Below, one piece after another: positions 1 to 64,000 of a stretch of 64,000 nucleotides of DNA. The notes beneath the pieces were generated by a model, which was not told the origin of the DNA, did no database searches, and worked only from the letters and a program-made list of their open reading frames with translations. Each line of letters starts with the position of its first letter. Within the stretch, counting starts at the first letter, position 1. The translations under genes were made by a program, and so were the position numbers. This DNA comes from Pediococcus ethanolidurans (lineage in GTDB: Bacteria > Bacillota > Bacilli > Lactobacillales > Lactobacillaceae), in the NCBI RefSeq assembly GCF_001437405.1, contig NZ_JQBY01000012.1:1-64000 (forward strand), written 5' to 3'.

Positions 1-33
1 AAAATCTGTCTCAAATATTGACTTCAATCCAGT

Positions 34-58
34 GGTTATTACAGATTTTGTAATAACC
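34..58. repeat. perfect short inverted repeat
   Basis: A 10-bp perfect inverted repeat (GGTTATTACA and its complement) encloses a 5-base loop. No T-run follows on either strand, so it is not a typical terminator. It could be an operator or hairpin belonging to a gene left of the window. Function unknown. Confidence 0.4.
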
Positions 59-119
59 ATTCACAAATAAACTTTTATGTTTTAACTGATAAAAATATAA
101 AGTTTGTTATTTAATTTAT

Positions 120-155
120 AAAGTCCCACTACCTTGATTGGTGGTGGGACTTTTT
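120..155. terminator. bidirectional rho-independent terminator downstream of amtB
   Basis: A 14-bp stem with one wobble pair (AAAGTCCCACTACC against GGTGGTGGGACTTT) around a 6-base loop, followed by a T-run on the plus strand and preceded by A's that serve the minus strand. It lies at the 3' side of the minus-strand ammonium transporter and probably ends that transcript as well as one arriving from the left. Confidence 0.75.
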
Positions 156-241
156 ATTTTCGTTAACATGTAGTATGGCTCAGCAGCTTAATATTTACTA
201 ATAAGCATCTTTTAAATTGTGTCCTTTAAATATCGATCCCT

Positions 242-1516
242 TTAATCTGGTTTATGCATACTTACATATGAATGAGAATTAGCCAATTGATTACTGATGT
301 TTACAGTATAATCTGCTTCTTCACCTTGTTCACTTTTGTCCAATCCTATCTTTTCTTTCTTAGGTTCAACACGCATCGGTATAAATAAGCAGAGGACCTT
401 AATGATAATAAATGTCATAGCAGAGACAAAAATAATTGTTATTACGGTAGTTAATACTTGAATACCTACTTGGTACCACCCTCCACCATAGAAGAGACCA
501 TTATGAGATATGATAGGATTTACATATTTAGTAGCAAATAATCCAACTAAAATGCTACCAGTGATACCGCTAATACCATGGCAACCAAAAACATCAAGTG
601 TATCGTCTATACCGATTTTGTCTTTGAAATAATGAATAAAAATATAACTAGACAAGGTAGAAAAAATACCAATCCAGAAAGAACCAGCAAGCGTCACAAA
701 TCCACAAGCTGGTGTAATTCCAACCAGTCCGCAGAGAGTACCGGTACAAACACCAACCAAATTTGGCTTTCCTGAAATAATCATATCTAGAATCATCCAG
801 GTAACCATTGCAGAACCAGTTGAGACTGTAGTTGTCATAGCTGCTTGGACAGCAATATTACTAATGCCTAATGCTGAACCAGAATTGAATCCATACCAAC
901 CAATCCAAAGAATTACGGTACCAATCAGAACCCAAGGCAAACTGTAATGGGTATTAGAAGGCTTAATTCTTTTTCCAAGAACAGCTGATAGAATCAATCC
1001 CGTAATACCGGCATTGATATGAACAACAGTTCCACCAGCAAAGTCTAAAATTCCAAGCCCTGCTAAAAGTCCTTGTGAACTCCAAACTAAATGAACCATT
1101 GGATAGTAAATCAATACTGACCAAAGAATTAAAAAGCTTAACAGGAAGTTAAATTTAATTCTACCAACAATTGATCCAACAAATAATGCTGGTGTAATAA
1201 TAGCAAATGTCATTTCAAAGCCAGAAAAAACCATAGTCGGAATTTTTTGGTCATTTAAAGATCCCGTACGTATATTATTCATAAAGAAATTATGTAAGTT
1301 CCCAATGATTCCATAAATGTTACCTTCAAAGGATAAACTGTATCCAACTGATATCCAGAGAATAATTGCAATTCCCGTCATGATAAATACAGATAACATT
1401 GTGTTAACAACATTTTTTTGTGACACTAAGCCGCCATAAAAAAAGGCAAGGCCAGTAGTCATAAATAGGACTAATATACTAGATATAATTAAAAATAAAG
1501 TGTTAGTAACGTTCAT
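242..1516 (-). CDS. amtB: ammonium transporter AmtB
   Basis: Encodes a 424-residue polytopic membrane protein of the Amt/Mep/Rh family, which conducts ammonium/ammonia across the cytoplasmic membrane. About 11 hydrophobic segments are visible. Family landmarks include the segment DFAGGTVVHI (about 158-167), with one of the conserved pore histidines near 166, and a CHGISG segment near 312 carrying the second. The start is supported by an AGAGAGGAA ribosome site. No glnK (PII) gene is next to it, unlike in many bacteria. A perfect GlnR/TnrA-type box upstream (1580-1596) suggests nitrogen control. The short hydrophilic C-terminal tail is typical. Confidence in the family is very high. Confidence 0.96.
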   Translation of the reverse strand: MNVTNTLFLIISSILVLFMTTGLAFFYGGLVSQKNVVNTMLSVFIMTGIAIILWISVGYSLSFEGNIYGIIGNLHNFFMNNIRTGSLNDQKIPTMVFSGFEMTFAIITPALFVGSIVGRIKFNFLLSFLILWSVLIYYPMVHLVWSSQGLLAGLGILDFAGGTVVHINAGITGLILSAVLGKRIKPSNTHYSLPWVLIGTVILWIGWYGFNSGSALGISNIAVQAAMTTTVSTGSAMVTWMILDMIISGKPNLVGVCTGTLCGLVGITPACGFVTLAGSFWIGIFSTLSSYIFIHYFKDKIGIDDTLDVFGCHGISGITGSILVGLFATKYVNPIISHNGLFYGGGWYQVGIQVLTTVITIIFVSAMTFIIIKVLCLFIPMRVEPKKEKIGLDKSEQGEEADYTVNISNQLANSHSYVSMHKPD

Positions 1517-1544
1517 AATATTTTCTTCCTCTCTATAAAAAGAG

Positions 1545-1572
1545 AGTACATGAAGTGCATGATTGAAGTCAA
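1545..1572 (-). promoter_or_regulatory. putative amtB promoter
   Basis: On the minus strand a TTGACT -35 (1567-1572) and TGTACT -10 (1545-1550) are separated by 16 bp and lie 30-55 bp upstream of the amtB start. The GlnR-type box ends 8 bp upstream of the -35. Confidence 0.5.
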
Positions 1573-1579
1573 TACTTTA

Positions 1580-1596
1580 TGTTATATTTTATAACA
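1580..1596. promoter_or_regulatory. GlnR/TnrA-type operator upstream of amtB
   Basis: The 17-mer TGTTATATTTTATAACA fits the GlnR/TnrA consensus TGTNA-N7-TNACA exactly and is a perfect palindrome apart from its central base. It lies 64 bp upstream of the amtB start, next to the proposed -35. GlnR control of amtB by nitrogen status is the known arrangement in Firmicutes; control here is inferred from the motif. Confidence 0.8.
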
Positions 1597-1745
1597 TGTA
1601 TCAAAATAATATCTCACACCATTTTAATAGATATTGATAATTTTTTAAAAACTAGTATTTAATTACTTTGAATACTAGTTTATTTCATAAATAAGGTGTG
1701 TATATGCAATTTACTTAATTTAGTCTAAATGGATCAAATAAAATA

Positions 1746-1780
1746 ACCTCATCAGATTAATTCTGGTGAGGCTTTTATTC
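1746..1780. terminator. bidirectional hairpin terminator
   Basis: CCTCATCAG pairs with CTGGTGAGG (one wobble) around a short AT loop and is followed by TTTTATT. On the minus strand it follows a 3' end that looks like an integrase gene (see 1793-1850), so it may be that gene's former terminator. Confidence 0.65.
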
Positions 1781-1792
1781 ATTTTAGTCTTG

Positions 1793-1850
1793 GGGACATT
1801 TTGGGGACATACTACACATTTTATTGCTTATTTTTGCGTATTATCAAAAA
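1793..1850 (-). pseudogene. possible C-terminal relic of a phage-type integrase
   Basis: Read on the minus strand, about 17 codons with no start end in MSPKCPQD and a stop, a tail I recall from the C-termini of many phage tyrosine recombinases in lactobacilli. On the plus strand it shows the doubled TGGGGACAT motif. An upstream in-frame stop blocks it after these few codons, and a terminator hairpin follows. If correct, this is the scar of an excised or decayed integrated element. Identification rests on a short tail only, so confidence is low. Confidence 0.3.
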
Positions 1851-1934
1851 TTGAAACAGCATGATACCGGGGAATAAGCGTTATTAAGCTACATTGTATA
1901 TTCCTGTTGGGAATAATGCTAGTCGAAACCCGAT

Positions 1935-1963
1935 TTGTTCGCAAGTAATTGCACTCATATAAT
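1935..1963 (+). promoter_or_regulatory. promoter of lpdC
   Basis: TTGTTC (1935-1940) and a consensus TATAAT (1958-1963) are separated by 17 bp, about 70 bp upstream of the lpdC start. No clear operator could be assigned in the leader. Confidence 0.6.
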
Positions 1964-2030
1964 TAAAAATGTAAAAAGATTTCAGTGTTAATGAAATTTT
2001 GAGAGTTTTATAAATTGGAGGTTATTAACT

Positions 2031-3506
2031 ATGGCAAAAAAAGATGTTTATGATTTGCGTAAGGTTCTTGATGAATTAAAAAAAGAGCCAGGTCAATATC
2101 ATGAAACAAATGTAGAAGTTGATCCAGACGCTGAATTATCTGGCGTTTACCGTTATATTGGTGCTGGTGGAACTGTGCAACGACCAACGCAAGAAGGTCC
2201 AGCAATGATGTTTAACAACGTCAAAGGTTTTCCGGACACTCGTGTTTTAATGGGATTGATGGCAAGCCGTAAACGGGTTGGTAAGATGTTTCATCATGAT
2301 TATCACACCCTTGGTCAATTTTTAAATGATTCCGTGGAAAATCCGGTAGATCCTGTAATGGTTGATGAAGCAGATGCACCAACTCATGAAGTTGTGCATA
2401 AATCTACAGATGCAGACTTTGATATTCGTAAACTAGTAGCAGCTCCTACTAACACACCAAGAGATGCTGGTCCTTATATTACGGTTGGTGTTGTCTACGG
2501 TTCTAACCCTGATAAAACTATGAGTGATGTGACAATTCACCGAATGGTCCTTGAAGACAAAGACAAATTAGGAATTTATATCATGCCTGGTGGTCGTCAC
2601 ATTGGTAAATTTGCTGAAGAATATGAAAAAATGAACAAACCAATGCCAATCACCATTAACATTGGTTTGGATCCCGCAATTACCATTGGGGCAACTTTTG
2701 AGCCACCTACAACACCACTAGGTTATAACGAATTAGGTGTTGCTGGTGCCATTCGTCAAGAACCGGTTCAACTAGTTAAGGGATTAACGGTTGATGAAAA
2801 GGCAATTGCTCGTTCTGAATATACTTTGGAAGGTTATATCATGCCTAACGAACGCATTCAAGAAGACATCAATACCCATACAGGCAAGGCAATGCCAGAA
2901 TTTCCTGGTTATGATGGTGATGCTAATCCTGCATTGCAAGTTATTAAAGTTACTGCTGTTACGCATCGAAAAGATCCCATTATGCAAAGTGTGATTGGGC
3001 CTTCAGAAGAACATGTCAGCATGGCAGGTATTCCAACTGAAGCAAGTATTTTGTCCTTAACTAACCGAGCAATTCCCGGAAAAGTTTTGAATGTCTATAA
3101 TCCTCCTGCAGGTGGTGGTAAGTTGATGACCATTATGCAGATTCATAAGGATAATGCAGCAGATGAAGGTATTCAACGTCAGGCAGCATTATTGGCATTT
3201 TCGTCGTTTAAGGAACTGAAGACGGTATTCTTGGTTGATGAAGATGTAGATATTTTTGATATGAATGATGTGGTGTGGACAATTAATACCCGTTTTCAAG
3301 CAGACCAAGATATTATGGTGTTGCCAGGAATGCGTAACCATCCGTTGGATCCATCAGAACGTCCGGAGTATGATCCCAAATCAATTCGGACACGAGGAAT
3401 GTCATCTAAGTTAGTCATTGATGGAACGGTGCCATTTGATATGAAGGATCAATTTGAACGTGCTCAGTTTAAAGAAGTGAAGGACTGGGAAAAGTATTTG
3501 AAATAG
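2031..3506 (+). CDS. lpdC: gallate/protocatechuate decarboxylase, UbiD family (LpdC)
   Basis: A 491-residue UbiD-family decarboxylase that removes CO2 from gallate or protocatechuate to give pyrogallol or catechol, using prenylated FMN. The protein matches my recollection of L. plantarum LpdC (490 residues) across its whole length, including AELSGVYRYIGAGGTVQRPT near the N-terminus, the stretch TPRDAGPYITVGVVYG and the C-terminal DPSERPEYDPKSIRTRGMSS. Start: AATTGGAGG lies 8-9 bp upstream. The gene needs prFMN made by a UbiX/LpdB-type prenyltransferase, whose neighbouring gene is frameshifted (3580-4184). In L. plantarum lpdC is separate from lpdB; here they are adjacent. Likely role: plant tannin and phenolic acid turnover in the cytoplasm. 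Confidence 0.95.
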   Translation: MAKKDVYDLRKVLDELKKEPGQYHETNVEVDPDAELSGVYRYIGAGGTVQRPTQEGPAMMFNNVKGFPDTRVLMGLMASRKRVGKMFHHDYHTLGQFLNDSVENPVDPVMVDEADAPTHEVVHKSTDADFDIRKLVAAPTNTPRDAGPYITVGVVYGSNPDKTMSDVTIHRMVLEDKDKLGIYIMPGGRHIGKFAEEYEKMNKPMPITINIGLDPAITIGATFEPPTTPLGYNELGVAGAIRQEPVQLVKGLTVDEKAIARSEYTLEGYIMPNERIQEDINTHTGKAMPEFPGYDGDANPALQVIKVTAVTHRKDPIMQSVIGPSEEHVSMAGIPTEASILSLTNRAIPGKVLNVYNPPAGGGKLMTIMQIHKDNAADEGIQRQAALLAFSSFKELKTVFLVDEDVDIFDMNDVVWTINTRFQADQDIMVLPGMRNHPLDPSERPEYDPKSIRTRGMSSKLVIDGTVPFDMKDQFERAQFKEVKDWEKYLK

Positions 3507-3579
3507 GATGCTTGAGCGAGCGACCGGTTTTTGAGTAAAGTTTTTTTAAGTAAAAATTTTAACGTAAGAAGGTGCAAAC

Positions 3580-4184
3580 ATGAAAAAAATTATCGTCGGA
3601 ATTACGGGTGCTTCGGGCACGGTGTATGCAATTGACTTGTTGGAAAAATTGCATCGATTGGATGATGTGGAGGTTCATTTGGTGATGAGTCAGTGGGCAA
3701 AAAAAATTTGGAGTTAGAGACAGATTATTCACTGAGTCAGATTAATGAGTTGGCTGACAAGGTTTATCATATTAATGATCAGGGAGCGGCAATTGCGAGT
3801 GGATCGTTTTTGAATGATGGTATGGTGATTGTGCCGGCAAGTATGAAGACGGTGGCAACGATTGCGTATGGAATTGGCGATAATTTGATTGCGCGCGCTG
3901 CGGATGTTGCGATTAAGGAACAAAGAAAACTGATAATTGTGCCAAGAGAGACACCATTGAGTGTGATTCATTTGGAAAACTTGACGAAGTTGGCGAAGGT
4001 GGGAGCGCAGATAATTCCGCCGATGCCGGCGTTTTATAGTCATCCGAAGACGATTCAGGATTTGGTGAATCATCAGACGATGAAGGTTGCTCCTGCGAAC
4101 GGTCCTAGAGCTCAGCGGAAAAAGACAGGCAGAGACGGGTCTAACCGTGACGTATGCGGGATCGCAATCCCGCAGGAATCATAG
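3580..4184 (+). pseudogene. lpdB: frameshifted flavin prenyltransferase (UbiX/LpdB)
   Basis: The ATG at 3580 (ribosome site AAGAAGG) opens a UbiX-type protein beginning MKKIIVGITGASGTVYAIDLL. It would stop after about 45 codons at 3715-3717. The frame is broken in a run of eight A's (3699-3706): one more A restores continuous UbiX sequence (WAKKNLELETDYSL, then SGSFLNDGMVIVPASMKT and IKEQRKLIIVPRETPLS). After NHQTMKV (about 4085) homology ends and the reading frame runs into a repeat unit (4086-4235), so the natural C-terminus has also been lost. UbiX enzymes attach a prenyl group to FMN for UbiD partners such as LpdC. Slippage or a sequencing error in the A-run could explain the first lesion, but not the second. 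Confidence 0.85.
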
Positions 4185-4235
4185 TTATGTTTAGAAGGTT
4201 GCTCTGGCGAACGGTCCTAAAGCTCAGCGGAAAAA
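4086..4235. repeat. small palindromic repeat cluster replacing the 3' end of lpdB
   Basis: Two copies of a 38-bp unit (about 4086-4123 and 4198-4235, differing at a few bases) end in GCTCAGCGGAAAAA. Between them lies GCGGGATCGCAATCCCGC (4156-4173), a near-perfect 18-bp palindrome. The same palindrome and the same CTCAGCGGAAAA ending recur at 41.5-41.8 kb, so this is a dispersed family rather than a local duplication. No transposase ORF is present. Confidence 0.8.
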
Positions 4236-4384
4236 GGCACTTCACTAAAATTAGCAGTATAAAAATTAATAAGATTATTCAAGGACACGACAGCAAGGCG
4301 ATGCCAAGCTGTATGTGCCCTTGTATTTTGAAATTATTCATATTTTATTAAATAACAGAATAGATTGAGGAGATGGGCAACAAG

Positions 4385-5809
4385 ATGAATGAAAACAAGA
4401 TTTCATTGAGAACAAAGCTGGCGATTGTTTCAGCTGGAATGATCTCATTTATGGGTATTTTGGTAGAAACTTCGTTAAACGTTACGATGAATACGTTAAG
4501 TAATCAGTTCAACGTGAGTGTTGGTACGGTTCAGTGGATTACAACAGCCTACCTATTACTTGTGACAATTATGATGGCAGCAATGGCGTTTATTATGCGG
4601 AAGTTTAAATTTCGTTCGATTTTTATCTTTTCCGCAACAGCGTTTATCGTGGGGTCCATTGTGTGTGCAATTGCAGAAACCTTTTGGATTTTATTGATTG
4701 GACGAATGATTCAGGCGATTGCAACTGGATTAGCAACGCCATTAATGTTTCAAATCATTAATGTCAAAATTCCGAGTCAACACGTTGGAACCTATAATGG
4801 GGTTGCTAGCATGTTGACATCATTATCACCAGCTTTAGGGCCGACATATGGTGGTATATTAAATACATTAATTAACTGGCGTTGGATTTTCTGGGTAGTT
4901 TTACCTCTTAGTATTGTTGTGCTTATTATGGGAATGAGCAGTATAAATATTCCTGTGCAACATAAAGATGGTGAAAAGCTTTCATTTGATAGTGCTGGTA
5001 TGGTTTGGTTGAGTTTAGTTTTAATTGGGTTTGTTTGGACCTTTAATGAAGCTGGACTTGCAGGTTGGACGTCAGGTGCTTTTTGGATTTCTCTGGTTAT
5101 TTCAATTTTGCTATTGGCTAGTTATGCTTGGTACAATTCCAAGAGCAGCCGTGAAGTTTTAGATTTTGGCTTGTTGAAGAAAAAGGCGGTCTGGCTTCAT
5201 TTAGTTAACTACTTTGTGTTAGCGTTTGTAAATATTGGTATTTCCTGGTTATTACCAATGGTTGCTGAGGTTAACTTAAAACAAAGTTCAATGGTCGCAG
5301 GACTCTTAGTGTTACCTGGAGCTTTAATTGGTGCGATTATTTCACCAAGTACAGGTGCCATTATGGATAAAAAGGGTGCTTTTTTACCATTGATGATCGG
5401 AAATATTTGCTTATTAGCATCTGTTGTCCTGTTCTTCTTCTTAAACAACGTGATGACTTCAATGATTCTTTTAGCATTATTTGTTATTCTTAGAATTGGC
5501 GTTGCATTCAGTTTTGGAAATGTAATGGGTGCGGCCAGTCAACAAGTTGTGCCGGAAAAACGAGGAGACATTAATTCTTTGTTTAACATGATGCAGCAAT
5601 ATGCTGGTGCCATGGGAACCGTAATTTTGGCTTCAGTTGTGAGTTCTTTAGAGTTGCATGGTGGTTCAGTTGTGGCGGAAACTCGTCATGGATCAGAAAT
5701 TGATTATGTTATTTTGAGTGTGCTAGCCGCGGTTGCCTTAGTAACAGTTATTGTTAATCGGAGCACGCGTAAACAAGCAGTTAAAAAAGTAACATTGGCA
5801 AAAAATTAG
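4385..5809 (+). CDS. MFS transporter, DHA2 (EmrB/QacA) type, 14 TM
   Basis: A roughly 474-residue drug:proton antiporter-type permease with about 14 hydrophobic segments. The first-loop region after TM2 and the motif-C-like run LSPALGPTYGGIL fit the DHA2/EmrB group, as does WRWIFWVVLP after TM5. I chose the ATG at 4385: the GAGGAG at 4367-4372 directly abuts the upstream ATG at 4373, leaving it no spacing, but sits 12 bp from 4385. Substrate unknown. Its position after lpdC-lpdB suggests export or import of phenolics, and I recall a transporter gene next to lpdB in L. plantarum; this is inference only. Confidence 0.85.
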   Translation: MNENKISLRTKLAIVSAGMISFMGILVETSLNVTMNTLSNQFNVSVGTVQWITTAYLLLVTIMMAAMAFIMRKFKFRSIFIFSATAFIVGSIVCAIAETFWILLIGRMIQAIATGLATPLMFQIINVKIPSQHVGTYNGVASMLTSLSPALGPTYGGILNTLINWRWIFWVVLPLSIVVLIMGMSSINIPVQHKDGEKLSFDSAGMVWLSLVLIGFVWTFNEAGLAGWTSGAFWISLVISILLLASYAWYNSKSSREVLDFGLLKKKAVWLHLVNYFVLAFVNIGISWLLPMVAEVNLKQSSMVAGLLVLPGALIGAIISPSTGAIMDKKGAFLPLMIGNICLLASVVLFFFLNNVMTSMILLALFVILRIGVAFSFGNVMGAASQQVVPEKRGDINSLFNMMQQYAGAMGTVILASVVSSLELHGGSVVAETRHGSEIDYVILSVLAAVALVTVIVNRSTRKQAVKKVTLAKN

Positions 5810-5830
5810 TTAATTGAAGATTTATAAAAG

Positions 5831-5863
5831 ACATTTGGTCAATTCTTGATCAAATGTTTTTTT
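5831..5863. terminator. terminator after the MFS gene
   Basis: ACATTTGGTCAA pairs with TTGATCAAATGT (one wobble) around a short loop and is followed by seven T's. It lies about 20 bp after the MFS stop. Confidence 0.8.
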
Positions 5864-6073
5864 GCTGTAAACTAAAAGCCTTTTGCTAATTAAGGGACAC
5901 CTAAACTTAAATTGAACTAATATTCACTTTTTTTTAATTTATGTTCATCTTTTTGTAGAATTTTATTGTTTTAAGTGTTACGATCATCTAGGTGGTAAAA
6001 ATCTGCAAACAATTAAATATGTGTTTATTATGATATTTTGAAAGTGACTTTTTTTGAGACGAGGAGGTTTATT

Positions 6074-6535
6074 ATGCAAACAAGTGAGTTAAGTCGACCA
6101 CTTATTTTCCGTCGTGTGTTGTTAACTGTGGATGCTGATGATCCCAATTCATCGATTCGAGCGTTTCGTTACGCTGCCACGATGGCTCATGATTATCAGA
6201 TTGAATTATGTATTGTGTCCGTTTTAGAAGACGATGATGTGAACATTTTCGATGTGATGACACCAGGAAAAATGGACAAAAAAGAAAACGATGTTCGCCA
6301 AACCGTTGAAGACTACATGACAATTGCTGAAAAACTGGGAGCAGAACATGTCACAGGCTTAACAGTGGGTGCAGGCGATGTAGATGATGTAATTTTAGAA
6401 CGCGTTATTCCAAAGTTTAAACCTGATTTAATTGTTTGTGGATCTGATACAGAAGAAGCAAGCCACCGTGTACCAGGAGCAGTAGGATTAAGAATTGCAA
6501 AACGGGCACACGTTTCCGTAATCGTAGTTCGATAA
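6074..6535 (+). CDS. universal stress protein, UspA family
   Basis: A 153-residue cytoplasmic UspA-fold protein, usually a nucleotide-binding dimer linked to stress survival. It starts with the beta1 motif RVLLTVDADD, where the Asp normally contacts ATP. It carries ADLIVCGSD-like (PDLIVCGSD) and ends with the nucleotide-loop pattern GAVGLRIAKRAHVSVIVVR, a variant of the G-2X-G-9X-G(S/T) motif in which the final G-S/T is not canonical. The ATG at 6074 is preferred to one at 6038 because GAGGAGG lies 8 bp upstream. It is 43 bp upstream of mntH on the same strand and probably cotranscribed. Confidence 0.9.
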   Translation: MQTSELSRPLIFRRVLLTVDADDPNSSIRAFRYAATMAHDYQIELCIVSVLEDDDVNIFDVMTPGKMDKKENDVRQTVEDYMTIAEKLGAEHVTGLTVGAGDVDDVILERVIPKFKPDLIVCGSDTEEASHRVPGAVGLRIAKRAHVSVIVVR

Positions 6536-6578
6536 TTCAGAGATTGAATTTTGAGAATGTTAGAAAAGAGGAAATGCC

Positions 6579-8006
6579 ATGGCAAAAAATGACAACCAAG
6601 ATAATATTAAAGAAGTGAAGATTCAAAAAGGAAAGTTGGCACGAAAGGGTTCGCTCTCAGGACACAAAGAACATCATATTATTTCATCTACAGGTGGTGC
6701 GAGTAAATCTTTAGATGAAATCAATGGAAGTGTAGAAGTTCCTCAAAATGCTGGTGTCCTAAAAACATTCTTGGCTTACTTAGGCCCGGGAGTTTTAGTT
6801 TCAGTTGGGTATATGGATCCAGGTAACTGGATTACTTCAATTTCTGGTGGAGCTCAGTTTAAATATCGATTAATCAGTGTTATTTTGATTTCAAGTTTGA
6901 TCGCAATGCTGTTGCAAGCAATGGCTGCCCGGTTGGGGATTGTAACAGGTCGTGATTTAGCGCAGCTTACCCGTGAGAAGACTTCCAAACTCGGTGGTGT
7001 TGTATTATTCATTATTACAGAACTAGCCATTATGGCCACCGATATTGCGGAAATCATTGGATCAGGGATTGCGTTAGAATTGCTGTTTGGATTTCCACTG
7101 ATTGTTGGTATTATCATTACGGCATTTGATGTTTTACTTCTATTGCTGTTAATGAAACTAGGATTTCGAAAAATTGAAGCAATTGTAGCTACCTTGGTTG
7201 CTGTAATCTTGTTTGTTTTCTTATATGAAGTTATTTTAGCACAACCAAATGTCCCAGAAATTCTCCGTGGGTTTGTGCCAGGCAAAGATTTAATTGAAAA
7301 CCAATCAATGCTATATATTGGCTTGGGTATTGTGGGTGCAACTGTTATGCCCCATAATTTATATCTTGGTTCATCAATTTCACAGACCCGTAACTTTGAT
7401 CGCAACGATCATAAGAGTGTGCGTAGTGCCATTCGCTATACGGTAGCTGATTCTAATATGCAATTAACGATGGCTTTTGTTGTTAACTGCTTGCTTTTAA
7501 TCTTGGGAGCTGCCTTATTTTTTGGAACTAATTCAGATTTAGGTCGTTTTGTTGATTTATATAACGCATTGGGTAATTCAAAAATTGTTGGTGCTGTTGC
7601 AAGTCCGGTATTAAGTATGTTATTTGCAATCGCCTTACTCTCTTCAGGTCAAAGCTCCACAATTACTGGAACCTTATCTGGTCAGATTATTATGGAAGGT
7701 TTCATTCGCTTACGGATGCCATTATGGGCACAACGTTTGTTAACCCGATTACTAGCCATTATTCCTGTATTGGGATTTGCCATTTACTATCACGGTAATG
7801 AGTCACAAATCGAAAACTTGCTGACATTTTCACAGGTGTTTTTGAGTGTTGCGTTACCGTTTGCCATGGTTCCACTAATTATTTTTACCGGTAGTAAAAA
7901 AATTATGGGTGAGTTCGCAAACCGGATGTGGGTTAATGTCTGTGCATGGATTGCGGCGGTTGTTTTGATTATTTTAAATATTTGGTTAATCTTACAGACT
8001 ATATAA
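6579..8006 (+). CDS. mntH: Nramp-family Mn2+/divalent metal:H+ symporter
   Basis: A 475-residue Nramp transporter with about 11 membrane segments after a 55-residue hydrophilic N-terminal extension. The metal-site motifs are both present: MDPGNW in TM1 (Asp80-Asn83) and MPHN in TM6 (about 257-260). These are the signatures of Mn2+/Fe2+ importers. Lactobacilli accumulate Mn2+ as an antioxidant, which fits with the H2O2-forming pyruvate oxidase next in the series. Ribosome site AAGAGG at the right spacing. The neighbouring Usp gene is probably in the same transcript. No Fur/MntR box was recognised. Confidence 0.95.
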
Positions 8007-8050
8007 TTAGAATCAAAAAGTTGATTTGAGTATTAAGGTTACTGACTAAT

Positions 8051-8090
8051 AAAAGACTAGGAAAAATTAATTTTTTCCGGTCTTTTTTGT
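8051..8090. terminator. terminator after mntH
   Basis: AAAAGACTAGGAAAAA pairs with TTTTTTCCGGTCTTTT around a minimal AT loop, followed by T's. It closes the usp-mntH unit. Confidence 0.8.
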
Positions 8091-8122
8091 TTTGCTTGAA
8101 AAATAGGTTGTTTATTTTTTTG

Positions 8123-8136
8123 TGAGATCGTTTCCT
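8123..8136. promoter_or_regulatory. weak cre-like (CcpA) site upstream of pyruvate oxidase
   Basis: TGAGATCGTTTCCT agrees with TGWNANCGNTNWCA at all but two positions, about 90 bp upstream of the pox start. Carbon catabolite control of pyruvate oxidase is established in lactobacilli, but this match alone is weak. Confidence 0.3.
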
Positions 8137-8226
8137 TTTACACACCCATTCAGTTCATGAGATACTGTCACTATAGGTATACGGTTATGACTACAATAAT
8201 AGCAATTTAAGAAAGAAGGACTTATT

Positions 8227-9975
8227 ATGGGTGAAACAATTAATGCTGGCATTGCAATGATGAAGGTACTTGAAGATTGGGATGTTCAGCAAGTTTATGG
8301 CATTCCTGGTGGATCAATTAATAGCACAATGGAAGCGTTACGTGTTGAAAAAGAAAAAATTGATTATATTCAAGTTCGTCATGAAGAGGTTGGTGCATTT
8401 GCAGCCACCGCCCATGCCAAGTTAACTGGAAAGATTGGTGTTTGTTTTGGTTCGGCTGGCCCAGGTGCTACCCATTTATTTAATGGATTGTATGATGCAC
8501 AAATGGATCACGTACCTGTTCTAGCGTTGATTGGGCAGGTAGGAACGGGAGACATGAACTGGGATTCTTTCCAAGAGATGAACGAAAACCCTATGTTTGC
8601 GGATGTTTCCGTATATAATCGAACGGTGATGACGGCGGAAAGTTTACCACACGTTGTGGATGAGGCGATTCGACGAGCATACAAAGAGAACGGGGTGGCA
8701 GTAGTCACCATTCCGAATGATCTGGGAAAACAAGAAATTTCAACAGACTTTTGGTCTTCCGGGCATAGCTATGTGCAACCGCTACTGCCTGAACCGAATG
8801 AACAGTTAATTGGACAAGCACTGGAATTAATTAAACAGGCCAAACGACCGATAATTTTTGCTGGCATTGGGGTTAAAGGTGCGACAGAAGAATTGATTTC
8901 TTTGTCTAAGCACTTAAAACTACCAGTAGTTATGTCATCTATTTCTAAGGGAACGATTCCAGACGATTTTGAGGCCAATATGGGTTCAGCGTATCGAGTG
9001 GCAACTAAGCCGGGAAATGAAACGCTGGAAGCAGCTGATCTGATTGTGATGATTGGGGCAGATTTTCCGTTTGGACGTACAAAGAATTTGTTCAAATCAC
9101 AAGTTAAATTCATTCAAATTGATATTGATGCTGCCAAAATTGGAAAACGTCATAACGTTGATGTACCGCTGCTGAGTGACGCAAAAAAAGCAATGAAACA
9201 ACTGGTCGCACAAAGCGATGAAATTACCCATCGCCGCTTTTATGATGCGTGTGTGGCTAATATGAAAAATTGGCGTGCTTATTTGCAACAGTTGGCTGAC
9301 AAAACAACTGAACCGCTAGAAGTTGGGTCAGTTTTTAAACAGATTAATCGAATTGCTACCGGAAATGATGTGTTTGCCGTTGATGTTGGGGACGTCACCA
9401 TGAATAGTTTGCGATTCTTAAATATGAATCCTAACCAAAAATTTACAACTTCAGCGTTGTTTGCCACAATGGGTTACGGAATTGGGGCGGCCATTGCCGG
9501 AAAATTAACTTATCCAGAACGTCAGGTCTTTAATTTGGCTGGAGATGGCGCATTTGCAATGGTGATGCAAGACGTCTTAACACAGGTTAAAGAAAAATTG
9601 CCTATTATTAATGTTATCTTTTCAAATGAAAATTTCGGTTTTATTAAAGATGAGCAAGAAGATGAAAAGCAAAAATTTTATGGTGTCGATTTGCAAGGTG
9701 CGGATTTTGCGATGATTGCAAATGGAATGGGAGCGACAGGCATTTCAGTTAAAACGCACCAAGAATTAATTGCCGCGTTTGACAAGGCGGTTGTGGCAGA
9801 TGGTCCAGTTGTGATTGATGTTAAGATTCGGGCAAACCGACCATTGCCGGCTGAGGATCTGCAATTAGATCCTGCAACTAATTCAGCAACTGAAATTGTT
9901 GAATTTAAACGTCGTTATGAGGCAGAGGCGCTACAACCAATTAGTGTTTATCTAAATGAATTTGAAGTGGAATAA
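8227..9975 (+). CDS. pox: pyruvate oxidase (ThDP/FAD)
   Basis: A 582-residue ThDP-dependent oxidase: pyruvate + phosphate + O2 to acetyl phosphate + CO2 + H2O2. Three domains are visible. The pyrimidine-binding domain has RHEEVGAFAA at 51-60, with the catalytic Glu of ThDP enzymes. The central domain resembles the FAD-binding domain of POX. The pyrophosphate domain has GDG at 439-441 followed by NENFGF, the ThDP-Mg motif. Length is slightly below the 603 residues of L. plantarum POX. The start follows AAGAAAGAAGG. Acetohydroxyacid synthase is the main alternative, but the sequence is oxidase-like throughout. Product H2O2 explains the nearby Mn2+ importer and stress protein. Confidence 0.93.
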   Translation: MGETINAGIAMMKVLEDWDVQQVYGIPGGSINSTMEALRVEKEKIDYIQVRHEEVGAFAATAHAKLTGKIGVCFGSAGPGATHLFNGLYDAQMDHVPVLALIGQVGTGDMNWDSFQEMNENPMFADVSVYNRTVMTAESLPHVVDEAIRRAYKENGVAVVTIPNDLGKQEISTDFWSSGHSYVQPLLPEPNEQLIGQALELIKQAKRPIIFAGIGVKGATEELISLSKHLKLPVVMSSISKGTIPDDFEANMGSAYRVATKPGNETLEAADLIVMIGADFPFGRTKNLFKSQVKFIQIDIDAAKIGKRHNVDVPLLSDAKKAMKQLVAQSDEITHRRFYDACVANMKNWRAYLQQLADKTTEPLEVGSVFKQINRIATGNDVFAVDVGDVTMNSLRFLNMNPNQKFTTSALFATMGYGIGAAIAGKLTYPERQVFNLAGDGAFAMVMQDVLTQVKEKLPIINVIFSNENFGFIKDEQEDEKQKFYGVDLQGADFAMIANGMGATGISVKTHQELIAAFDKAVVADGPVVIDVKIRANRPLPAEDLQLDPATNSATEIVEFKRRYEAEALQPISVYLNEFEVE

Positions 9976-9987
9976 TTAAAAACACAG

Positions 9988-10280
9988 GCTGAAAGTATCA
10001 AAATTATTTCAATAACTGTTGTTAAACAACGGAACGTAAAAAAATAGTCTAACTGTTGTCTTGTGGTTCAGTTGGTCGGAACAGAGTATGAGCTCTTGCA
10101 GCTTCAAGTCGTGCCCACTACTACGTAAAGAAGAATGATTTTCGTTCCAAAAATCTTGATACTCCGTACGATGTCGATTCTTGTGGCAAAAATCAGCCGC
10201 AAGAACTCACACTACGTTCCAGCCCAAATTTGCTGGAAGACGACATTTTTATCTAATTCTATTACCATAAACATTTTTGT
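9988..10280. repeat. modular repeat element, copy A
   Basis: Begins with CTGAAAGTATCAAAATTATTT-like sequence shared with copies B-D. From about 10095 to 10250 it carries, in inverted orientation, the same module as copy B positions 45750-45890, including the hairpin built on TTCTTGTGGC/GCCGCAAGAA. The right end resembles copy C (TCTAATT.TNTTACCA) but lacks the terminal inverted repeat. It sits between the pyruvate oxidase stop and a strong hairpin terminator at 10309. A 79-codon ORF inside it has no ribosome site and is not a gene. Confidence 0.8.
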
Positions 10281-10308
10281 GATTAAAACTAAATGCAGCT
10301 ATCAACAA

Positions 10309-10348
10309 GACAGAGACAAAATCAATTGGGATTTTGTCTCTGTTTTTT
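10309..10348. terminator. hairpin terminator
   Basis: CAGAGACAAAAT pairs perfectly with ATTTTGTCTCTG, followed by six T's. With no gene between 9975 and here, it is probably the pyruvate oxidase terminator pushed downstream by repeat copy A. Confidence 0.8.
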
Positions 10349-10386
10349 GTTGTCCAAAAATAAATGTTATCTAATTGTTTTAATTA

Positions 10387-10428
10387 GCAATTCACGAAGA
10401 ATTCAAATTTGATGAAACTTCGTGCTAA
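10387..10428. other. stem-loop in the leader of the sulfation operon
   Basis: CACGAAG pairs with CTTCGTG around an AT-rich loop, with extra flanking complementarity (TTAGC and GCTAAA). It lies about 170-210 bp upstream of the permease gene and has no T-run. The rest of 10430-10590 is AT-rich, and I see no certain promoter or known riboswitch in it. Function unknown. Confidence 0.25.
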
Positions 10429-10599
10429 ATCCTCAATTTATCTACCACGTTAGTTCATATGTCTATATTACAATTTTCTTCAATGTTATTAGTAATTACT
10501 GTTTAAAAAGTCTTTAAAAAATTCGCGGTTGGGGAGTTCTACTTTCATTCTATGATTATCATCATAATTTTTTAGAAATGGAGTTGATCTAACACGACT

Positions 10600-12369
10600 T
10601 TGCAAATTGCAATTGTTCTAGTAACCTTGGCCGTTACATTTATTCTGATGGCGATGGAAATCACAACACCTAATGCCATTATTTTATGTGCGCTTGTTTT
10701 TTTGATGGTCATTGGAATCTTGTCTCCGGATGATGCTTTAGAAGGTTTTGCTAATGATGGTTTAGCTACGATTGGTCTAATGTATATCATCGCCTATTCG
10801 ATTGCCAAAAGTAATGTGATTACCCACTTCTTTGATCGTGTTTTGGGAAGTGGCAAATCAGAAATACGTTCCTTACTACGGTTACTCACGACGGTCAGTT
10901 TATTTTCACCGTTTATGAACAATACCCCTATTGTTTCAACGCTTACCCCAATGGTTCAAAAGTGGTGTAAGGAAAAGCATTTATCAATTTCAAAATTTTT
11001 AATTCCTTTATCTTACATCACAATTCTTAGCGGACTCATTACAGTGATTGGAACCTCAACTAATTTAGTTGCTCAAGGTTTGCTTTCTAAATATCATCTT
11101 CAGCAGTTTGGATTCTTTGATTTTGCAGTGATTGGAATTCCAATTACGGTGGTTGGTGGGTTGTACTTACTGACAATTGGTTATCGAATTTTACCAAATT
11201 ATAAAAATAGCAATGTGGATAGCGTTATTCAATCACCGAATGATTATCTTATTGAAATGTCAGTTGATGCGGATTTCCCATTTATAAATAAATCTGTTAG
11301 TAAAGCAGGTTTACGTAACTTAGAGCATGTTTTTCTTGTTGCTATTAATCGTGATGGCCAACCAATTGTACCGGTTAATGAGGATATGACGATAAAGTTA
11401 CATGACAAACTTTATTTTACCGGTTCAGTAAAAGAAATTAATGATTTGCTTCAAATTCCAGGGCTGCAACCAAGCACCGAAAAAATCGATATGGTTGATG
11501 TCACCAATGAACACGCACATATCGTTGAGTTATCCATTCCCGATAATTCAGCACTGGTAAATCAGACAGTTAAGTCATCTAACTTTCGTGACGTTTATGG
11601 TGGTGTAATTGTTGCCATTCATCGTGATTCGGCTAAGTTAAGCGGTCAAATTGGTCAAATTAGCTTAAAGGCCGGGGATGATCTGGTCGCCATTACCACT
11701 AATGAACCAGAACAGCTAGGATCAATGAAAGATTTACATGTTTTTAATGAGCGGTTAACTAAAACAAATAAAAAAAGCTATAAAGATTTCTTACCAGTGC
11801 TTTTGTTGGTTGTTGCTATTGTGATTTCAACGTTAGGAATTGCTGATCTTTTTGTTGCCTTGGCAGCAATTTGTGTCATTTTGTTTCTCACTAAATGCAT
11901 TACCGTTCAAGATGTGCCGCGGGCCGTTGATATGAATGTATTGTTCCTTGTGGCAAGTAGTTATGGACTTGGATTAGCTATGTCTAATGTTGGGGCGGAT
12001 AAGTTTATTGCCAAACAACTGACCTTGGTTACGGGGACGACAAATCCCATCTTGTATATGTTTTTATTGTATTTCATAACTAACTTTTTGACGGCACTTT
12101 TGTCAAATGCAGCAGCTCTTTCGTTAATGTTTCCGGTGATTGTGTCAGCGGCTAAATATATGGATTTACCGGTTATGATGTTGGCTATGGTAATTACGAT
12201 TGCGGCAACGGCCGACTTTTCGACCCCCATCGGTTATCAAACTAATTTAATTGTGTATGGACCGGGACACTATAAGTTTACAGATTATTTTAAGGTAGGA
12301 ATCCCCCTTAATATGATTTGTATGGTGATTTGTGTTTTTGTCACCTATTACGTTTATGTTGTTATGTAA
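10600..12369 (+). CDS. SLC13/DASS-type anion permease with two TrkA-C domains (probable sulfate importer)
   Basis: A 589-residue membrane protein. N- and C-terminal halves form the SLC13 (divalent anion:Na+ symporter) core, including FMNNTPIVSTLTPM and GTSTNLVAQG in the first half and SNAAALSLMFPV and TPIGYQTNLIVYGPG in the second; the SNT-type anion/Na+ motifs are visible as TNL in both. Between them (about 205-385) lie two TrkA-C-like domains with ligand-sensing folds. Bacterial relatives carry sulfate, tellurite or citrate. It heads a run containing ATP sulfurylase and APS kinase, so sulfate is the best guess. The start is a TTG at 10600: an in-frame TGA at 10585 excludes longer forms, and AAATGGAG is 16 bp upstream, longer than ideal. 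Confidence 0.88.
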   Translation: MQIAIVLVTLAVTFILMAMEITTPNAIILCALVFLMVIGILSPDDALEGFANDGLATIGLMYIIAYSIAKSNVITHFFDRVLGSGKSEIRSLLRLLTTVSLFSPFMNNTPIVSTLTPMVQKWCKEKHLSISKFLIPLSYITILSGLITVIGTSTNLVAQGLLSKYHLQQFGFFDFAVIGIPITVVGGLYLLTIGYRILPNYKNSNVDSVIQSPNDYLIEMSVDADFPFINKSVSKAGLRNLEHVFLVAINRDGQPIVPVNEDMTIKLHDKLYFTGSVKEINDLLQIPGLQPSTEKIDMVDVTNEHAHIVELSIPDNSALVNQTVKSSNFRDVYGGVIVAIHRDSAKLSGQIGQISLKAGDDLVAITTNEPEQLGSMKDLHVFNERLTKTNKKSYKDFLPVLLLVVAIVISTLGIADLFVALAAICVILFLTKCITVQDVPRAVDMNVLFLVASSYGLGLAMSNVGADKFIAKQLTLVTGTTNPILYMFLLYFITNFLTALLSNAAALSLMFPVIVSAAKYMDLPVMMLAMVITIAATADFSTPIGYQTNLIVYGPGHYKFTDYFKVGIPLNMICMVICVFVTYYVYVVM

Positions 12370-12419
12370 AAGCATTAGAAACGGTAACTAAAAATTAAAA
12401 AATAGATAGGAAGATGCAA

Positions 12420-13901
12420 ATGGCAATTCAATTTTTACAACGATTTTTCCCCAGTTTACGTTCTAAGCGTGCAGTTTTAGTGTTAGGAAGCGGACGTTCC
12501 GGAACGTCAGTTTTAACTAAATGTATTAACTTTATGGGCATTTCGTTGGGTACGGATAATTTGTTAGCACCCAGTAAACGCATTAATCCCAAAGGCTATT
12601 TTGAAAATAAAGATGTCATTAACTTTCATAAATCGCTGGGTGGAAAAATTCGCTATCGACCTGCGTTTAAAGGTTATTATGACAGTCCGAGAATTAAAAA
12701 AGATCGAACAACGTTGACTAGATATTTAACGAATAAGTTTCAAAAAGAACAGTATTTAGTTATTAAGGATCCACGAATGAACGATTACATTGAGTTATGG
12801 CAACATGTATTAGCGGATGTGAAAGTAAAACCCGCTGAAATTATTCTAATTCGAAATCCGCTTGATGTTGTGGCCTCAAATTCAAGAGCCTGGCATCGAA
12901 ACAAAGTGCTTGCTTTGCGACAATGGCAAGTTCGGACATTACTTTCCTTGCGTGATACCAAGGGACATCCGCGATTGGTCGTTAGTTATGAAGATTTATT
13001 TCATAAAACAATGCCAACCTTACATCGAATTTCAACCCAGTTAGACTTGCCATGGCCGAAAGATGAACAAGCATTAGAAGCCAAAATTGATGGTTTTATT
13101 GATCCAGCACTTCAAAAAAGTGACAGTGGTGAAAGTTTGGAAGAGTTTAAAAACGAGAAAGAGCTTGAAGATGATGTTAAGAAACTTTATTTATTAGGCG
13201 TTAAGGCGGCAAATGATGATGACTTTTTAACTTCGGATGACTTTGATCACCAAATTAATGAGCTAACGGATCGTTATGTTAAAAAGTACGGATCTTTATA
13301 TCGTGATTTTAATGTCAAAATCAAGAGTAAAACTGTTTTTGTTTACGGCTCGAATACAACGCAAATCAATGCGGTTAATGCATTATTGAAACAACAAGAC
13401 GTTCAAATGGATGATGAGCAGACGAACCGAATGCATAAGCTATTGATGGCAGTTAAACAAAAACGAAGTAACGATCAGCAAATGTCTAATAATTATCCTA
13501 ATGATTATGATTATTTAGAATTAAAGGAAAATTTGAATAATTATATTCGGCATGCCGCCAAAACAAAACCGCTGTGGGGAATTGGCGATGCACTGGATAG
13601 TGAACTCGTTGAAATGTTGTTGACAGTTAGTGAAGAGATGAATTTAGATACACGTAATATTTTAATTTTAGATGATGAAGCAATGACAAAAGATGAAGGC
13701 AAGAAAGAAGAGCTAGCACAAGCTTATCAAAAGGTTCTAAAACGGATTAATAAGCATCCACATTTAATTGTGTTGGCGTCAACATTAGCCAAACCTGAAA
13801 CGAAACAGCAAATAACCAAGTTTATTGAAGCTGACAATGACCCCGACCAGCTTCTAAATTATCAACATGAAGTCGCCAAAGAAATTGCCCAGTTGCAGTA
13901 A
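12420..13901 (+). CDS. PAPS-type sulfotransferase with degenerate second domain
   Basis: A 493-residue cytoplasmic P-loop protein with no signal peptide. The N-terminal domain (about 15-230) has the two PAPS signatures: the 5'-phosphosulfate loop [12 protein letters not shown] (21-32) and the 3'-phosphate motif [12 protein letters not shown] (142-153, Arg145 and Ser153), plus IKDPR at 115-119. It should transfer sulfate from PAPS to an unknown hydroxyl or amine. Residues about 303-493 seem to repeat the layout without the catalytic residues: [10 protein letters not shown] (306), [10 protein letters not shown] (386), [10 protein letters not shown] (414) and [10 protein letters not shown] (446) parallel [10 protein letters not shown] (19), [10 protein letters not shown] (114), [10 protein letters not shown] (141) and [10 protein letters not shown] (183). 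Neighbours make and recycle the cofactor. The ATG at 12420 has better ribosome-site spacing than that at 12414. Confidence 0.85.
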
Positions 13902-13945
13902 AGCAGGTAATGGTATTAACAACAAAAATAGAATGGAGAAAAAAT

Positions 13946-15100
13946 ATGGATAAAATTTATGGAATCACACCTCATGGTGGAAAATTAGTCAATTTAAAGG
14001 ATCTATCTACAAAAGCAACTGCGAAAGCTGAAAACTTACCTAAGTTAACAATAAATAATTGGAACATTTCTGATTTAGAATTACTGGCAATTGGTGGCTT
14101 TAGTCCGCTAGAAGGTTTCATGTCAAAAGCTGATTATGATGCAGTAGTCAACACCATGCATTTAACGAGTGGTGTGGTATGGAGTATTCCAATTACACTT
14201 CCCGTTTCAAAGGAAAATGCGGCTAAGATTCAACTTAACGAAAAAATTGCCTTAGTAGATGCAAACGGAACGATTTATGGCACGATGGTCGTAACTGATA
14301 AGTATCAGCCTGACAAAAAAGTAGAAGCACAAAAAGTTTATGGTACAACGGAGGAAGCCCATCCTGGTGTTAAAAAAATGTACGATACTGGAGATATTTA
14401 TTTAGGTGGTCCGATTAAATTGTTAAAAATGCCATCTCATGGTGATTTTAGTGATTATTACATGGAACCAATTGAAACACGTAAAATGTTTCATGATTTG
14501 GGATGGAAGACGATTGTCGGTTTCCAGACACGTAATCCCATTCATCGAGCTCACGAGTTTATTCAAAAGACAGCTCTTGAGAGTGTCGACGGCCTATTAT
14601 TAAATCCACTTGTAGGTGAAACAAAAGCCGATGATATCCCTGCTGATGTGCGAATGAAAAGTTATCAAGAAATTTTACGTTACTATTATCCAAAAGATCG
14701 CGTTCGACTAGTCATTTATCCTGCCGCGATGCGTTATGCTGGGCCTCGTGAAGCGGTATTGCATGCAATTGTGCGTAAAAATTATGGCTGTACCCATTTT
14801 ATTGTCGGAAGAGATCATGCCGGGGTTGGTGATTATTATGGTACTTATGAGGCTCAAGAATTGATTACCTCCGTCGAAAGCGAAATGGGGATGCAATTCT
14901 TCAAGTTTGAGAACTCATTTTACTGTAAAAAATGCGGTTCAATGGCAACAGGGAAAACCTGTCCTCATGGTGCCGAAGATCACATTTCATTGAGTGGAAC
15001 AAAAGTCCGGGCAATGTTAAAAGCAGGTATTGTGCCACCAAAAGAAGTTTCTCGCCCAGAAGTAGCCCGTGTATTAATTGAAGGCATGAAAAGAAAGTAG
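13946..15100 (+). CDS. sat: sulfate adenylyltransferase (ATP sulfurylase)
   Basis: A 384-residue enzyme making adenosine 5'-phosphosulfate (APS) and pyrophosphate from ATP and sulfate. Active-site motifs are [11 protein letters not shown] (194-204, the QTRNP and HxxH elements) and [12 protein letters not shown] near 289. A C-terminal [15 protein letters not shown] segment resembles the zinc-binding hairpin of bacterial-type Sat. Length equals that of B. subtilis-type Sat. The ATG at 13946 has GGAGAAAAAAT directly upstream, whereas the in-frame ATG at 13910 has no ribosome site. The gene follows the sulfotransferase by 44 bp and precedes cysC by 8 bp, so it is in one transcript. Confidence 0.97.
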
Positions 15101-15108
15101 AGGAACGG

Positions 15109-15711
15109 ATGAATAAATCAGAAAATATTACTTGGCAAAACACCAAAATTAGTAAACAAGATCGTCAGTCCTATTTTGGTCATAAAAGTGCCGTTCTTTG
15201 GTTTACTGGCTTATCTGGTTCTGGAAAATCAACGATTGCAGTTGAAGTTGAAAAACAATTATTTGAACATCATTTAAATACTTATGTTCTGGATGGTGAC
15301 AATATTCGTTTTGGCCTCAATAGTAATTTAGGTTTCTCAGCCAAAGACCGGGAAGAAAACATTCGCCGTATTGGTGAAGTTTCCAAACTATTTGTTGATG
15401 CTGGAACACTTACGTTGACGGCATTCATTTCTCCATATCGGGCCGATCGTGATCGCGTGCGTAATATTTTGGGAGACGGTGAGTTTATTGAAGTTTTTGT
15501 GGATACCCCGATTGAAGTATGTGAAAAACGAGATGTCAAACATCTTTATGAGAAGGCTAGACGTGGTGAGATTAAGGGCTTTACCGGGATTGATGCACCC
15601 TATGAAAGGCCACAAAATCCTGAAATCACAATTGATACCTCGACACAGTCATTGGCGACATCAGCACAGCAAATCATTGATTATTTAGTTGAACACAAAT
15701 ATATTAATTGA
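15109..15711 (+). CDS. cysC: adenylylsulfate (APS) kinase
   Basis: A 200-residue kinase that phosphorylates APS to PAPS, the universal sulfate donor. The Walker A loop GLSGSGKST is at 34-42, followed by [10 protein letters not shown], the conserved APS-binding element, and [29 protein letters not shown] and [15 protein letters not shown] match the family. Length is typical of stand-alone CysC. The start follows GAGGAACGG. It is 8 bp from sat. Because no PAPS or APS reductase is present in this window, the PAPS is likely used by the sulfotransferase two genes upstream. Confidence 0.97.
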
Positions 15712-15745
15712 ACAGATTAATTAACTAAGGAGATGAATTGGGAAA

Positions 15746-16696
15746 ATGAATTCAAAAATTATGGCCCTAATTAAAGCACATCAACGAATTTTTATTTACC
15801 GTCACGTCAATCCAGATCCTGATGCGATTGGCAGTCAAGCTGGATTAGCGCGAATGTTGCGAATCTCGTTTCCAAAAAAACAAATTTTTGCAGTTGGTTC
15901 GCCCAGTTCATCACTTGCTTGGATAAGTACCGAAATGAGTTTAAAAAAATTACCTACTCCTGAAGATTTGGTCATTGTAGTCGATTGTGCCAACCTTGCG
16001 CGAATTGACGGCCCGATGCCTGTAAAACCGACCATTAAAATTGATCACCACCCAAACTTAGATCCCTATGCACAAATTAATTGGGTTCAAGATGGGACTT
16101 CTAGTTGCGCAGAATTAATTTATGAGTTGTATCAAACATACCGGTCGGAGCTTTCATTAGATTTGAAGACGGCTAGTAGTTTATATGCGGGGATAATAGG
16201 AGATACAGTCGGTTTTTCAACGGCGGATACAACTAGCCAGACTTTTATGACAGCAGCTGCCTTACGTCAATTAGGTGTAGATGTGGCAAGACTTAGTCAA
16301 CAAGTAACGGCTATTGATACCCGAACAAGTCAGTTGTATGGATTTGTGATGAGTAATGTTGCGGTGAATGCACATGGCCTGGGCTGTTTGGTGATTTCAC
16401 AAAACGTTTTAAAAAGTTTCGGTCTTAACTGGGGTGAAGAAGATCCTGTTGTGTCATTACCCGGTAAACTTGAAGACGTCAAAATGTGGTTAATGTTTAT
16501 TGAAAGCCCTGATAATAGATATCGAGTCCATTTACGTTCAAAATCAATTCCGGTGGATGGTTTAGCTCGCCAGTTTGCAGGAGGCGGTCACCCATTGGCA
16601 AGTGGCACGTATGTTAATGATCTTCAAGAAGTCGAAGCAATCATTCAGGCTGCTGACAAATTGTTGAATGCACAATCATCAGATGTTAGTGCGTAA
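15746..16696 (+). CDS. DHH/DHHA1 phosphoesterase, NrnA type (probable pAp phosphatase)
   Basis: A 316-residue cytoplasmic DHH-family phosphoesterase. Metal-binding motifs are present: HVNPDPDAIGS (20-30), VVDCAN, IDHHPN (DHH) and, in the DHHA1 part, GGGHPLASG near 285. NrnA enzymes of Firmicutes degrade nanoRNAs and are known to dephosphorylate 3'-phosphoadenosine-5'-phosphate (pAp). pAp is the by-product of PAPS-dependent sulfo-transfer and is toxic, so its place directly after sat-cysC suggests a dedicated pAp recycling role. That role is inferred from context. AAGGAG precedes the ATG with a somewhat long spacing. A second nrnA may exist elsewhere. Confidence 0.88.
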   Translation: MNSKIMALIKAHQRIFIYRHVNPDPDAIGSQAGLARMLRISFPKKQIFAVGSPSSSLAWISTEMSLKKLPTPEDLVIVVDCANLARIDGPMPVKPTIKIDHHPNLDPYAQINWVQDGTSSCAELIYELYQTYRSELSLDLKTASSLYAGIIGDTVGFSTADTTSQTFMTAAALRQLGVDVARLSQQVTAIDTRTSQLYGFVMSNVAVNAHGLGCLVISQNVLKSFGLNWGEEDPVVSLPGKLEDVKMWLMFIESPDNRYRVHLRSKSIPVDGLARQFAGGGHPLASGTYVNDLQEVEAIIQAADKLLNAQSSDVSA

Positions 16697-16756
16697 AAGC
16701 CATGCTGGTCTTGTTACTTAAACAAAATCAAAATTTGAATGAAGGGAAAGCGAGAT

Positions 16757-18496
16757 ATGCGTAAAAAAATAAAGTGGCTCATAGCTGTCATCGTGGCGTT
16801 TATAATAGTTGGTGCTGCTTATTACTATAAAACTTCCAAAACGAGTACAACTAGTCAAGTCACAACAAGTAAAGTACGCTCAGATAGTGCCGTTAAAAAA
16901 GATATTAATTCACGTCTCGTTTACAACGAAGTTAATTCTCAAAAGAGTATTACAAAAAGTCTGAAAAGCAAAGCAACTAGTGGCACATACACACTTAACA
17001 ATATTTATACCAAGTTAAATCCGTATAAAGTTTCACCACTAACTGCTGTAGCAATCTTTCATACCAGTAAGGCTGCAAAGGTTAGCTATACGGTAGTTGG
17101 AAAAACAAGCAAAACATCTATTACAAATACGGTTAATAAATATACTAAATCACATACACTTCAAATTTTAGGTTTGTATGCCGACTATAATAATACGGTA
17201 AAAATAAAAGTAACTTATAAAAATGGCACTTCGGTTACCAAAACAATTCGAATTCAAACCGCAAAGGTTCCTAGTTCGTTATCATCGATAAAAATTAATG
17301 TGACTAAAGCTAATAAAAAGAAAATGGAAACTGGTAAAGGAAATGCTAAATTAACGTTTATGGTCAGAACGACTATTTCTGGTAAAAAGCAATCCAAAAA
17401 TTACTCGTTTGGAATTGATGCGGATGGTGCAATTCGTTGGTACACAACACGTCCAACATCGCATATCTTTAAACAACTGAGTGATGGTAATTTGTTGATT
17501 TGGACGAAATCGAAGGCCTCGAATTCCTACTTTAACGAGTTGGTTGAAATGAATTATGAAGGTAAAGTAACCAGAACGTATCGTTTGAACCATAAAGCTT
17601 TGGGCAAAGCGAAGGGATCTAAAAAGCAAAATCATAATCAGATTCATCATGATGTCACTGAGTTGCCCAATCAAGATTTAATTGCCACGGTTTCTGATGG
17701 TGGTCGAACTTATGTGGAAGATACAATGATCGTGATTTCTCATAAAACAGGAAAAATTACTAAAGTTATTAATATGAAGAACATTTTGCCAAGCAAATTC
17801 TACAGAGATTACACGGCAACCAAATCATCTAAATATATGGGTAAACGAGATTGGTTCCATGAAAATTCGGTTTACTATGATAAAACGGATAAGAGTTTGA
17901 TTATCTCTAGTCGTAATCAAAACTTAGTTATGAAGATTGATTATAAAACAGAGAAAATTAAGTGGATTCTTTCTGGTAAAAAACGTTCTGCTTGGCCAAA
18001 ATCATACCGTAAATATTTGCTAAAAGCTTCTGGTAAAATTGCATGGCCAGGTGGGCAACATGCTGCTATTGTAGCTCCTAATTCGTTAGGAAAGAAAAAT
18101 TCATTAAATCTACTGATTTTTAATAATAATGTTGCAGTTGGGGACACTAAAAAATCGCTTGCTAACTCTTCTGGGAAATATTCAGAAGGGGTTGAGTATA
18201 AGATTAATGAAAAGAATATGACGATTAAACAAGTGGACAGTTTTGGAAAATCACTTGGTAGTAAAAACTTTGCGAATATTATTGGTTCTAATCGCTATCT
18301 AAGCTCGACGAATCGTTTGATTGATTTTGGGTGGTTAGATAATGGTGATGCGGCTAACGTGATTGAATATGACGCCAAGACTAACAAACAAATCTTCAAC
18401 GTCAAGTTAACCAACCTTGGTAGTGGCGGTTACGTCTATCGAGCAGAACGCTTCTCATTGTTCCCAACTAAACATAGTTATGGAACGAATGAGTAG
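16757..18496 (+). CDS. membrane-anchored arylsulfate sulfotransferase (ASST family)
   Basis: A 579-residue, Lys/Ser/Thr-rich, cysteine-free protein with an N-terminal signal-anchor (about 5-25) followed by a long extracellular part. Residues about 70-170 look like the beta-sandwich N-terminal domain of ASSTs; the rest is the beta-propeller. Candidate active-site residues are His298 (QIHHDV), His368 (WFHENS), Arg386 (SSRNQ) and His435 (GGQHAA), in the same order as, and with spacing close to, the catalytic set I recall for E. coli AssT (His252, His356, Arg374, His436). ASSTs move sulfate between phenolic groups without PAPS, so its place after a PAPS-making run is unusual. The ATG at 16757 has a better-spaced AAGGGA than the ATG at 16739. 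Confidence 0.82.
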   Translation: MRKKIKWLIAVIVAFIIVGAAYYYKTSKTSTTSQVTTSKVRSDSAVKKDINSRLVYNEVNSQKSITKSLKSKATSGTYTLNNIYTKLNPYKVSPLTAVAIFHTSKAAKVSYTVVGKTSKTSITNTVNKYTKSHTLQILGLYADYNNTVKIKVTYKNGTSVTKTIRIQTAKVPSSLSSIKINVTKANKKKMETGKGNAKLTFMVRTTISGKKQSKNYSFGIDADGAIRWYTTRPTSHIFKQLSDGNLLIWTKSKASNSYFNELVEMNYEGKVTRTYRLNHKALGKAKGSKKQNHNQIHHDVTELPNQDLIATVSDGGRTYVEDTMIVISHKTGKITKVINMKNILPSKFYRDYTATKSSKYMGKRDWFHENSVYYDKTDKSLIISSRNQNLVMKIDYKTEKIKWILSGKKRSAWPKSYRKYLLKASGKIAWPGGQHAAIVAPNSLGKKNSLNLLIFNNNVAVGDTKKSLANSSGKYSEGVEYKINEKNMTIKQVDSFGKSLGSKNFANIIGSNRYLSSTNRLIDFGWLDNGDAANVIEYDAKTNKQIFNVKLTNLGSGGYVYRAERFSLFPTKHSYGTNE

Positions 18497-18510
18497 TCTA
18501 ATTTAAAGAT

Positions 18511-18557
18511 AAAAAAGATCGATCACTTAATTAAAATTTCTAGTGATCGATCTTTTG
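18511..18557. terminator. terminator of the sulfation operon
   Basis: AAGATCGATCACT pairs perfectly with AGTGATCGATCTT, followed by a T-rich run. It lies just after the arylsulfotransferase stop and closes the run that begins at 10600. The remaining 18558-18778 shows nothing recognisable. Confidence 0.85.
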
Positions 18558-18778
18558 TTGTGTGCAGATTTATTTGGGTTATTAAATTAGATTAAGTTTT
18601 TGTCTTTCAGCAAATTGAGTGGAAATTTACCAGAGCAACTACAAGTAGCTAACAGTCAATCTACTTTGATGAATTACACCAGTTAATAACTCTAGTTGGA
18701 ATCACGTTTTTGAAAGTTAGTCCTAAACTTAAAAATGGAAATACATGATTATCTACAATTTAGATAAATATTTTAAAA

Positions 18779-21496
18779 TTAATCCACTGATTTTAATGCC
18801 TCAAGCATATCAACACTCTGAATTTTATGATTCATCATGATCATAACAAGTAGTGAAAAGATGATTGTTAGGACTACGGAAATCAGAACATTAAGCCAGG
18901 TTAAACCAGGGGCCACCATTGCAGTTGCTGGTGGCAATAGTTCCATAATATAGGCGTGAAAAGCATAACCGATTCCGATACCGACAATAATTCCAGCACC
19001 AGTAAGAAGATTAGTTTCGCGGTAAATATACATTAATACTTCACGTGGATAGAACCCTAAAACTTTTAAGGTGGACAGTTCACGTACACGTTCACTAACG
19101 TTAATGTTGGTTAGTGTATACAAAACAACCAGTGACAGTAGGGAGGCACTTAGTACCAACACAATAATTAAGTTATTCAAATTATTTAAAATATTCGTGA
19201 TCGTGGTCTTAGCTTCCTGAGCCTGGATTGTTTCAACAGCAGCGTCATGATGGTTGAAGTTCGCTGCAAAAGAATTAATCTTTTTATTGGTTGCATGCTT
19301 CAATTTCACTAGATAAGCGTTATCAGGTGCTGATTGACCATAGACTTTTGCGTAATAGGCACGGTTCATATAAACATAGTGCCCAGCGTACATAGTTGTG
19401 ATGCCAGCAATCTTAATTTTATGGGCAGTGCCATCGCTATCATGAATTACGATATGATCGCCAACGGTCGCATTTTGTAATTTGGCTAGTTTTTCGGAAA
19501 CAATCGCACCAGAATTAGAAAAATGAAGCTTCTTGTCAGTTTTGTAATTACGTAGCTTAATATATTGATCTAATGTCGCTGTCTTAGTTGGCACCATTAG
19601 TGATATTTCCTCACGGGCATAATCGTTTTTTCTAGTCGCATAAACATCGGCAAAATAGGCACTAGCATGTTTTTGAATTTGATCAGAATTCGTTACTGCT
19701 TTTTTTGCCTTGGCAACATTAGCAGCAGTTGCATTAGGATTATAGGCAGTGATCAGATCATACTGACTAATTTGGCCAAATTGACGATCAACGATAGTAT
19801 TCAAAGAATCACGAATACCAAAACCGGTGATCATTAGTGCAGTAGCTCCGGCAACACCCACAACCGTCATCAACATTCGCCCTTTATAACGGAATAAATT
19901 ACGGGCAGTAACTTTATGTGAAAAGCTGAGATGCCGCCAAATTGGCGTAATTTTTTCCAATAAAATTCTTGAACCTTTTGCTGGTGGTTTGGGTAACATT
20001 AATTCAGCTGGAATTGTTTCTAGTGCTTGATGGGCTGCTAACCACGAAGCTAGTACGGTTGAGAAAAGAGCGATCAAGAAGGATAGGATAATATATCCAG
20101 GATGAAGTGATAATAATAAATTGGTAAAAGTAAAATTTGCTGTATAAGCTCGAAAAATAATTCGTGGTAAAGCAACTAAGCCCAGCAGACTACCCAGTAT
20201 TGTCCCAGTTAGTGCTGTGGAAATACTATAGACTAGGAATTCGCGCATGACTTCACCCTTAGAGTAGCCTAAAGCACGTAGGGTACCCATTTCAATACGC
20301 TTTTCTTCGACCATTCGTCTCATGGTTGTAAAACTGACTAAAATAGCAATTAGGAAAAAGAAAACGGGAAAGGATTTACCTAAGGCATCAATTCGTTGAG
20401 CATCCTCACCGTAGTTGTTATAACCAGCATTATAATCATTACGATTTTGAATGGTTAAACTAATATCGTTAAGTTGTTTTCTACTAGTTTTTGCAGCAGT
20501 GATTTTACTTTTGGTAGCGTTAAGTACCTTCCGTTGCGTTTTAATTTTTACTTTTTGTTTATCTAATCTAGTTTGTGCAGTTTGTAATTGTACGATTGCC
20601 CCCGTGTTATTAGCAGCTTTGGCGGCGGTTAGTTGCGTTGCTAATTTTTTTTGAGTTGTATTTAGTTTTGCAGAGGCTTTTTTCAAGGCCACAGTTCCGG
20701 TAGTTACCTTATTTGTTGCATTGTTAATATTTTCGTTAAGTGTTTTGTGTCGCGTTTTGATTCGTGCATCGTTATGTTTATTTAGTTTTTTTTGAAGTGA
20801 TTTAGCAATCTCGGCAGCCTTTTTTTCATATTTATCCGAATAAGCACTACCACTGACACCCTTAAAAGCAACACGGGCGACGTTTGGTTCTTTACTGGAA
20901 AATGCTTGTTTATTAACGTAGGCAAAGCCATATAGTGTACCACTACCGGCAGTGGTACTACCAACATTATCTTTCTTTAGATATTCGGTTGAGGTTGCGA
21001 AACCAACAATTTTGAACTTGGTCTGTTTAAGTGCCAATTTGTGATTATTTTTTGCTGCTTTGATGGTGATCGTTTCGTTTAACTTATATTGACCCCGTAG
21101 GCTGTCACTTAAGACAATTTGATGGCGATTAGCAGGCTTGTGACCTTTAGTTAGAACTAATTTTGATAGTGAGTGAGGTGTCGTTTCAACACGCAGGGCA
21201 TGATTTGATCCCTTGATCAGAACGTCTGTGGTATGACCAAATTCAATTGTTTTAAATTGGCTGCGCTTTTTTAGATATTGTTGATCCGCTTGATTCAGTG
21301 CGATTGTTGAGGTAATTTTTGCATCAGCAAGATTTTCTTTTTCATAATATTTTTGAGCGGTTTGTCGCATATTTGGTCCAGTGACATTTAAGCCGATCAG
21401 AACAAAAACACCAAGCATTAATAAAGCCGAAACTGATAAAAACCGGCCTATGGACATTTTAAATTCGCGTCTAATATTTTTATTAATTGTTTTCAT
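18779..21496 (-). CDS. ABC transporter permease, MacB/FtsX type with coiled-coil extracellular domain
   Basis: A 905-residue permease with one N-terminal TM (about 18-40) and two FtsX-type membrane blocks: three TMs near 375-510 and a C-terminal set near 770-890, with a further TM near 550. The first extracellular region contains a long Lys/Ala/Thr-rich coiled coil (about 225-330), seen in large efflux permeases of lactobacilli. The FtsX signatures LRALGYSKGEV and LKVLGFYPREV follow each block. It forms an exporter with the ATPase 10 bp upstream in the same transcript. A divergent TetR gene probably regulates it. Substrate unknown: peptide, lipid or antibiotic. Confidence 0.9.
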   Translation of the reverse strand: MKTINKNIRREFKMSIGRFLSVSALLMLGVFVLIGLNVTGPNMRQTAQKYYEKENLADAKITSTIALNQADQQYLKKRSQFKTIEFGHTTDVLIKGSNHALRVETTPHSLSKLVLTKGHKPANRHQIVLSDSLRGQYKLNETITIKAAKNNHKLALKQTKFKIVGFATSTEYLKKDNVGSTTAGSGTLYGFAYVNKQAFSSKEPNVARVAFKGVSGSAYSDKYEKKAAEIAKSLQKKLNKHNDARIKTRHKTLNENINNATNKVTTGTVALKKASAKLNTTQKKLATQLTAAKAANNTGAIVQLQTAQTRLDKQKVKIKTQRKVLNATKSKITAAKTSRKQLNDISLTIQNRNDYNAGYNNYGEDAQRIDALGKSFPVFFFLIAILVSFTTMRRMVEEKRIEMGTLRALGYSKGEVMREFLVYSISTALTGTILGSLLGLVALPRIIFRAYTANFTFTNLLLSLHPGYIILSFLIALFSTVLASWLAAHQALETIPAELMLPKPPAKGSRILLEKITPIWRHLSFSHKVTARNLFRYKGRMLMTVVGVAGATALMITGFGIRDSLNTIVDRQFGQISQYDLITAYNPNATAANVAKAKKAVTNSDQIQKHASAYFADVYATRKNDYAREEISLMVPTKTATLDQYIKLRNYKTDKKLHFSNSGAIVSEKLAKLQNATVGDHIVIHDSDGTAHKIKIAGITTMYAGHYVYMNRAYYAKVYGQSAPDNAYLVKLKHATNKKINSFAANFNHHDAAVETIQAQEAKTTITNILNNLNNLIIVLVLSASLLSLVVLYTLTNINVSERVRELSTLKVLGFYPREVLMYIYRETNLLTGAGIIVGIGIGYAFHAYIMELLPPATAMVAPGLTWLNVLISVVLTIIFSLLVMIMMNHKIQSVDMLEALKSVD

Positions 21497-21506
21497 CGTC
21501 TTGCCC

Positions 21507-22211
21507 CTACCATTCTAATTGTTCGACTGGCGTAGGCGCATCATTACGTGTATCAGATTTAACTTGTCCATCAGCAATTTCAATAACGTGGTTGGCCATC
21601 GGGCGAATCATACTGTTATGGGTCACGATAATAACGTTTTTATGGTATTTATGTGTGAAATCCTGAAAAAGTTGTAAAATTTTCTTTCCAGTTTTGTAAT
21701 CAAGTGCCCCAGTTGGCTCATCGGCAAGTAATAAATCGGGATTTTTTGCGATGGCACGTGCAATTGCTGCGCGTTGTTGTTCACCCCCAGATAGTTGTGC
21801 GGGAAAGTTTTGTAATCTGCTTTCAAGACCAACCGCCGTTAGAGCTTCAGCAGCATTCATGGCATTGTCGGCGATTTCTGAGGCTAGTTCGACATTCTCG
21901 ACTGTCGTCAAATTTTGAACTAAATTATAAAATTGAAAAACGAAGCCAATCTTTTTACGGCGATAGGTTGTTAATTCACGAGAATTTAGATCAGCTAATT
22001 CAGTACCATTAACATTAACTGATCCACTGGTAAGCTTATCCATCCCACCGAGAACATTAAGTAGGGTGGATTTTCCCGCACCAGATGCCCCGAGAATAAT
22101 GGTTAGTTCTCCCTGTTTGATTTCAAAACTGATATCTTCGTTTGCGGTAACTGCATGTGTACCTGTTCCGTAAGTTTTAAACTCATTCTTAACTGAAATA
22201 AAATTGGTCAT
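21507..22211 (-). CDS. ABC transporter ATP-binding protein, MacB/LolD type
   Basis: A 234-residue ATPase with Walker [11 protein letters not shown]-loop FVFQFYNLV, signature LSGGEQQR, Walker [13 protein letters not shown] and switch His in IIVTHN. It pairs with the FtsX-type permease 10 bp downstream. I set the start at the ATG whose codons begin [10 protein letters not shown]: a GGAGG ribosome site lies 7-8 bp before it, and the in-frame TTG further upstream overlaps that site. Probably a single two-gene operon transcribed away from the TetR gene. Confidence 0.95.
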
Positions 22212-22372
22212 TGTGTTTTCCTCCAAATCTCAATATAATAAGCACCGTGTTGATTATTTTACGTATTTATTAAACCATGGCACTGTCCAATTTCAATGTT
22301 CAAAAATAAGAAAAGTGTTGAGTAAATTGAAGTTATGCTAATAAACTACTTTGATTGTGGAAGAGGGAAATC

Positions 22373-22984
22373 ATGACTACACAGCAAGAACGACTTAGAC
22401 AAACGGAAACTGTAATTATCGAAGCTTTATTAAAAATTGGTAAAACTAAGCCACTTTCTCAAATTTCCATTAGTGATATCTCTAGGGCAAGTGGTATTAA
22501 TCGTGGTACTTTTTATCTACATTATTTAGATAAAAATGACTTAATTAATCAAATTACGACTCGGTTAGTGAATCAAATTCAGACAATTTTAGATAATGAA
22601 ATGAGTGGTGCGATGAATTATCGTTATTTTTCTGCCGATGAACCGTATCCAGTGATTCAGCACTTGATTGATGTCGTTGCAGATAATAAATTGTTATTGC
22701 GTTTTTTACTTGGTCCCAATGGCGATTCGGAATTTTATTTAACCATAACTAAGAAACTACAAAAAGCTATTTTACAAGAATTGAAACGAGTAAAGGGTAC
22801 GAATAGTTTTCGCCCGGATGTTCCAAGTAAGTACGCAATTAGATTGATTACGAATGTCATTTTGACGATTATTACAACATGGATTGAAGTACCAGATAAT
22901 TTATCTAAAGAAGCGGTTTGTCAACTGATTATGAAGGCACTTTATTTATCTCCGTATAATATGCTAGGAATAAATAACAAATGA
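22373..22984 (+). CDS. TetR/AcrR family regulator
   Basis: A 204-residue regulator with an N-terminal helix-turn-helix (about 25-50: ISISDISRASGINRGTFYLHYLDKNDLI), where FYLHY is the usual TetR helix-3 end, and a variable helical ligand domain. The ATG at 22373 has AGAGGGA at proper spacing, while the in-frame ATG at 22355 does not. It is divergent from the ABC exporter genes with about 160 bp between starts, an arrangement typical of a local repressor of an efflux pump. Target and ligand are inferred. Confidence 0.9.
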   Translation: MTTQQERLRQTETVIIEALLKIGKTKPLSQISISDISRASGINRGTFYLHYLDKNDLINQITTRLVNQIQTILDNEMSGAMNYRYFSADEPYPVIQHLIDVVADNKLLLRFLLGPNGDSEFYLTITKKLQKAILQELKRVKGTNSFRPDVPSKYAIRLITNVILTIITTWIEVPDNLSKEAVCQLIMKALYLSPYNMLGINNK

Positions 22985-23014
22985 ACTATTAATTAGTTTA
23001 CTAATCAAACATCA

Positions 23015-23058
23015 AACAAGCCTGTAGTAAAATTAGAAACTTTTACTACAGGCTTGTT
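23015..23058. terminator. bidirectional terminator between tetR and the teichoic acid genes
   Basis: AACAAGCCTGTAGTAAAA pairs perfectly with its complement around a short loop; T-rich sequence flanks both sides. It serves the plus-strand tetR gene and the minus-strand transferase. Confidence 0.85.
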
Positions 23059-23085
23059 ATGTTTTATTCAAAATTAGTTGTTCTG

Positions 23086-24954
23086 TTAGGCATGTTTTCC
23101 CCAGTGAGGAATAACTTTGCCGTCTGGCGTATGGTCAGGATCTTCATTTTGAAGATTCTGATCATCGTCGTTTTTAAATTCATTTTCCAATTCATCGACA
23201 AAACGTTCGGTTGCATGACCATCGGGTTGATCGAAGAAATAATTGACAAATGAATCTAATTTTTGACGGTTCATTTGAGGCTCTTGAATTTTTTTAATTA
23301 ATTCATCTGTATTTTCGGCCAGTGTGCCTGGAATAAAGTCTAAGTAATTAAAATAGAAACTCCGCTTTTGCATATAGTCAGTTAAATCAGGGGCAAAGAA
23401 AATCATGGGACGTTTCAACAGGGCATATTCAAAACAAACTGAAGAATAATCCGTAATTAGTTCGTCCGCGATCATCAGTAGATCATTAATTTCACGATAA
23501 TCAGAAACGTCATGGAAAAAGTCGGCGTATTTATACGGAATGTTTGCTTCGTTTTGTACAAAGGGATGAATTTTCAATAAAAATACATAATCTTTGTGTA
23601 ATGCTTCATATATCTTATTGAAATTAATATCTTCAAACGGATAGTAAGCAGATTGTTGACCATTCCCACGGAAAGTTGGTGCAAACAAAATTACTTTCTT
23701 ACCTTTAATGAACGTCAATTCTTCTTGTAATTTTTGACGCACGTTAGCTTGATAAGTTTTATCAAAAAAGACATCAGTTCGTGGAATTCCAGTTGTGACA
23801 ATATTTTTTTCCGGGATATCGAAACCTTCTGCGTACTTATCAGCAACGTGTTTGGAAGAAACAAGTGCTTTGGTATAATTTTTGTGATTTAAGGAATCAA
23901 GCTTTGGACCGCCGGGCATGCCAACACGGCTGTAACCAAAAGTCTTAAAGGCACCTACCGCATGCCATACCTGAATTAAATCCGCATTGTGGCGGATAGT
24001 CAGTGGATAAATCATTGGATAAAAATCATCCAATAAAATATAGCGACTAGTCGCGAAGGCTTTGGCCAATACAAAAATTTCATGCCAAGACTTTTTGGCC
24101 TTGATACTAGGTTTTAAATAGAATGAGATCTTAAAATTTGTTTTTCGTTTTAACAACTCTTGATAGATAAATTCAAAATTGCCAGAAATACTGGTTCGAC
24201 TATCAGAAACAAACGAAATTTTATGACGATCTACGGGTAATAGATGATACCAATTATAAGCCATTTTCAAAACGCGGCGTTTTAAGCTGCGCATTACGGG
24301 ACTTTCCAAAACAAATTCAGTATCCAATTCATTTTCAAGAGGATTAATCTCACTAAGAATATTGGATCCGACTTCTAATGAATTAGCGGCAAAATTATAT
24401 TTAAAAATCAAACGATATTGCGTGTTCTTTTTGGCAGAATAACTAGTCATATTGGTAATATAGCTTAAATCATGTGCACAGTCTAAAATCTTTCCCACGG
24501 AAGTTCGTTCAATTAACCAACCGTCAGAAAGATACTGTTTTAACTGAATTTTGATTTCATACTGACCAGGTTCCAATGGTTTACCTTTATTGATTACTGA
24601 GAAGTTAGCAGTTCCTGTGTAACCGGCCATGGGGAAACGAGGATCTTCGCTTGTTTGATTTACAAGAGGAATCTCAATGTCATCAACGCCATCTTTTGCA
24701 AGAATCAGGCTTTTGACGATTTTTTCTTCATCTTTTTCCGGAAACTTTTCAAAGTAGGCAATACCAGAAATTGTAAAGTAGGCACCATTGAAATCAATCG
24801 AATTGACACGTCGTTTGATTAAAGAATCAATATTTTCCACCAAACGCGGGGAGTGGTAAGTCGGTTGAGTTTCTTCTGGAGTCACTGTATTTGCAGGTGT
24901 CGGATGTAGTATTCGATGCAGTTTATTTCTAATTCTTCTTAATAAATGTCTCAT
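23086..24954 (-). CDS. teichoic acid poly(ribitol/glycerol-phosphate) polymerase, TarL/TagF type
   Basis: A 622-residue CDP-polyol phosphotransferase. Residues about 40-210 form an N-terminal domain also seen in TarL-like proteins; residues about 250-600 are the CDP-glycerol glycerophosphotransferase fold with IQVWHAVGAFKTFGYSR and ITDYSSVCFEYALLKRP. No signal peptide; the basic N-terminus fits membrane association. Given tarI and tarJ in the same operon, CDP-ribitol is the likely substrate, giving the ribitol-phosphate polymer of wall teichoic acid. It overlaps the upstream gene by 4 bp. The highly charged C-terminal tail (about 595-622) is not part of the catalytic domain. Confidence 0.9.
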   Translation of the reverse strand: MRHLLRRIRNKLHRILHPTPANTVTPEETQPTYHSPRLVENIDSLIKRRVNSIDFNGAYFTISGIAYFEKFPEKDEEKIVKSLILAKDGVDDIEIPLVNQTSEDPRFPMAGYTGTANFSVINKGKPLEPGQYEIKIQLKQYLSDGWLIERTSVGKILDCAHDLSYITNMTSYSAKKNTQYRLIFKYNFAANSLEVGSNILSEINPLENELDTEFVLESPVMRSLKRRVLKMAYNWYHLLPVDRHKISFVSDSRTSISGNFEFIYQELLKRKTNFKISFYLKPSIKAKKSWHEIFVLAKAFATSRYILLDDFYPMIYPLTIRHNADLIQVWHAVGAFKTFGYSRVGMPGGPKLDSLNHKNYTKALVSSKHVADKYAEGFDIPEKNIVTTGIPRTDVFFDKTYQANVRQKLQEELTFIKGKKVILFAPTFRGNGQQSAYYPFEDINFNKIYEALHKDYVFLLKIHPFVQNEANIPYKYADFFHDVSDYREINDLLMIADELITDYSSVCFEYALLKRPMIFFAPDLTDYMQKRSFYFNYLDFIPGTLAENTDELIKKIQEPQMNRQKLDSFVNYFFDQPDGHATERFVDELENEFKNDDDQNLQNEDPDHTPDGKVIPHWGKHA

Positions 24955-26081
24955 ATTTTGTGTTCTCCATACCTATTAATTGATGTTAAAAATTGGTAGA
25001 CACGATCGCTATTATGACCATCCTGATTGGGAAAATTTTTGTGCTTTAATTGACGAACGTAGTCCAGATCGATTTGAGAAAACTTTTCATTAATGAATGT
25101 CATCATTTCAGGTGCTTTTTGAAAAAAAGGCGCGTTCAAATACTCAAAGTAATTTACATAAAATCCCTGTTTTTGCACATATTCCTGATAATCAGGTGTG
25201 AATAATAAAATAGGACGCTCAAAATAACTGAAATTAAGTAAAAGTGATGAATAATCAGTAATAAAAGCATCCATTGTGGGCATCATTGCTTTAACTCGTG
25301 CCGGGTCCTGAAATAAATGAATATTTTTAGGTAAATTGTGAAGATTTTCTTTCATATTAACATATGGATGAATGGAAATGTAGATTTCCCAATCTTCTTT
25401 CAACTCTGGAGCCGCTTTGATAAGTGCGGTGACAGCTGCCAATACTTTTTTTGAATCATTCTGACGATAAGTTGGTGAATACAGGATCTTTTTTGTATGC
25501 TTGGGAGTCAGTTTAATTTGCGTATGCGCAATGACATCAAGCATGGGTTCACCCAGTGGTAAAACATGATCTCGGTTAATATCAAAGGCATCGGCATAAG
25601 CTTGACGGTCTGCTGCAGTGTTAACGACAACCCAATCATAATTAGTATGAGGTTTGATGACACTATTTTGAGCATTTGGTAAACTTAAGCCAATTTTTTT
25701 CAGTGTACCAATGGCATGCCAAGTTTGAATGACAATGTTTTTGCGATGCTTTTTTAAAGAATACAAAGGGAAAAAATAATCATCAATGATGAACAAGTGA
25801 GATGTCGCAATGTAATAAACGGAAATTAAAGAATACCAAAAAAATAAAAGGCGACTCTTAGGTGAGCGATCATAGTGAAAACAAAATACTTTTAATTCAT
25901 AATCACCATTTTTCTCAAATGTTTCGTAAAGTTGTTTAAGATTATCTACTAACTGCGTATTACGCATGGTAGCAAAAGTTATGCGTTTCGGATGGGGACG
26001 AAACACGTAATAGCAAATTTGGTAACTGGTGTTATAAATGAATTTTAGGAATATTAATTTTAGTCGTTTTAAATCTCCCAA
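24951..26081 (-). CDS. CDP-polyol phosphotransferase, TarK/TarB-like
   Basis: A 376-residue protein with a single catalytic domain of the CDP-glycerol glycerophosphotransferase family; motifs IQTWHAIGTLKKIGLS and FITDYSSLLLNFSYFERP match those of the adjacent polymerase. It lacks the extra N-terminal domain of its 622-residue neighbour, so it could be a primase that adds the first polyol phosphate. It overlaps tarJ by 13 bp and the polymerase gene by 4 bp, indicating translational coupling. Assignment as TarK or TarB cannot be made by eye. Confidence 0.87.
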   Translation of the reverse strand: MGDLKRLKLIFLKFIYNTSYQICYYVFRPHPKRITFATMRNTQLVDNLKQLYETFEKNGDYELKVFCFHYDRSPKSRLLFFWYSLISVYYIATSHLFIIDDYFFPLYSLKKHRKNIVIQTWHAIGTLKKIGLSLPNAQNSVIKPHTNYDWVVVNTAADRQAYADAFDINRDHVLPLGEPMLDVIAHTQIKLTPKHTKKILYSPTYRQNDSKKVLAAVTALIKAAPELKEDWEIYISIHPYVNMKENLHNLPKNIHLFQDPARVKAMMPTMDAFITDYSSLLLNFSYFERPILLFTPDYQEYVQKQGFYVNYFEYLNAPFFQKAPEMMTFINEKFSQIDLDYVRQLKHKNFPNQDGHNSDRVYQFLTSINRYGEHKI

Positions 26082-27094
26082 CGCATCACACCCTTTCCCC
26101 AGGAGCTTGTACTATCTTTTTCAAAAAAGCTAACGACTTCTTTAATCGAACTTACTTTTTGGGTTTCACCAATTAAATTACACAAGCGTTCACGAGTTTT
26201 GCAATCCTTAGCTAAGATGTTGATAGCTCCTTCAAAATCTTCACGGCTACTACGACTTGAGCCTCTTAAGGTTAGACCGCGTTCGAGAACTAAACGGGTA
26301 TTAATTTCAATTGGATTTTCAGAAACGCCCAATAACATAATGGTGCCCATTGGTCTAATGTGGTTGATAATTTGATCAACGGCAATTTGACTACCAGAAC
26401 CACCGGTACATTCGAGTGCATGACTAACCTTTAATTCTGGGGGAATATCACTAACTAAATAGGTTTCATCTGCAAAAGAAAAATAGTCTAATTTATATTG
26501 ATGACGACCAAAAATAATTAGTTTACTTTCAGGGAAAAAGGATTTTGCCAGAGAAGCAATGATATAACCCAGATTGCCGTCACCCCAAATGCCAATAATA
26601 TCTTGATCGGCATCCATGGTTTCCTTTAAGTTGGTAAGTGCCTGAACGCCTACTGAGATCATTTCGGTGAAGGCAGCCATGTTAGGTTCAAAATCTTGAG
26701 GAATTTTAATCACGCGATCGTGACGTAAAAAAACATACTCCTGCATGAAACCATCATAGCCACTGGAACGAAAATGATTATTAGTGAGGTAATTTTCTTT
26801 AACAATGGGGCTTTGATGTGAAGGGGTATTGGGAATCATTGCCACAGTTTCGCCAGCAGAAAACTTATTTTGCGGATCATAGACGACTGTTCCGATAGCC
26901 TCATGAATTAAGGCCATGGGGAGCTTTTTGTTGAGAACTGCTTGAGAACGATTGCCAGAAAAGTACCGTTGATCTGCTTTACAAATTGATAAGTACGTTG
27001 GTCGAACAATAATTTCATTAGAAGTTAAATTTTCGTCAATGGTTTGAGATTCAAATTGGCGAGTACTGACTAACCGATAAACTTGGTTTAGCAT
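26069..27094 (-). CDS. tarJ: ribitol-5-phosphate 2-dehydrogenase (TarJ)
   Basis: A 341-residue zinc-type medium-chain dehydrogenase reducing ribulose 5-phosphate to ribitol 5-phosphate with NADPH, supplying TarI. It has Cys and His ligand positions in ICKADQRYFSGN and MALIHEAIGTV, a Rossmann element WGDGNLGYIIASLAKSF, and a conserved GGSGSQ. It lacks the four-cysteine structural zinc lobe common in alcohol dehydrogenases, which fits the TarJ subfamily. The ATG overlaps the tarI stop region by one base and the 3' end overlaps the next gene, so the four genes are one operon. Confidence 0.92.
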   Translation of the reverse strand: MLNQVYRLVSTRQFESQTIDENLTSNEIIVRPTYLSICKADQRYFSGNRSQAVLNKKLPMALIHEAIGTVVYDPQNKFSAGETVAMIPNTPSHQSPIVKENYLTNNHFRSSGYDGFMQEYVFLRHDRVIKIPQDFEPNMAAFTEMISVGVQALTNLKETMDADQDIIGIWGDGNLGYIIASLAKSFFPESKLIIFGRHQYKLDYFSFADETYLVSDIPPELKVSHALECTGGSGSQIAVDQIINHIRPMGTIMLLGVSENPIEINTRLVLERGLTLRGSSRSSREDFEGAINILAKDCKTRERLCNLIGETQKVSSIKEVVSFFEKDSTSSWGKGVMRWEI

Positions 27095-27801
27095 TAAATA
27101 ACCACCCTCTTTTCTACGATTGCGCGTGCTATTTTTAGATCATATGGTGTTGTGATTTTAATATTAGAAACTTCACCGCGAACAATATGCACTTCTTCAC
27201 CAGCGAGGAGGCAGATTTTACAAGAATCGGATAAAATTTCTTTTTGTTCAGTGGTCAGTTGATTGAATGCTTTTTTTAGTTTTTTGATGTTAAAACATTG
27301 TGGTGTCTGACCTTGATACATATACTCACGGATGGGAATTTCGTTTACTTGTTCATTTTCACCGCGAACAATCGTATCAATGGCCGGAACGACTGTATCA
27401 ACCGCCGTATGAGTCATGACCGCGTTAATATTGTCATCAATAATTCGTTGCGTGATAAAGGGACGAACGGCATCATGGGTCACGACCACGTCATCATCAT
27501 GGAGACCAAAAGTTTTTTCGATATAGGTGATTCCATTCATTAAAGTGTCATTTCGTTCGGATCCGCCGGTAATCACAACTACGCGGGAATCCTTTATAAA
27601 CTTGCTGATTAGATCTTTGGTATGTGTTAACCAGTCACTGGGACACACCACGATGATGGCATTAAAACGTTTTTCTAAAACGAATTTTTCAATTGTTTGA
27701 ATTAAAATTGGTTTGGAGCCAAGTGGTAAAAACTGCTTTGGCATGGCTGTGTTACCCATGCGGGTACCTTTACCGCCGGCTAGTATTTGTGCATATATCA
27801 T
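27094..27801 (-). CDS. tarI: D-ribitol-5-phosphate cytidylyltransferase (TarI)
   Basis: A 235-residue IspD/TarI-family nucleotidyltransferase that makes CDP-ribitol from CTP and ribitol 5-phosphate. The nucleotide loop is AGGKGTRMGNTAMPKQFL; VTHDAVRPFI and QTPQCFNI are family signatures. First gene of a four-gene operon, start preceded by GGAG. IspD is the main alternative, but the neighbouring ribitol-5-phosphate dehydrogenase decides for TarI. Confidence 0.95.
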   Translation of the reverse strand: MIYAQILAGGKGTRMGNTAMPKQFLPLGSKPILIQTIEKFVLEKRFNAIIVVCPSDWLTHTKDLISKFIKDSRVVVITGGSERNDTLMNGITYIEKTFGLHDDDVVVTHDAVRPFITQRIIDDNINAVMTHTAVDTVVPAIDTIVRGENEQVNEIPIREYMYQGQTPQCFNIKKLKKAFNQLTTEQKEILSDSCKICLLAGEEVHIVRGEVSNIKITTPYDLKIARAIVEKRVVI

Positions 27802-27995
27802 AATAAGAACTCCATTTCTTCTTAAATAATAGTCATATGTTAGTTTACAAATATGAAGATAATGTTATCGATTAGGCAACTTTCTAAGACTAATTTCCAA
27901 AGTTTTTGCATTGGTATAGGAAAAATAAGATGGTTAAGGTTTAAACGACAGTGAATCGGTGAACTTTCGAATTGATAGAGCATGGTGTGTAAGCG

Positions 27996-28023
27996 TTGAC
28001 ATTAGCTACCTATTTCATATAGA
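27996..28023 (+). promoter_or_regulatory. promoter of the NADH oxidase gene
   Basis: Consensus TTGACA (27996-28001) and TATAGA (28018-28023) with a 16-bp spacer, about 57 bp upstream of the start codon. Confidence 0.6.
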
Positions 28024-28080
28024 ATTGAGCTAACAATAAGCTGTTAGTTTTAATAACAATAATTTTTTGGAGGAATAATT

Positions 28081-29427
28081 ATGAAAATAATTGTAGTGGG
28101 TGCGACTCATGCGGGAACCTATGCAACTAAACAAATTTTGACGGAGCATCCAAACTATGAAGTGACGGTGTATGAAAGAAATGATAATTTATCGTTTTTA
28201 TCCTGTGGAATTGCTTTGTGGGTGGGTGATCATGTTTCAGATCCGAATAAAATGTTTTACTCTTCACCTGAAAAATTAGAAGAACTTGGCGCGACCATGA
28301 AAATGCAGCATGACGTGCTTAATATTGATACGGATAAAAAAACGATTCGAGTTAAGAACTTAATTTCTGGGGAAATATTAGAGGATTCATATGATAAATT
28401 AGTTATGGCTACAGGATCGGCACCTGTGATTCCACCAATTAAAGGCGTCGATAACTCGAAGGTAAAACTATGTAAAGACTGGAACGATGCCAAAATTTTG
28501 CGAGCGACAACGCCAAAAGCAAAATCTGCGATTATTATTGGTGCCGGTTATATTGGTGCGGAATTGGCTGAACAGTTGGCAGTCACAGGAAAACAAGTAA
28601 CTTTAATTGATGGATTACCTCATGTATTGACGAAAAACTTTGATCCGGAAATTGGGTTACGAGTGGAAGAAGATTACAAAGAGCATGGTGTCAAATTAGC
28701 GATGAATGAATTGGTCCAATTTTTTGCGGATGATGGTGATAAGATTACCGTTACAACCACTAAAGGAAGCTATACAGCCGATTTTGCTGTTTTATCTGCA
28801 GGTTTTCGTCCTTATACCGATTTACTTAAAGGGAAGGTTAAAATGTTACCCAATGGGGCAATTATTACGGATGATTATATGCAGTCCTCAGATCCTAGCA
28901 TTTTTGCTGCCGGTGATTCTGCAGTTGTGCATTACAATCCGACTGGAAAAGATGATTACATTCCATTGGCTACAAATGCTATTCGACAGGGAATTTTAAT
29001 TGGTCATAATATTGAACATCCTACGGTTAAATACATGGGAACTCAAGCATCATCTGCGGTGGCTCTGTTTGGAAAAACATTGGCATCTTCCGGATTAACT
29101 GAGAGTGGTGCTAAAGCACGAAATGTCGCGGTGGAAAGTGTTACGCTTGAACAAAATTATCGTCCTGATTTTATGTTGACCACTACGCCAATTTTGATGC
29201 GTTTAGTTTGGGATCCCAAAACACGAGTGGTTTTAGGTGGGGCATTTTATAGTTCTTATGATTGTGCCCAGTCGGCTAATGTTATTTCATTAGCAATTCA
29301 AACTAAAATGACTATTGATGAATTATCTATGGTAGATATGTTCTTCCAACCTAACTTTGATAATCCACTAAATTATGTAAATGCCTTGGCAATGGCGGCT
29401 GTGCAAAAGAGTGTGGGTAGGAGCTGA
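28081..29427 (+). CDS. nox: NADH oxidase (water-forming type)
   Basis: A 448-residue FAD/NAD disulfide-reductase-family protein. An FAD motif starts at residue 4 (VVGATHAGTYA). The redox-active single cysteine is in FLSCGIALWVGD (about Cys43), as in Nox-2 and CoA-disulfide reductases. The NAD Rossmann motif is IIGAGYIGAELAEQL, and a second FAD motif is IFAAGDS. Role: reoxidation of NADH with O2, usually to water. CoA-disulfide reductase or NADH peroxidase are close relatives and cannot be excluded by eye. Start follows TTGGAGGAA. Expressed alone from the promoter just upstream. Confidence 0.9.
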   Translation: MKIIVVGATHAGTYATKQILTEHPNYEVTVYERNDNLSFLSCGIALWVGDHVSDPNKMFYSSPEKLEELGATMKMQHDVLNIDTDKKTIRVKNLISGEILEDSYDKLVMATGSAPVIPPIKGVDNSKVKLCKDWNDAKILRATTPKAKSAIIIGAGYIGAELAEQLAVTGKQVTLIDGLPHVLTKNFDPEIGLRVEEDYKEHGVKLAMNELVQFFADDGDKITVTTTKGSYTADFAVLSAGFRPYTDLLKGKVKMLPNGAIITDDYMQSSDPSIFAAGDSAVVHYNPTGKDDYIPLATNAIRQGILIGHNIEHPTVKYMGTQASSAVALFGKTLASSGLTESGAKARNVAVESVTLEQNYRPDFMLTTTPILMRLVWDPKTRVVLGGAFYSSYDCAQSANVISLAIQTKMTIDELSMVDMFFQPNFDNPLNYVNALAMAAVQKSVGRS

Positions 29428-29448
29428 AAATGTTTGTTAGGACAGTTC

Positions 29449-29540
29449 TCAAAGGCAGGCCCCGCATTATAAAGATGCCTAGCGTGGGATTTACATCCCC
29501 CTGACGGCACCTTTATATTGTGGATCCTTAGCGTCTTTGA
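29449..29540. repeat. long imperfect palindromic element
   Basis: Arms CCGCATTATAAAGATGCC (29462-29479) and GGCACCTTTATATTGTGG (29506-29523) are complementary with few mismatches; an outer pair TCAAAG/CTTTGA and an inner GTGGGAT/ATCCCC extend it. No T-run follows, so it is not a standard terminator. It could be a mobile palindrome or a structured RNA. It does not share modules with the repeats at 10, 45, 52 and 57 kb. Confidence 0.6.
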
Positions 29541-29574
29541 TCACTCACTGATTTAAGAATTTATTAAATAAAAG

Positions 29575-29588
29575 TTGCAGCGCTTTCC
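29575..29588. promoter_or_regulatory. weak cre-like site
   Basis: TTGCAGCGCTTTCC has the AGCGCT core of CcpA sites but about three mismatches to the consensus. It lies just upstream of a TATAAT at 29609-29614. The roughly 190 bp between that -10 and the ATG at 29808 is an untranslated leader with no structure I recognise. Confidence 0.25.
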
Positions 29589-29807
29589 TCTTTTTGATTC
29601 GGTTGTACTATAATATGATAAGGTACTCATTTGGGGAGTTTCAATCGCAGCCTTGATTCGTTAGTTATAAACCTATTCGCCAGTTTTATATTAAATTCTT
29701 ACAGTGGGGGATGCGAAGAACGTATTGGAAAATAGATCATCTTTGGATAACGTAGGCGTTTTACTTTAGTACCGAAAACAACCATGATTTATGAAAGAGG
29801 AAAGAAA

Positions 29808-30302
29808 ATGGCAGATGTATTAATTGTAATTGATATGCAAAATGCACTGAGTAAAATGGTGAATTTCGATGCAGTTGTTGCAGGTATCAACGAACGCATC
29901 AAGATTTATCGAGCAGAACGAAAAGCAATTTTTTTCGTTCAAACCACTGATGAAGAGATTCCAAGCGATACAAAAGCGTTTGAACTAACTGATAAACTTG
30001 ATTTTAATTCACAAAAAGATGAGTTTATTGTTAAAACTAAACCAGATGCTTTTTATCACACAAACTTAGAGGCGTATTTAAAAACTTACAATAGTCGAAG
30101 CATTGAAATTTGTGGCGGGCAGACAGAATACTGCGTGGACACCACAATTCGAGTAGCTTGTCACTTAGATTATAAAGTGGAAGTGACGCGTGGTTTAACC
30201 ACGACTTTTGATTCCGATCTTTTAGATGCGCAAACCATAATTAAACATCACGAGAGTATTTGGGATGGCTCGTTTGCAACCATGTTACCTCAAACTAAAT
30301 AA
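29808..30302 (+). CDS. isochorismatase-family cysteine hydrolase
   Basis: A 164-residue cysteine hydrolase of the isochorismatase/nicotinamidase superfamily. The triad is visible: Asp in VIDMQNAL, Lys in KTKPDAFYHTNL and Cys in GGQTEYCVDTTIR. The protein is shorter than true nicotinamidases (about 180-210 residues) and lacks their metal-site histidine cluster, so the substrate is unknown. The ATG at 29808 has AGAGGAAAGAAA upstream and is preferred over one at 29784. Confidence 0.88.
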   Translation: MADVLIVIDMQNALSKMVNFDAVVAGINERIKIYRAERKAIFFVQTTDEEIPSDTKAFELTDKLDFNSQKDEFIVKTKPDAFYHTNLEAYLKTYNSRSIEICGGQTEYCVDTTIRVACHLDYKVEVTRGLTTTFDSDLLDAQTIIKHHESIWDGSFATMLPQTK

Positions 30303-30308
30303 CTACTA

Positions 30309-30358
30309 AAGAAGCACCCACAGAAGAATTCGTTTTTCTGTGAGTGCTTCTTTTTTTA
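30309..30358. terminator. strong terminator
   Basis: AAAGAAGCACCCACAGAA pairs with TTCTGTGAGTGCTTCTTT with one mismatch, followed by T's. It ends the isochorismatase gene and, with A's on its left arm, may also serve the minus-strand folate operon. Confidence 0.85.
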
Positions 30359-30400
30359 GCATTAAAATGTGACTTAAAGAGTTTTTTGGAGGTAGCCTTA

Positions 30401-31540
30401 TTATTTGAACCAATAACCATTATTAATCGTCTGAATCATTTTAACGAGTTGTTTGGTTTCCGTAATATCATGCACGCGCAAAATATTACCACCATTCAAG
30501 TACATATATGTTTCCGCAATGAGTGTTACCGAAAGGCGATCCTCTTTTTTTAAATCGAATAATTTGGCTCCAAAACCCTTTCGTGAAATTGCGATCATGG
30601 TTGGTCGGTTGAATTCATTAAACTGATCAATGTTTCGCATCATGGCATAATCTTGGTAACCATCTGCCACTTTGGCATAACCAATGCCGGGATCTAAAGC
30701 AATACGCTCTTGGTCAATGCCAGCAGCTACTAATTGAGTTAAATTTTGCTTGAAGAAAGCTCGCATTTCTTGGGTTAAATTGTCGTATTCTTTGTCTCGA
30801 CTGCTGTGCATCGTAAGTAAACCGATTTTTGTCGGTGCCAATAAAGTCAGTTTACGAGGGTCATCAGTAAATGCATTCACATCATTGATGATAGCAACAT
30901 ACCCGGTTTTGACGATAGTTTGCATGACTTCAAACTTATAAGTATCAACTGCTATGGTAATCTGGGGGTAAATTTGATGAATCTGTTCAATCGTTGGCAT
31001 AATCCGAGCCAGTTCTTCTTTAACCGAAATTTCCTTAAAACCAGGCCGAGTAGTCTGTCCACCTAACTCAATGACATCTACTCCAGCAGTTACCATTTCA
31101 TCCACACGGTTCATAATCTTTTGGGGTTCAAAGTAACGCCCACCGTCATAAAATGAATCGGGTGTAATGTTTAGAATGCCATAGATTAAAGGATTCTGTA
31201 GCAAATCACGATGATGGTGACCGTAATTCCAGTAAACGGCGTGTTGTTTATAAATAGCGGCTAAGGTTTCATTGTCAGCAGTGTTTTGAAATAAATGACT
31301 AAAACGGGTCGTAAATAATGAAAAGCAAGCTAACGGAAGAACGGTCTGAATACTAGTTGTATTGACTTGAATGGGCGTATCAAACGTGCGTAACAGGTCG
31401 GTTAATTGGTTCAATTGATCTGCCGAAAGCTCACTAAATTTCAAGACAATTTTTCGTTGTCGAATTAGCATATTATTCGTGATTTGATCAGCAAATGTTT
31501 CTGAATGTGTAAATGTATTGGTGAGATCAGAAATGTTCAT
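30401..31540 (-). CDS. folP: dihydropteroate synthase
   Basis: A 379-residue enzyme joining p-aminobenzoate to dihydropterin pyrophosphate. The TIM-barrel part begins near residue 118 with GILNITPDSFYDGG, followed by DVIELGGQTTRPG, IAVDTYKFEV and a C-terminal RVHDI. The first 115 residues are an extra N-terminal domain not found in E. coli FolP (about 280 residues) but usual in lactobacilli. GGQTTRPG replaces the common GGESTRPG. Last gene of the folate operon, overlapping the previous gene by 14 bp. Confidence 0.93.
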   Translation of the reverse strand: MNISDLTNTFTHSETFADQITNNMLIRQRKIVLKFSELSADQLNQLTDLLRTFDTPIQVNTTSIQTVLPLACFSLFTTRFSHLFQNTADNETLAAIYKQHAVYWNYGHHHRDLLQNPLIYGILNITPDSFYDGGRYFEPQKIMNRVDEMVTAGVDVIELGGQTTRPGFKEISVKEELARIMPTIEQIHQIYPQITIAVDTYKFEVMQTIVKTGYVAIINDVNAFTDDPRKLTLLAPTKIGLLTMHSSRDKEYDNLTQEMRAFFKQNLTQLVAAGIDQERIALDPGIGYAKVADGYQDYAMMRNIDQFNEFNRPTMIAISRKGFGAKLFDLKKEDRLSVTLIAETYMYLNGGNILRVHDITETKQLVKMIQTINNGYWFK

Positions 31541-32135
31541 ATTCGTTTTGTGCCACCTTTTCTAAAAGATTTTGAATCGCTTTGGTTCGATGAAGATAGG
31601 GCGTCTTTTCAGTATCGGTCATTTCTGCTAAGGTTTGTGTTTCACCCAAAGGAATTAAAATTTTGTCAAAACCATAACCGTTGTTTCCCCGTTCCGCCGT
31701 ACTAAAGGTTCCTTCAAATACACCTAGTCCATGATAAACGCGATGATCAGCGACACATAAAATTAAATCAGTTCGTAAAGTTACTTGCCGAGATCTCCCA
31801 TTGACTAAATTAATTAGATAGTGGTTTTTATCTGCGTCAGATGGATAGTTGCTGAGTTGCCGAGAAGTTTGAACGCCAAACTTATCAGGATAGGCAGCAA
31901 CTATCATACCGGAATCATCACCCAAAACAGATTCAGTAGGTAGTTTTTTGAAGATAAAAGTTGCCTTTTGCCGGGCGTTGTTTAAGTAACTGGTGGTACC
32001 TTCATTAGGAAAATGCAAACGAGTGATTGCGTTTTGATAAGATTCGGCAGAAATTTTAAAATCTTTGAAACACTTTATTAATTCAGCAGTTTTGTCTAAA
32101 TTATTAGAAGCAATTAAAATAGGTTGTTTAAACAT
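31527..32135 (-). CDS. Ham1/RdgB-type non-canonical purine NTP pyrophosphatase (possible FolQ)
   Basis: A 202-residue ITPase-family protein: IASNNLDKTAEL at the N-terminus (usually SxNxxK), DDSGMIV in the centre and a variant of the C-terminal HR motif (LHRTKA). The family hydrolyses dITP/XTP to the monophosphate. Here it is embedded in the folate operon between folC and folP, overlapping both. That suggests it may act on dihydroneopterin triphosphate, the step called FolQ; this is inference from position. It is not the housekeeping-only arrangement usual for rdgB. Confidence 0.85.
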   Translation of the reverse strand: MFKQPILIASNNLDKTAELIKCFKDFKISAESYQNAITRLHFPNEGTTSYLNNARQKATFIFKKLPTESVLGDDSGMIVAAYPDKFGVQTSRQLSNYPSDADKNHYLINLVNGRSRQVTLRTDLILCVADHRVYHGLGVFEGTFSTAERGNNGYGFDKILIPLGETQTLAEMTDTEKTPYLHRTKAIQNLLEKVAQNEYEHF

Positions 32136-33444
32136 TCAAATCACCTTCAAATTGTTTGATAAAGTAAAAAGAACCGGTAACGATAATGACATCGTTTTTG
32201 GAACTTTGCTGACACGCTAGATTCAGACTTGCTTTCGAATTTGATAACTCAAAAAGATGGTCTTTTGGAAAATAAAATTCGGTTTGAATAACATGGGCCA
32301 GTTGATGTTTGTCTAAAGCTCGTTGATGCTGACTGGGTGTATTCACGTAAACGTCAGTTGCAAGTGGTAAATAACTTTTTAACATTTCAAAGTAGTTTTT
32401 ATCTACTAAAAATCCTAATAAAAAACTGATTTTTCGATTTGGAAACAGTGTTTTTAATGACTTAACCAGTTGTTTGGCACCATCCGGATTATGGGCACCA
32501 TCTAAAATGATGGTGGGTGCTTGATGAATAAGTTGCATTCGACCAGGAATGCTAAGCTGTGCTAATGCTTGGTGAACAATGTGTTCCTTAATCGAAGTCC
32601 CGTGTCTTTGAAGCCAAGTTACCGCACTAAGTACCGTAGCCAAATTATCTAATTGAAAATTACCAACTAAGCCTAATTGGTAAACATGTTGCGCAATCAT
32701 GGGCCCACTGATTTGTAATTTAGTACCAGTTTCATCGCGCTTGAGAATTCTCAGATGTACGTCTTGGACAAAATGAATGTCGGCTTGTTGTTTTTCAGCA
32801 ACTTGACGTAATACTTGTCTGGCCATTTGTTTTTGGTGAGGCGCCACAATTACCGTGGAATCTGGTTTAATAATGCCAGCCTTTTGCGTCGCAATTTTTC
32901 GAATCGTGTGGCCTAAAATTCGCGTATGATCATAATCGATATGAGTAAACAAGGTTAGCAGGGGGGCCGAAATAGCATTAGTAGCATCATTTTTTCCACC
33001 TAAACCGACTTCCAGAACAACATAGTCAACGTTGGCCTGCTTGAAAGCAACTAAGGCAATTAAAGTGAACCATTCAAAAATTGAAAGTGAAACCGCAGTA
33101 TCGCTTTGTTTTAGGGTGTCTGAAATAACCTGATAAGCACGAAGAAAAGCAGTATAACTAATCATTTGACCATCAAGTTTGATTTGTTCGCGATCATCAA
33201 GCATTGCAGGACTAGAGAAATGACCAACGTGATAACCATTAGCTTGCAGAATGGCTGCTAACATTGCGCCGGTAGACCCTTTTCCGTTAGTTCCAGCGAT
33301 ATGAATGACTTTATAGGCTTGCTCAGGATGCTGTAGTTGTGCCAATATGTGACGCAAAATGGGCACACGATCGTTTTGTGTAACCAAAACTTGATGATTC
33401 ATTTTTGCAATTAAGTCATGATAAGTTTGTTGATCTTCAGTCAT
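32128..33444 (-). CDS. folC: folylpolyglutamate synthase / dihydrofolate synthase
   Basis: A 438-residue Mur-ligase-family enzyme adding glutamate to dihydropteroate or folates. ATP loop VIHIAGTNGKGSTGAML; family signature FSSPAMLDDREQIKLDG; LEVGLGGKNDATN; the C-terminal domain has LDGAHNPDGAKQL. Overlaps the Ham1 gene by 8 bp and follows folE by 9 bp. Start preceded by a GAGG sequence. Confidence 0.95.
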   Translation of the reverse strand: MTEDQQTYHDLIAKMNHQVLVTQNDRVPILRHILAQLQHPEQAYKVIHIAGTNGKGSTGAMLAAILQANGYHVGHFSSPAMLDDREQIKLDGQMISYTAFLRAYQVISDTLKQSDTAVSLSIFEWFTLIALVAFKQANVDYVVLEVGLGGKNDATNAISAPLLTLFTHIDYDHTRILGHTIRKIATQKAGIIKPDSTVIVAPHQKQMARQVLRQVAEKQQADIHFVQDVHLRILKRDETGTKLQISGPMIAQHVYQLGLVGNFQLDNLATVLSAVTWLQRHGTSIKEHIVHQALAQLSIPGRMQLIHQAPTIILDGAHNPDGAKQLVKSLKTLFPNRKISFLLGFLVDKNYFEMLKSYLPLATDVYVNTPSQHQRALDKHQLAHVIQTEFYFPKDHLFELSNSKASLNLACQQSSKNDVIIVTGSFYFIKQFEGDLNV

Positions 33445-33453
33445 AGTGCTAGA

Positions 33454-34023
33454 TTACCTCTGATGTGTTTGTTGGAGAAATTCATTTTTAAGTTCATGGT
33501 CTTCAGAAAAGTTGCCTAAGAATTTGTTTGTATACGTAAATAAGCCAGATTTGTTGATGCCACGCATTTCCATACACATGTGACGTGCAGAAATGGACAC
33601 GGCAACTCCCTTAGGTTTTAAAATACGTTGTAATTCATCAGCAATCATTACTGTGATATTTTCTTGAACACTGGGACGACGAGCGGCAAAGTCGACTAAA
33701 CGTGGAATTTTGCTTAAGCCAATAATTTTGCCATTTTGAGGAACGTAAGCAACATTAACTGTGCCAAAAAAAGGTAAAAGATGATGTTCACACATTGAAT
33801 AGAAGGGGATGTCTTGAACTAAGACCATACCCGCATTTTCAGCAACGTTAAAAATCTTGTAGTCTTCAAAATGTTGTTTACCAGTTTCTGCAAAAATTTC
33901 TTCATAGGCACTCGCCACACGTGCCGGTGTTTTTTGAATGCTCGTTCGTTTTGGGTCGTCACCAATAGCTTCAATAATGTTATGAACGGCATTTTCTATC
34001 TTCGTTTTGTCTTTTTCAATCAT
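33454..34023 (-). CDS. folE: GTP cyclohydrolase I
   Basis: A 189-residue type IA GTP cyclohydrolase converting GTP to 7,8-dihydroneopterin triphosphate, the first folate step. Zinc ligands are seen in SMCEHHLLPFFG and, near the C-terminus, ARHMCMEMRG; GLSKIPRLVDFAARRPSVQE is the family stretch. Length typical. Confidence 0.97.
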   Translation of the reverse strand: MIEKDKTKIENAVHNIIEAIGDDPKRTSIQKTPARVASAYEEIFAETGKQHFEDYKIFNVAENAGMVLVQDIPFYSMCEHHLLPFFGTVNVAYVPQNGKIIGLSKIPRLVDFAARRPSVQENITVMIADELQRILKPKGVAVSISARHMCMEMRGINKSGLFTYTNKFLGNFSEDHELKNEFLQQTHQR

Positions 34024-34037
34024 ATTCTGTTTACCTC

Positions 34038-34520
34038 TTACTCATGTAAAATTTCCACCCAATTGTGATCAGGCGTAGTTTGTAGTTGCTGGTTAGTTTT
34101 AGTAATTAATTGGTCATCGTTTAAAACATCTAACAAAGGAATTAAAACGAAACGCCGCTTGGCAATCTCTGGATGAGGTACAATTAGCGTTTCATCGTGA
34201 ATGTTTTCGTGATTAAAGTATAAAATGTCCAGATCAATGGTTCTTGGCCCCCAATGAATGAGACGCTTGCGTCGTAAAGCTTGTTCAATTTGATGCAAAA
34301 CATCTAGTAGTTCATGCGCCGTTAGAGTCGTTGATAAGCGAATAGCAATATTCAAAAAATCATCTTGTGGAACACCGCCAACGGGTTGTGTTTGATAAAT
34401 TGGAGACACTTTTTCTACTGTGATCATGGCATTTTCATTAAGTAAGTTTGCTGCTTTGTTTAAATTTTTTTGACGGTCGCCGAGATTTGAACCGACACTT
34501 AAATAAGCTTGATTATTCAT
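34038..34520 (-). CDS. folK: HPPK, 6-hydroxymethyl-dihydropterin pyrophosphokinase
   Basis: A 160-residue pyrophosphokinase: YLSVGSNLGDRQ at the start and the signature RKRLIHWGPRTIDLDILYF with the Asp pair for Mg-ATP, then VPHPEIAKRRFVLIPL. The ATG at 34520 has AGGAGC at 9 bp; an in-frame start 60 bp upstream lies inside folB and has no ribosome site. It overlaps the folB 3' end by 8 bp. Confidence 0.95.
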   Translation of the reverse strand: MNNQAYLSVGSNLGDRQKNLNKAANLLNENAMITVEKVSPIYQTQPVGGVPQDDFLNIAIRLSTTLTAHELLDVLHQIEQALRRKRLIHWGPRTIDLDILYFNHENIHDETLIVPHPEIAKRRFVLIPLLDVLNDDQLITKTNQQLQTTPDHNWVEILHE

Positions 34521-34881
34521 GATGTTGTGCTCCTGAAACCTCAATTTCAATATTATCGAAAATACCAGCAATGGGAACACTGTACTTGCGAACTTTTAGT
34601 TTTACAGCCTGAATGGTAGGATAATCTGCTAAGATTTTCTTCAAAAGATGGTTAGCGACACTTTCAATCAGATTATAATTATTGTTTAAAACGAATTCTT
34701 CAATGGTTTGGTAAACATCCGCGTAACTGACGGTTTCCTTTAAATCATCATGTTGCACTTTTTCTTCAATTGGATAGGTGAGCTCAGCATCAATTTGAAG
34801 ACGTTGACCTAACTTTTTCTCCTCCGCAAAAACACCATTGAATGTGTGAAAACTCATGTTATTAATTCTAATTTTACCCAT
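34513..34881 (-). CDS. folB: dihydroneopterin aldolase
   Basis: A 122-residue aldolase cleaving dihydroneopterin to hydroxymethyl-dihydropterin and glycolaldehyde. IRINNMSFHTFNGVFAEEK and YNLIESVANHLLKKIL (Glu-Ser) fit the family. First gene of the six-gene folate operon. The start at 34881 has GGGGGA at 9 bp; an in-frame ATG three codons earlier is too close to that site. Confidence 0.93.
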   Translation of the reverse strand: MGKIRINNMSFHTFNGVFAEEKKLGQRLQIDAELTYPIEEKVQHDDLKETVSYADVYQTIEEFVLNNNYNLIESVANHLLKKILADYPTIQAVKLKVRKYSVPIAGIFDNIEIEVSGAQHHE

Positions 34882-34972
34882 ATTAGCCATTCCCCCAGGC
34901 AGTTCTGAAATTTATTTCCCTTTAATAGTATCATGTTTAACGCTAGGCGTCTTTTTTGATGGATACTAATAG

Positions 34973-35018
34973 AAAAAACCAGATCAAAACTCGAAAAGAG
35001 CTATGTTCTGGTTTTTAC
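34973..35018 (-). terminator. terminator of the metE-like gene
   Basis: On the minus strand AAAAACCAGA pairs with TCTGGTTTTTT, with an internal CTCTTTTCGAG hairpin. It lies about 40 bp beyond the stop of the methyltransferase gene. Confidence 0.65.
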
Positions 35019-35056
35019 CGTTTTTGTATAAGGCAACTAGATACCCTTAATAATTA

Positions 35057-36190
35057 TTATTCAGCATCTGACCAAACTTTTTTTGCAGTATCAATGACTA
35101 AACTTAATTTAGCCCATTGTTGATCAGCCGTTAACTTGTTGCCCTCTTCTGTTGACGCAAATCCGCATTGAGTAGAAAGTGCCAAATTTTCAAGAGGAAC
35201 TTCTTGAGTAGCTTCCTTAATGCGGGTAAGTAGTTGGGATTGATCTTCCAATTCAGGAAATTTAGAGGTTACAAGGCCTAACACGATGCGTTTGTGGGCA
35301 TCATGGTTCCAAATTTTAGCAAGCGGTTTGAAATCACCAGCACGATCGTTATCGTATTCGAGGAAAAAGCCGTCATAATTTAATTGGCTGAGATACTCAG
35401 CAACAACGTCGTAACCACCTGAAAATAGGAAGGTTGACTTAAAGTTACCTCGACAAATATGAGTAGTTACAGTCAAATCATCTGGTAAATTTTCTAAAAG
35501 CTTATTAATGACGTAAACGGAATCTTCAGCAATTTTACGAAACGGCTTTTGACCTTCAGGATCGTTTTTAGTTTCGTCAAGTTTACTGATTAGAAAAGCC
35601 CAAGTCGTGTCATCTAATTGAATATAACGACAACCGAGATCGTAAAAATGCTGAATGGTTTCATGATAGGCCTTGGCTAAATCGTCTAAATAATCTGTAT
35701 GTTTTTCGTAGAATTCAGGTGCGTTATCACTTCGATTATCCCGGAATAATAGACTAGGCGAGGGAATCGTTTGCTTAGCCTGAACACCATCAGGTACGAT
35801 TGATTTCAGATATTCAAATGCTTTGAAAAATGGATGTTCAGGGTTGTAACTAATCTTACTTGTTAGATAGGCATTGTCGGTTCGTGTTTTTTGACCATGA
35901 AATTTATAACTTTTTTGATAGTCATATTTACCGACACCATCTAACCCCCAAAGAAAATCAAGATGCCACCATGAACGACTAAATTCACCATCTGTGACCG
36001 CATGAAGACCAAGAGCAACTTGTTTATCAACAATTTTTTTAATTTCTTGGTGCTGAATGGTTTCAAGTTGACTGGTAGAGATTTTCTTATCTGTGAAATC
36101 TTTATGAGCTGCTTTTAATTCGGAAGTTCGTAATAAACTACCAACTTGATCGAAACGATAGGGTGCCTGTAAACCTGTTTTAAGTGTCAT
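35057..36190 (-). CDS. MetE C-terminal-like methyltransferase (YxjG/YxjH type)
   Basis: A 377-residue protein resembling the catalytic C-terminal half of cobalamin-independent methionine synthase. Candidate zinc ligands are His and Cys in THICRGNF and the Cys of TQCGFAS. VTDGEFSRSWWHLDFLWG and RYIQLDDTTWAF match the YxjG family, which makes methionine from homocysteine, probably from a methyl donor other than polyglutamyl-methyl-THF. It is preceded by a T-box leader, so it is induced when an aminoacyl-tRNA (expected Met) is uncharged. Confidence 0.9.
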   Translation of the reverse strand: MTLKTGLQAPYRFDQVGSLLRTSELKAAHKDFTDKKISTSQLETIQHQEIKKIVDKQVALGLHAVTDGEFSRSWWHLDFLWGLDGVGKYDYQKSYKFHGQKTRTDNAYLTSKISYNPEHPFFKAFEYLKSIVPDGVQAKQTIPSPSLLFRDNRSDNAPEFYEKHTDYLDDLAKAYHETIQHFYDLGCRYIQLDDTTWAFLISKLDETKNDPEGQKPFRKIAEDSVYVINKLLENLPDDLTVTTHICRGNFKSTFLFSGGYDVVAEYLSQLNYDGFFLEYDNDRAGDFKPLAKIWNHDAHKRIVLGLVTSKFPELEDQSQLLTRIKEATQEVPLENLALSTQCGFASTEEGNKLTADQQWAKLSLVIDTAKKVWSDAE

Positions 36191-36219
36191 GATTGTAAAC
36201 TCCTTAGTATTTTTTTAGA

Positions 36220-36518
36220 AACAAAAAAGCTCGTCCTCAACGTTAAAAACGTCAAGGGCGAGCACTTCATTAAAGAAATGACCACGGTACCACCTTGGTT
36301 TAAAATAATTTAAAAATTATTTTCTTAAAGAATTCCCCGAAGGAAACTCCGACGCGATAATGGGCGCACCCATCTGTATTTTGCTAAAGCTTAATGCAGA
36401 ATGTTCTCCAAGACCATCTTCTGGTTCACTCTTTTACCTCGTTACACCAAAAGAGGCTCTCTGTAAAAATGTGGGACCGTACTCATCTCTTCATTGCTTT
36501 TTAATTGTTATCTAATTT
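36220..36518 (-). promoter_or_regulatory. T-box riboswitch leader of the metE-like gene
   Basis: On the minus strand the T-box core AAGGTGGTACCGTGG is at 36281-36295. A G+C-rich terminator hairpin (GCTCGCCCTTGACG against CGTTGAGGACGAGC, then T's) spans 36223-36262. Upstream is about 200 nt of stem I-III sequence. T-boxes sense uncharged tRNA; methionine is expected from the gene controlled, but I could not locate the specifier codon with confidence. Confidence 0.93.
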
Positions 36519-36524
36519 GGATTC

Positions 36525-36554
36525 AGTTTAGCGCGTGTTTTAAAACTTGTCAAA
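36525..36554 (-). promoter_or_regulatory. promoter of the metE T-box transcript
   Basis: On the minus strand a consensus TTGACA (36549-36554) and TAAACT (36525-36530) with an 18-bp spacer, placing transcription start just before the T-box stem I. Confidence 0.6.
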
Positions 36555-36854
36555 TTTCACCATGCGTTTAAAAATGGGTTGATCAAAGCTCGACACATAC
36601 AGCTGTGTAAAGCTTTAGTAGGAAAGTGAAAAAGAGTTTTTTTAAAATAAGAGAAGATCGTTAATCTTCTAATTAGGTGTAGCAGCCAAAAACTATGAGG
36701 TAACGGTCAACTTGAAGCAGTAATGTTAAATGTTTCAACTATTTTATCAGGCAAAGTAACACCAGTAAAAGCACTTACTAGTTATTTTTTAAAACAAATT
36801 TTTATGTGACATCAAGGAATTAAACATGTCAGTATTTCTTTAAACGCGGCATCC

Positions 36855-37070
36855 CGCAGTGCCATGGATAATTGATGAAGGCCGTTTTGTAAGACTTAAA
36901 TAATAGGTGTAGTGGAGGCGTTGGTGAAAGAGTGTGTCGATGTCACTTAGCGATTTATCGCTTAGAGACATGGGAGACTGGAGAGATCCACTTCTGGCCT
37001 GAAAGGCAAGAAGTTAGCTCGTAAGCGACCACACGTCCCCGCATCAACGCCGAAACGGAACAAAATTAAA
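36855..37070. other. multi-hairpin structured element, possible ncRNA or repeat
   Basis: Several hairpins are nested: GGCGTTGGTG with CATCAACGCC as outer arms (about 36918 and 37043), CACTTAGCGA/TCGCTTAGAG, and CTTCTGGCCTGAAAGGCAAGAAG, plus the palindrome TCGTAAGCGA. It is richer in G+C than its surroundings and carries no ORF. The flanks 36555-36854 and 37071-37140 show nothing else I recognise. Candidate non-coding RNA or palindromic repeat; I cannot name a family. Confidence 0.45.
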
Positions 37071-37140
37071 AACATGAATAAAATTTAATTAGAAGCACTA
37101 CTTACTAAAACTCAAACACATACACATCTAAAAAATGGGT

Positions 37141-37169
37141 TTGACAATGAATCATGACCGTTCTATAAT
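37141..37169 (+). promoter_or_regulatory. consensus promoter of brnQ
   Basis: TTGACA (37141-37146) and TATAAT (37164-37169), spacer exactly 17 bp: a perfect sigma-A promoter upstream of the T-box leader. Confidence 0.85.
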
Positions 37170-37175
37170 AAGCAA

Positions 37176-37472
37176 CATTAAATATAAATGAGAAACACGT
37201 GTTGAAGGTTTCACGGATGATAAGCTAGCGAATTTCTAGAAAGTGTTTGGGGTTGAGAAAACATATTTCCTAGTTTAAAAAGGTGAAAACGAGCGAAATT
37301 GTCGCAAAGATGATTATGGTTGCACCCAATATAGTGCCAGTGTATCAGGTGTTTTTGACGAAAAATACGGTGTACATGGTGAGACAAACTTTGTGAAAAG
37401 CTTGTAAATTAAGGTGGTAACGCGTGCAAACGTCCTTTGGATTAGTAATTAATCTGAGGGACGTTTTTTTAT
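37176..37472 (+). promoter_or_regulatory. T-box riboswitch leader of brnQ
   Basis: The T-box core AAGGTGGTAACGCG lies at 37411-37424, followed by a terminator hairpin (CGTCC..., 37430-37472) with seven T's. About 230 nt of leader precede it. It controls a branched-chain amino acid permease, so tRNA-Ile, -Leu or -Val is expected; the specifier codon was not assigned. Confidence 0.92.
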
Positions 37473-37531
37473 TCTTATTAAAGTTTTGACATCAACATTG
37501 AATTGCAGAAAAAGGAAGGAAGTTTTTATAA

Positions 37532-38920
37532 ATGGAACAAACACGTAAATTTACATGGAAAGAATTAATTGTGGTGGCATCAATGCTATTTGGAATGTAT
37601 TTTGGTGCTAGCAACTTAACTTTTCCAGTGCAAATTGGGCAACAGTCCGGTTCTGCATTTATTAGTTCAATTATTGGTTTTATCATTACAGGTACAATTT
37701 TACCTTTACTTGGCGTTGCTGCGATTGCAATTACGAGAACGCATGGTGTCTATGAACTAGCGCAACCAATTGGTAAAACGTACGCGTTGATCTTTACTGT
37801 TATTTTGTATATTGCTATTGGCCCAGCCTTTGCAACACCACGAACAGCCACGGTGCCCTTTGAGTTTGGTATTGCGACCCATGTCAGTGCGGCAACAGCA
37901 CCATTATGGCTTTTTGTTTATTCGGCTTGTTTCTTTACGGCAGTGGTATTGTTTTCAATTAACCGCCATAAAGTGGTCGATTATGTTGGTCGTTATCTGA
38001 ATCCGGTTTTTATTATCATGGTCGTTATATTAATTGCAGTTGCCATTTTTAAACCAATGGGAACAGCAGCTGGACAAGCAGTTACGGGCGCTTGGCGAAA
38101 AGGCGCGATGACCAATGGCATTATTCAGGGTTATCAAACAATGGATGCACTAGCCTCTGTTGAGTTTGGTATTGTGGTTATCACAGCAATTAAAGCTTTA
38201 GGGGTGAAAAAGGAAGCAACAGTTGCCAATTTAACCGTCAAAGCAGGCATCATTGCCGCCAGCGCGATGGCCGTTATCTATGCCGGATTAGCTTACATTG
38301 GGGCAACCAGTCTAGGTCATTTAAAAATTGCAAACGATGGTGGTATCGCACTTGGTCAAATTACACAGTATTTCTTTGGTAATGCCGGGGTTTATATTCT
38401 AGCTATTATGGCAACAATTACTTGCATGACTACTGCTGTTGGTGTGACAACTTCTTTTGCAACGGCATTTAGTGGAATGTTTCCTAAATTTAGTTATAAA
38501 ACATATGTGATTATTGTATCTGTAATTTCTTTTGTGGTTTCTAATTTTGGGTTCGAAACCATTATTAATGCTGCTGTACCGTTTCTGATGTTTATTTATC
38601 CACTATGTATCACGTTGATCTTACTATCATTAGTTTCACCATTCTTTCATCGAGCCCGGGTTGTTTATATTTGTACAACGATTTTTACAATTGTACCGGC
38701 CATTGTGGATGGATTGAATGCGGCTCCAGCAATAGTAGCAAAATCAGTTGTTGTGCAGAGCCTTACCAATTTTGAGAGTAAGTATGTCCCATTCTTCGCA
38801 CAAGGATTTGCTTGGCTTGCTCCTGCTATTATTGGATTTGTGATTGGAATTGGAGTTTATGTGGTGCAACGTGTTCGTGCTAATGACGAATCAACTGTTA
38901 GTGAATCAGATTGGTCATAA
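37532..38920 (+). CDS. brnQ: branched-chain amino acid:cation symporter BrnQ
   Basis: A 462-residue membrane protein with about 12 hydrophobic segments of the LIVCS family, importing leucine, isoleucine and valine. The N-terminal MLFGMYFGASNLTFPVQIG matches the conserved BrnQ motif (usually FFGAGNLIFPP); PAFATPRTATVPFE is another landmark. Start follows AAGGAAGG. It stands alone behind a T-box leader, so import is raised when the cognate tRNA is uncharged. Confidence 0.95.
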   Translation: MEQTRKFTWKELIVVASMLFGMYFGASNLTFPVQIGQQSGSAFISSIIGFIITGTILPLLGVAAIAITRTHGVYELAQPIGKTYALIFTVILYIAIGPAFATPRTATVPFEFGIATHVSAATAPLWLFVYSACFFTAVVLFSINRHKVVDYVGRYLNPVFIIMVVILIAVAIFKPMGTAAGQAVTGAWRKGAMTNGIIQGYQTMDALASVEFGIVVITAIKALGVKKEATVANLTVKAGIIAASAMAVIYAGLAYIGATSLGHLKIANDGGIALGQITQYFFGNAGVYILAIMATITCMTTAVGVTTSFATAFSGMFPKFSYKTYVIIVSVISFVVSNFGFETIINAAVPFLMFIYPLCITLILLSLVSPFFHRARVVYICTTIFTIVPAIVDGLNAAPAIVAKSVVVQSLTNFESKYVPFFAQGFAWLAPAIIGFVIGIGVYVVQRVRANDESTVSESDWS

Positions 38921-38972
38921 TGGCGTTGCTTGCGATCTTCGGAACCATAGAAAACTAAACTAAGACTATTAA

Positions 38973-39017
38973 GAATGAAGCGATGAGAACTGTTTTTCTC
39001 ATGGTTTCATTTTTAAT
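38973..39017 (+). terminator. terminator after brnQ
   Basis: AATGAAGCGATGAGAA pairs with TTCTCATGGTTTCATT (two mismatches), followed by T's. Confidence 0.7.
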
Positions 39018-39201
39018 TTCAAGAATAATTGTTGGTTTGTAATGAATTTAAATTAGTAATCATAATTTGAAAAGCTAAACAACGTAGGTTGTGTTTAAAC
39101 ATTCAGTTGTTGAGAATCAAATTTGCCCTGAATAGGTTTTTATGATAAATTTATGATAAACAAATTAGAAGCAACCAATATAGAAATCGGAGGGTAAGTG
39201 A

Positions 39202-39879
39202 ATGGAATACATACGTTTAATTGGTGTTTTAGTTATCATTTTAGGGTTTGCATTTAGATTGGACACCGTTGCAGTTGTACTAATCTCAGCGTTAGCAACC
39301 GCATTAGCATCAGGAATTGATTTCACAAAATTTTTAGCTATTTTAGGACAAGGTTTTTTGGATAATCGAATGGTTTCACTATTTTTTTTAACCTTACCAA
39401 TGATAGGGGTAATTGAACGAAATGGATTAAAAGAATCTGCCGTAAACTTAATTCATCGTCTGCAAAACTTAACTCCAGGGCGTATTTTTGATATTTATTT
39501 ACTGATTAGAGAACTAGCCTGTGTTTTTGGAATCACTCTGCAAGGACAGGTTCAGTTTATTCGTCCGTTAATTAATCCAATGGCGCAAGCGGCAGCTAGT
39601 GTCGAAGCAAAACTAACGCCAAAGGATGTGGATCGAATCAAAGCACGTTCCGCAGCTACTGAAAACTTTGGAAACTTTTTTGCACAAAACTTATTTGTCG
39701 CATCTGGTGGTGTTTTATTGATGGCAAGCACTATGAAATCACTGGGTTATAAAGTCGATCCCACTGGAATTGTTTTGTATTCAATTCCAGTTGCCGTAAT
39801 TACGCTTGTCCTTGTATTTTTCTATAACCGTTTGTTTGATCGCCAGTTTGCTAAGAAGGGACGTGCTAATAATGACTAA
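39202..39879 (+). CDS. DUF969 membrane protein
   Basis: A 225-residue polytopic membrane protein of the DUF969 family, with about six hydrophobic segments. Conserved-looking ITLQGQVQFIRPLINPMAQAAA lies in the middle of the protein. DUF969 and DUF979 proteins occur together and are thought to form one transport unit. Start follows CGGAGGG. The gene overlaps its DUF979 partner by 8 bp, and pcp follows, so the transported compound may be pyroglutamate or pyroglutamyl peptides (inference from context). Confidence 0.85.
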   Translation: MEYIRLIGVLVIILGFAFRLDTVAVVLISALATALASGIDFTKFLAILGQGFLDNRMVSLFFLTLPMIGVIERNGLKESAVNLIHRLQNLTPGRIFDIYLLIRELACVFGITLQGQVQFIRPLINPMAQAAASVEAKLTPKDVDRIKARSAATENFGNFFAQNLFVASGGVLLMASTMKSLGYKVDPTGIVLYSIPVAVITLVLVFFYNRLFDRQFAKKGRANND

Positions 39880-40795
39880 TTTGATCAATAATATTTTAAC
39901 CTTCCTTTATATGTTAATTGGCGTGGGATTTTTAATTGCCGCGATTGAATCATTTCGCGATAAAACTAACTCGGCTCGTTATGGAACGGGGCTGTTCTGG
40001 ACATTATTTGCGGTAATTTTTGCTTTGGGGCAGTGGTTACCAAAAGCTCTAGTTGGCGCTTTGCTACTGGTGATTGGATTACTTTCACTTTTAAAGCAGG
40101 TGAAAGTAGGACATATTAAAGAGATTAATGTTAAAACGGCTGAGAAGGCTGCCCTAAAACTACGCGGTTGGATTTTCTTACCTAGTATTATTTTAGCAAT
40201 TACCGCAATTTTAGTAGCCCAATTTACACCGTTTGGTGGTCAGGTAGGTATTGGTGCGGCTGCGATTTTGTCATTGATTGTTGCTATTGCTTTAACTAAA
40301 TCTAAGGGTAAAGATGTTTTTGATGACACGCAACGAATGGTACGGTCAGTGGGCTCGGCAGGAGTATTACCGCAACTATTGGCAACATTAGGAGTTGTTT
40401 TTACAGCATCTGGTGTTGGTAAGGTAACAGCGCATGCAATTTCAAGTGTGTTTCCAACCGGTAATCATTTATTGGGAGTCGCTTTGTATTGTGTGGCAAT
40501 GGCGTTATTCACCATTATTATGGGAAATGCCTTTGCAGCCTTTGCGGTAATTACTGCTGGAATTGGAATTCCCTTTGTTGTCGCTCAAGGCGGTTCGGCT
40601 GTGGTAGTTGCGGCGTTAGGAATGACTTCCGGATACTGTGGCACATTGATGACCCCAATGGCGGCCAATTTCAATACGTTACCGGTGGCTTTGATGGAAA
40701 TGAAAGATCCACTAGGTGTGATTAAACAGCAGGCGCCAATTGCAATTCCAATGTTGTTAATCCAAATTTTGTTGATGTATGTACTGGCATTTTAA
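39872..40795 (+). CDS. DUF979 membrane protein
   Basis: A 307-residue membrane protein of the DUF979 family with about 9-10 hydrophobic segments. The ATG at 39872 has AAGAAGGGACG upstream inside the DUF969 gene; a longer in-frame form starting at 39806 lacks a site. GNAFAAFAVITAGIGIPF and GYCGTLMTPMAANFNTLP are polar-containing membrane stretches that could form the transport path. Overlap with DUF969 and a 19-bp gap to pcp indicate one operon. Confidence 0.85.
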   Translation: MTNLINNILTFLYMLIGVGFLIAAIESFRDKTNSARYGTGLFWTLFAVIFALGQWLPKALVGALLLVIGLLSLLKQVKVGHIKEINVKTAEKAALKLRGWIFLPSIILAITAILVAQFTPFGGQVGIGAAAILSLIVAIALTKSKGKDVFDDTQRMVRSVGSAGVLPQLLATLGVVFTASGVGKVTAHAISSVFPTGNHLLGVALYCVAMALFTIIMGNAFAAFAVITAGIGIPFVVAQGGSAVVVAALGMTSGYCGTLMTPMAANFNTLPVALMEMKDPLGVIKQQAPIAIPMLLIQILLMYVLAF

Positions 40796-40814
40796 ATAGG
40801 GAGGTAATTTAGAA

Positions 40815-41462
40815 ATGAAAATTCTTGTGACTGGTTTTGATCCATTTGGTGACGATAAAATTAATCCGGCAATTGAGGCTGTAAAACGCTTGCCAGATGA
40901 AATTGAAGGTGCTCAAATTGTGAAGGTGGAGATTCCTACAATTTTTGGTAAGTGTGCGGAAGTGACGCATGCGGCAATTTTAAGGGAAAAACCTGACTAT
41001 GTGTTGAATATTGGTCAGGCAGGCGGTCGTTTTGGTTTGACACCAGAACGGGTGGCAATTAACTTTGATGATGGACGAATTAAGGATAATGCGGGATATC
41101 AGCCCCTGGGTACACCGGTGCATGAAGATGGGCAAAATGCTTATTTTACGCAGTTACCGGTGAAGACGATGGCTAAGGCGATAAGGGCGGTAGGTTTGCC
41201 AAGTAGTGTGTCGACGACGGCGGGAACGTATGTATGTAATCATATTATGTATCAGGTGCAGTATATGATTGATAAGGAGTTTCACGAATTGAAGGCAGGA
41301 TTTATGCATATTCCATTTTTGCCGGAGCAGGTGACGAATAGGCCGAATACGCCATCTTTGAGTTTGGAAGATGATGTGAAGGGAATTACGGCGGCGATTG
41401 GTGCGATTGTGAAGCAGGATGGTAAGAAGGATATTGAAAGTGTGGAGGGACATGTAGCTTAA
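40815..41462 (+). CDS. pcp: pyrrolidone-carboxylate peptidase
   Basis: A 215-residue cysteine peptidase (family C15) removing N-terminal pyroglutamate from peptides. Starts with [19 protein letters not shown]; the catalytic Glu is in [16 protein letters not shown], Cys in [12 protein letters not shown] and His in MHIPFLPEQ. It is third in the DUF969-DUF979-pcp operon. RBS GGGAGG. The downstream repeat (41484-41785) begins 22 bp after its stop. Confidence 0.96.
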
Positions 41463-41483
41463 AGTGAACGAAGAAAAGCGGGT

Positions 41484-41785
41484 AATAAGGGACTTCTAAG
41501 TGTTGTGGAGGCGGGATCGCGATCCCGCAGGAACAATACTTAGAAGTCCCTTATTGCTTTTCGGAGTTGTCCTGAGGCTCAGCGGAAAAAAAGAATGTAG
41601 GGTGTGGAGGCGAGTTCTTGCGGCTGGTTTTGCCACAAGAATCGACAACGTTCTGAGAATAAAACTTTCGGAACGAAAGTTTCCTTAAAAATCGAAGTAG
41701 TGCGGGATCGCGATCCCGCAGGAACAATACTTAGAAGTCCCTTATTGCTTTTCGGAGTTGTCCTAAGGCTCAGCGGAAAATTATT
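41484..41785. repeat. palindromic repeat pair with shared module
   Basis: Two copies of a 79-bp unit (41511-41589 and 41702-41780, one mismatch) each begin with the perfect 18-bp palindrome GCGGGATCGCGATCCCGC and end in GGCTCAGCGGAAAA. In the first copy AATAAGGGACTTCTAAGT (41484-41501) pairs perfectly with 41538-41555, giving a long hairpin. Between the copies, 41612-41690 carries the TTCTTGCGGC...GCCACAAGAA hairpin module also found in copies A and B of the larger repeat. Two ORFs of 62-63 codons inside are repeat shadows, not genes. Confidence 0.85.
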
Positions 41786-41805
41786 TTCAAAATAGTTCCT
41801 TTATT

Positions 41806-41858
41806 AAAAAAACGTTATACGTATCTGTATTTCTACAGAATTACGTATAACGTTTTTA
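41806..41858. terminator. bidirectional terminator
   Basis: AAAAACGTTATACGTA pairs perfectly with TACGTATAACGTTTTT, with A- and T-runs on both sides. It ends the minus-strand pepT gene. Confidence 0.9.
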
Positions 41859-41871
41859 ATTTTAATGAATT

Positions 41872-43116
41872 TTATTTACTTTGTTCGCTATTTAATTGAT
41901 TGATTTTCAAAATTAAATCAACAGCTTTTTCCATTGTTTGAACAGAAACAAATTCATAACGACTGTGCATATTCTCGCCACCAGCAAATAGGTTGGGTGT
42001 TGGAATGCCCATGAAAGAAATTTTAGAACCATCTGTACCACCACGTACTGGATAAATAACAGGTTTAATAGCTAATTTTTCCATTGCAGCTTTTGCAAGT
42101 TCAACAGGAGTCATGTCTTTTTCAAGAATTTCACGCATATTATAGTACTGATCATGTGTCTCTACAGTGACACGTTCTTCACCAAAGTCAGAATTGAGTT
42201 TGTCAGCTATGTTCTGTAGTTCTTGTTTACGTTGTTCAAATACTTTTCGATCATGGTCACGAATAATATAAACTAACTTAGCGTGATCAGGAGTACCGGT
42301 CATTTTAAACAGGTGGAAGAAGCCTTGACGACCATCGGTTAATTCTGGACGGTCACCAGCAGGAACAAGGTTATGATAATCAATTCCTACTTGAAGTGCA
42401 TTAACCATGACATCTTTAGCAGTGGCCGTGTGTACCTCGTTTCCTTGAATTTCTACGGTTGTTTGGGCTGCATTGAAGGTTTCATATTCCAATTCACCAA
42501 GGGGACCACCATCAACCGTATAAGCGTATTTCGTATTGAAATCTTTGGCATCGAAGTGGTCCGCGCCAGTTCCAGTTTCTTCATCGGGAGCAAATCCCAC
42601 CCGAATTTCACCATGTTTTACTTCAGGATGACTGAGATAATATTCCATTGCTGTCATAATTTCGGCAGCACCGGCTTTATCATCGGCACCCAGTAAAGTC
42701 GTGCCATCCGTTGTGATTAAAGTTTGCCCCTTGTAGTTGTGTAAAGCTGGAAAAGCCGCAGTTTTTAAAATCCATTTGCCGTCCTTACTCAAAGAAATGT
42801 CGGACTCACCATCGTAGTTTTCATGGATTTGAGGATCGATATTTTCGGCATTAAAATCAGCTGTATCAATGTGAGCAATGTAGCCTAAAACTGGTGTATT
42901 GCCATCATCATTAGCAGGCAGTGTGGCAACTACATAGCCACTTTGAGCTTGAGTGTGAACATCCTTTAATCCAAGATTGGTTAGTTCTGTAGCCAGAGTC
43001 TTTAGGAAAGCAACTTCTTTTGGATCCGTGGGAACAGTATCTGAATCAGGATTAGAACGAGTATTTACTTTCACATATTTCAAGAATCGTGGTAACAAGG
43101 TTTCGTATTTTGCCAA
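41872..43116 (-). CDS. pepT: tripeptidase T
   Basis: A 414-residue M20-family dizinc aminopeptidase removing the N-terminal residue of tripeptides. Metal motifs: [18 protein letters not shown], the catalytic Glu pair in [14 protein letters not shown], and the C-terminal [26 protein letters not shown]. Length standard. Cytoplasmic. Single gene with its own terminator. Confidence 0.97.
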
Positions 43117-43261
43117 TTAAATCACTCCTATTTATATTGTTACGTGTATTTTAGCTTAAATAGGACAAGAAAGAAAATTTAGTGAATTAGTTGCCTGTAA
43201 CTTATTTGGGTATTTTTAAGAAACTTAAAAAAGTTAAGCTCACATCATTTTATGCCTATGC

Positions 43262-43283
43262 TATAATCATGTTAGCGGTTACA
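43262..43283 (+). promoter_or_regulatory. promoter -10 and overlapping CcpA (cre) site of the fructokinase gene
   Basis: A consensus TATAAT (43262-43267) is followed directly by TGTTAGCGGTTACA (43270-43283), which fits the cre consensus TGWNANCGNTNWCA at every position. A cre across the transcription start is the classical position for CcpA repression. The -35 is weak. Confidence 0.7.
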
Positions 43284-43324
43284 AAACGTAATCTTTTTAT
43301 TTTTGCATAGGAGGAAGAGAATTT

Positions 43325-44188
43325 ATGAAATTAGGTGCAATTGAGGCTGGCGGAACAAAATTTGTTTGCGCAGTTAGTGATGAAAACATTAATGTTGAAG
43401 ATCGGGCACAGTTTCCAACCACAACGCCCGCTGAAACCATGGCACAAGTGTTTGCTTATTTTGAACAACATCCAGTTGATGCGATTGGAATCGGGTCATT
43501 TGGTCCGGTGTCTTTAAACCAGGATGCTGATAACTATGGTTTTATTACAAACACGCCTAAATTAGCATGGAAAAACTATGATTTTTTGGGTGCTATGAAG
43601 GCTCATTTTGATATTCCCTATTATTTCACGACTGATGTGAACGTGGCCGCTTATGGAGAGTATCAGGCCGGTGCCGGACGTGGGAAAAAGAACATTTTGT
43701 ATTGGACCGTTGGAACCGGTGTGGGTGCAGGTTATATTCAAAATGGTGAATTTCTGCAAGGATACAGTCATCCCGAAATGGGTCACATTCTGTTAAGACA
43801 TGATCCACGCGATCTCGGATTCGAAGGGGTCTGTCCTTATCATGGAGATTGTTTTGAAGGCTTGGCTGCTGGTCCATCTATTGAAAAACGATTTGGCAAA
43901 AAAGGCAATGAACTTGATCCAAGTAATGAATTCTGGGAAATTGAAGCAAATTACATTGCTCAAGCCTGTGTCAACGCAACGCTAATTTTGCGTCCGGATA
44001 TCATCATCTTCGGTGGCGGCGTCATGAAGCAAAGTCAGTTATTCCCACAAATTCAGACCGAGTTTGTGAAACAAATGGCTGACTATGTTGACTTCCCTGA
44101 AATTTCAAATTATATCGTCCATGTTGAATTGGGTGATGATGCAGGAATTACAGGAGCTTTAATGTTAGCAAAAAAGGCAACTGAATAG
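43325..44188 (+). CDS. ROK-family fructokinase
   Basis: A 287-residue sugar kinase. The ATP loop GAIEAGGTKF is at residues 4-13. The catalytic region is NVAAYGE and the zinc-binding cluster is HPEMGH...CPYHGDCFEGLAAG, characteristic of fructokinase-type ROK proteins. ATP + fructose gives fructose 6-phosphate. Start follows GGAGGAAG. The cre site in its promoter predicts repression by preferred sugars. No sugar transporter is adjacent. Confidence 0.92.
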   Translation: MKLGAIEAGGTKFVCAVSDENINVEDRAQFPTTTPAETMAQVFAYFEQHPVDAIGIGSFGPVSLNQDADNYGFITNTPKLAWKNYDFLGAMKAHFDIPYYFTTDVNVAAYGEYQAGAGRGKKNILYWTVGTGVGAGYIQNGEFLQGYSHPEMGHILLRHDPRDLGFEGVCPYHGDCFEGLAAGPSIEKRFGKKGNELDPSNEFWEIEANYIAQACVNATLILRPDIIIFGGGVMKQSQLFPQIQTEFVKQMADYVDFPEISNYIVHVELGDDAGITGALMLAKKATE

Positions 44189-44196
44189 CTTGGTTA

Positions 44197-44252
44197 GATC
44201 ATAAATATGGGTGGCAAGGTAGATGACCACAAAATATTTATGATCTTTTTTT
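44197..44252 (+). terminator. terminator after fructokinase
   Basis: GATCATAAATAT pairs perfectly with ATATTTATGATC around a 25-base loop, followed by seven T's. It lies just upstream of the FNR box of the next gene. Confidence 0.75.
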
Positions 44253-44258
44253 CAAAAC

Positions 44259-44272
44259 TTGATTTGCATCAA
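44259..44272. promoter_or_regulatory. perfect FNR-type box upstream of dps-like gene
   Basis: TTGATTTGCATCAA is an exact TTGAT-N4-ATCAA FNR/Flp site, 63 bp upstream of the Dps-like start. The next gene on the other side encodes an FNR/Flp-type regulator, so local redox control is likely. Confidence 0.75.
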
Positions 44273-44334
44273 TTTAAAGAACTCCTTTTCTCGATAAACT
44301 AGACACATATTAAGAAATTAGGGGGAACCAAAAA

Positions 44335-44886
44335 ATGTCAAACACACCAGAAGAATTATTTGCAGCAGAACAAAAGCAATCTGAGATCGATCATCATGTG
44401 CCAACCGCTGGAGCCATGGTTAATCATATTGTTTCCAACTTTACTGTTTTAGATGCAAAGTTACATCAAGTTAGATGGTACGTTAAAGGCTTGAGCGCAC
44501 CAGCAATTCAAACAGTTTATACCAAATTGATTCAAGAGAATCGTGATCATTATGATGAAATTGGTGATCTGTTATTGGACGAAAATGAAAAGCCAGCATC
44601 AACAACCGATGAATATAGTGAATATTCTATGATTGGTGAGAATGGTAAGAACAAGTATTTCACGGCAGAAGCAATGGTCGGTGAAACGGTTCAGGATTTT
44701 GTCACTCAAAATCTATTTGTGGATCGGGCAATTAAACTAGCAGAAAAAGAAAATCGTCCCACCTTACGTAACGCAATGGAGAAGTTACGGGGAGACGATA
44801 ATCATGAAATTCGTGTGCTTCAAAGCATAGTTGGCAACGATGCCGGTGAAGGATTAGAAGACGACGATGAAGATGACGAGGATTAG
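44335..44886 (+). CDS. Dps/ferritin-like protein with acidic tail
   Basis: A 183-residue four-helix ferritin-like protein of the Dps family. LHQVRWYVKG corresponds to the first ferroxidase His and following WxVKG of Dps, and HYDEIGD keeps the Asp, but the second His (usually in ALHELF) is replaced by AIQTVY and the HW of HxxHW by RW. So classical ferroxidase activity may be weak or absent. The last dozen residues are nearly all Asp/Glu, which argues against DNA binding by the tail and could bind metal. An FNR-type box lies upstream. Start follows GGGGGAA. Confidence 0.82.
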   Translation: MSNTPEELFAAEQKQSEIDHHVPTAGAMVNHIVSNFTVLDAKLHQVRWYVKGLSAPAIQTVYTKLIQENRDHYDEIGDLLLDENEKPASTTDEYSEYSMIGENGKNKYFTAEAMVGETVQDFVTQNLFVDRAIKLAEKENRPTLRNAMEKLRGDDNHEIRVLQSIVGNDAGEGLEDDDEDDED

Positions 44887-44906
44887 TTTAAATTAAAAAT
44901 TTAAGT

Positions 44907-45578
44907 TTAATCAAGTAAAACGAGTGAATCTTTATCAATCAATTTAATTTGTTTTTGTGGACCTTGTGAAATCCAGCCCTTACGTTCGAATTCTGTGAGT
45001 TTACGACTTACAGTTTCAGGCGTGGTGCCGAGATAAATCGCAAGGTCCTTTTTTTTGATTGGTAACTTAAAGGTATCTTTTTCCAAACTGGCACCCGTTT
45101 CTACTAAGTAATTACCAATACGCGCTTCAACTGTTTCGGTGGAAGCTTCAGTTGTGCGTTTTTCAAGTGACGAAATTCGTTGACCGAATTCGTTAATCAA
45201 ATTCATGCTGATACTAGGCGATTGACTAAGTAATTTTTGAAAGCTTTTTCGACTAATCCGACAAACTTGGGTCGGAATTAAAGCTACACCGGAAGAACTG
45301 CGTGTCATTTCTTTGAAAAGGGCACCTTCGCCATCAAAATCACCAGATTGCAGTAAGTAAAGAAGCTGTTCGCGACCATTAGCAGCAATTTTAGAAACCT
45401 TAACTTGGCCGTTTGCGACAATGATCAGGGTGTCAAGATCATCCCCATCAAGAAAAAGAGATTCCCCAGCTGCATAATGTTTGTGAGTCATAATGGTTTC
45501 AATTTTATCAACATCGCTATCAGGTAAGTGTTTAAATAATGGAACTAACTTAATACAATCATGTTCAGAACGTTGCAT
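44907..45578 (-). CDS. Crp/Fnr-family redox regulator, Flp type
   Basis: A 223-residue regulator: N-terminal cyclic-nucleotide-like beta roll (about 15-120), a dimer helix, and a winged helix-turn-helix with KKDLAIYLGTTPETVSRKLTEFE. The recognition helix E-T-V-S-R matches FNR, predicting TTGAT-N4-ATCAA sites, one of which lies upstream of the neighbouring Dps-like gene. There is no FNR iron-sulfur cysteine cluster; only Cys8 and Cys106 are present, the same arrangement as I recall for L. casei Flp, where Cys5 and Cys112 form a redox disulfide. It faces the dps-like gene convergently. Confidence 0.88.
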   Translation of the reverse strand: MQRSEHDCIKLVPLFKHLPDSDVDKIETIMTHKHYAAGESLFLDGDDLDTLIIVANGQVKVSKIAANGREQLLYLLQSGDFDGEGALFKEMTRSSSGVALIPTQVCRISRKSFQKLLSQSPSISMNLINEFGQRISSLEKRTTEASTETVEARIGNYLVETGASLEKDTFKLPIKKKDLAIYLGTTPETVSRKLTEFERKGWISQGPQKQIKLIDKDSLVLLD

Positions 45579-45671
45579 GATGTTACCTCACTTTATTTGA
45601 ATTAAATTACCTAAAGAATAGCATGAAAATAGGTGCACGGAAAGCAACACGATTGTTATAGAAATAAAAAC

Positions 45672-46269
45672 TAAAGATTGAAAGTATCAAAATCACTTCA
45701 ATAACTGATGTTAAACGACTTTGCCTATAAAAAATGGTCTAAAGTGCCGTCTTCCAGCAAATTTGGGCTGGAACGTAGTGCGAGTTCTTGCGGCGGTTTT
45801 GGCCACAAGAATCGACATCGTACGGAGTATCAAGATTTTCGGAACAAAAATCATTCTTCTTTGCGTAGTAGTGGGCACGACTTGAAGCCGCAAACCACGT
45901 CTTCAAGCTCGGCCTTTATCTAAGCGAAAACCACTAAGATAAATATCACTACTGAGCCCATTTGCTTCCAGACTAGGTCTAATCTTTGCAATCTACACAG
46001 TGATACAAAGGTTGTTATATCAGCGTTACTGAGCATTATTGAAGCATCAAACGTTCTTAATTCGGAGGCGATTGGTCTCAGGGGTGAAATTATCCTTAGC
46101 AATTCATTTGCTTAGAATAAGGCCGAGTTTGAAGACGTGGTTTGCGGCTTCAAATCGTGCCCACCCCGTTCCAGACCGGTTGAGCCGCAGGACGGCAATT
46201 AGACTGTTTTTTATAGACTATGTCGTTTACCATCAGTTATTGAAGCAATTTTGATACTTTCAACCTTTA
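45672..46269. repeat. modular repeat element with long terminal inverted repeats, copy B
   Basis: About 600 bp flanked by roughly 79-bp imperfect terminal inverted repeats (45672-45751 and 46191-46269). Within it GTGGGCACGACTTGAAGCCGC-like sequence near 45865 recurs inverted near 46145, so much of the element is one large palindrome. It includes the hairpin module TTCTTGCGGC/GGCCACAAGAA and a unique central region (about 45945-46070). ORFs inside (60-71 codons) have no ribosome sites. No transposase. Largest and best-preserved member of the family. Confidence 0.88.
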
Positions 46270-46484
46270 TACAAAAAACGTAAAAGTTGATTTTGACTGG
46301 GATGTAAAGTTTTAAGTCAAATTTCTTATGACTAACGTTTTTTTGTCAGGTGATCAAATGTGAATTGACATATTCAGTTTGCTTGACTTGCTTTAGATTG
46401 GTCATTTGTGATACATTTTAAGAATTGTGAATTAGATCTGAAACCCGTTTTAATAGAATTTATCAAGAATAGTGAGGATATTAA

Positions 46485-48113
46485 ATGATAACAGTTACCG
46501 ATATGAGTATGCAATTTTCTGATCGCAAACTCTATGAAGAAGTTAATTTGAAGTTTACGCCTGGAAATTGCTACGGCATTATTGGTGCCAATGGAGCTGG
46601 TAAATCAACTTTTCTAAAAATACTAGAAGGCAAATTACAGCCCACTAAAGGAAATATTTCCATTTCGCCAAATGAGCGGATGTCGAGCTTAAATCAGGAC
46701 CATTATGCTTTTGAAACTGAAAAAGTTTTAGATACTGTGATTATGGGACATAAAAAGTTATATGACATTATGAAAGAAAAAGATGCCCTATATGCTAAAG
46801 AGGATTTTACGGATGCTGATGGAATCAAGGCAGCTGAGCTCGAAGGTGAATTTGCCGAGATGGATGGTTGGAATGCAGAATCTGATGCAGCTCAATTGCT
46901 ACAACAACTAGGAATTGACGAAACCATGCAAACGCAAAAAATGAGTGAACTAACTGAAAGCCAAAAAGTTAAAGTTTTATTGGGACAAGCTTTGTTTGGT
47001 GATCCTGATATTTTAGTTTTGGATGAACCAACCAACGGACTTGATGCCCAGACAATTTCCTGGTTAGAAGACTTTTTGGGTGATTTTCGTAACACAGTAA
47101 TCGTGGTTTCTCATGACCGTCACTTCTTAAATGCAGTTTGTACCATGATGTGTGATGTTGATTTTGGTAAAATTCAACTTTATGTGGGTAACTACGACTT
47201 CTGGATGGAATCAAGTCAATTAGCAGCTAAACTTAAAGAAAATGCGAATGCCAAAAAAGAAGAAAAGATGAAAGAATTGCAAGAATTCGTGGCTCGTTTT
47301 AGCGCGAATGCTTCTAAATCGAAACAGGCGACGTCCAGAAAGAAACAACTTGAAAAAATTACATTAGATGATATTCAACCATCGACACGTAAATATCCAT
47401 TTATTAGTTTTACACCAGAACGAGAATTAGGGAATGACTTATTACGTGTGGATAAGTTGTCTAAGTCAATTGATGGTGTAAAGATTTTAGATAATGTCAC
47501 ATTTACCGTAAAACCAGGTGAAAAAGCAGCTTTGTTGAGCCGAAATGATTTGGCAACCACCACCTTGTTGCAAATTATTGCCGGTGAACTTGAACCTGAT
47601 GAAGGAACAGTCACTTGGGGACAAACCACCACACGAAGTTATCTACCACGTGATATTAATGAATATTTCTCTGATGAAAAGCTGGATATTTTGGAATGGT
47701 TACGTCAGTTTGCCCCTAAAGAAGAAAGTGATAATACGTTCCTGCGTGGTTTTTTAGGTAAAATGTTGTTCTCTGGTGAAGATGTTAACAAGCCAATCAC
47801 CAAACTATCTGGTGGTGAAAAAGTCCGCTGTATGCTTTCTAAGATGATGTTAAGTAAGGCTAACGTGTTGTTATTGGATGATCCAACTAACCATTTGGAT
47901 TTGGAATCCATTACTTCGTTAAATGATGGGTTGATTAATTTTGCCGGATCCTTGATTTTGACTTCACATGATCGTCAATTTATTCAAACTATTGCTGATC
48001 ATATTCTTGAAGTGTCAGACAAAGGCGTTGTTGACCGTGCTGAAACTAGCTATGATGAATTTATGGATCATGAAGATATTCAAAAAAAGGTTCAAGCTTT
48101 ATACGCTGAATAA
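46485..48113 (+). CDS. ABC-F family ATPase, YbiT-like
   Basis: A 542-residue soluble twin-ATPase protein without membrane segments; ABC-F proteins act on ribosomes. The first domain has a full Walker A (GANGAGKST, 34-42) but a degenerate signature, LTESQ (about 156). The second has a normal signature (LSGGEKVR, about 442) and Walker B (LLLDDPTNHLD) but a degenerate Walker A, SRNDLATTT (about 352). Because each site pairs Walker A of one domain with the signature of the other, one composite site is intact and the other doubly degenerate. A charged linker (about 245-290) lies between domains. Promoter region 46290-46484 holds no repeat. Confidence 0.9.
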   Translation: MITVTDMSMQFSDRKLYEEVNLKFTPGNCYGIIGANGAGKSTFLKILEGKLQPTKGNISISPNERMSSLNQDHYAFETEKVLDTVIMGHKKLYDIMKEKDALYAKEDFTDADGIKAAELEGEFAEMDGWNAESDAAQLLQQLGIDETMQTQKMSELTESQKVKVLLGQALFGDPDILVLDEPTNGLDAQTISWLEDFLGDFRNTVIVVSHDRHFLNAVCTMMCDVDFGKIQLYVGNYDFWMESSQLAAKLKENANAKKEEKMKELQEFVARFSANASKSKQATSRKKQLEKITLDDIQPSTRKYPFISFTPERELGNDLLRVDKLSKSIDGVKILDNVTFTVKPGEKAALLSRNDLATTTLLQIIAGELEPDEGTVTWGQTTTRSYLPRDINEYFSDEKLDILEWLRQFAPKEESDNTFLRGFLGKMLFSGEDVNKPITKLSGGEKVRCMLSKMMLSKANVLLLDDPTNHLDLESITSLNDGLINFAGSLILTSHDRQFIQTIADHILEVSDKGVVDRAETSYDEFMDHEDIQKKVQALYAE

Positions 48114-48222
48114 TTTGAATAATTTATCACTTTCAAGTGTTAGAAGCTGAAAAAGAATAAAAATCCTGCTAAAATGGCCTTGTATAAAAATCTATTAATA
48201 TTATAGAAGGAAAGTCTTTAGT

Positions 48223-48975
48223 ATGAACGTAGAAATTAAACGAGATGGTTTAATCTTACGTGGCTTGTTGGAAGCACCAAGGACTAATGAATATGATATT
48301 GCGATTTTAATGCATGGGTTTACCGGAGATTTGGGGTACAAAAAAACAGATTTATTAGCACAAGTGGCACAAAGATTGCATGAGTATGGAATTGCAACGA
48401 TCCGTTTTGACTTTAATGGACATGGTAAAAGCGATGGTCGTTTTCAAGATATGACGGTTTCAAATGAGGTTGCAGATGGTAATGCTATTTTAACCTACAC
48501 GAGAAAATTGCCACATGTTCGCAAAATCTATTTGATTGGTCATTCTCAAGGTGGGGTTGTCGCTAGTATGCTTGCGGGATACTATCCAGAATATATTTCG
48601 AAACTAGTTTTATTGGCTCCTGCTGCTACTTTGAAGGAAGATGCCCAAAATGGCGAACTTCAAGGAACAACTTATCGGCCACATCATATTCCAGATGCGC
48701 TGCCTACCAAAAAACATTTGATTGTTGGCGGATTTTACTTGCGAACAGCTCAGATGTTACCGATTTATGAAGTGGCACAACAATATACCGGACCAGTTTG
48801 CCTAATTCATGGTGATGCGGATACAGTAGTGAATAAAAAAGCTTCAGAACGTTATCATGATGTGTATCAAAATAGTGAGTTGCACATCGTTTCTGGCGGG
48901 TCACATCAATTTAAAGGTGCAGCCCGTTCCCAGGCACTACAAGTGGTGACAATTTTTCTTGAAGGCTTTGAGTGA
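48223..48975 (+). CDS. cinnamoyl/feruloyl esterase (alpha/beta hydrolase)
   Basis: A 250-residue cytoplasmic esterase closely resembling, from memory, the L. johnsonii cinnamoyl esterases (249 residues) along its whole length. Nucleophile Ser108 is in GHSQGG, the oxyanion loop is HGFTG (31-35), the acid is Asp198 or Asp200 in HGDADTVV, and His228 is in GGSHQF. RFDFNGHGKSDGRF and YRPHHIPDALP (lid region) are shared. It releases ferulic, caffeic or p-coumaric acid from plant esters such as chlorogenate. Start follows GAAGGAAAG. A monocistronic unit with its own terminator. Confidence 0.9.
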   Translation: MNVEIKRDGLILRGLLEAPRTNEYDIAILMHGFTGDLGYKKTDLLAQVAQRLHEYGIATIRFDFNGHGKSDGRFQDMTVSNEVADGNAILTYTRKLPHVRKIYLIGHSQGGVVASMLAGYYPEYISKLVLLAPAATLKEDAQNGELQGTTYRPHHIPDALPTKKHLIVGGFYLRTAQMLPIYEVAQQYTGPVCLIHGDADTVVNKKASERYHDVYQNSELHIVSGGSHQFKGAARSQALQVVTIFLEGFE

Positions 48976-49000
48976 AAGCAAAGACGTTTAAAAGTATAGT

Positions 49001-49034
49001 AAAAGGATGAGAAAAATTTCTCATCCTTTTTTGT
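49001..49034. terminator. bidirectional terminator
   Basis: AAAAGGATGAGAAA pairs perfectly with TTTCTCATCCTTTT. It separates the convergent esterase and deoxyribosyltransferase genes. Confidence 0.85.
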
Positions 49035-49039
49035 AGGAC

Positions 49040-49522
49040 TTAAATGACATCCAAGTGAACATATTTATTTTTTAAATTGTAAAAATCATAGCTTGCTAAG
49101 TTTTGCACATCTTTTTCGCCGTTAAACATCGCTGTATAGCTGCCAGCAAGCATTAAATTAATGGAAAGCTCTATCTGTTTATCAAAACGAACCAAGAAAA
49201 CAGGTTTGTGCTGACCAAAGGCATAACCACATTCCCAGATCGTTCCGGCATCTGATTCGTGTTTGCCATCTTCAAGTTCATAATCCAGGATTGCAACCAC
49301 GATGTCTGCTTGATCAATTTGGCGAATATCAGCATTAAAAGTAGCAATTTGCCATTCAAAAGAGCCAACTGGCGCATCTGTGTATTCATCTTTTCCAGGA
49401 AGAAAGATGGCTCCAGAATTGATGGTTTGATTGGTTTCCAGCAAACGTTTGACGGTTGTGACACGATCATTTTGTCCTTTACTAAAAAAGGGGCCAGCAA
49501 GGTAAACAGATTTTGATTGCAT
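49040..49522 (-). CDS. ndt: nucleoside 2-deoxyribosyltransferase
   Basis: A 160-residue enzyme exchanging bases between 2'-deoxyribonucleosides, a salvage activity typical of lactobacilli. The N-terminal KSVYLAGPFFS, the ADIRQIDQADIVVAILDYE segment with Asp, and DAGTIWECGYA with the nucleophilic Glu match the family. Start follows AAAGGAGAA. The next gene (49554-50198) is in the same direction, 31 bp upstream. Confidence 0.94.
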   Translation of the reverse strand: MQSKSVYLAGPFFSKGQNDRVTTVKRLLETNQTINSGAIFLPGKDEYTDAPVGSFEWQIATFNADIRQIDQADIVVAILDYELEDGKHESDAGTIWECGYAFGQHKPVFLVRFDKQIELSINLMLAGSYTAMFNGEKDVQNLASYDFYNLKNKYVHLDVI

Positions 49523-49553
49523 TGAATTTCTCCTTTAGGTTGTTGAGAGTGAC

Positions 49554-50198
49554 TTATTTGTTGCAGACAGTAAAACGTGCCTGGTGGACAGTTGGCGTTT
49601 CAAGCTCGTCTAAAATAGCGACAGCCATCGTTCCCGTTGAAACTTCTGACTTTTGTTGCTCATTAAATAATACGTTGTCTTGTCCTAAAATGTAGTCTGT
49701 TTTGGGCCCATCCACAAAGCTTTGTGAAGGTGAAACGCCAACCCAGTTTACGTTTTTAACGGTTCGTAAAAAATCTAGTTCAAAAGCCTGTGATTCAGGT
49801 GTGTCAATCCAATCTTGTGAATTTGGAATTTGTTTAAGTTGTTCGACAAACAAGCCTTTATCACTTTGTAAACTACCGGCCCCCAGAATAAATATGACTC
49901 GTGGTGTGCTAGTTTCACGCAAAAGATGGATGAGATGAACGGCCAAATCAATATGTTGATAGGCTAAATGTTTACCCATTGGAACAGCAAATGCATCAAT
50001 GACAACGTCTAAATTACTCAAATCTTGTTTTGTGATTGCAAAAGCATCTTTTTCGATGATCGTAACTTTACTGTCGAATAATGTTTTTGCTTTTTTTGCA
50101 TTGCGTACAAGCGCGGTTACCTGATGACCACGATCAAGGGCTTCAAAAATAATTTTGGAACCAGCCTTTCCAGTAGCACCAATGACACCAATTTTCAT
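49554..50198 (-). CDS. NAD(P)-binding Rossmann protein, YwnB-like
   Basis: A 214-residue short-chain-type reductase/epimerase. The N-terminus IGVIGATGKAGSKI is a glycine-rich dinucleotide loop, followed by DRGHQVTALVRNAKKA and DVVIDAF. This fits the NAD(P)H-binding family (PF13460) that includes YwnB and flavin reductases. Substrate unknown. It precedes ndt by 31 bp, possibly in one transcript; no functional link known. Confidence 0.85.
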   Translation of the reverse strand: MKIGVIGATGKAGSKIIFEALDRGHQVTALVRNAKKAKTLFDSKVTIIEKDAFAITKQDLSNLDVVIDAFAVPMGKHLAYQHIDLAVHLIHLLRETSTPRVIFILGAGSLQSDKGLFVEQLKQIPNSQDWIDTPESQAFELDFLRTVKNVNWVGVSPSQSFVDGPKTDYILGQDNVLFNEQQKSEVSTGTMAVAILDELETPTVHQARFTVCNK

Positions 50199-50352
50199 AG
50201 TATAATTCGTCCCTTCTTAAAATTCATGACAATTTGTTACGTCATAGATTCATATTTCGATTACAATTAAAATTATAAAACAAATGAAGCACGAATGTTA
50301 GCAATTAGTTAATTCCGATTTGATCGGATTTAGAGAAACTGAGGGGAAAACC

Positions 50353-51852
50353 ATGCAAGCAATGATTGGCGTTGATATCGGTACAACGAGTACCAAAACA
50401 GTTTTATTTGATCTTAAAGGACAGGTGGTTGCCAAACAAAATATTGGTTATCCGCTTTATCAAGATCAAGCTGACAAAGCCGAAGAAGATCCTGATAAAA
50501 TTTTTGTGGCGGTCGTTAAGGGAATTAGTCAGGTTGCAACGGTAGCTAAAGAAAAGGCAATTGAGATTTTAGGGGTTAGCTTTTCGGCTGCCATGCATAG
50601 CTTGATTTTGATGGATGTCCATGATCAACCGCTGACCCGCGTGATCACGTGGGCCGATAATCGTTCTGAGAGTCAATGTATCGATTTGCAAAAAAGTGGA
50701 AAAGCTCAAGCGTTATATCTACATACAGGAACACCCAATCATCCGATGACACCCTTAACTAAAATTATGTGGTTTCGTGAAAATCGTCCAGAATTATTTT
50801 CTAAAGCAAAGAAATTTATTGGCATTAAAGAATACGTATTTTTTAAACTATTTGGCAAATATGTGATTGATTTTGGATTGGCTTCAGCAACTGGATTATT
50901 TGATATTCAGACCATGCACTGGGATGAGCAAGCATTACAAATCGCCGGAGTTTCAGAAAATCAACTTTTAAAATTGGTTAGTACAGAAACGACATTTTCT
51001 GATCTACAACCAAAAATGGCTAAGAATCTGAATCTTTCTGCTGAGGTGCCGTTTATTATTGGTAGCAGTGATGGCGCGCTGGCTAATCTTGGGGTTGGTG
51101 CAACTACTAATGGAAGACTAGCTGTTAGTATTGGAACAAGCGGTGCAGTTCGAATGGTAGTCGATCATCCCGTTTTCGATCCGCAAGGAAAATTATTTTG
51201 TTATGTATTAGGAAAAGATCTATGGCTTGTGGGTGGCCCAGTAAATAACGGTGGCATTATCTTGCAATGGATTCGAGAAAAATGGTTTTTCAAAGATAAA
51301 CATATGACTTACCCGGAACTAATTGAATTAGCAAGTAAATCCGAAGCTGGTGCGCATGGCTTGATTTTTTTGCCCTATTTAGGTGGAGAGCGAGCCCCAC
51401 TTTGGGATGCAAATGCACGCGGAAGCTTCTTTGGATTAACGCGCAAGCATACCCAAGTTGATATGATCCGAGCAGTATTAGAGGGAATTGTGTTAAACCT
51501 TTGTGAGATTGAACAGCGAATTGACCAAATTGCCGGACCAATTACGAGTGTGCGGGCGACCGGTGGTTTTTCTCAGTCGTCATTGTGGGTTCAAATCTTG
51601 ACTGATTGTTTCAATCAAACGGTGACTGTTTCTGAAAGCTCAGCTGGTTCTGCATGGGGCGCTGCAATAATGGGATTGGAGAGCTTAAAAATTGAACATG
51701 ATATTAAAATCAAGCAATTTAAAACATGGACGCCGGATTCTCAGTATGTAGCACGTTATCATGATTTATCAGAAATTTGGCAAGATGTTAGTCGAAAACT
51801 AGAACCAGAATATCAAAAAATTTCAGATTTTCAACAGAAATATAACAAATAA
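50353..51852 (+). CDS. gntK: gluconokinase (FGGY family)
   Basis: A 499-residue carbohydrate kinase: MIGVDIGTTSTKTVLFD phosphate loop at the start, VITWADNRS with the catalytic Asp region, and the ATP-binding GGERAPLWDANARGSFFG and RATGGFSQSSLW in the second half. These match gluconokinases of lactobacilli: gluconate + ATP to 6-phosphogluconate. The ATG at 50353 has GAGGGGAAAA upstream. No gluconate permease or 6-phosphogluconate dehydrogenase is adjacent. Xylulokinase is a less likely alternative. Confidence 0.9.
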   Translation: MQAMIGVDIGTTSTKTVLFDLKGQVVAKQNIGYPLYQDQADKAEEDPDKIFVAVVKGISQVATVAKEKAIEILGVSFSAAMHSLILMDVHDQPLTRVITWADNRSESQCIDLQKSGKAQALYLHTGTPNHPMTPLTKIMWFRENRPELFSKAKKFIGIKEYVFFKLFGKYVIDFGLASATGLFDIQTMHWDEQALQIAGVSENQLLKLVSTETTFSDLQPKMAKNLNLSAEVPFIIGSSDGALANLGVGATTNGRLAVSIGTSGAVRMVVDHPVFDPQGKLFCYVLGKDLWLVGGPVNNGGIILQWIREKWFFKDKHMTYPELIELASKSEAGAHGLIFLPYLGGERAPLWDANARGSFFGLTRKHTQVDMIRAVLEGIVLNLCEIEQRIDQIAGPITSVRATGGFSQSSLWVQILTDCFNQTVTVSESSAGSAWGAAIMGLESLKIEHDIKIKQFKTWTPDSQYVARYHDLSEIWQDVSRKLEPEYQKISDFQQKYNK

Positions 51853-51862
51853 GAATGATAGT

Positions 51863-51876
51863 TGCAAACGTTTTCA
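51863..51876. promoter_or_regulatory. cre-like (CcpA) site
   Basis: TGCAAACGTTTTCA fits TGWNANCGNTNWCA at all but one position and lies between the gluconokinase stop and the small membrane protein start at 51930. Confidence 0.5.
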
Positions 51877-51929
51877 AAACGGTTCATACTGTGAGTGAAT
51901 TAATAGTGAATATAAGGAGCGTGACCGTG

Positions 51930-52133
51930 ATGAAAGAAGATAAAGCATTCAAAAAAGAGTATTGGCCAATTGTGATTTTAGGAGGTCTAATTCAGTTATT
52001 TGCACTTATTGATATTTTAAAAAGTCATGAGTTTAAACGAGGAAATAAATTAATTTGGAGTGCATTAGTATTTGTTCTCCCACCATTCGGTGCATTGTCT
52101 TACTATGGATTTGGAAAAGTGCGAAATGATTAG
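51930..52133 (+). CDS. small PLDc_N-type membrane protein
   Basis: A 67-residue protein with two hydrophobic helices (about 12-30 and 43-62) separated by a charged loop. The pattern YWPIVILGGLIQLFALIDILK and LPPFGALSYYGFGK fits the phospholipase-D-nuclease N-terminal (PLDc_N) family, often a stand-alone two-helix protein of unknown function. The ATG at 51930 has AAGGAG upstream at 10-12 bp; the longer in-frame form from 51855 overlaps the cre-like site. Confidence 0.75.
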   Translation: MKEDKAFKKEYWPIVILGGLIQLFALIDILKSHEFKRGNKLIWSALVFVLPPFGALSYYGFGKVRND

Positions 52134-52152
52134 AACGCATTAATAAATTTAG

Positions 52153-52197
52153 AATCCTGATTATGCTAGTCAAAATAGCATGATCAGGATCTTTTTT
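52153..52197. terminator. terminator
   Basis: ATCCTGATTATGCTA pairs with TAGCATGATCAGGAT (one mismatch), followed by seven T's. It closes the gntK-PLDc_N unit. Confidence 0.85.
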
Positions 52198-52206
52198 TAT
52201 TTAACT

Positions 52207-52728
52207 GAAGGTTGAAAGTATCCAAATCGCTTCAATAACTGCGGTTAAACGACTTAGCCTATAAAAAATAGTCAAAAATGCCGTCTTCCAGCAAATTTGG
52301 GCTGGAACGTAGTGGGCACGACTTGAAGCCGCAAACCACGTCTCCAAGCTCGGCCTTTATCTAAGCGAAACCCGCTAAGATAAATGTCACTACTGAGCCC
52401 ATTTGCTTCCAGACTAAGTTTAATCTTTGTAATCTACATAGCGATATAAAAGTTGTTGTATCAGCGTTACTGAGCATTATTGAAACATCAAACGTTCTTA
52501 GTTCGGAGGCGATTGGTCTCGTGCCCACTATTACACGTAAGGGTTAGTTTTTGTGCCGAAAACTTTAATGTTTCATACGATATCGATTTTTGTGGCAAAA
52601 CACAGCCGTAAGAACTCGCACCCTGTTCCAGAACGGGTGAGCCGTAGGACGGCATTTTAATCTAATTTTGTTACCAAGAACGCTTTTATATTAGGTAACG
52701 AGATGCGTTTTGGGCTTCCAACCTTTAG
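52207..52728. repeat. modular repeat element, copy C
   Basis: Left end AAGGTTGAAAGTATCCAAATC and right end CTTCCAACCTT are inverted. The left 300 bp follow copy B closely but lack the B module of 45780-45865: GGGCTGGAACGTAGTGGGCAC joins two segments separated in copy B. The right part holds a diverged, inverted version of that missing module (hairpin TTTTTGTGGC...), ending in GTTCCAGAACGGGTGAGCCG. Thus modules have been moved and inverted between copies. No ORF with a ribosome site. Confidence 0.85.
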
Positions 52729-52804
52729 TTATTTAAAAATAACTGTAATAGGATTGCAAACAATTCTATAATGGGCATTAATAAAATTGATTGGGGATGA
52801 GCAG

Positions 52805-53617
52805 ATGAAAATTTTTGATACCGGTCATGGAAAAATTCATTATTATTTCAAAGAAGCCGCAAATAATTATCCAACCGTTTTGTTCTTTCAAGGTGCAACT
52901 GCAGCAAATTGTTATTTAGGATTTAAGAATATTATTACTGCGCTTCCTCAAAACTACGGAATATTAGCAATTGATCAATTAGGTTACGAAAAAAGTGATG
53001 TGACTAAGAGTGATCGTACTTTAAATCATATTATGGATGAAACGAAAGCTATTGTGGATTGTGAAAATTTAAAAAAGGTCATTTTGTTTGCCCACAGTTT
53101 GGGTGGTTTGTATGCGTTAGGTTATGTCAAAAAATATGTTGAACAGGTTGTTGCAGTTATTGGTGTGGAACCAGTAACCGGAACTGCTGATCAAGATGCC
53201 GATGCGTTTGCTGAGGCCGTTAAACAAGAGGCAAATGAAATTAGTCAAATGCGCGCTCATGGTGGTATTCCCGAAACAGATTTAAGAGAACATATTAATC
53301 CATATTTAGATAAAGAAGAGTATGACGCGCAATTAAAAATTTTTCGTGAAACGTTAGATAATTCCAATCAAGTTAATGAAGCAGAACATGCTAAAGAGTC
53401 AGTTCAGGCTATTAAGAATCAGTTAATTCCTGATAAAATTCCAGTTTTGTTATTTTCTCGCCCGGCCAGAAGTTCGGAATATGAAAATTCAGAATTCAAA
53501 AATATTAATGAGCAAACTAGAATTTGCTATTGTGGAAATTCTCATTTTCTTCATTAGACAGAGAGCAAACGAGTTATTTCAGAAACTAATCACTTTTTAA
53601 AACAAATTGAGAATTAA
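52805..53617 (+). pseudogene. alpha/beta hydrolase with in-frame amber stop near the C-terminus
   Basis: The ATG at 52805 (TGGGGA at 8 bp) opens a hydrolase with Ser98 in FAHSLGG and His247 in GNSHFLH. A TAG at 53555-53557 stops translation at 250 residues, but the same frame stays open for a further 19 codons (TESKRVISETNHFLKQ and so on) to TAA at 53615. A typical relative would continue there, and the codon before divergence looks like CAG turned into TAG. So the final helix is missing in the 250-residue product; the catalytic His is retained, and partial function is possible. Family otherwise unassigned; substrate unknown. Confidence 0.75.
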
Positions 53618-53711
53618 TCCTTCGGTTATAAAACTTTTATTCTAAATTAGTTGAAAACGATTTCTACCTTGCTTATGATGAAACTAACAACTTAAGAAGG
53701 AGATCGTTAAA

Positions 53712-54752
53712 ATGACTTTGAAAATGGCAATTATTGGCTTTGGAAAAAGTGCAAATCGTTATCACTTACCTTACTTAAAACATCGAAAAAATATTGAAGT
53801 GAAATACATCTATAATCATCAACGACATCCCGAACGAGAGACAAATTATCAAGGAATGGGGATTACCTTTACAACTGATTTGGATCAAGTCTTAAATGAC
53901 GATGAAATTCAATTGATTACCATTTGTACACCAGCTGATACGCATTTTGACTTTGCCAAACAAGTGTTAAACCACGGAAAGAATGTTTTGGTAGAAAAAC
54001 CATTTTGTAAAACGGCAACTGAAACAAAACAATTATTGGATTTAGCTAAGCAAAAACATCTAATTGCCATGCCATACCAAAATCGACGTTTTGACAGTGA
54101 TTATTTAACTTTGAAAGAAGTTTTAAATCGCGGATATGTGGGTGAACCATTGGAAATTGAGTCTCATCTGGATAAATATCGTCCTGATAACAGTGTGCAT
54201 ACCGGTGACAAAATTAACGGAACTTTTTATGGATTAGGTATTCATATGCTTGATCAAATGTTAGCTTTGTTTGGGAAACCACAATCTGTTGCGTACGATA
54301 TTAGAACAATTCAGAATTCAAAAAGTACCCTTGACGATTATTATCAGATGGATTTGCACTATGGCAAGTTAAAGGTGACGGTTAAGACTGATCCACTAGT
54401 CGCATTGCCTAATCCACGTTTTATTTTACATGGCACAACTGGTTCTTATGTGAAATATGATATTGATCAGCAGGAAAATGACCTTAAATTAGGAATTATG
54501 CCAGGTGATCGTAATTTTGGAATTGATACACCTGATAAATACGGACGAGTGAAATATCATAACCAAAACGGTGATTGGATTACAAAACAAATTCCTTCTC
54601 TACAAGGCGATTACGGTCGTATTTATGACTCACTTTATGACAGTATTATCAATGGTAAAGAAAAGTTGATCACTGATGAAGAAACCTTATGGGACATTGA
54701 AATATTAGAAAGTGGTATTCAACAACCAACGCCAAGTGTGGTTCATTTTTAG
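53712..54752 (+). CDS. Gfo/Idh/MocA-family oxidoreductase
   Basis: A 346-residue NAD(P)-dependent oxidoreductase. Rossmann start LKMAIIGFGKSANRYHLPYL, ITICTPADTHFDFAKQVLNHGKNVLVEKPF with the conserved EKP, and a central ESHLDKYRPD region as in other members; C-terminal beta-sheet domain. The fold oxidises sugars or inositols; exact substrate unknown. Start follows AGAAGGAGAT. It is transcribed convergently with the small minus-strand gene, overlapping it by 4 bp. Confidence 0.88.
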   Translation: MTLKMAIIGFGKSANRYHLPYLKHRKNIEVKYIYNHQRHPERETNYQGMGITFTTDLDQVLNDDEIQLITICTPADTHFDFAKQVLNHGKNVLVEKPFCKTATETKQLLDLAKQKHLIAMPYQNRRFDSDYLTLKEVLNRGYVGEPLEIESHLDKYRPDNSVHTGDKINGTFYGLGIHMLDQMLALFGKPQSVAYDIRTIQNSKSTLDDYYQMDLHYGKLKVTVKTDPLVALPNPRFILHGTTGSYVKYDIDQQENDLKLGIMPGDRNFGIDTPDKYGRVKYHNQNGDWITKQIPSLQGDYGRIYDSLYDSIINGKEKLITDEETLWDIEILESGIQQPTPSVVHF

Positions 54753-55009
54753 GCGGAATGTGACATGAATTGATTAACTCCTTTTGCCTGAATCATAAAC
54801 TTATTTACAATAAATTGATGTCGTTTGTTGTAGTGACCGTATACTGCAATTTGTGCGTTAGGTTCAGCGAGTGCTAAGAAGTTTAGAGCGTGTTGGTGAA
54901 TTAAACAGTTAACTTTTGCTTCATGATTATCGGTTAGTTCAAAACGCACAAGTGGGGTCAAATTGAGCACCTTAATTGATGATGTAATTTTTCCAGATAA
55001 ATTTATCAT
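54749..55009 (-). CDS. small OB-fold-like hypothetical protein
   Basis: An 86-residue soluble protein that I do not recognise by family. It has alternating beta-like stretches (SGKITSSIKVL, LVRFELTDN, AQIAVYGHYNK, QFIVNKFMIQ) that resemble a small OB fold such as single-strand binding proteins. The ATG at 55009 has AAGGAG at 9 bp; an in-frame ATG 27 bp upstream does not. Its 3' end overlaps the Gfo/Idh gene end by 4 bp. Function unknown. Confidence 0.6.
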   Translation of the reverse strand: MINLSGKITSSIKVLNLTPLVRFELTDNHEAKVNCLIHQHALNFLALAEPNAQIAVYGHYNKRHQFIVNKFMIQAKGVNQFMSHSA

Positions 55010-55145
55010 ACAACTCATCTCCTTGTTTAAAATCATTGTACGAACATGTGTTCTTTTTGTAAAGTCTATTTTGAGAATTTTTATGAACAGTTTTCTTTAC
55101 TTATTTTCTTATAGTCATCATAATTAAATTGAAAGGGTGATGACG

Positions 55146-55469
55146 ATGGAGCTGCAAAGTGAAATTTATCAAAATCGAAGACAACTGAAGTTATCTCAAG
55201 CAGATTTGGCAGAACGAATGGGTGTTAGTGAAGCTACCATTAATCAATGGGAACAAGGTGAAAAATATCCAACGGTGGAAAATTTGATTGATTTGAGTAA
55301 TATTTTTGAAATTACGTTGGATCAATTAATTCGTGGAACAGAACAGACTGTTCATAATAAAGAAATGACACAACAACATTTAAACGGTTGGGATTTTCTG
55401 GCCCGCTACTGGTGGTTAATTTTTGCGGTTGGCGGATTTTTATTCTGGATTTTAAGTCGATTTTCGTAA
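55146..55469 (+). CDS. XRE-type HTH regulator with C-terminal TM helix
   Basis: A 107-residue protein: Cro/CI helix-turn-helix (about 10-60, LSQADLAERMGVSEATINQWEQGEKYPTVENL) followed by a short linker and one hydrophobic helix (about 85-104). It may act as a membrane-tethered regulator, a common arrangement in Firmicutes. ATG at 55146 preferred over 55137 because AAAGGG lies 9-10 bp upstream. Targets unknown. Confidence 0.82.
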   Translation: MELQSEIYQNRRQLKLSQADLAERMGVSEATINQWEQGEKYPTVENLIDLSNIFEITLDQLIRGTEQTVHNKEMTQQHLNGWDFLARYWWLIFAVGGFLFWILSRFS

Positions 55470-55524
55470 TAAAAAAATGGTTAAATGTTAGTTTGCTACA
55501 ATTAAAAACTTATCAACACAAGTG

Positions 55525-55561
55525 TGAGGATGAAAAACTTGATTTTTTTCATCCTCTTTAA
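55525..55561. terminator. terminator after the XRE gene
   Basis: GAGGATGAAAAA pairs perfectly with TTTTTCATCCTC around a 5-7-base loop, followed by TTTAATTT. It lies 55 bp after the stop. Confidence 0.85.
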
Positions 55562-55714
55562 TTTGATCTAATCATTTCTATATTTTTGTTAACAAAGATT
55601 AAAATGCACTTAAGAGCAGCTACATTTTGTAAACTACTATTGATTGCGTAACTTATTTCTCTTATTATGGAAACATGTAACATGCTATGGAAACTCAGGG
55701 GAGAGAAGAAATCC

Positions 55715-56560
55715 ATGATAAATACACTTTTACTTTTAATTATTGTCGGTCTCGCAGCCGGCATTTTCGGAGCCATTTTTGGAATCGGTGGCGGTATGAT
55801 CGTCACCCCAGTCTTAACTCTTTTAATGGGTCTCGACATTAAATACGCTATTGGCGCCAGTATTATTTCTGTAATTGCAACTAGTTCTGGTGCAACGGTG
55901 GCGTATTTGAAAGATGACATGCTTAATTTACGGGTAGCGATGTTTCTAGAAATTGCGACAACCATTGGGGCAATTGCAGGGGCAATCTTAACGGGTGTGT
56001 TGCCATCCGCAGTTTTATACGTTTTATTTGGTGCATTACTTTTATTTTCGGCTTGGAATATGTATCGTAAAATGCGTGCGGGCAAAGAAAAAACAGAAGC
56101 GATTCAACCAGATTCTTTGTCAACGAAGCTTAAACTAAATGGCAGCTACTATGATAATGCGGTTGATAAAAAAATTGATTATCAAGTCTCTAATGTGCCT
56201 GGTGGTTTTACGATGATGTTGGGTGCTGGTTTGGCAAGTGGCTTACTGGGTATCGGCAGCGGAGCCTTTAAGGTGATTGCGATGGACACGATTATGAAAA
56301 TGCCATTGAAACCTTCAAGTGCAACCAGTAACCTCATGATGGGCGTTACTGCGGCTGCTAGTGCCACGGTTTATTTCTTTAATGGTTCCATCAAACCAGA
56401 AATTGCGGCACCACTAGCGCTTGGCATTTTGGTGGGGGCGTTGCTAGGGTCCAAAATTATGAAACACTTACGGGCGCGAGTTTTGCGAATGATTTTTATT
56501 CCAGTTTTGTTTTATATCGGCCTGCAGATGTTTCTTAAAGGATTTGGGGTGACAATCTAA
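55715..56560 (+). CDS. TauE/SafE-family permease (sulfite/organosulfonate exporter type)
   Basis: A 281-residue membrane protein with 7-8 hydrophobic segments. Repeat halves carry GAIFGIGGGMIVTPVLT near the N-terminus and GLLGIGSGAFKV in the second half, the signature of TauE/SafE (DUF81). Members export sulfite, sulfoacetate or similar anions. Start ATG at 55715 has GGGGAGAGAAG; the in-frame ATG at 55667 lacks a site. Overlaps the next gene by one base (TAATG). Possible link to the sulfur genes at 10.6 kb is inference only. Confidence 0.88.
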   Translation: MINTLLLLIIVGLAAGIFGAIFGIGGGMIVTPVLTLLMGLDIKYAIGASIISVIATSSGATVAYLKDDMLNLRVAMFLEIATTIGAIAGAILTGVLPSAVLYVLFGALLLFSAWNMYRKMRAGKEKTEAIQPDSLSTKLKLNGSYYDNAVDKKIDYQVSNVPGGFTMMLGAGLASGLLGIGSGAFKVIAMDTIMKMPLKPSSATSNLMMGVTAAASATVYFFNGSIKPEIAAPLALGILVGALLGSKIMKHLRARVLRMIFIPVLFYIGLQMFLKGFGVTI

Positions 56561-56961
56561 TGGCACAAAATAAACAGCCGGAAACAGCTGAAGAATTAAA
56601 AAAAATGGAAGAAATGAATCAAATCGAGTTAATTATTGGTCAAGTTCTTCGAATTGGGGTTCTAATTTCAGCTGCCGTTATATTAGTTGGTGTTTTGTTG
56701 ATCGTGTTTACTGGGCAAACCGGGTATTCAGCTAAGGTTTATCCAACAACCGTTAATGCAATCGCAAGTGGAATTGTTGCACTGAAACCATTTGCCATTG
56801 TGATGTTAGGACTGTTTTTATTGATCCTAACACCTGTATTACGGGTAGTAGTTTCCATTTATGCGTTTGCTAAAGAACGAGATCATTTATACGTGTGGAT
56901 TACGACGTTTGTGTTAGTCATTTTACTAATTGGAATGTGGATTGGTTATTTGGGCAAGTAG
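56560..56961 (+). CDS. DUF1634 membrane protein, partner of TauE/SafE
   Basis: A 133-residue protein with three hydrophobic segments (about 28-50, 74-100, 112-130) after a charged N-terminus. It matches DUF1634, commonly encoded directly after a TauE/SafE permease. The start codon overlaps the stop of that permease by one base, indicating coupling. Function unknown, likely an accessory subunit. Confidence 0.82.
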   Translation: MAQNKQPETAEELKKMEEMNQIELIIGQVLRIGVLISAAVILVGVLLIVFTGQTGYSAKVYPTTVNAIASGIVALKPFAIVMLGLFLLILTPVLRVVVSIYAFAKERDHLYVWITTFVLVILLIGMWIGYLGK

Positions 56962-56966
56962 GTTAA

Positions 56967-57647
56967 CTATTTGTTATGTTCGCGATAAACAAGTAACCAG
57001 GCATAGGCAATTTCAACCATGGCCAAAAGTAAAGCAGCAAACCAAATAGTTTGAACATGGAAAAATTTTTGTAGAATTGCTGATACCATGGCTCCGCATG
57101 CAAATCCTAAAACGAGTTCAAAATAAATAATGGCTGTTTTGCTTTCTAATTTATTTCGGTTAATTAACGATTGACTTAAAGCAAGAACGGCCTTTTTTAA
57201 ATTTCCAGTTGAAAAAACATTGTTGTACCCGTGTCCTTCAATTTCGCTAAAAGCTACATTTTGAACGGCCATGCTATAAGCTAAAACAGGCACAATAAAA
57301 ATATTGGGAATCGTTAAAGGCAAACAACCAACAATTGCACAGACTAAAATACCTGGTAAAAGCGTTGTTAATCGCCAATAATGAGAAAAACTCAATTTTT
57401 TGTGTAATAGAGGAACGGTGGCGACTCCCAAAGAAAAGCCGATAATGGTGCTGATTTTAGTAAAAACGCCGGGTAAATTATGATTAGCAATATCAACGCT
57501 TAGAAAAATAATATTACCGGTTTGACCAGCAGCTAACACACCACCGCGTTGAATAAACGTGTAGGCGTCAATAAAACCGCCGATAAAAGTTAAAATAACG
57601 GCAATTTCACGGAGTTGATAAAGATTTGGTCTTCGAAAATTTTGCAT
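56967..57647 (-). CDS. DUF1275 (YoaK-type) membrane protein
   Basis: A 226-residue membrane protein with about six hydrophobic segments. GFIDAYTFIQRGGVLAAGQTGNIIFLS is the DUF1275 landmark. The start at 57647 follows TCGAGG; an in-frame ATG 102 bp upstream falls in the region of a -10 box and terminator-like hairpin, so is unlikely. Function unknown; the family is annotated as putative transporters. It is convergent with the TauE/DUF1634 pair with only 5 bp between. Confidence 0.87.
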   Translation of the reverse strand: MQNFRRPNLYQLREIAVILTFIGGFIDAYTFIQRGGVLAAGQTGNIIFLSVDIANHNLPGVFTKISTIIGFSLGVATVPLLHKKLSFSHYWRLTTLLPGILVCAIVGCLPLTIPNIFIVPVLAYSMAVQNVAFSEIEGHGYNNVFSTGNLKKAVLALSQSLINRNKLESKTAIIYFELVLGFACGAMVSAILQKFFHVQTIWFAALLLAMVEIAYAWLLVYREHNK

Positions 57648-57710
57648 GATTGAGCCTCGATTAAAAATGAATTTCAAAGCTAGTTTAGCATAAAAAAGCC
57701 AATAAAATGG

Positions 57711-57790
57711 TATAATAAAATTCCTTGGCAGGGGAAACATTGGGTACATAGCAAGTTATCGTGAAGCATTCGATAACTTGTTTTTATTTT
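57711..57790 (+). ncRNA. putative short transcript (sRNA candidate)
   Basis: A consensus TATAAT (57711-57716) is followed about 36-70 bp downstream by a perfect hairpin, AAGTTATCG against CGATAACTT, and TTTTTATTTT (57762-57790). No open reading frame lies between. Together they would give a transcript of about 65-70 nt. The hairpin has T's only on the plus strand, where no upstream gene needs a terminator. A -35 is not convincing. The region overlaps the leader of the minus-strand DUF1275 gene. Confidence 0.35.
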
Positions 57791-57796
57791 AGAGTC

Positions 57797-58090
57797 AAAG
57801 GTTGAAACTATCAAAGCGACTTCAATAACTGTTGTTAAACGACGTCGCCTTCAAAAAATAGTCTAACTGCCGTCCTGCGGCTCACTTGGTCTGGAACGGG
57901 GTGGGCACGATTTGAAGCCAAGAGGAACACTTGTCTTCAAACTCGGCCTTATCCTAAGTAATAAATTACTAAGGATAACTTCACCCCTGAGACCAATCGC
58001 CTCCGGACTAAGAACGTTTGATGTTTCAATAATGCTCAGTAACGCTTTGGTATCAGGTAATTGGATACGATTTCGTGCTTTCAACCTTTA
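57797..58090. repeat. modular repeat element, copy D
   Basis: About 290 bp with short inverted ends (AAAGGTTGAAA and TTTCAACCTTT). It starts like the right half of copy B read in reverse (CTGCCGTCCTGCGGCTCA and GGAACGGGGTGGGCACGA), then carries the B segment from about 46030 to 46110 inverted (GACCAATCGCCTCCG, AACGTTTGATG). No transposase. Two ORFs of 65-73 codons on both strands are shadows. Confidence 0.85.
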
Positions 58091-58133
58091 TTTTAGAATA
58101 GTAATGTGAATTGAGAAAAGGAAGTTAAGAATA

Positions 58134-58523
58134 ATGAATAAAGAACCAACATTAACCTATAACATTGGTGTAGAAGCCACCTTAGCGGTCATTAATGGAA
58201 AGTGGAAGGCAATTATTTTATGCCATTTAAAACGACAATCCATGCGAAACGGTGAGTTCTTAAAAGTCATTCCCAACATTACCCAAAAAGTTTTAACACA
58301 ACAATTACGTGAATTGGAACATGATGAGATTATTCATCGAGAAGTTTTTCCGGAAATTCCACCAAGAGTTGAATACTGCTTAACGGATTATGGAAAAACG
58401 TTGGCAAATTTGACGGACGAAATGTGCCATTGGGGTGAACGTCATATTGAACGCCAGAGAAAAGCAGGCCAAAAAATTAATTTATTAGATACACAAAGTC
58501 CGTTTTACCAAAAGGCACTTTAA
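58134..58523 (+). CDS. HxlR-family regulator
   Basis: A 129-residue winged-helix protein of the HxlR family: NGKWKAIILCHLKRQSMRNGEFLKVIPNITQKVLTQQLRELEHDEIIHREVF contains the HTH and wing, and VEYCLTDYGKTL follows. HxlR regulators often use cysteines to sense aldehydes or oxidants; Cys residues sit in the first helix and wing. The MFS gene 103 bp downstream on the same strand is its likely target. Confidence 0.9.
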   Translation: MNKEPTLTYNIGVEATLAVINGKWKAIILCHLKRQSMRNGEFLKVIPNITQKVLTQQLRELEHDEIIHREVFPEIPPRVEYCLTDYGKTLANLTDEMCHWGERHIERQRKAGQKINLLDTQSPFYQKAL

Positions 58524-58626
58524 TTCATACTTTCAGGTAACTATCTAACCAGAAAGTGCGTACTTGTGGACCAATTTGTAACCTCTATAATAAAATCTTG
58601 CGACATAATTTTTGGGAGGTTATCAA

Positions 58627-59802
58627 ATGACAGAAAAACAAGATCAACATGCAACATTAATTCTTTGGTCACTGGCAATCAGTGCGTTTGCCATTGGGTC
58701 AACCGAATTTATTAGTGTTGGCCTGCTACCTTTGTTGGTAAGCCAATTTAAAATTTCTTTAGCCATGGCTAGTTTGACAGTTTCAGGATATGCATTTGGT
58801 GTTATGATCGGTGCACCCGTTTTGACAATTTTGACGGCGCGGTGGAATCGTCATACGTTGATGGTTGGAATTATGATAGTTTTTATACTAGGTAATTTAA
58901 TAGCAGCAAGTGCGCAAAACTTTGTTTGGTTGCTATTTGGGCGCCTAATTGCGGCCGTCATTCACGGATTATTTATGTCAGTCTCTAGTGTGATTGCCGC
59001 AGATGTGGTGGCGCCGTCTAAACGAGCAAGTGCAATTGCGATGATATTTACCGGTTTAACCGTAGCAACGGTTACCGGAGTTCCTCTGGGGACTTTTATA
59101 GGTCAGCATTTTGGTTGGCGGTTCTCTTTCTTATTTTTAGCACTAATCGGGTTGGCTAGTCTCTTGGCAACTTGGATCCTAATTCCACGAAATTTACCGG
59201 TTGGCAAAGCAATTCAGTTGAAAAATATTGGCCGTTTGATTGCTGATAAGAAAATTTTATTGGCATTGTTATTAACTGTTTTTGGATACGGAAGTACCTT
59301 TACGAGTTATACGTACATTAGTCCAATTATGACGGGATTGATGCATTTTCAGGCCAGCACGGTTGTCATTATTTTAATTGTTTATGGGTTGATGGTGGCA
59401 ATTGGCAACACAGTTGGTGGACGCTTTGCTAATCAAAATCCACTAACAGGGTTGTTATGGATGTTTGCCTTTTTGACTGTTGTGCAATTTTTGCTGGGGA
59501 TGTTTATTAATTTTAAATGGTTAGGATTAATAATGGTATTATTTTTAGGATTGTTCGCCTTCATGAATGTTCCGGGTGAACAGTTAGTTATCGTTCAGTT
59601 GGCTGAACAAGATCATCCAGAAGATATTGGCTTAGCTTCCGCCTTAAACATTTCAGCCTTTAATATTGGTATTATGATCGGCTCAGGTTTAGGAAGTCAA
59701 ATCGTGGAAACTACTGGACTAGCAATGACACCGTACGTGGGTGTATTGATGGGCGTTTTAGCTATTGGTCTGACTTGGATACTGAAACGCGTAGTTAAAT
59801 AA
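58627..59802 (+). CDS. MFS transporter, DHA1 type
   Basis: A 391-residue 12-TM permease with the DHA1 pattern: LAISAFAIGSTEFISVGLLPLL in TM1, APVLTILTARWNRHTLMVG with motif A between TM2 and 3, and GVPLGTFIGQHFGWRFSF in TM5 (motif C-like). It resembles the YdhP/AraJ efflux group. ATG at 58627 has GGGAGG at 8 bp. Probably controlled by the HxlR gene upstream. Substrate unknown. Confidence 0.9.
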   Translation: MTEKQDQHATLILWSLAISAFAIGSTEFISVGLLPLLVSQFKISLAMASLTVSGYAFGVMIGAPVLTILTARWNRHTLMVGIMIVFILGNLIAASAQNFVWLLFGRLIAAVIHGLFMSVSSVIAADVVAPSKRASAIAMIFTGLTVATVTGVPLGTFIGQHFGWRFSFLFLALIGLASLLATWILIPRNLPVGKAIQLKNIGRLIADKKILLALLLTVFGYGSTFTSYTYISPIMTGLMHFQASTVVIILIVYGLMVAIGNTVGGRFANQNPLTGLLWMFAFLTVVQFLLGMFINFKWLGLIMVLFLGLFAFMNVPGEQLVIVQLAEQDHPEDIGLASALNISAFNIGIMIGSGLGSQIVETTGLAMTPYVGVLMGVLAIGLTWILKRVVK

Positions 59803-59883
59803 TAAAATAAATATTTTAAAAACTAACTTTTGAAAAATGCACGGAATTTAAATGTTTTTCTAACCCCTGTTTTGATTTGCCGT

Positions 59884-59889
59884 TATAAT
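59884..59889 (+). promoter_or_regulatory. -10 box of the GH8 gene
   Basis: Consensus TATAAT 33 bp before the TTG start; no convincing -35 is seen. Confidence 0.4.
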
Positions 59890-59922
59890 AAAGCCAAATG
59901 GTTAATCAAGGGGGTAAAACAG

Positions 59923-61053
59923 TTGAAACAAAAGAAGGTTTGGTTGGGCCTTTTAGGAATAGTGATTGTGTTTGGGATTGGGATAGCATTAGTGAATCTT
60001 AAATCGCAACCTGCTCAGGCAAAGACGAGTCAAGCGGTTATTTTGTATAATCAATGGAAAAAAGCTTATGTAGGCGGAAAAAGTCAAAAATATGTTAAAA
60101 ATAACAATGGTTCCGGAGCGACCTATGCTACTTCAGAAGGTCAAGGTTATGGCATGTTGGCAACAGTTTTAGCTGCAAAAAAGGGAGCTAATACTCATAC
60201 AACGTTTAATCAAATGTATGCTTATTATCGTGCACATCGAATTTCCAGTAAGGATGCTTTAATGACCTGGCGGCAGACCAGTCGTTCGGGGAAATTAAAG
60301 AGTGTCGGTTCAGAAAAAAATAGTGCAACCGATGGTGATCTTGATATTGCCTACTCCTTAATTTTAGCTGACAAAAAGTGAGGTAGTAAGAAAACTAACT
60401 ACAAGGCTGCTGCGAAAACATTGTTAAAAGCGATTAAGCAACACGAAATTAATACAACAACTTACCTACCAAAAATGGGCAATTGGGTCACTAGTAGCTA
60501 TGATAAGAGTAAATTGCGAACTTCTGATTTAATGACGGGTTACTTTAAGACCTTTGCGACGTATACGAAGGATGCTACTTGGAAAAAGGTGGCTAACCAA
60601 AGTCAAATTGCGGTTAAGAAATTAAGTGCACGGCATAAATCGGGATTGTTCCCTGACTTTATCAAAGTGACTGGAAAGAGTCTCAAGCTTTCAGCCTTCA
60701 AAGCCTATCAAATTGAGAGTGCACGAGATGACCAGTACGGCTATAATGCTTGTCGAGTACCGTGGCGATTGGCACAAACATACAAGATCAGTAAGGATAG
60801 TACCACTAAAAACGCGTTAAAAAAGCAGTTGAATTTCTTTAACAAACGAAAAAAGGTAACAGCTGTCTATACTTTGACTGGTAAGGCAGTTAATCGCTAT
60901 ACAAATACAGCGTTCACGGCACCAGTTAATTTTGCGGCGAAGACAATGAAGTATACAAGCTTACAAAAGAGAACTGCTAAACAGTTACCGAAAAAAATCG
61001 AGAAGAAAAACTACTTTTCAGCTTCACTCGAAGTCGTTACTGCACTGGAATAG
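59923..61053 (+). pseudogene. secreted GH8 glycosidase interrupted by an in-frame TGA
   Basis: A TTG at 59923 follows AAGGGGG and opens a secreted protein (basic N-terminus, hydrophobic 6-25, cut near AQA-KT). Residue Glu72 in SEGQGYGML and Asp139/141 in TDGDLDIAYSLIL are the GH8 catalytic pattern (cellulase/chitosanase/lichenase type). A TGA at 60379-60381 (codon 153) stops it right after LILADKK; the frame then stays open for 223 more codons with GH8 sequence (YLPKMGNWVTSS, RDDQYGYNACRVPWRLA). The TGA probably replaced TGG (Trp), common at this place in GH8. Without readthrough the enzyme is inactive. Neither the substrate nor a start by homology can be fixed by eye. Confidence 0.82.
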
Positions 61054-61061
61054 TAATTAAC

Positions 61062-61098
61062 AGAATTATGACAAGCAAATTGTTGTAATTCTTTTTTT
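61062..61098 (+). terminator. terminator after the GH8 pseudogene
   Basis: AGAATTA(TGACAA) pairs with (TTGTTG)TAATTCT around a short loop, followed by seven T's. Confidence 0.75.
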
Positions 61099-61227
61099 GT
61101 CTCATAAAATGATAAGGTTTTCATGTAAATAAAAAAGTTTGTGACCTTAACAAGCGTGATACAGGGATTCTGATTAACAGATTAGAAAATTAACCAAAAA
61201 AGTAATACACAAATGGATGTAAAAGGA

Positions 61228-61274
61228 CTACTATATATAGTATACGATTGAGATGAAATCACAACAGGTTGTGT
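61228..61274. promoter_or_regulatory. tandem NrdR boxes upstream of nrdD
   Basis: Box 1 at 61228-61243 (CTACTATATATAGTAT) matches ACACWATATATWGTGT at about 13 of 16 positions; box 2 at 61259-61274 (TCACAACAGGTTGTGT) at about 12. Their starts are 31 bp apart, the three-helical-turn spacing known for NrdR pairs. They lie about 60-105 bp upstream of nrdD. NrdR, the ATP/dATP-sensing repressor, would control the reductase genes. Confidence 0.8.
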
Positions 61275-61331
61275 TATTTCACTTGCTAAAACACAATAAT
61301 AGATAAAATATAAAGCGGTAGGAGGTACAAT

Positions 61332-63539
61332 ATGATATCAACAATTAAAGACAAATTAGGACTATTACGGATAATTCCAGTTCAAAAACGAAATGGAGAA
61401 ACAACTAAATTTCATCCATATAAATTAATGTTCAGTCTAACTAAAGTCTTATCAGATGAAACTATTCGAACGCAAATTTATGAGGGTTTATATAACCAGT
61501 TTCATGATCGAACACTCATCAAAACACGCGATATTCATGATGCTGTCCTGACGCAATTAACCAAGTATGGGTTAGATGAGGCAGCTAAAAACTATCAAAA
61601 CTATTTTTTGTCTGATCAACAAAAATTTGAAGACGCCACAAATGTTCAAAAAAGAATTGAAAAGGTTTTTGAACGTGATGCTGAAGTTGTTCACGAAAAT
61701 GCGAATAAGGATAGCACTATTTTCAATACTCAGCGTGATCTGGAAGCCGGAGCTGCTAGTCGGGCAATGGGACTTAAGATGTTGCCAGAGTTAGTGGCCA
61801 AGGCGCACTTGCGTGGAGATCTGCATTGGCATGATCTTGATTACTCACCAGTAACACCAGAAACAAATTGTTGTTTGATTGACTTTGATGGCATGCTTAA
61901 AAATGGATATAAGATCGGAAATGCGGAAGTGGATTCACCCCGATCAATCCAGACCGCAACGGCACAAATGGCACAGATCATTGCCAATGTGGCTTCGCTT
62001 CAATATGGTGGTTGTTCTGCTAATCGAATTGACCAACTGTTAGCACCATATGCTCAAATCAATTATCAAAAACATTTGGCGGATGCTAAAAAATGGGTTG
62101 CTGAAGATAAACAAGAAGCTTATGCAAAAACCAAGACTCGTAAGGATATTTATGACGCCATGCAAGCATTGGAATATGAAATTAACACGTTATATTCCTC
62201 ACAAGGTCAAACACCATTTACCACGGTTAACTTTGGTTTAGGGACAAGTTGGATTGAACGAGAAATTCAAAAATCTATTTTAGAAATTCGAATCAAGGGA
62301 TTAGGAACGGAGCATCGAACGGCAATTTTTCCTAAACTTATTTTTACATTAAAACGTGGTTTGAATTTACGACCCACTGACCCAAATTACGATATTAAAC
62401 AGTTGGCAGTTGAATGTTCAACCAAACGAATGTATCCGGATCTATTGATGTACGACAAAATTAAAGAGCTAACCGGTAGTTTTAAAACACCAATGGGTTG
62501 CCGATCCTTCTTGCAGGGTTGGAAAGATGAAAATGGTAAAGAGGTTAATTCCGGGCGGATGAATTTAGGTGTTGTCACACTCAATTTGCCACGACTAGCC
62601 TTATCTGCAAATGGAGATAAAAAACTATTCTGGGAAATTTTTGATGAGCGAATGAATTTGTGTCATCAAGCGCTAGCCTATCGAATTGAACGCACAAAAG
62701 AAGCACAGCCTAAAAATGCACCACTACTATACATGTATGGGGCGTTTGGCAAACGATTACCGGCAGATGGTAATGTTGATGACTTGTTTAAAAATCAACG
62801 AGCGACAGTTTCGTTGGGCTACATTGGATTGTATGAGGTTTGTACCGTATTTTATGGTGAAAACTGGGAACATAATGCCGAGGCACATGCATTTGCAGAA
62901 AAGGTTGTTCAACAAATGCGTCAAAAGTGTGATGAATGGGCACAAGCAAGTGGTTATCATTATAGTCTGTATTCCACACCAGCTGAGTCATTGACGGATA
63001 CATTTTGTCGTGATGACACTGCAAAATTTGGCAAGGTTGCCAATGTGACAGATAAAGAATATTACACAAATAGTTTTCACTATGATGTGCGTAAGCATCC
63101 CACACCGTTTGAAAAATTAAGTTTTGAGCAGGATTTTCCTAAGTATGCTTCAGGTGGTTTTATTCATTACTGTGAATATCCGAATTTAACTCAGAATCCC
63201 AAGGCTTTGGAGGCTGTTTGGGATTGGGCGTATGACCATGTAGGGTATTTAGGAACGAATACATCAATTGATAAATGTTATAAATGTGGCTTTAAGGGTG
63301 AATTTAAGGCAACCGCCCGTGGTTTCCAATGTCCACAATGTGGCAATCATGATCCACAGTATTGCGATGTGGTTAAGCGAACTTGTGGTTATCTTGGAAA
63401 TCCACAACAACGACCAATGGTTCATGGACGACACGTGGAAATTGCGTCAAGAAGAAAGAATTTAACGACGGAGATGATAAAAAATGCCGCAAAAAACGCA
63501 CGGTCCAAACAATCCGACTCCGAAAGAGTGGTTGGCTAA
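61332..63539 (+). CDS. nrdD: anaerobic (class III) ribonucleoside triphosphate reductase
   Basis: A 735-residue glycyl-radical enzyme making dNTPs without oxygen. An ATP-cone-like region lies at about 15-105 and the catalytic barrel follows. The C-terminal zinc site is Cys649/652/667/670 (CYKCG and CPQCG), and the radical Gly686 is in RTCGYLG. Start follows GGAGG. NrdG begins inside its last codons (overlap 56 bp). NrdR boxes precede it. Confidence 0.97.
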   Translation: MISTIKDKLGLLRIIPVQKRNGETTKFHPYKLMFSLTKVLSDETIRTQIYEGLYNQFHDRTLIKTRDIHDAVLTQLTKYGLDEAAKNYQNYFLSDQQKFEDATNVQKRIEKVFERDAEVVHENANKDSTIFNTQRDLEAGAASRAMGLKMLPELVAKAHLRGDLHWHDLDYSPVTPETNCCLIDFDGMLKNGYKIGNAEVDSPRSIQTATAQMAQIIANVASLQYGGCSANRIDQLLAPYAQINYQKHLADAKKWVAEDKQEAYAKTKTRKDIYDAMQALEYEINTLYSSQGQTPFTTVNFGLGTSWIEREIQKSILEIRIKGLGTEHRTAIFPKLIFTLKRGLNLRPTDPNYDIKQLAVECSTKRMYPDLLMYDKIKELTGSFKTPMGCRSFLQGWKDENGKEVNSGRMNLGVVTLNLPRLALSANGDKKLFWEIFDERMNLCHQALAYRIERTKEAQPKNAPLLYMYGAFGKRLPADGNVDDLFKNQRATVSLGYIGLYEVCTVFYGENWEHNAEAHAFAEKVVQQMRQKCDEWAQASGYHYSLYSTPAESLTDTFCRDDTAKFGKVANVTDKEYYTNSFHYDVRKHPTPFEKLSFEQDFPKYASGGFIHYCEYPNLTQNPKALEAVWDWAYDHVGYLGTNTSIDKCYKCGFKGEFKATARGFQCPQCGNHDPQYCDVVKRTCGYLGNPQQRPMVHGRHVEIASRRKNLTTEMIKNAAKNARSKQSDSERVVG

Positions 63540-64000
63540 AGATCTGAGCCTGCAGTATGTTGCTGATTATAAGGCGTTTAACTTTGTCGATGGTGAAGGT
63601 GTGCGCTGCAGTTTGTATGTCAGCGGCTGTCCGTTTCATTGCCCGGGTTGTTATAATGTGGCGGCTCAGAATTTCCATTATGGAAAGCCGTATACGCAGG
63701 AGTTAGAGGATCAGATTATTGAGGATTTGAGTCAAGATTATGTGCAAGGATTGACTTTGCTGGGTGGCGAGCCGTTTTTGAACACGCAGGTTTGTTTGAA
63801 AATTTGTAAACGGGTGCGTAAGGAATTCGGTCATAGTAAGGATATCTGGTCTTGGTCGGGGTATACCTGGGATGAGTTGTTGAAGGATTCTGATGATAAG
63901 TTGGAGATGTTGTCGTTGATAGATATTTTGGTGGATGGTCGTTTTTTGGAGGAGCAAAAGGATTTGACGTTGCAATTTCGAGGAAGTGCGAACCAAAGAA
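63484..64000 (+). CDS. nrdG: anaerobic RNR activating protein NrdG (partial, runs off the window)
   Basis: The ATG at 63484, with GGAG at 10-14 bp, opens a radical-SAM protein in a second frame overlapping the nrdD 3' end. The cluster motif CPFHCPGC gives Cys49, Cys53 and Cys56 (CX3CX2C), which binds the [4Fe-4S] cluster; GLTLLGGEPFLN is the SAM-contacting stretch. It generates the glycyl radical on NrdD. The first 172 codons are visible; the 3' end is beyond 64000. Confidence 0.95.
   Translation, partial: MPQKTHGPNNPTPKEWLAKDLSLQYVADYKAFNFVDGEGVRCSLYVSGCPFHCPGCYNVAAQNFHYGKPYTQELEDQIIEDLSQDYVQGLTLLGGEPFLNTQVCLKICKRVRKEFGHSKDIWSWSGYTWDELLKDSDDKLEMLSLIDILVDGRFLEEQKDLTLQFRGSANQR

Follow-up and report, generated by a model that had tools for sequence, protein, structure and literature searches.

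The window, a 64,000 nt stretch of Pediococcus ethanolidurans DNA, carries a gene for a two-domain sulfotransferase within a run of genes predicted to act in sulfate import, activation and transfer, and further downstream a putative ribitol teichoic acid cluster (Table 1). The ATG at 12420 (493 aa) is the more likely start of the sulfotransferase gene because its upstream AGGA is better spaced than that of the ATG at 12414. Residue numbers given here count from 12414 and exceed those of the first-pass annotation by 2. Whole-protein searches of 397 Lactobacillaceae genomes identified orthologues in 18, from 2 of 40 genera, three of these 18 genomes belonging to Pediococcus, the genus of the window, and 15 to Lactiplantibacillus, with L. 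plantarum among the named loci. All 18 members were included in the main alignment, which is the basis of every 18/18 motif count. Of the 217 columns in residues 19-235, 112 were invariant, as were 21 of 65 in residues 236-300 and 16 of 175 in residues 301-475.

Table 1. Features of the sulfotransferase locus and the teichoic acid cluster (window coordinates; residues counted from 12414).
Feature	Coordinates	Strand	Basis
DASS/CitMHS-type transporter with TrkA_C domains, probable sulfate importer	10600..12369	+	PF03600, PF00939, PF02080
Two-domain sulfotransferase gene	12414..13901	+	open ORF, 495 aa
N-terminal sulfotransferase domain, core residues 19-235 (model matches to ~264)	12468..13118	+	PF13469, fold, conservation
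5'-phosphosulfate (P-) loop GSGRSGTS, residues 25-32	12486..12509	+	invariant 18/18
GYFEN, residues 61-65	12594..12608	+	invariant 18/18, also in L029-L031
KDPR, residues 118-121	12765..12776	+	18/18
3'-phosphate-binding RNPxDVVxS, residues 147-155	12852..12878	+	R147 and S155 invariant 18/18; N148 replaced by H in 1
Inter-domain linker YGSLYRDFN, residues 292-300	13287..13313	+	G293 and LYRDFN invariant 18/18
Putative C-terminal pseudo-sulfotransferase domain, residues 301-495	13314..13898	+	models, folds, profiles, dN/dS
Degenerate P-loop equivalent, sole survivor Gly312	13332..13373	+	loop missing 18/18, G312 invariant
Helix 365-384 with invariant polar stripe K371, N375, R379, K383	13506..13565	+	18/18; helix from AlphaFold2
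KDPR equivalent WGIGD, residues 388-392	13575..13589	+	W388, G391 invariant; D392 in 17/18
RNP equivalent LDDE, residues 419-422	13668..13679	+	Asp421 invariant
ATP sulfurylase Sat (start probably 13946)	13910..15100	+	NF003166 562 bits, cut-off 387
APS kinase CysC	15109..15711	+	PF01583 and NF003013
DHH/DHHA1 NrnA-like protein, probable PAP phosphatase	15746..16696	+	PF01368, PF02272
Membrane-anchored extracytoplasmic arylsulfotransferase (ASST)	16739..18496	+	PF05935, PF17425; anchor by eye
TarL-like polyol-phosphate polymerase	23086..24954	-	PF04464; NF041713 404 bits, cut-off 1000
Teichoic acid glycero-/ribitol-phosphotransferase	24951..26081	-	PF04464
tarJ-like zinc dehydrogenase	26069..27094	-	PF08240/PF00107; NCBIfam matches all under cut-off; co-occurrence
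tarI, D-ribitol-5-phosphate cytidylyltransferase	27094..27801	-	NF001183 373.8 bits, cut-off 166

The N-terminal half of the window protein matched the Sulfotransfer_3 family (PF13469) at E 3e-4 and 21.5 bits, under the cut-off of 27, and all 18 orthologues matched it at E <= 0.1 (best 4.2e-9). Comparison of its AlphaFold2 model with the PDB aligned this half with the olefin synthase sulfotransferase domain 4gox (Z 14.3, rmsd 4.3, 204 residues) and with TPSTs (Z 13.3-13.9 overall), including TPST2 3ap3_A, on which model residues 14-264 covered chain residues 61-325 (Z 13.3, rmsd 4.2, 208 residues). The predicted strands (E) and helices (H) were E19-25, H28-40, H66-76, H92-111, E114-118, H126-135, E139-146, H149-160, H164-181, E187-191, H192-197 and H199-209. 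Glu64 of the GYFEN motif is a candidate catalytic base, by analogy with other sulfotransferases. Both the fold and the presence of the phosphosulfate and 3'-phosphate motifs place the N-terminal half among the PAPS-dependent sulfotransferases, and judging from its sequence and model this domain is very probably active.

The first-pass annotation had described a C-terminal half that repeats the layout of the N-terminal half in the same order and lacks its P-loop, KDPR and RNP motifs. Matching predicted strands and helices bore out the repeated layout, and the three motifs were missing from the C half in all 18 orthologues; the motifs quoted in that annotation were present in the translation of 12414-13901. 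The predicted architecture is one PAPS sulfotransferase domain with intact motifs followed by one degenerate look-alike domain. Its conserved polar residues K371, N375, R379 and K383 are spaced by four on a predicted helix and therefore lie on a common face, and W388, G391, E400, E408 and D421 are likewise invariant. In nine orthologue pairs dN was 1.7- to 5-fold higher in the C part than in the N part. The dN/dS ratios, which are rough since synonymous sites were near saturation in most of the nine pairs (dS >1 or not computable), were 0.010-0.038 for the N part (7/9 pairs computable) and 0.036-0.141 for the C part (5/9 computable). As the C half is under purifying selection, we rejected decay; on this evidence it is a maintained pseudo-domain that evolves faster than the N half.

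The same observations could also mean that the C domain is alive, with a new ligand site for its own cofactor, an acceptor or a regulator around K371/N375/R379/K383, W388, G391 and D421, residues that are among just 16 invariant columns of 175 in a half held by purifying selection. Their conservation may, however, be structural, and this explanation, which we consider improbable, overlaps with a non-catalytic pseudo-domain, the reading we prefer, the sole difference being whether chemistry occurs.

Neither the single sequence nor the profile of the C part gave a credible match to families in Pfam or NCBIfam or to PDB sequences. Pfam matches of this half at E 0.008-1 were scattered, with at most 2 of 11 members sharing one, and were taken as chance. 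Among 168 genomes of the order, the C domain was found in the window's own only, and in 348 Bacillota genomes the whole-protein alignment retrieved, besides the window's own, N-part matches only, in three of them. Viral contigs yielded no relative either with the whole-protein alignment or with the Desulfonema N domain.

AlphaFold2 models based on 11 related sequences were obtained for the whole protein (11-row alignment, mean pLDDT 76.6, pTM 0.72) and for the C domain alone (pLDDT 75.0, pTM 0.73). In the former the C half comprised E306-312, H315-327, H334-352, H365-384, E387-393, H397-408, E412-419, H428-445, E450-454 and H461-472; the main element missing relative to the N half was the helix after the RNP motif (149-160), which bears S155. 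The C-only model differed little in its elements, apart from an additional short helix at its residues 121-126 (residues 421-426 of the whole protein). When the C half alone was compared with the PDB by Foldseek, the three matches at E <= 0.001 were all TPSTs (8w5z_A 4.0e-5, 3ap1_B 4.5e-4, 3ap2_B 6.6e-4). Among viral models the matches at E <= 0.001 were two sulfotransferases, the first at 4.5e-4, and one AAA-domain protein. In VIA-align, the C half matched residues 61-327 of TPST2 3ap3_A (Z 10.0, rmsd 5.5, 171 residues), the same span as that taken by the N half. Thus, both halves aligned to sulfotransferases, as the duplication proposed in the first-pass annotation would have it.

These scores also leave room for a C domain of another origin, namely a separately derived P-loop kinase- or GTPase-type domain fused to a sulfotransferase and similar to it through the common P-loop class. 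In VIA-align, GPN GTPases, gluconate kinase, adenylate kinases, designed P-loop proteins and TPSTs were tied at Z 10-11, with GPN GTPase 7zhf at 11.3 (rmsd 4.6, 163 residues) and gluconate kinase 1ko5 at 10.5 (rmsd 4.5, 156 residues) ahead of TPST2, and kinases populated the Foldseek list from rank 5 on. Because kinases and GTPases tie with TPSTs in Z, the secure claim from the model is that of a P-loop-class fold. What sets the C half apart from a kinase-type domain is the Foldseek order, in which TPSTs took ranks 1-4, the aligned length, and the profile comparison. TPSTs aligned to the last residue (171-177 residues), whereas the kinases ended near model residue 172-181; kinase profiles scored 12.9-15.4 over pieces of 7-38 columns, where the extended sulfotransferase profiles reached 25-30 over 151 columns and the shallow one 21.0. 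Moreover, the Walker A motif GxxxxGK[ST] of P-loop kinases was missing from the C half of all 18 orthologues. A fused kinase or GTPase is unlikely on these grounds. By model and profiles the sulfotransferase type is favoured over the kinase type, though not proved, and a sulfotransferase-type fold, with Z scores tied with those of P-loop kinases, is likely for the C half.

The common origin of the two halves was addressed by profile alignment. With hhalign, the 18-row C profile scored 21.0 against the 18-row N profile (P 0.024, probability 2%), a value exceeded by 3 of 60 column shuffles, so that this sequence test of duplication was not significant; its register agreed with the positions that the first-pass annotation had assigned to the KDPR and RNP equivalents. 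Deeper profiles were tried after this shallow test had failed, and the hhalign probability stayed low with them, at 7-22%. Addition of three distant N-domain relatives raised the score to 29.7 (P 0.001) over 151 colinear columns, and a larger N profile including plasmid-borne and Bacillota relatives gave 25.2 over 151 columns (27.6 with match columns only), a value reached by none of 200 shuffles of the C profile (best 21.9). Overall, the extended sulfotransferase profiles scored 25.2-29.8 over 151 columns, and with five other sequences in place of the window protein as reference row the scores against the sulfotransferase profile were 24.1-25.4. The corresponding kinase values were 12.9 over 7 columns for adenylate kinase (30 rows), 14.0 over 12 columns for thymidylate kinase (30 rows) and 15.4 for the APS kinase of the cassette, whose kinship to the C half was rejected with 15 columns only; adenylate against thymidylate kinase, the positive control, scored 36.1. 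The highest background score, 22.1 over 57 columns, came from the unrelated profile of Sat and is a warning. Circular permutations of the C profile proved uninformative as a null, as they left the aligned stretch mostly whole. By eye, the alignments placed G312 opposite G25, K371 opposite R98, D392 opposite the D of KDPR and D420-D421 opposite R147-N148.

The deep profile and the shared TPST2 span speak for the internal duplication suggested in the first-pass annotation; the shallow profile test was not significant. Altogether, we consider that the C half probably shares its origin with the N half. A chance repeat, in a C half that is an unrelated alpha/beta domain or an artefact of a low-confidence model, would fit the lack of a family assignment by sequence, the few sequences behind the models and the non-significant shallow test. 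It is nonetheless very improbable, given that the whole-protein and C-only models have near-identical elements and that structural and extended-profile comparisons both point toward sulfotransferases.

The six cassette genes were found at 10 of 10 named orthologous loci, with the order sulfotransferase, Sat, CysC, NrnA-like, ASST on one strand; the DASS transporter precedes this run in Pediococcus (the window and L019) and follows it in nine Lactiplantibacillus loci. The transporter scored 139 bits against TIGR00785, under the cut-off of 198.6, and the NrnA-like protein 181 bits against NF053633 (cut-off 350), with both DHH and DHHA1 found. The ASST exceeded the cut-off of 24.2 with both its families (PF05935 281.8 bits, PF17425 81.2 bits). 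In L. plajomi (L027) the transporter at 16322-18115 is split into two ORFs of 404 and 187 aa by a frameshift or an assembly error, and L. modestisalitolerans (L028) carries on the reverse strand (7-1236), about 9 kb from the sulfotransferase, a second arylsulfotransferase gene 44% identical to that of the cassette. Promoter- and terminator-like sites between 10300 and 19000 were about as many as in shuffled sequences (26 vs 33.4 and 7 vs 6.3).

Strong APS kinase matches (E < 1e-67) occurred in 18 of the 397 genomes, exactly those with the sulfotransferase; at E <= 0.001 there were 85 genomes with any match, the other 67 at 3.3e-5 or weaker. The ASST was more widespread (122/397 Lactobacillaceae genomes). 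PAPS reductase and sulfite reductase (PF01507, PF01077) had no match in the window's genome, which is 96% complete. The locus hence combines PAPS synthesis, with Sat and CysC above their cut-offs, with no detected reductive branch. Since no such reductase was matched and APS kinase tracks the sulfotransferase in 18 of 18 genomes, PAPS is here most likely made for sulfonation.

Downstream of the cassette, the teichoic acid cluster (23086-27801) begins 4.6 kb beyond the ASST on the opposite strand. TarI is assigned above its cut-off, while the polymerase stays below the equivalog level and is named TarL-like; the tarJ-like gene, named by no family, is taken as ribitol-5-phosphate dehydrogenase from its position beside tarI. 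Between cassette and cluster lie, by eye, an FtsX-type ABC permease (905 aa) with its ATPase (18779-22226, reverse strand) and a divergent TetR-like regulator (22355-22984, forward strand); of this block, the named loci contained only one weak ATPase match (29%, L020). A run of folate genes, by eye dihydropteroate synthase-like, nucleotide pyrophosphatase-like, folylpolyglutamate synthase-like, GTP cyclohydrolase-like and HPPK-like, occupies 30401-34580 on the reverse strand.

The same four tar-type genes adjoin the cassette in 3 of the 10 named loci, downstream on the opposite strand in L019 and upstream on the same strand in L025 and L027; the run in L027 reads tarI, tarJ, two transferases, sulfotransferase, Sat, CysC, NrnA-like, ASST. 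A strong tarJ-like match (identity at least 61%) was present in all 18 cassette genomes as compared with 2 (G009, G216) of 13 congeners without the sulfotransferase, weak matches (20-26% identity) in 4 of these 13 being scored absent. These 13 were the cassette-free congeners at hand, nine from the genus of the window (including G003, 76% complete) and four Lactiplantibacillus from the ASST list. Fisher's exact test, which ignores relatedness, gave 9e-7 for all 31 genomes, and the two genera taken singly gave 0.018 and 0.004; the link could come from shared ancestry. In a family sample of 79, all 4 genomes that have the sulfotransferase, and 2 of the 75 that lack it, gave a tarJ-like match at E <= 1e-40. 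Of the 18 genomes, 5 (3/3 in the genus of the window) have the tarJ-like gene no more than 15 kb from the sulfotransferase; 8 have it at a distant site of the same contig, and in the remaining 5 the two are on different contigs. In one genome (G325:C39, 151900-153117) the match was in two pieces with a gap, which reflects real damage or a sequencing error. Furthermore, among 14 regions with plasmid-borne N-domain relatives and 300-base flanks, four were in polysaccharide settings, where the relative adjoined genes for UDP-galactopyranose mutase, a nucleotide sugar dehydrogenase or a glycosyltransferase, or was itself annotated as a glycosyltransferase; two had unrelated neighbours and the rest none.

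Ribitol teichoic acid is assembled in the cytosol, where PAPS is. We propose it as the polymer acceptor because of the tarJ-like co-occurrence and the polysaccharide neighbours of the plasmid-borne relatives; as the identity of the acceptor, ribitol wall teichoic acid is a tentative assignment, somewhat more doubtful than likely. The acceptor could instead be a small phenol of the plant niche, detoxified by sulfonation, with the ASST exchanging sulfate between phenols outside the cell. ASST enzymes use aryl sulfates, which we count in favour of such an acceptor. Expression data from L. plantarum C2 in pineapple juice point the same way: the cluster that includes lp_1378-lp_1381 was induced 5.3- to 16.9-fold, and lp_1385 was induced as well (PMC4895336). 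By gene content this is the same cassette. The passage describing the cluster mentions neither the sulfotransferase gene, nor its second domain, nor a teichoic acid link (PMC4895336). The polysaccharide gene settings of 4 of the 14 N-domain relatives argue against a phenol, as does the tracking of the ribitol teichoic acid gene by the cassette, and we rate it as rather unlikely. Among the literature matches listed, and in passages from PMC4895336, PMC6619386 and PMC12330582, neither this sulfotransferase nor tandem sulfotransferase domains in bacteria nor a sulfated teichoic acid of lactobacilli was described.

We propose that the cytosolic, PAPS-dependent sulfotransferase is part of a dedicated sulfonation cassette in which sulfate would be imported and converted to APS by Sat and to PAPS by CysC. 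The N domain would then transfer the sulfuryl group from PAPS to an acceptor, and the NrnA-like enzyme would remove the resulting PAP. The C half may have arisen by an old internal duplication or by fusion of a paralogue, followed by loss of PAPS binding. Without catalysing a reaction itself, it would most likely stand in as an internal pseudo-dimer partner and hold the acceptor, with the conserved K/N/R/K stripe as the putative contact surface. The acceptor itself would be a surface polymer of cytosolic synthesis, the most likely candidate being carrier lipid-linked wall teichoic acid of the poly(ribitol phosphate) type. An active sulfotransferase joined to a pseudo-sulfotransferase domain in a sulfonation cassette, with the acceptor left out of the claim, is the reading we favour with some confidence. 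We infer both that the C domain is dead and that it binds the acceptor; such a non-catalytic acceptor or partner role is plausible, if not quite probable. The most far-reaching version, in which some Pediococcus and Lactiplantibacillus species would sulfate their ribitol wall teichoic acid in the cytosol with PAPS supplied by the cassette, the pseudo-domain gripping the growing polymer and the ASST moving sulfate groups outside the membrane, is speculative and, taken whole, unlikely.

Beyond the first-pass annotation, the analysis adds the conservation and selection of the C half, the limits of the duplication claim, the PAPS cassette with its co-occurrence in 18 of 18 genomes, and the teichoic acid lead. 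Of these, the last is the most interesting as well as the least certain. The bacterium may sulfate its own wall, as hinted by the association of the cassette with teichoic acid genes, and this link makes the question of what is sulfated a testable one of wall chemistry in common fermentation bacteria. The cassette represents a complete PAPS pathway in some food lactobacilli, the reductive branch being undetected in the window's genome. If true, a sulfotransferase with a conserved but motif-less copy of its fold would lend itself well to the study of how acceptor choice is affected by a pseudo-domain.

Among known systems, TPST1/TPST2 and the olefin synthase sulfotransferase domain (4gox) share the fold of the window protein's N half and, to a lesser degree, that of its C half. 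TPSTs possess P-loop and 3'-phosphate motifs, as does the N half; enzymes of the TPST and 4gox types, however, have one sulfotransferase domain per chain and are not known to carry a degenerate second domain, and their identity to the window protein is low (about 11-21%). Bacterial sulfotransferases of the GMHRSGTS type (PF13469-like; for example L029-L031 and the plasmid-borne L039 and L040) are roughly 25-33% identical to the window protein, and L029-L031 share NPKGYFEN-like, KDPR and RNP motifs in the N domain. Two full sequences of this type end in coiled-coil or other C termini in place of the C pseudo-domain, which among the genomes searched belonged to the Pediococcus/Lactiplantibacillus orthologues only. 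In the Desulfonema relative (L029, 9992-11527) a coiled coil of RRGDYNxxLEQ-like units stands, by eye, where the second domain would be. Fused polymer sulfotransferases (8cd0_A and 1nst, both matched by the N half at Z 10.2) also combine a sulfotransferase domain with a second domain, but there the partner is an active deacetylase of another fold, whereas in the window protein it is a degenerate domain of the P-loop, and likely sulfotransferase, type.
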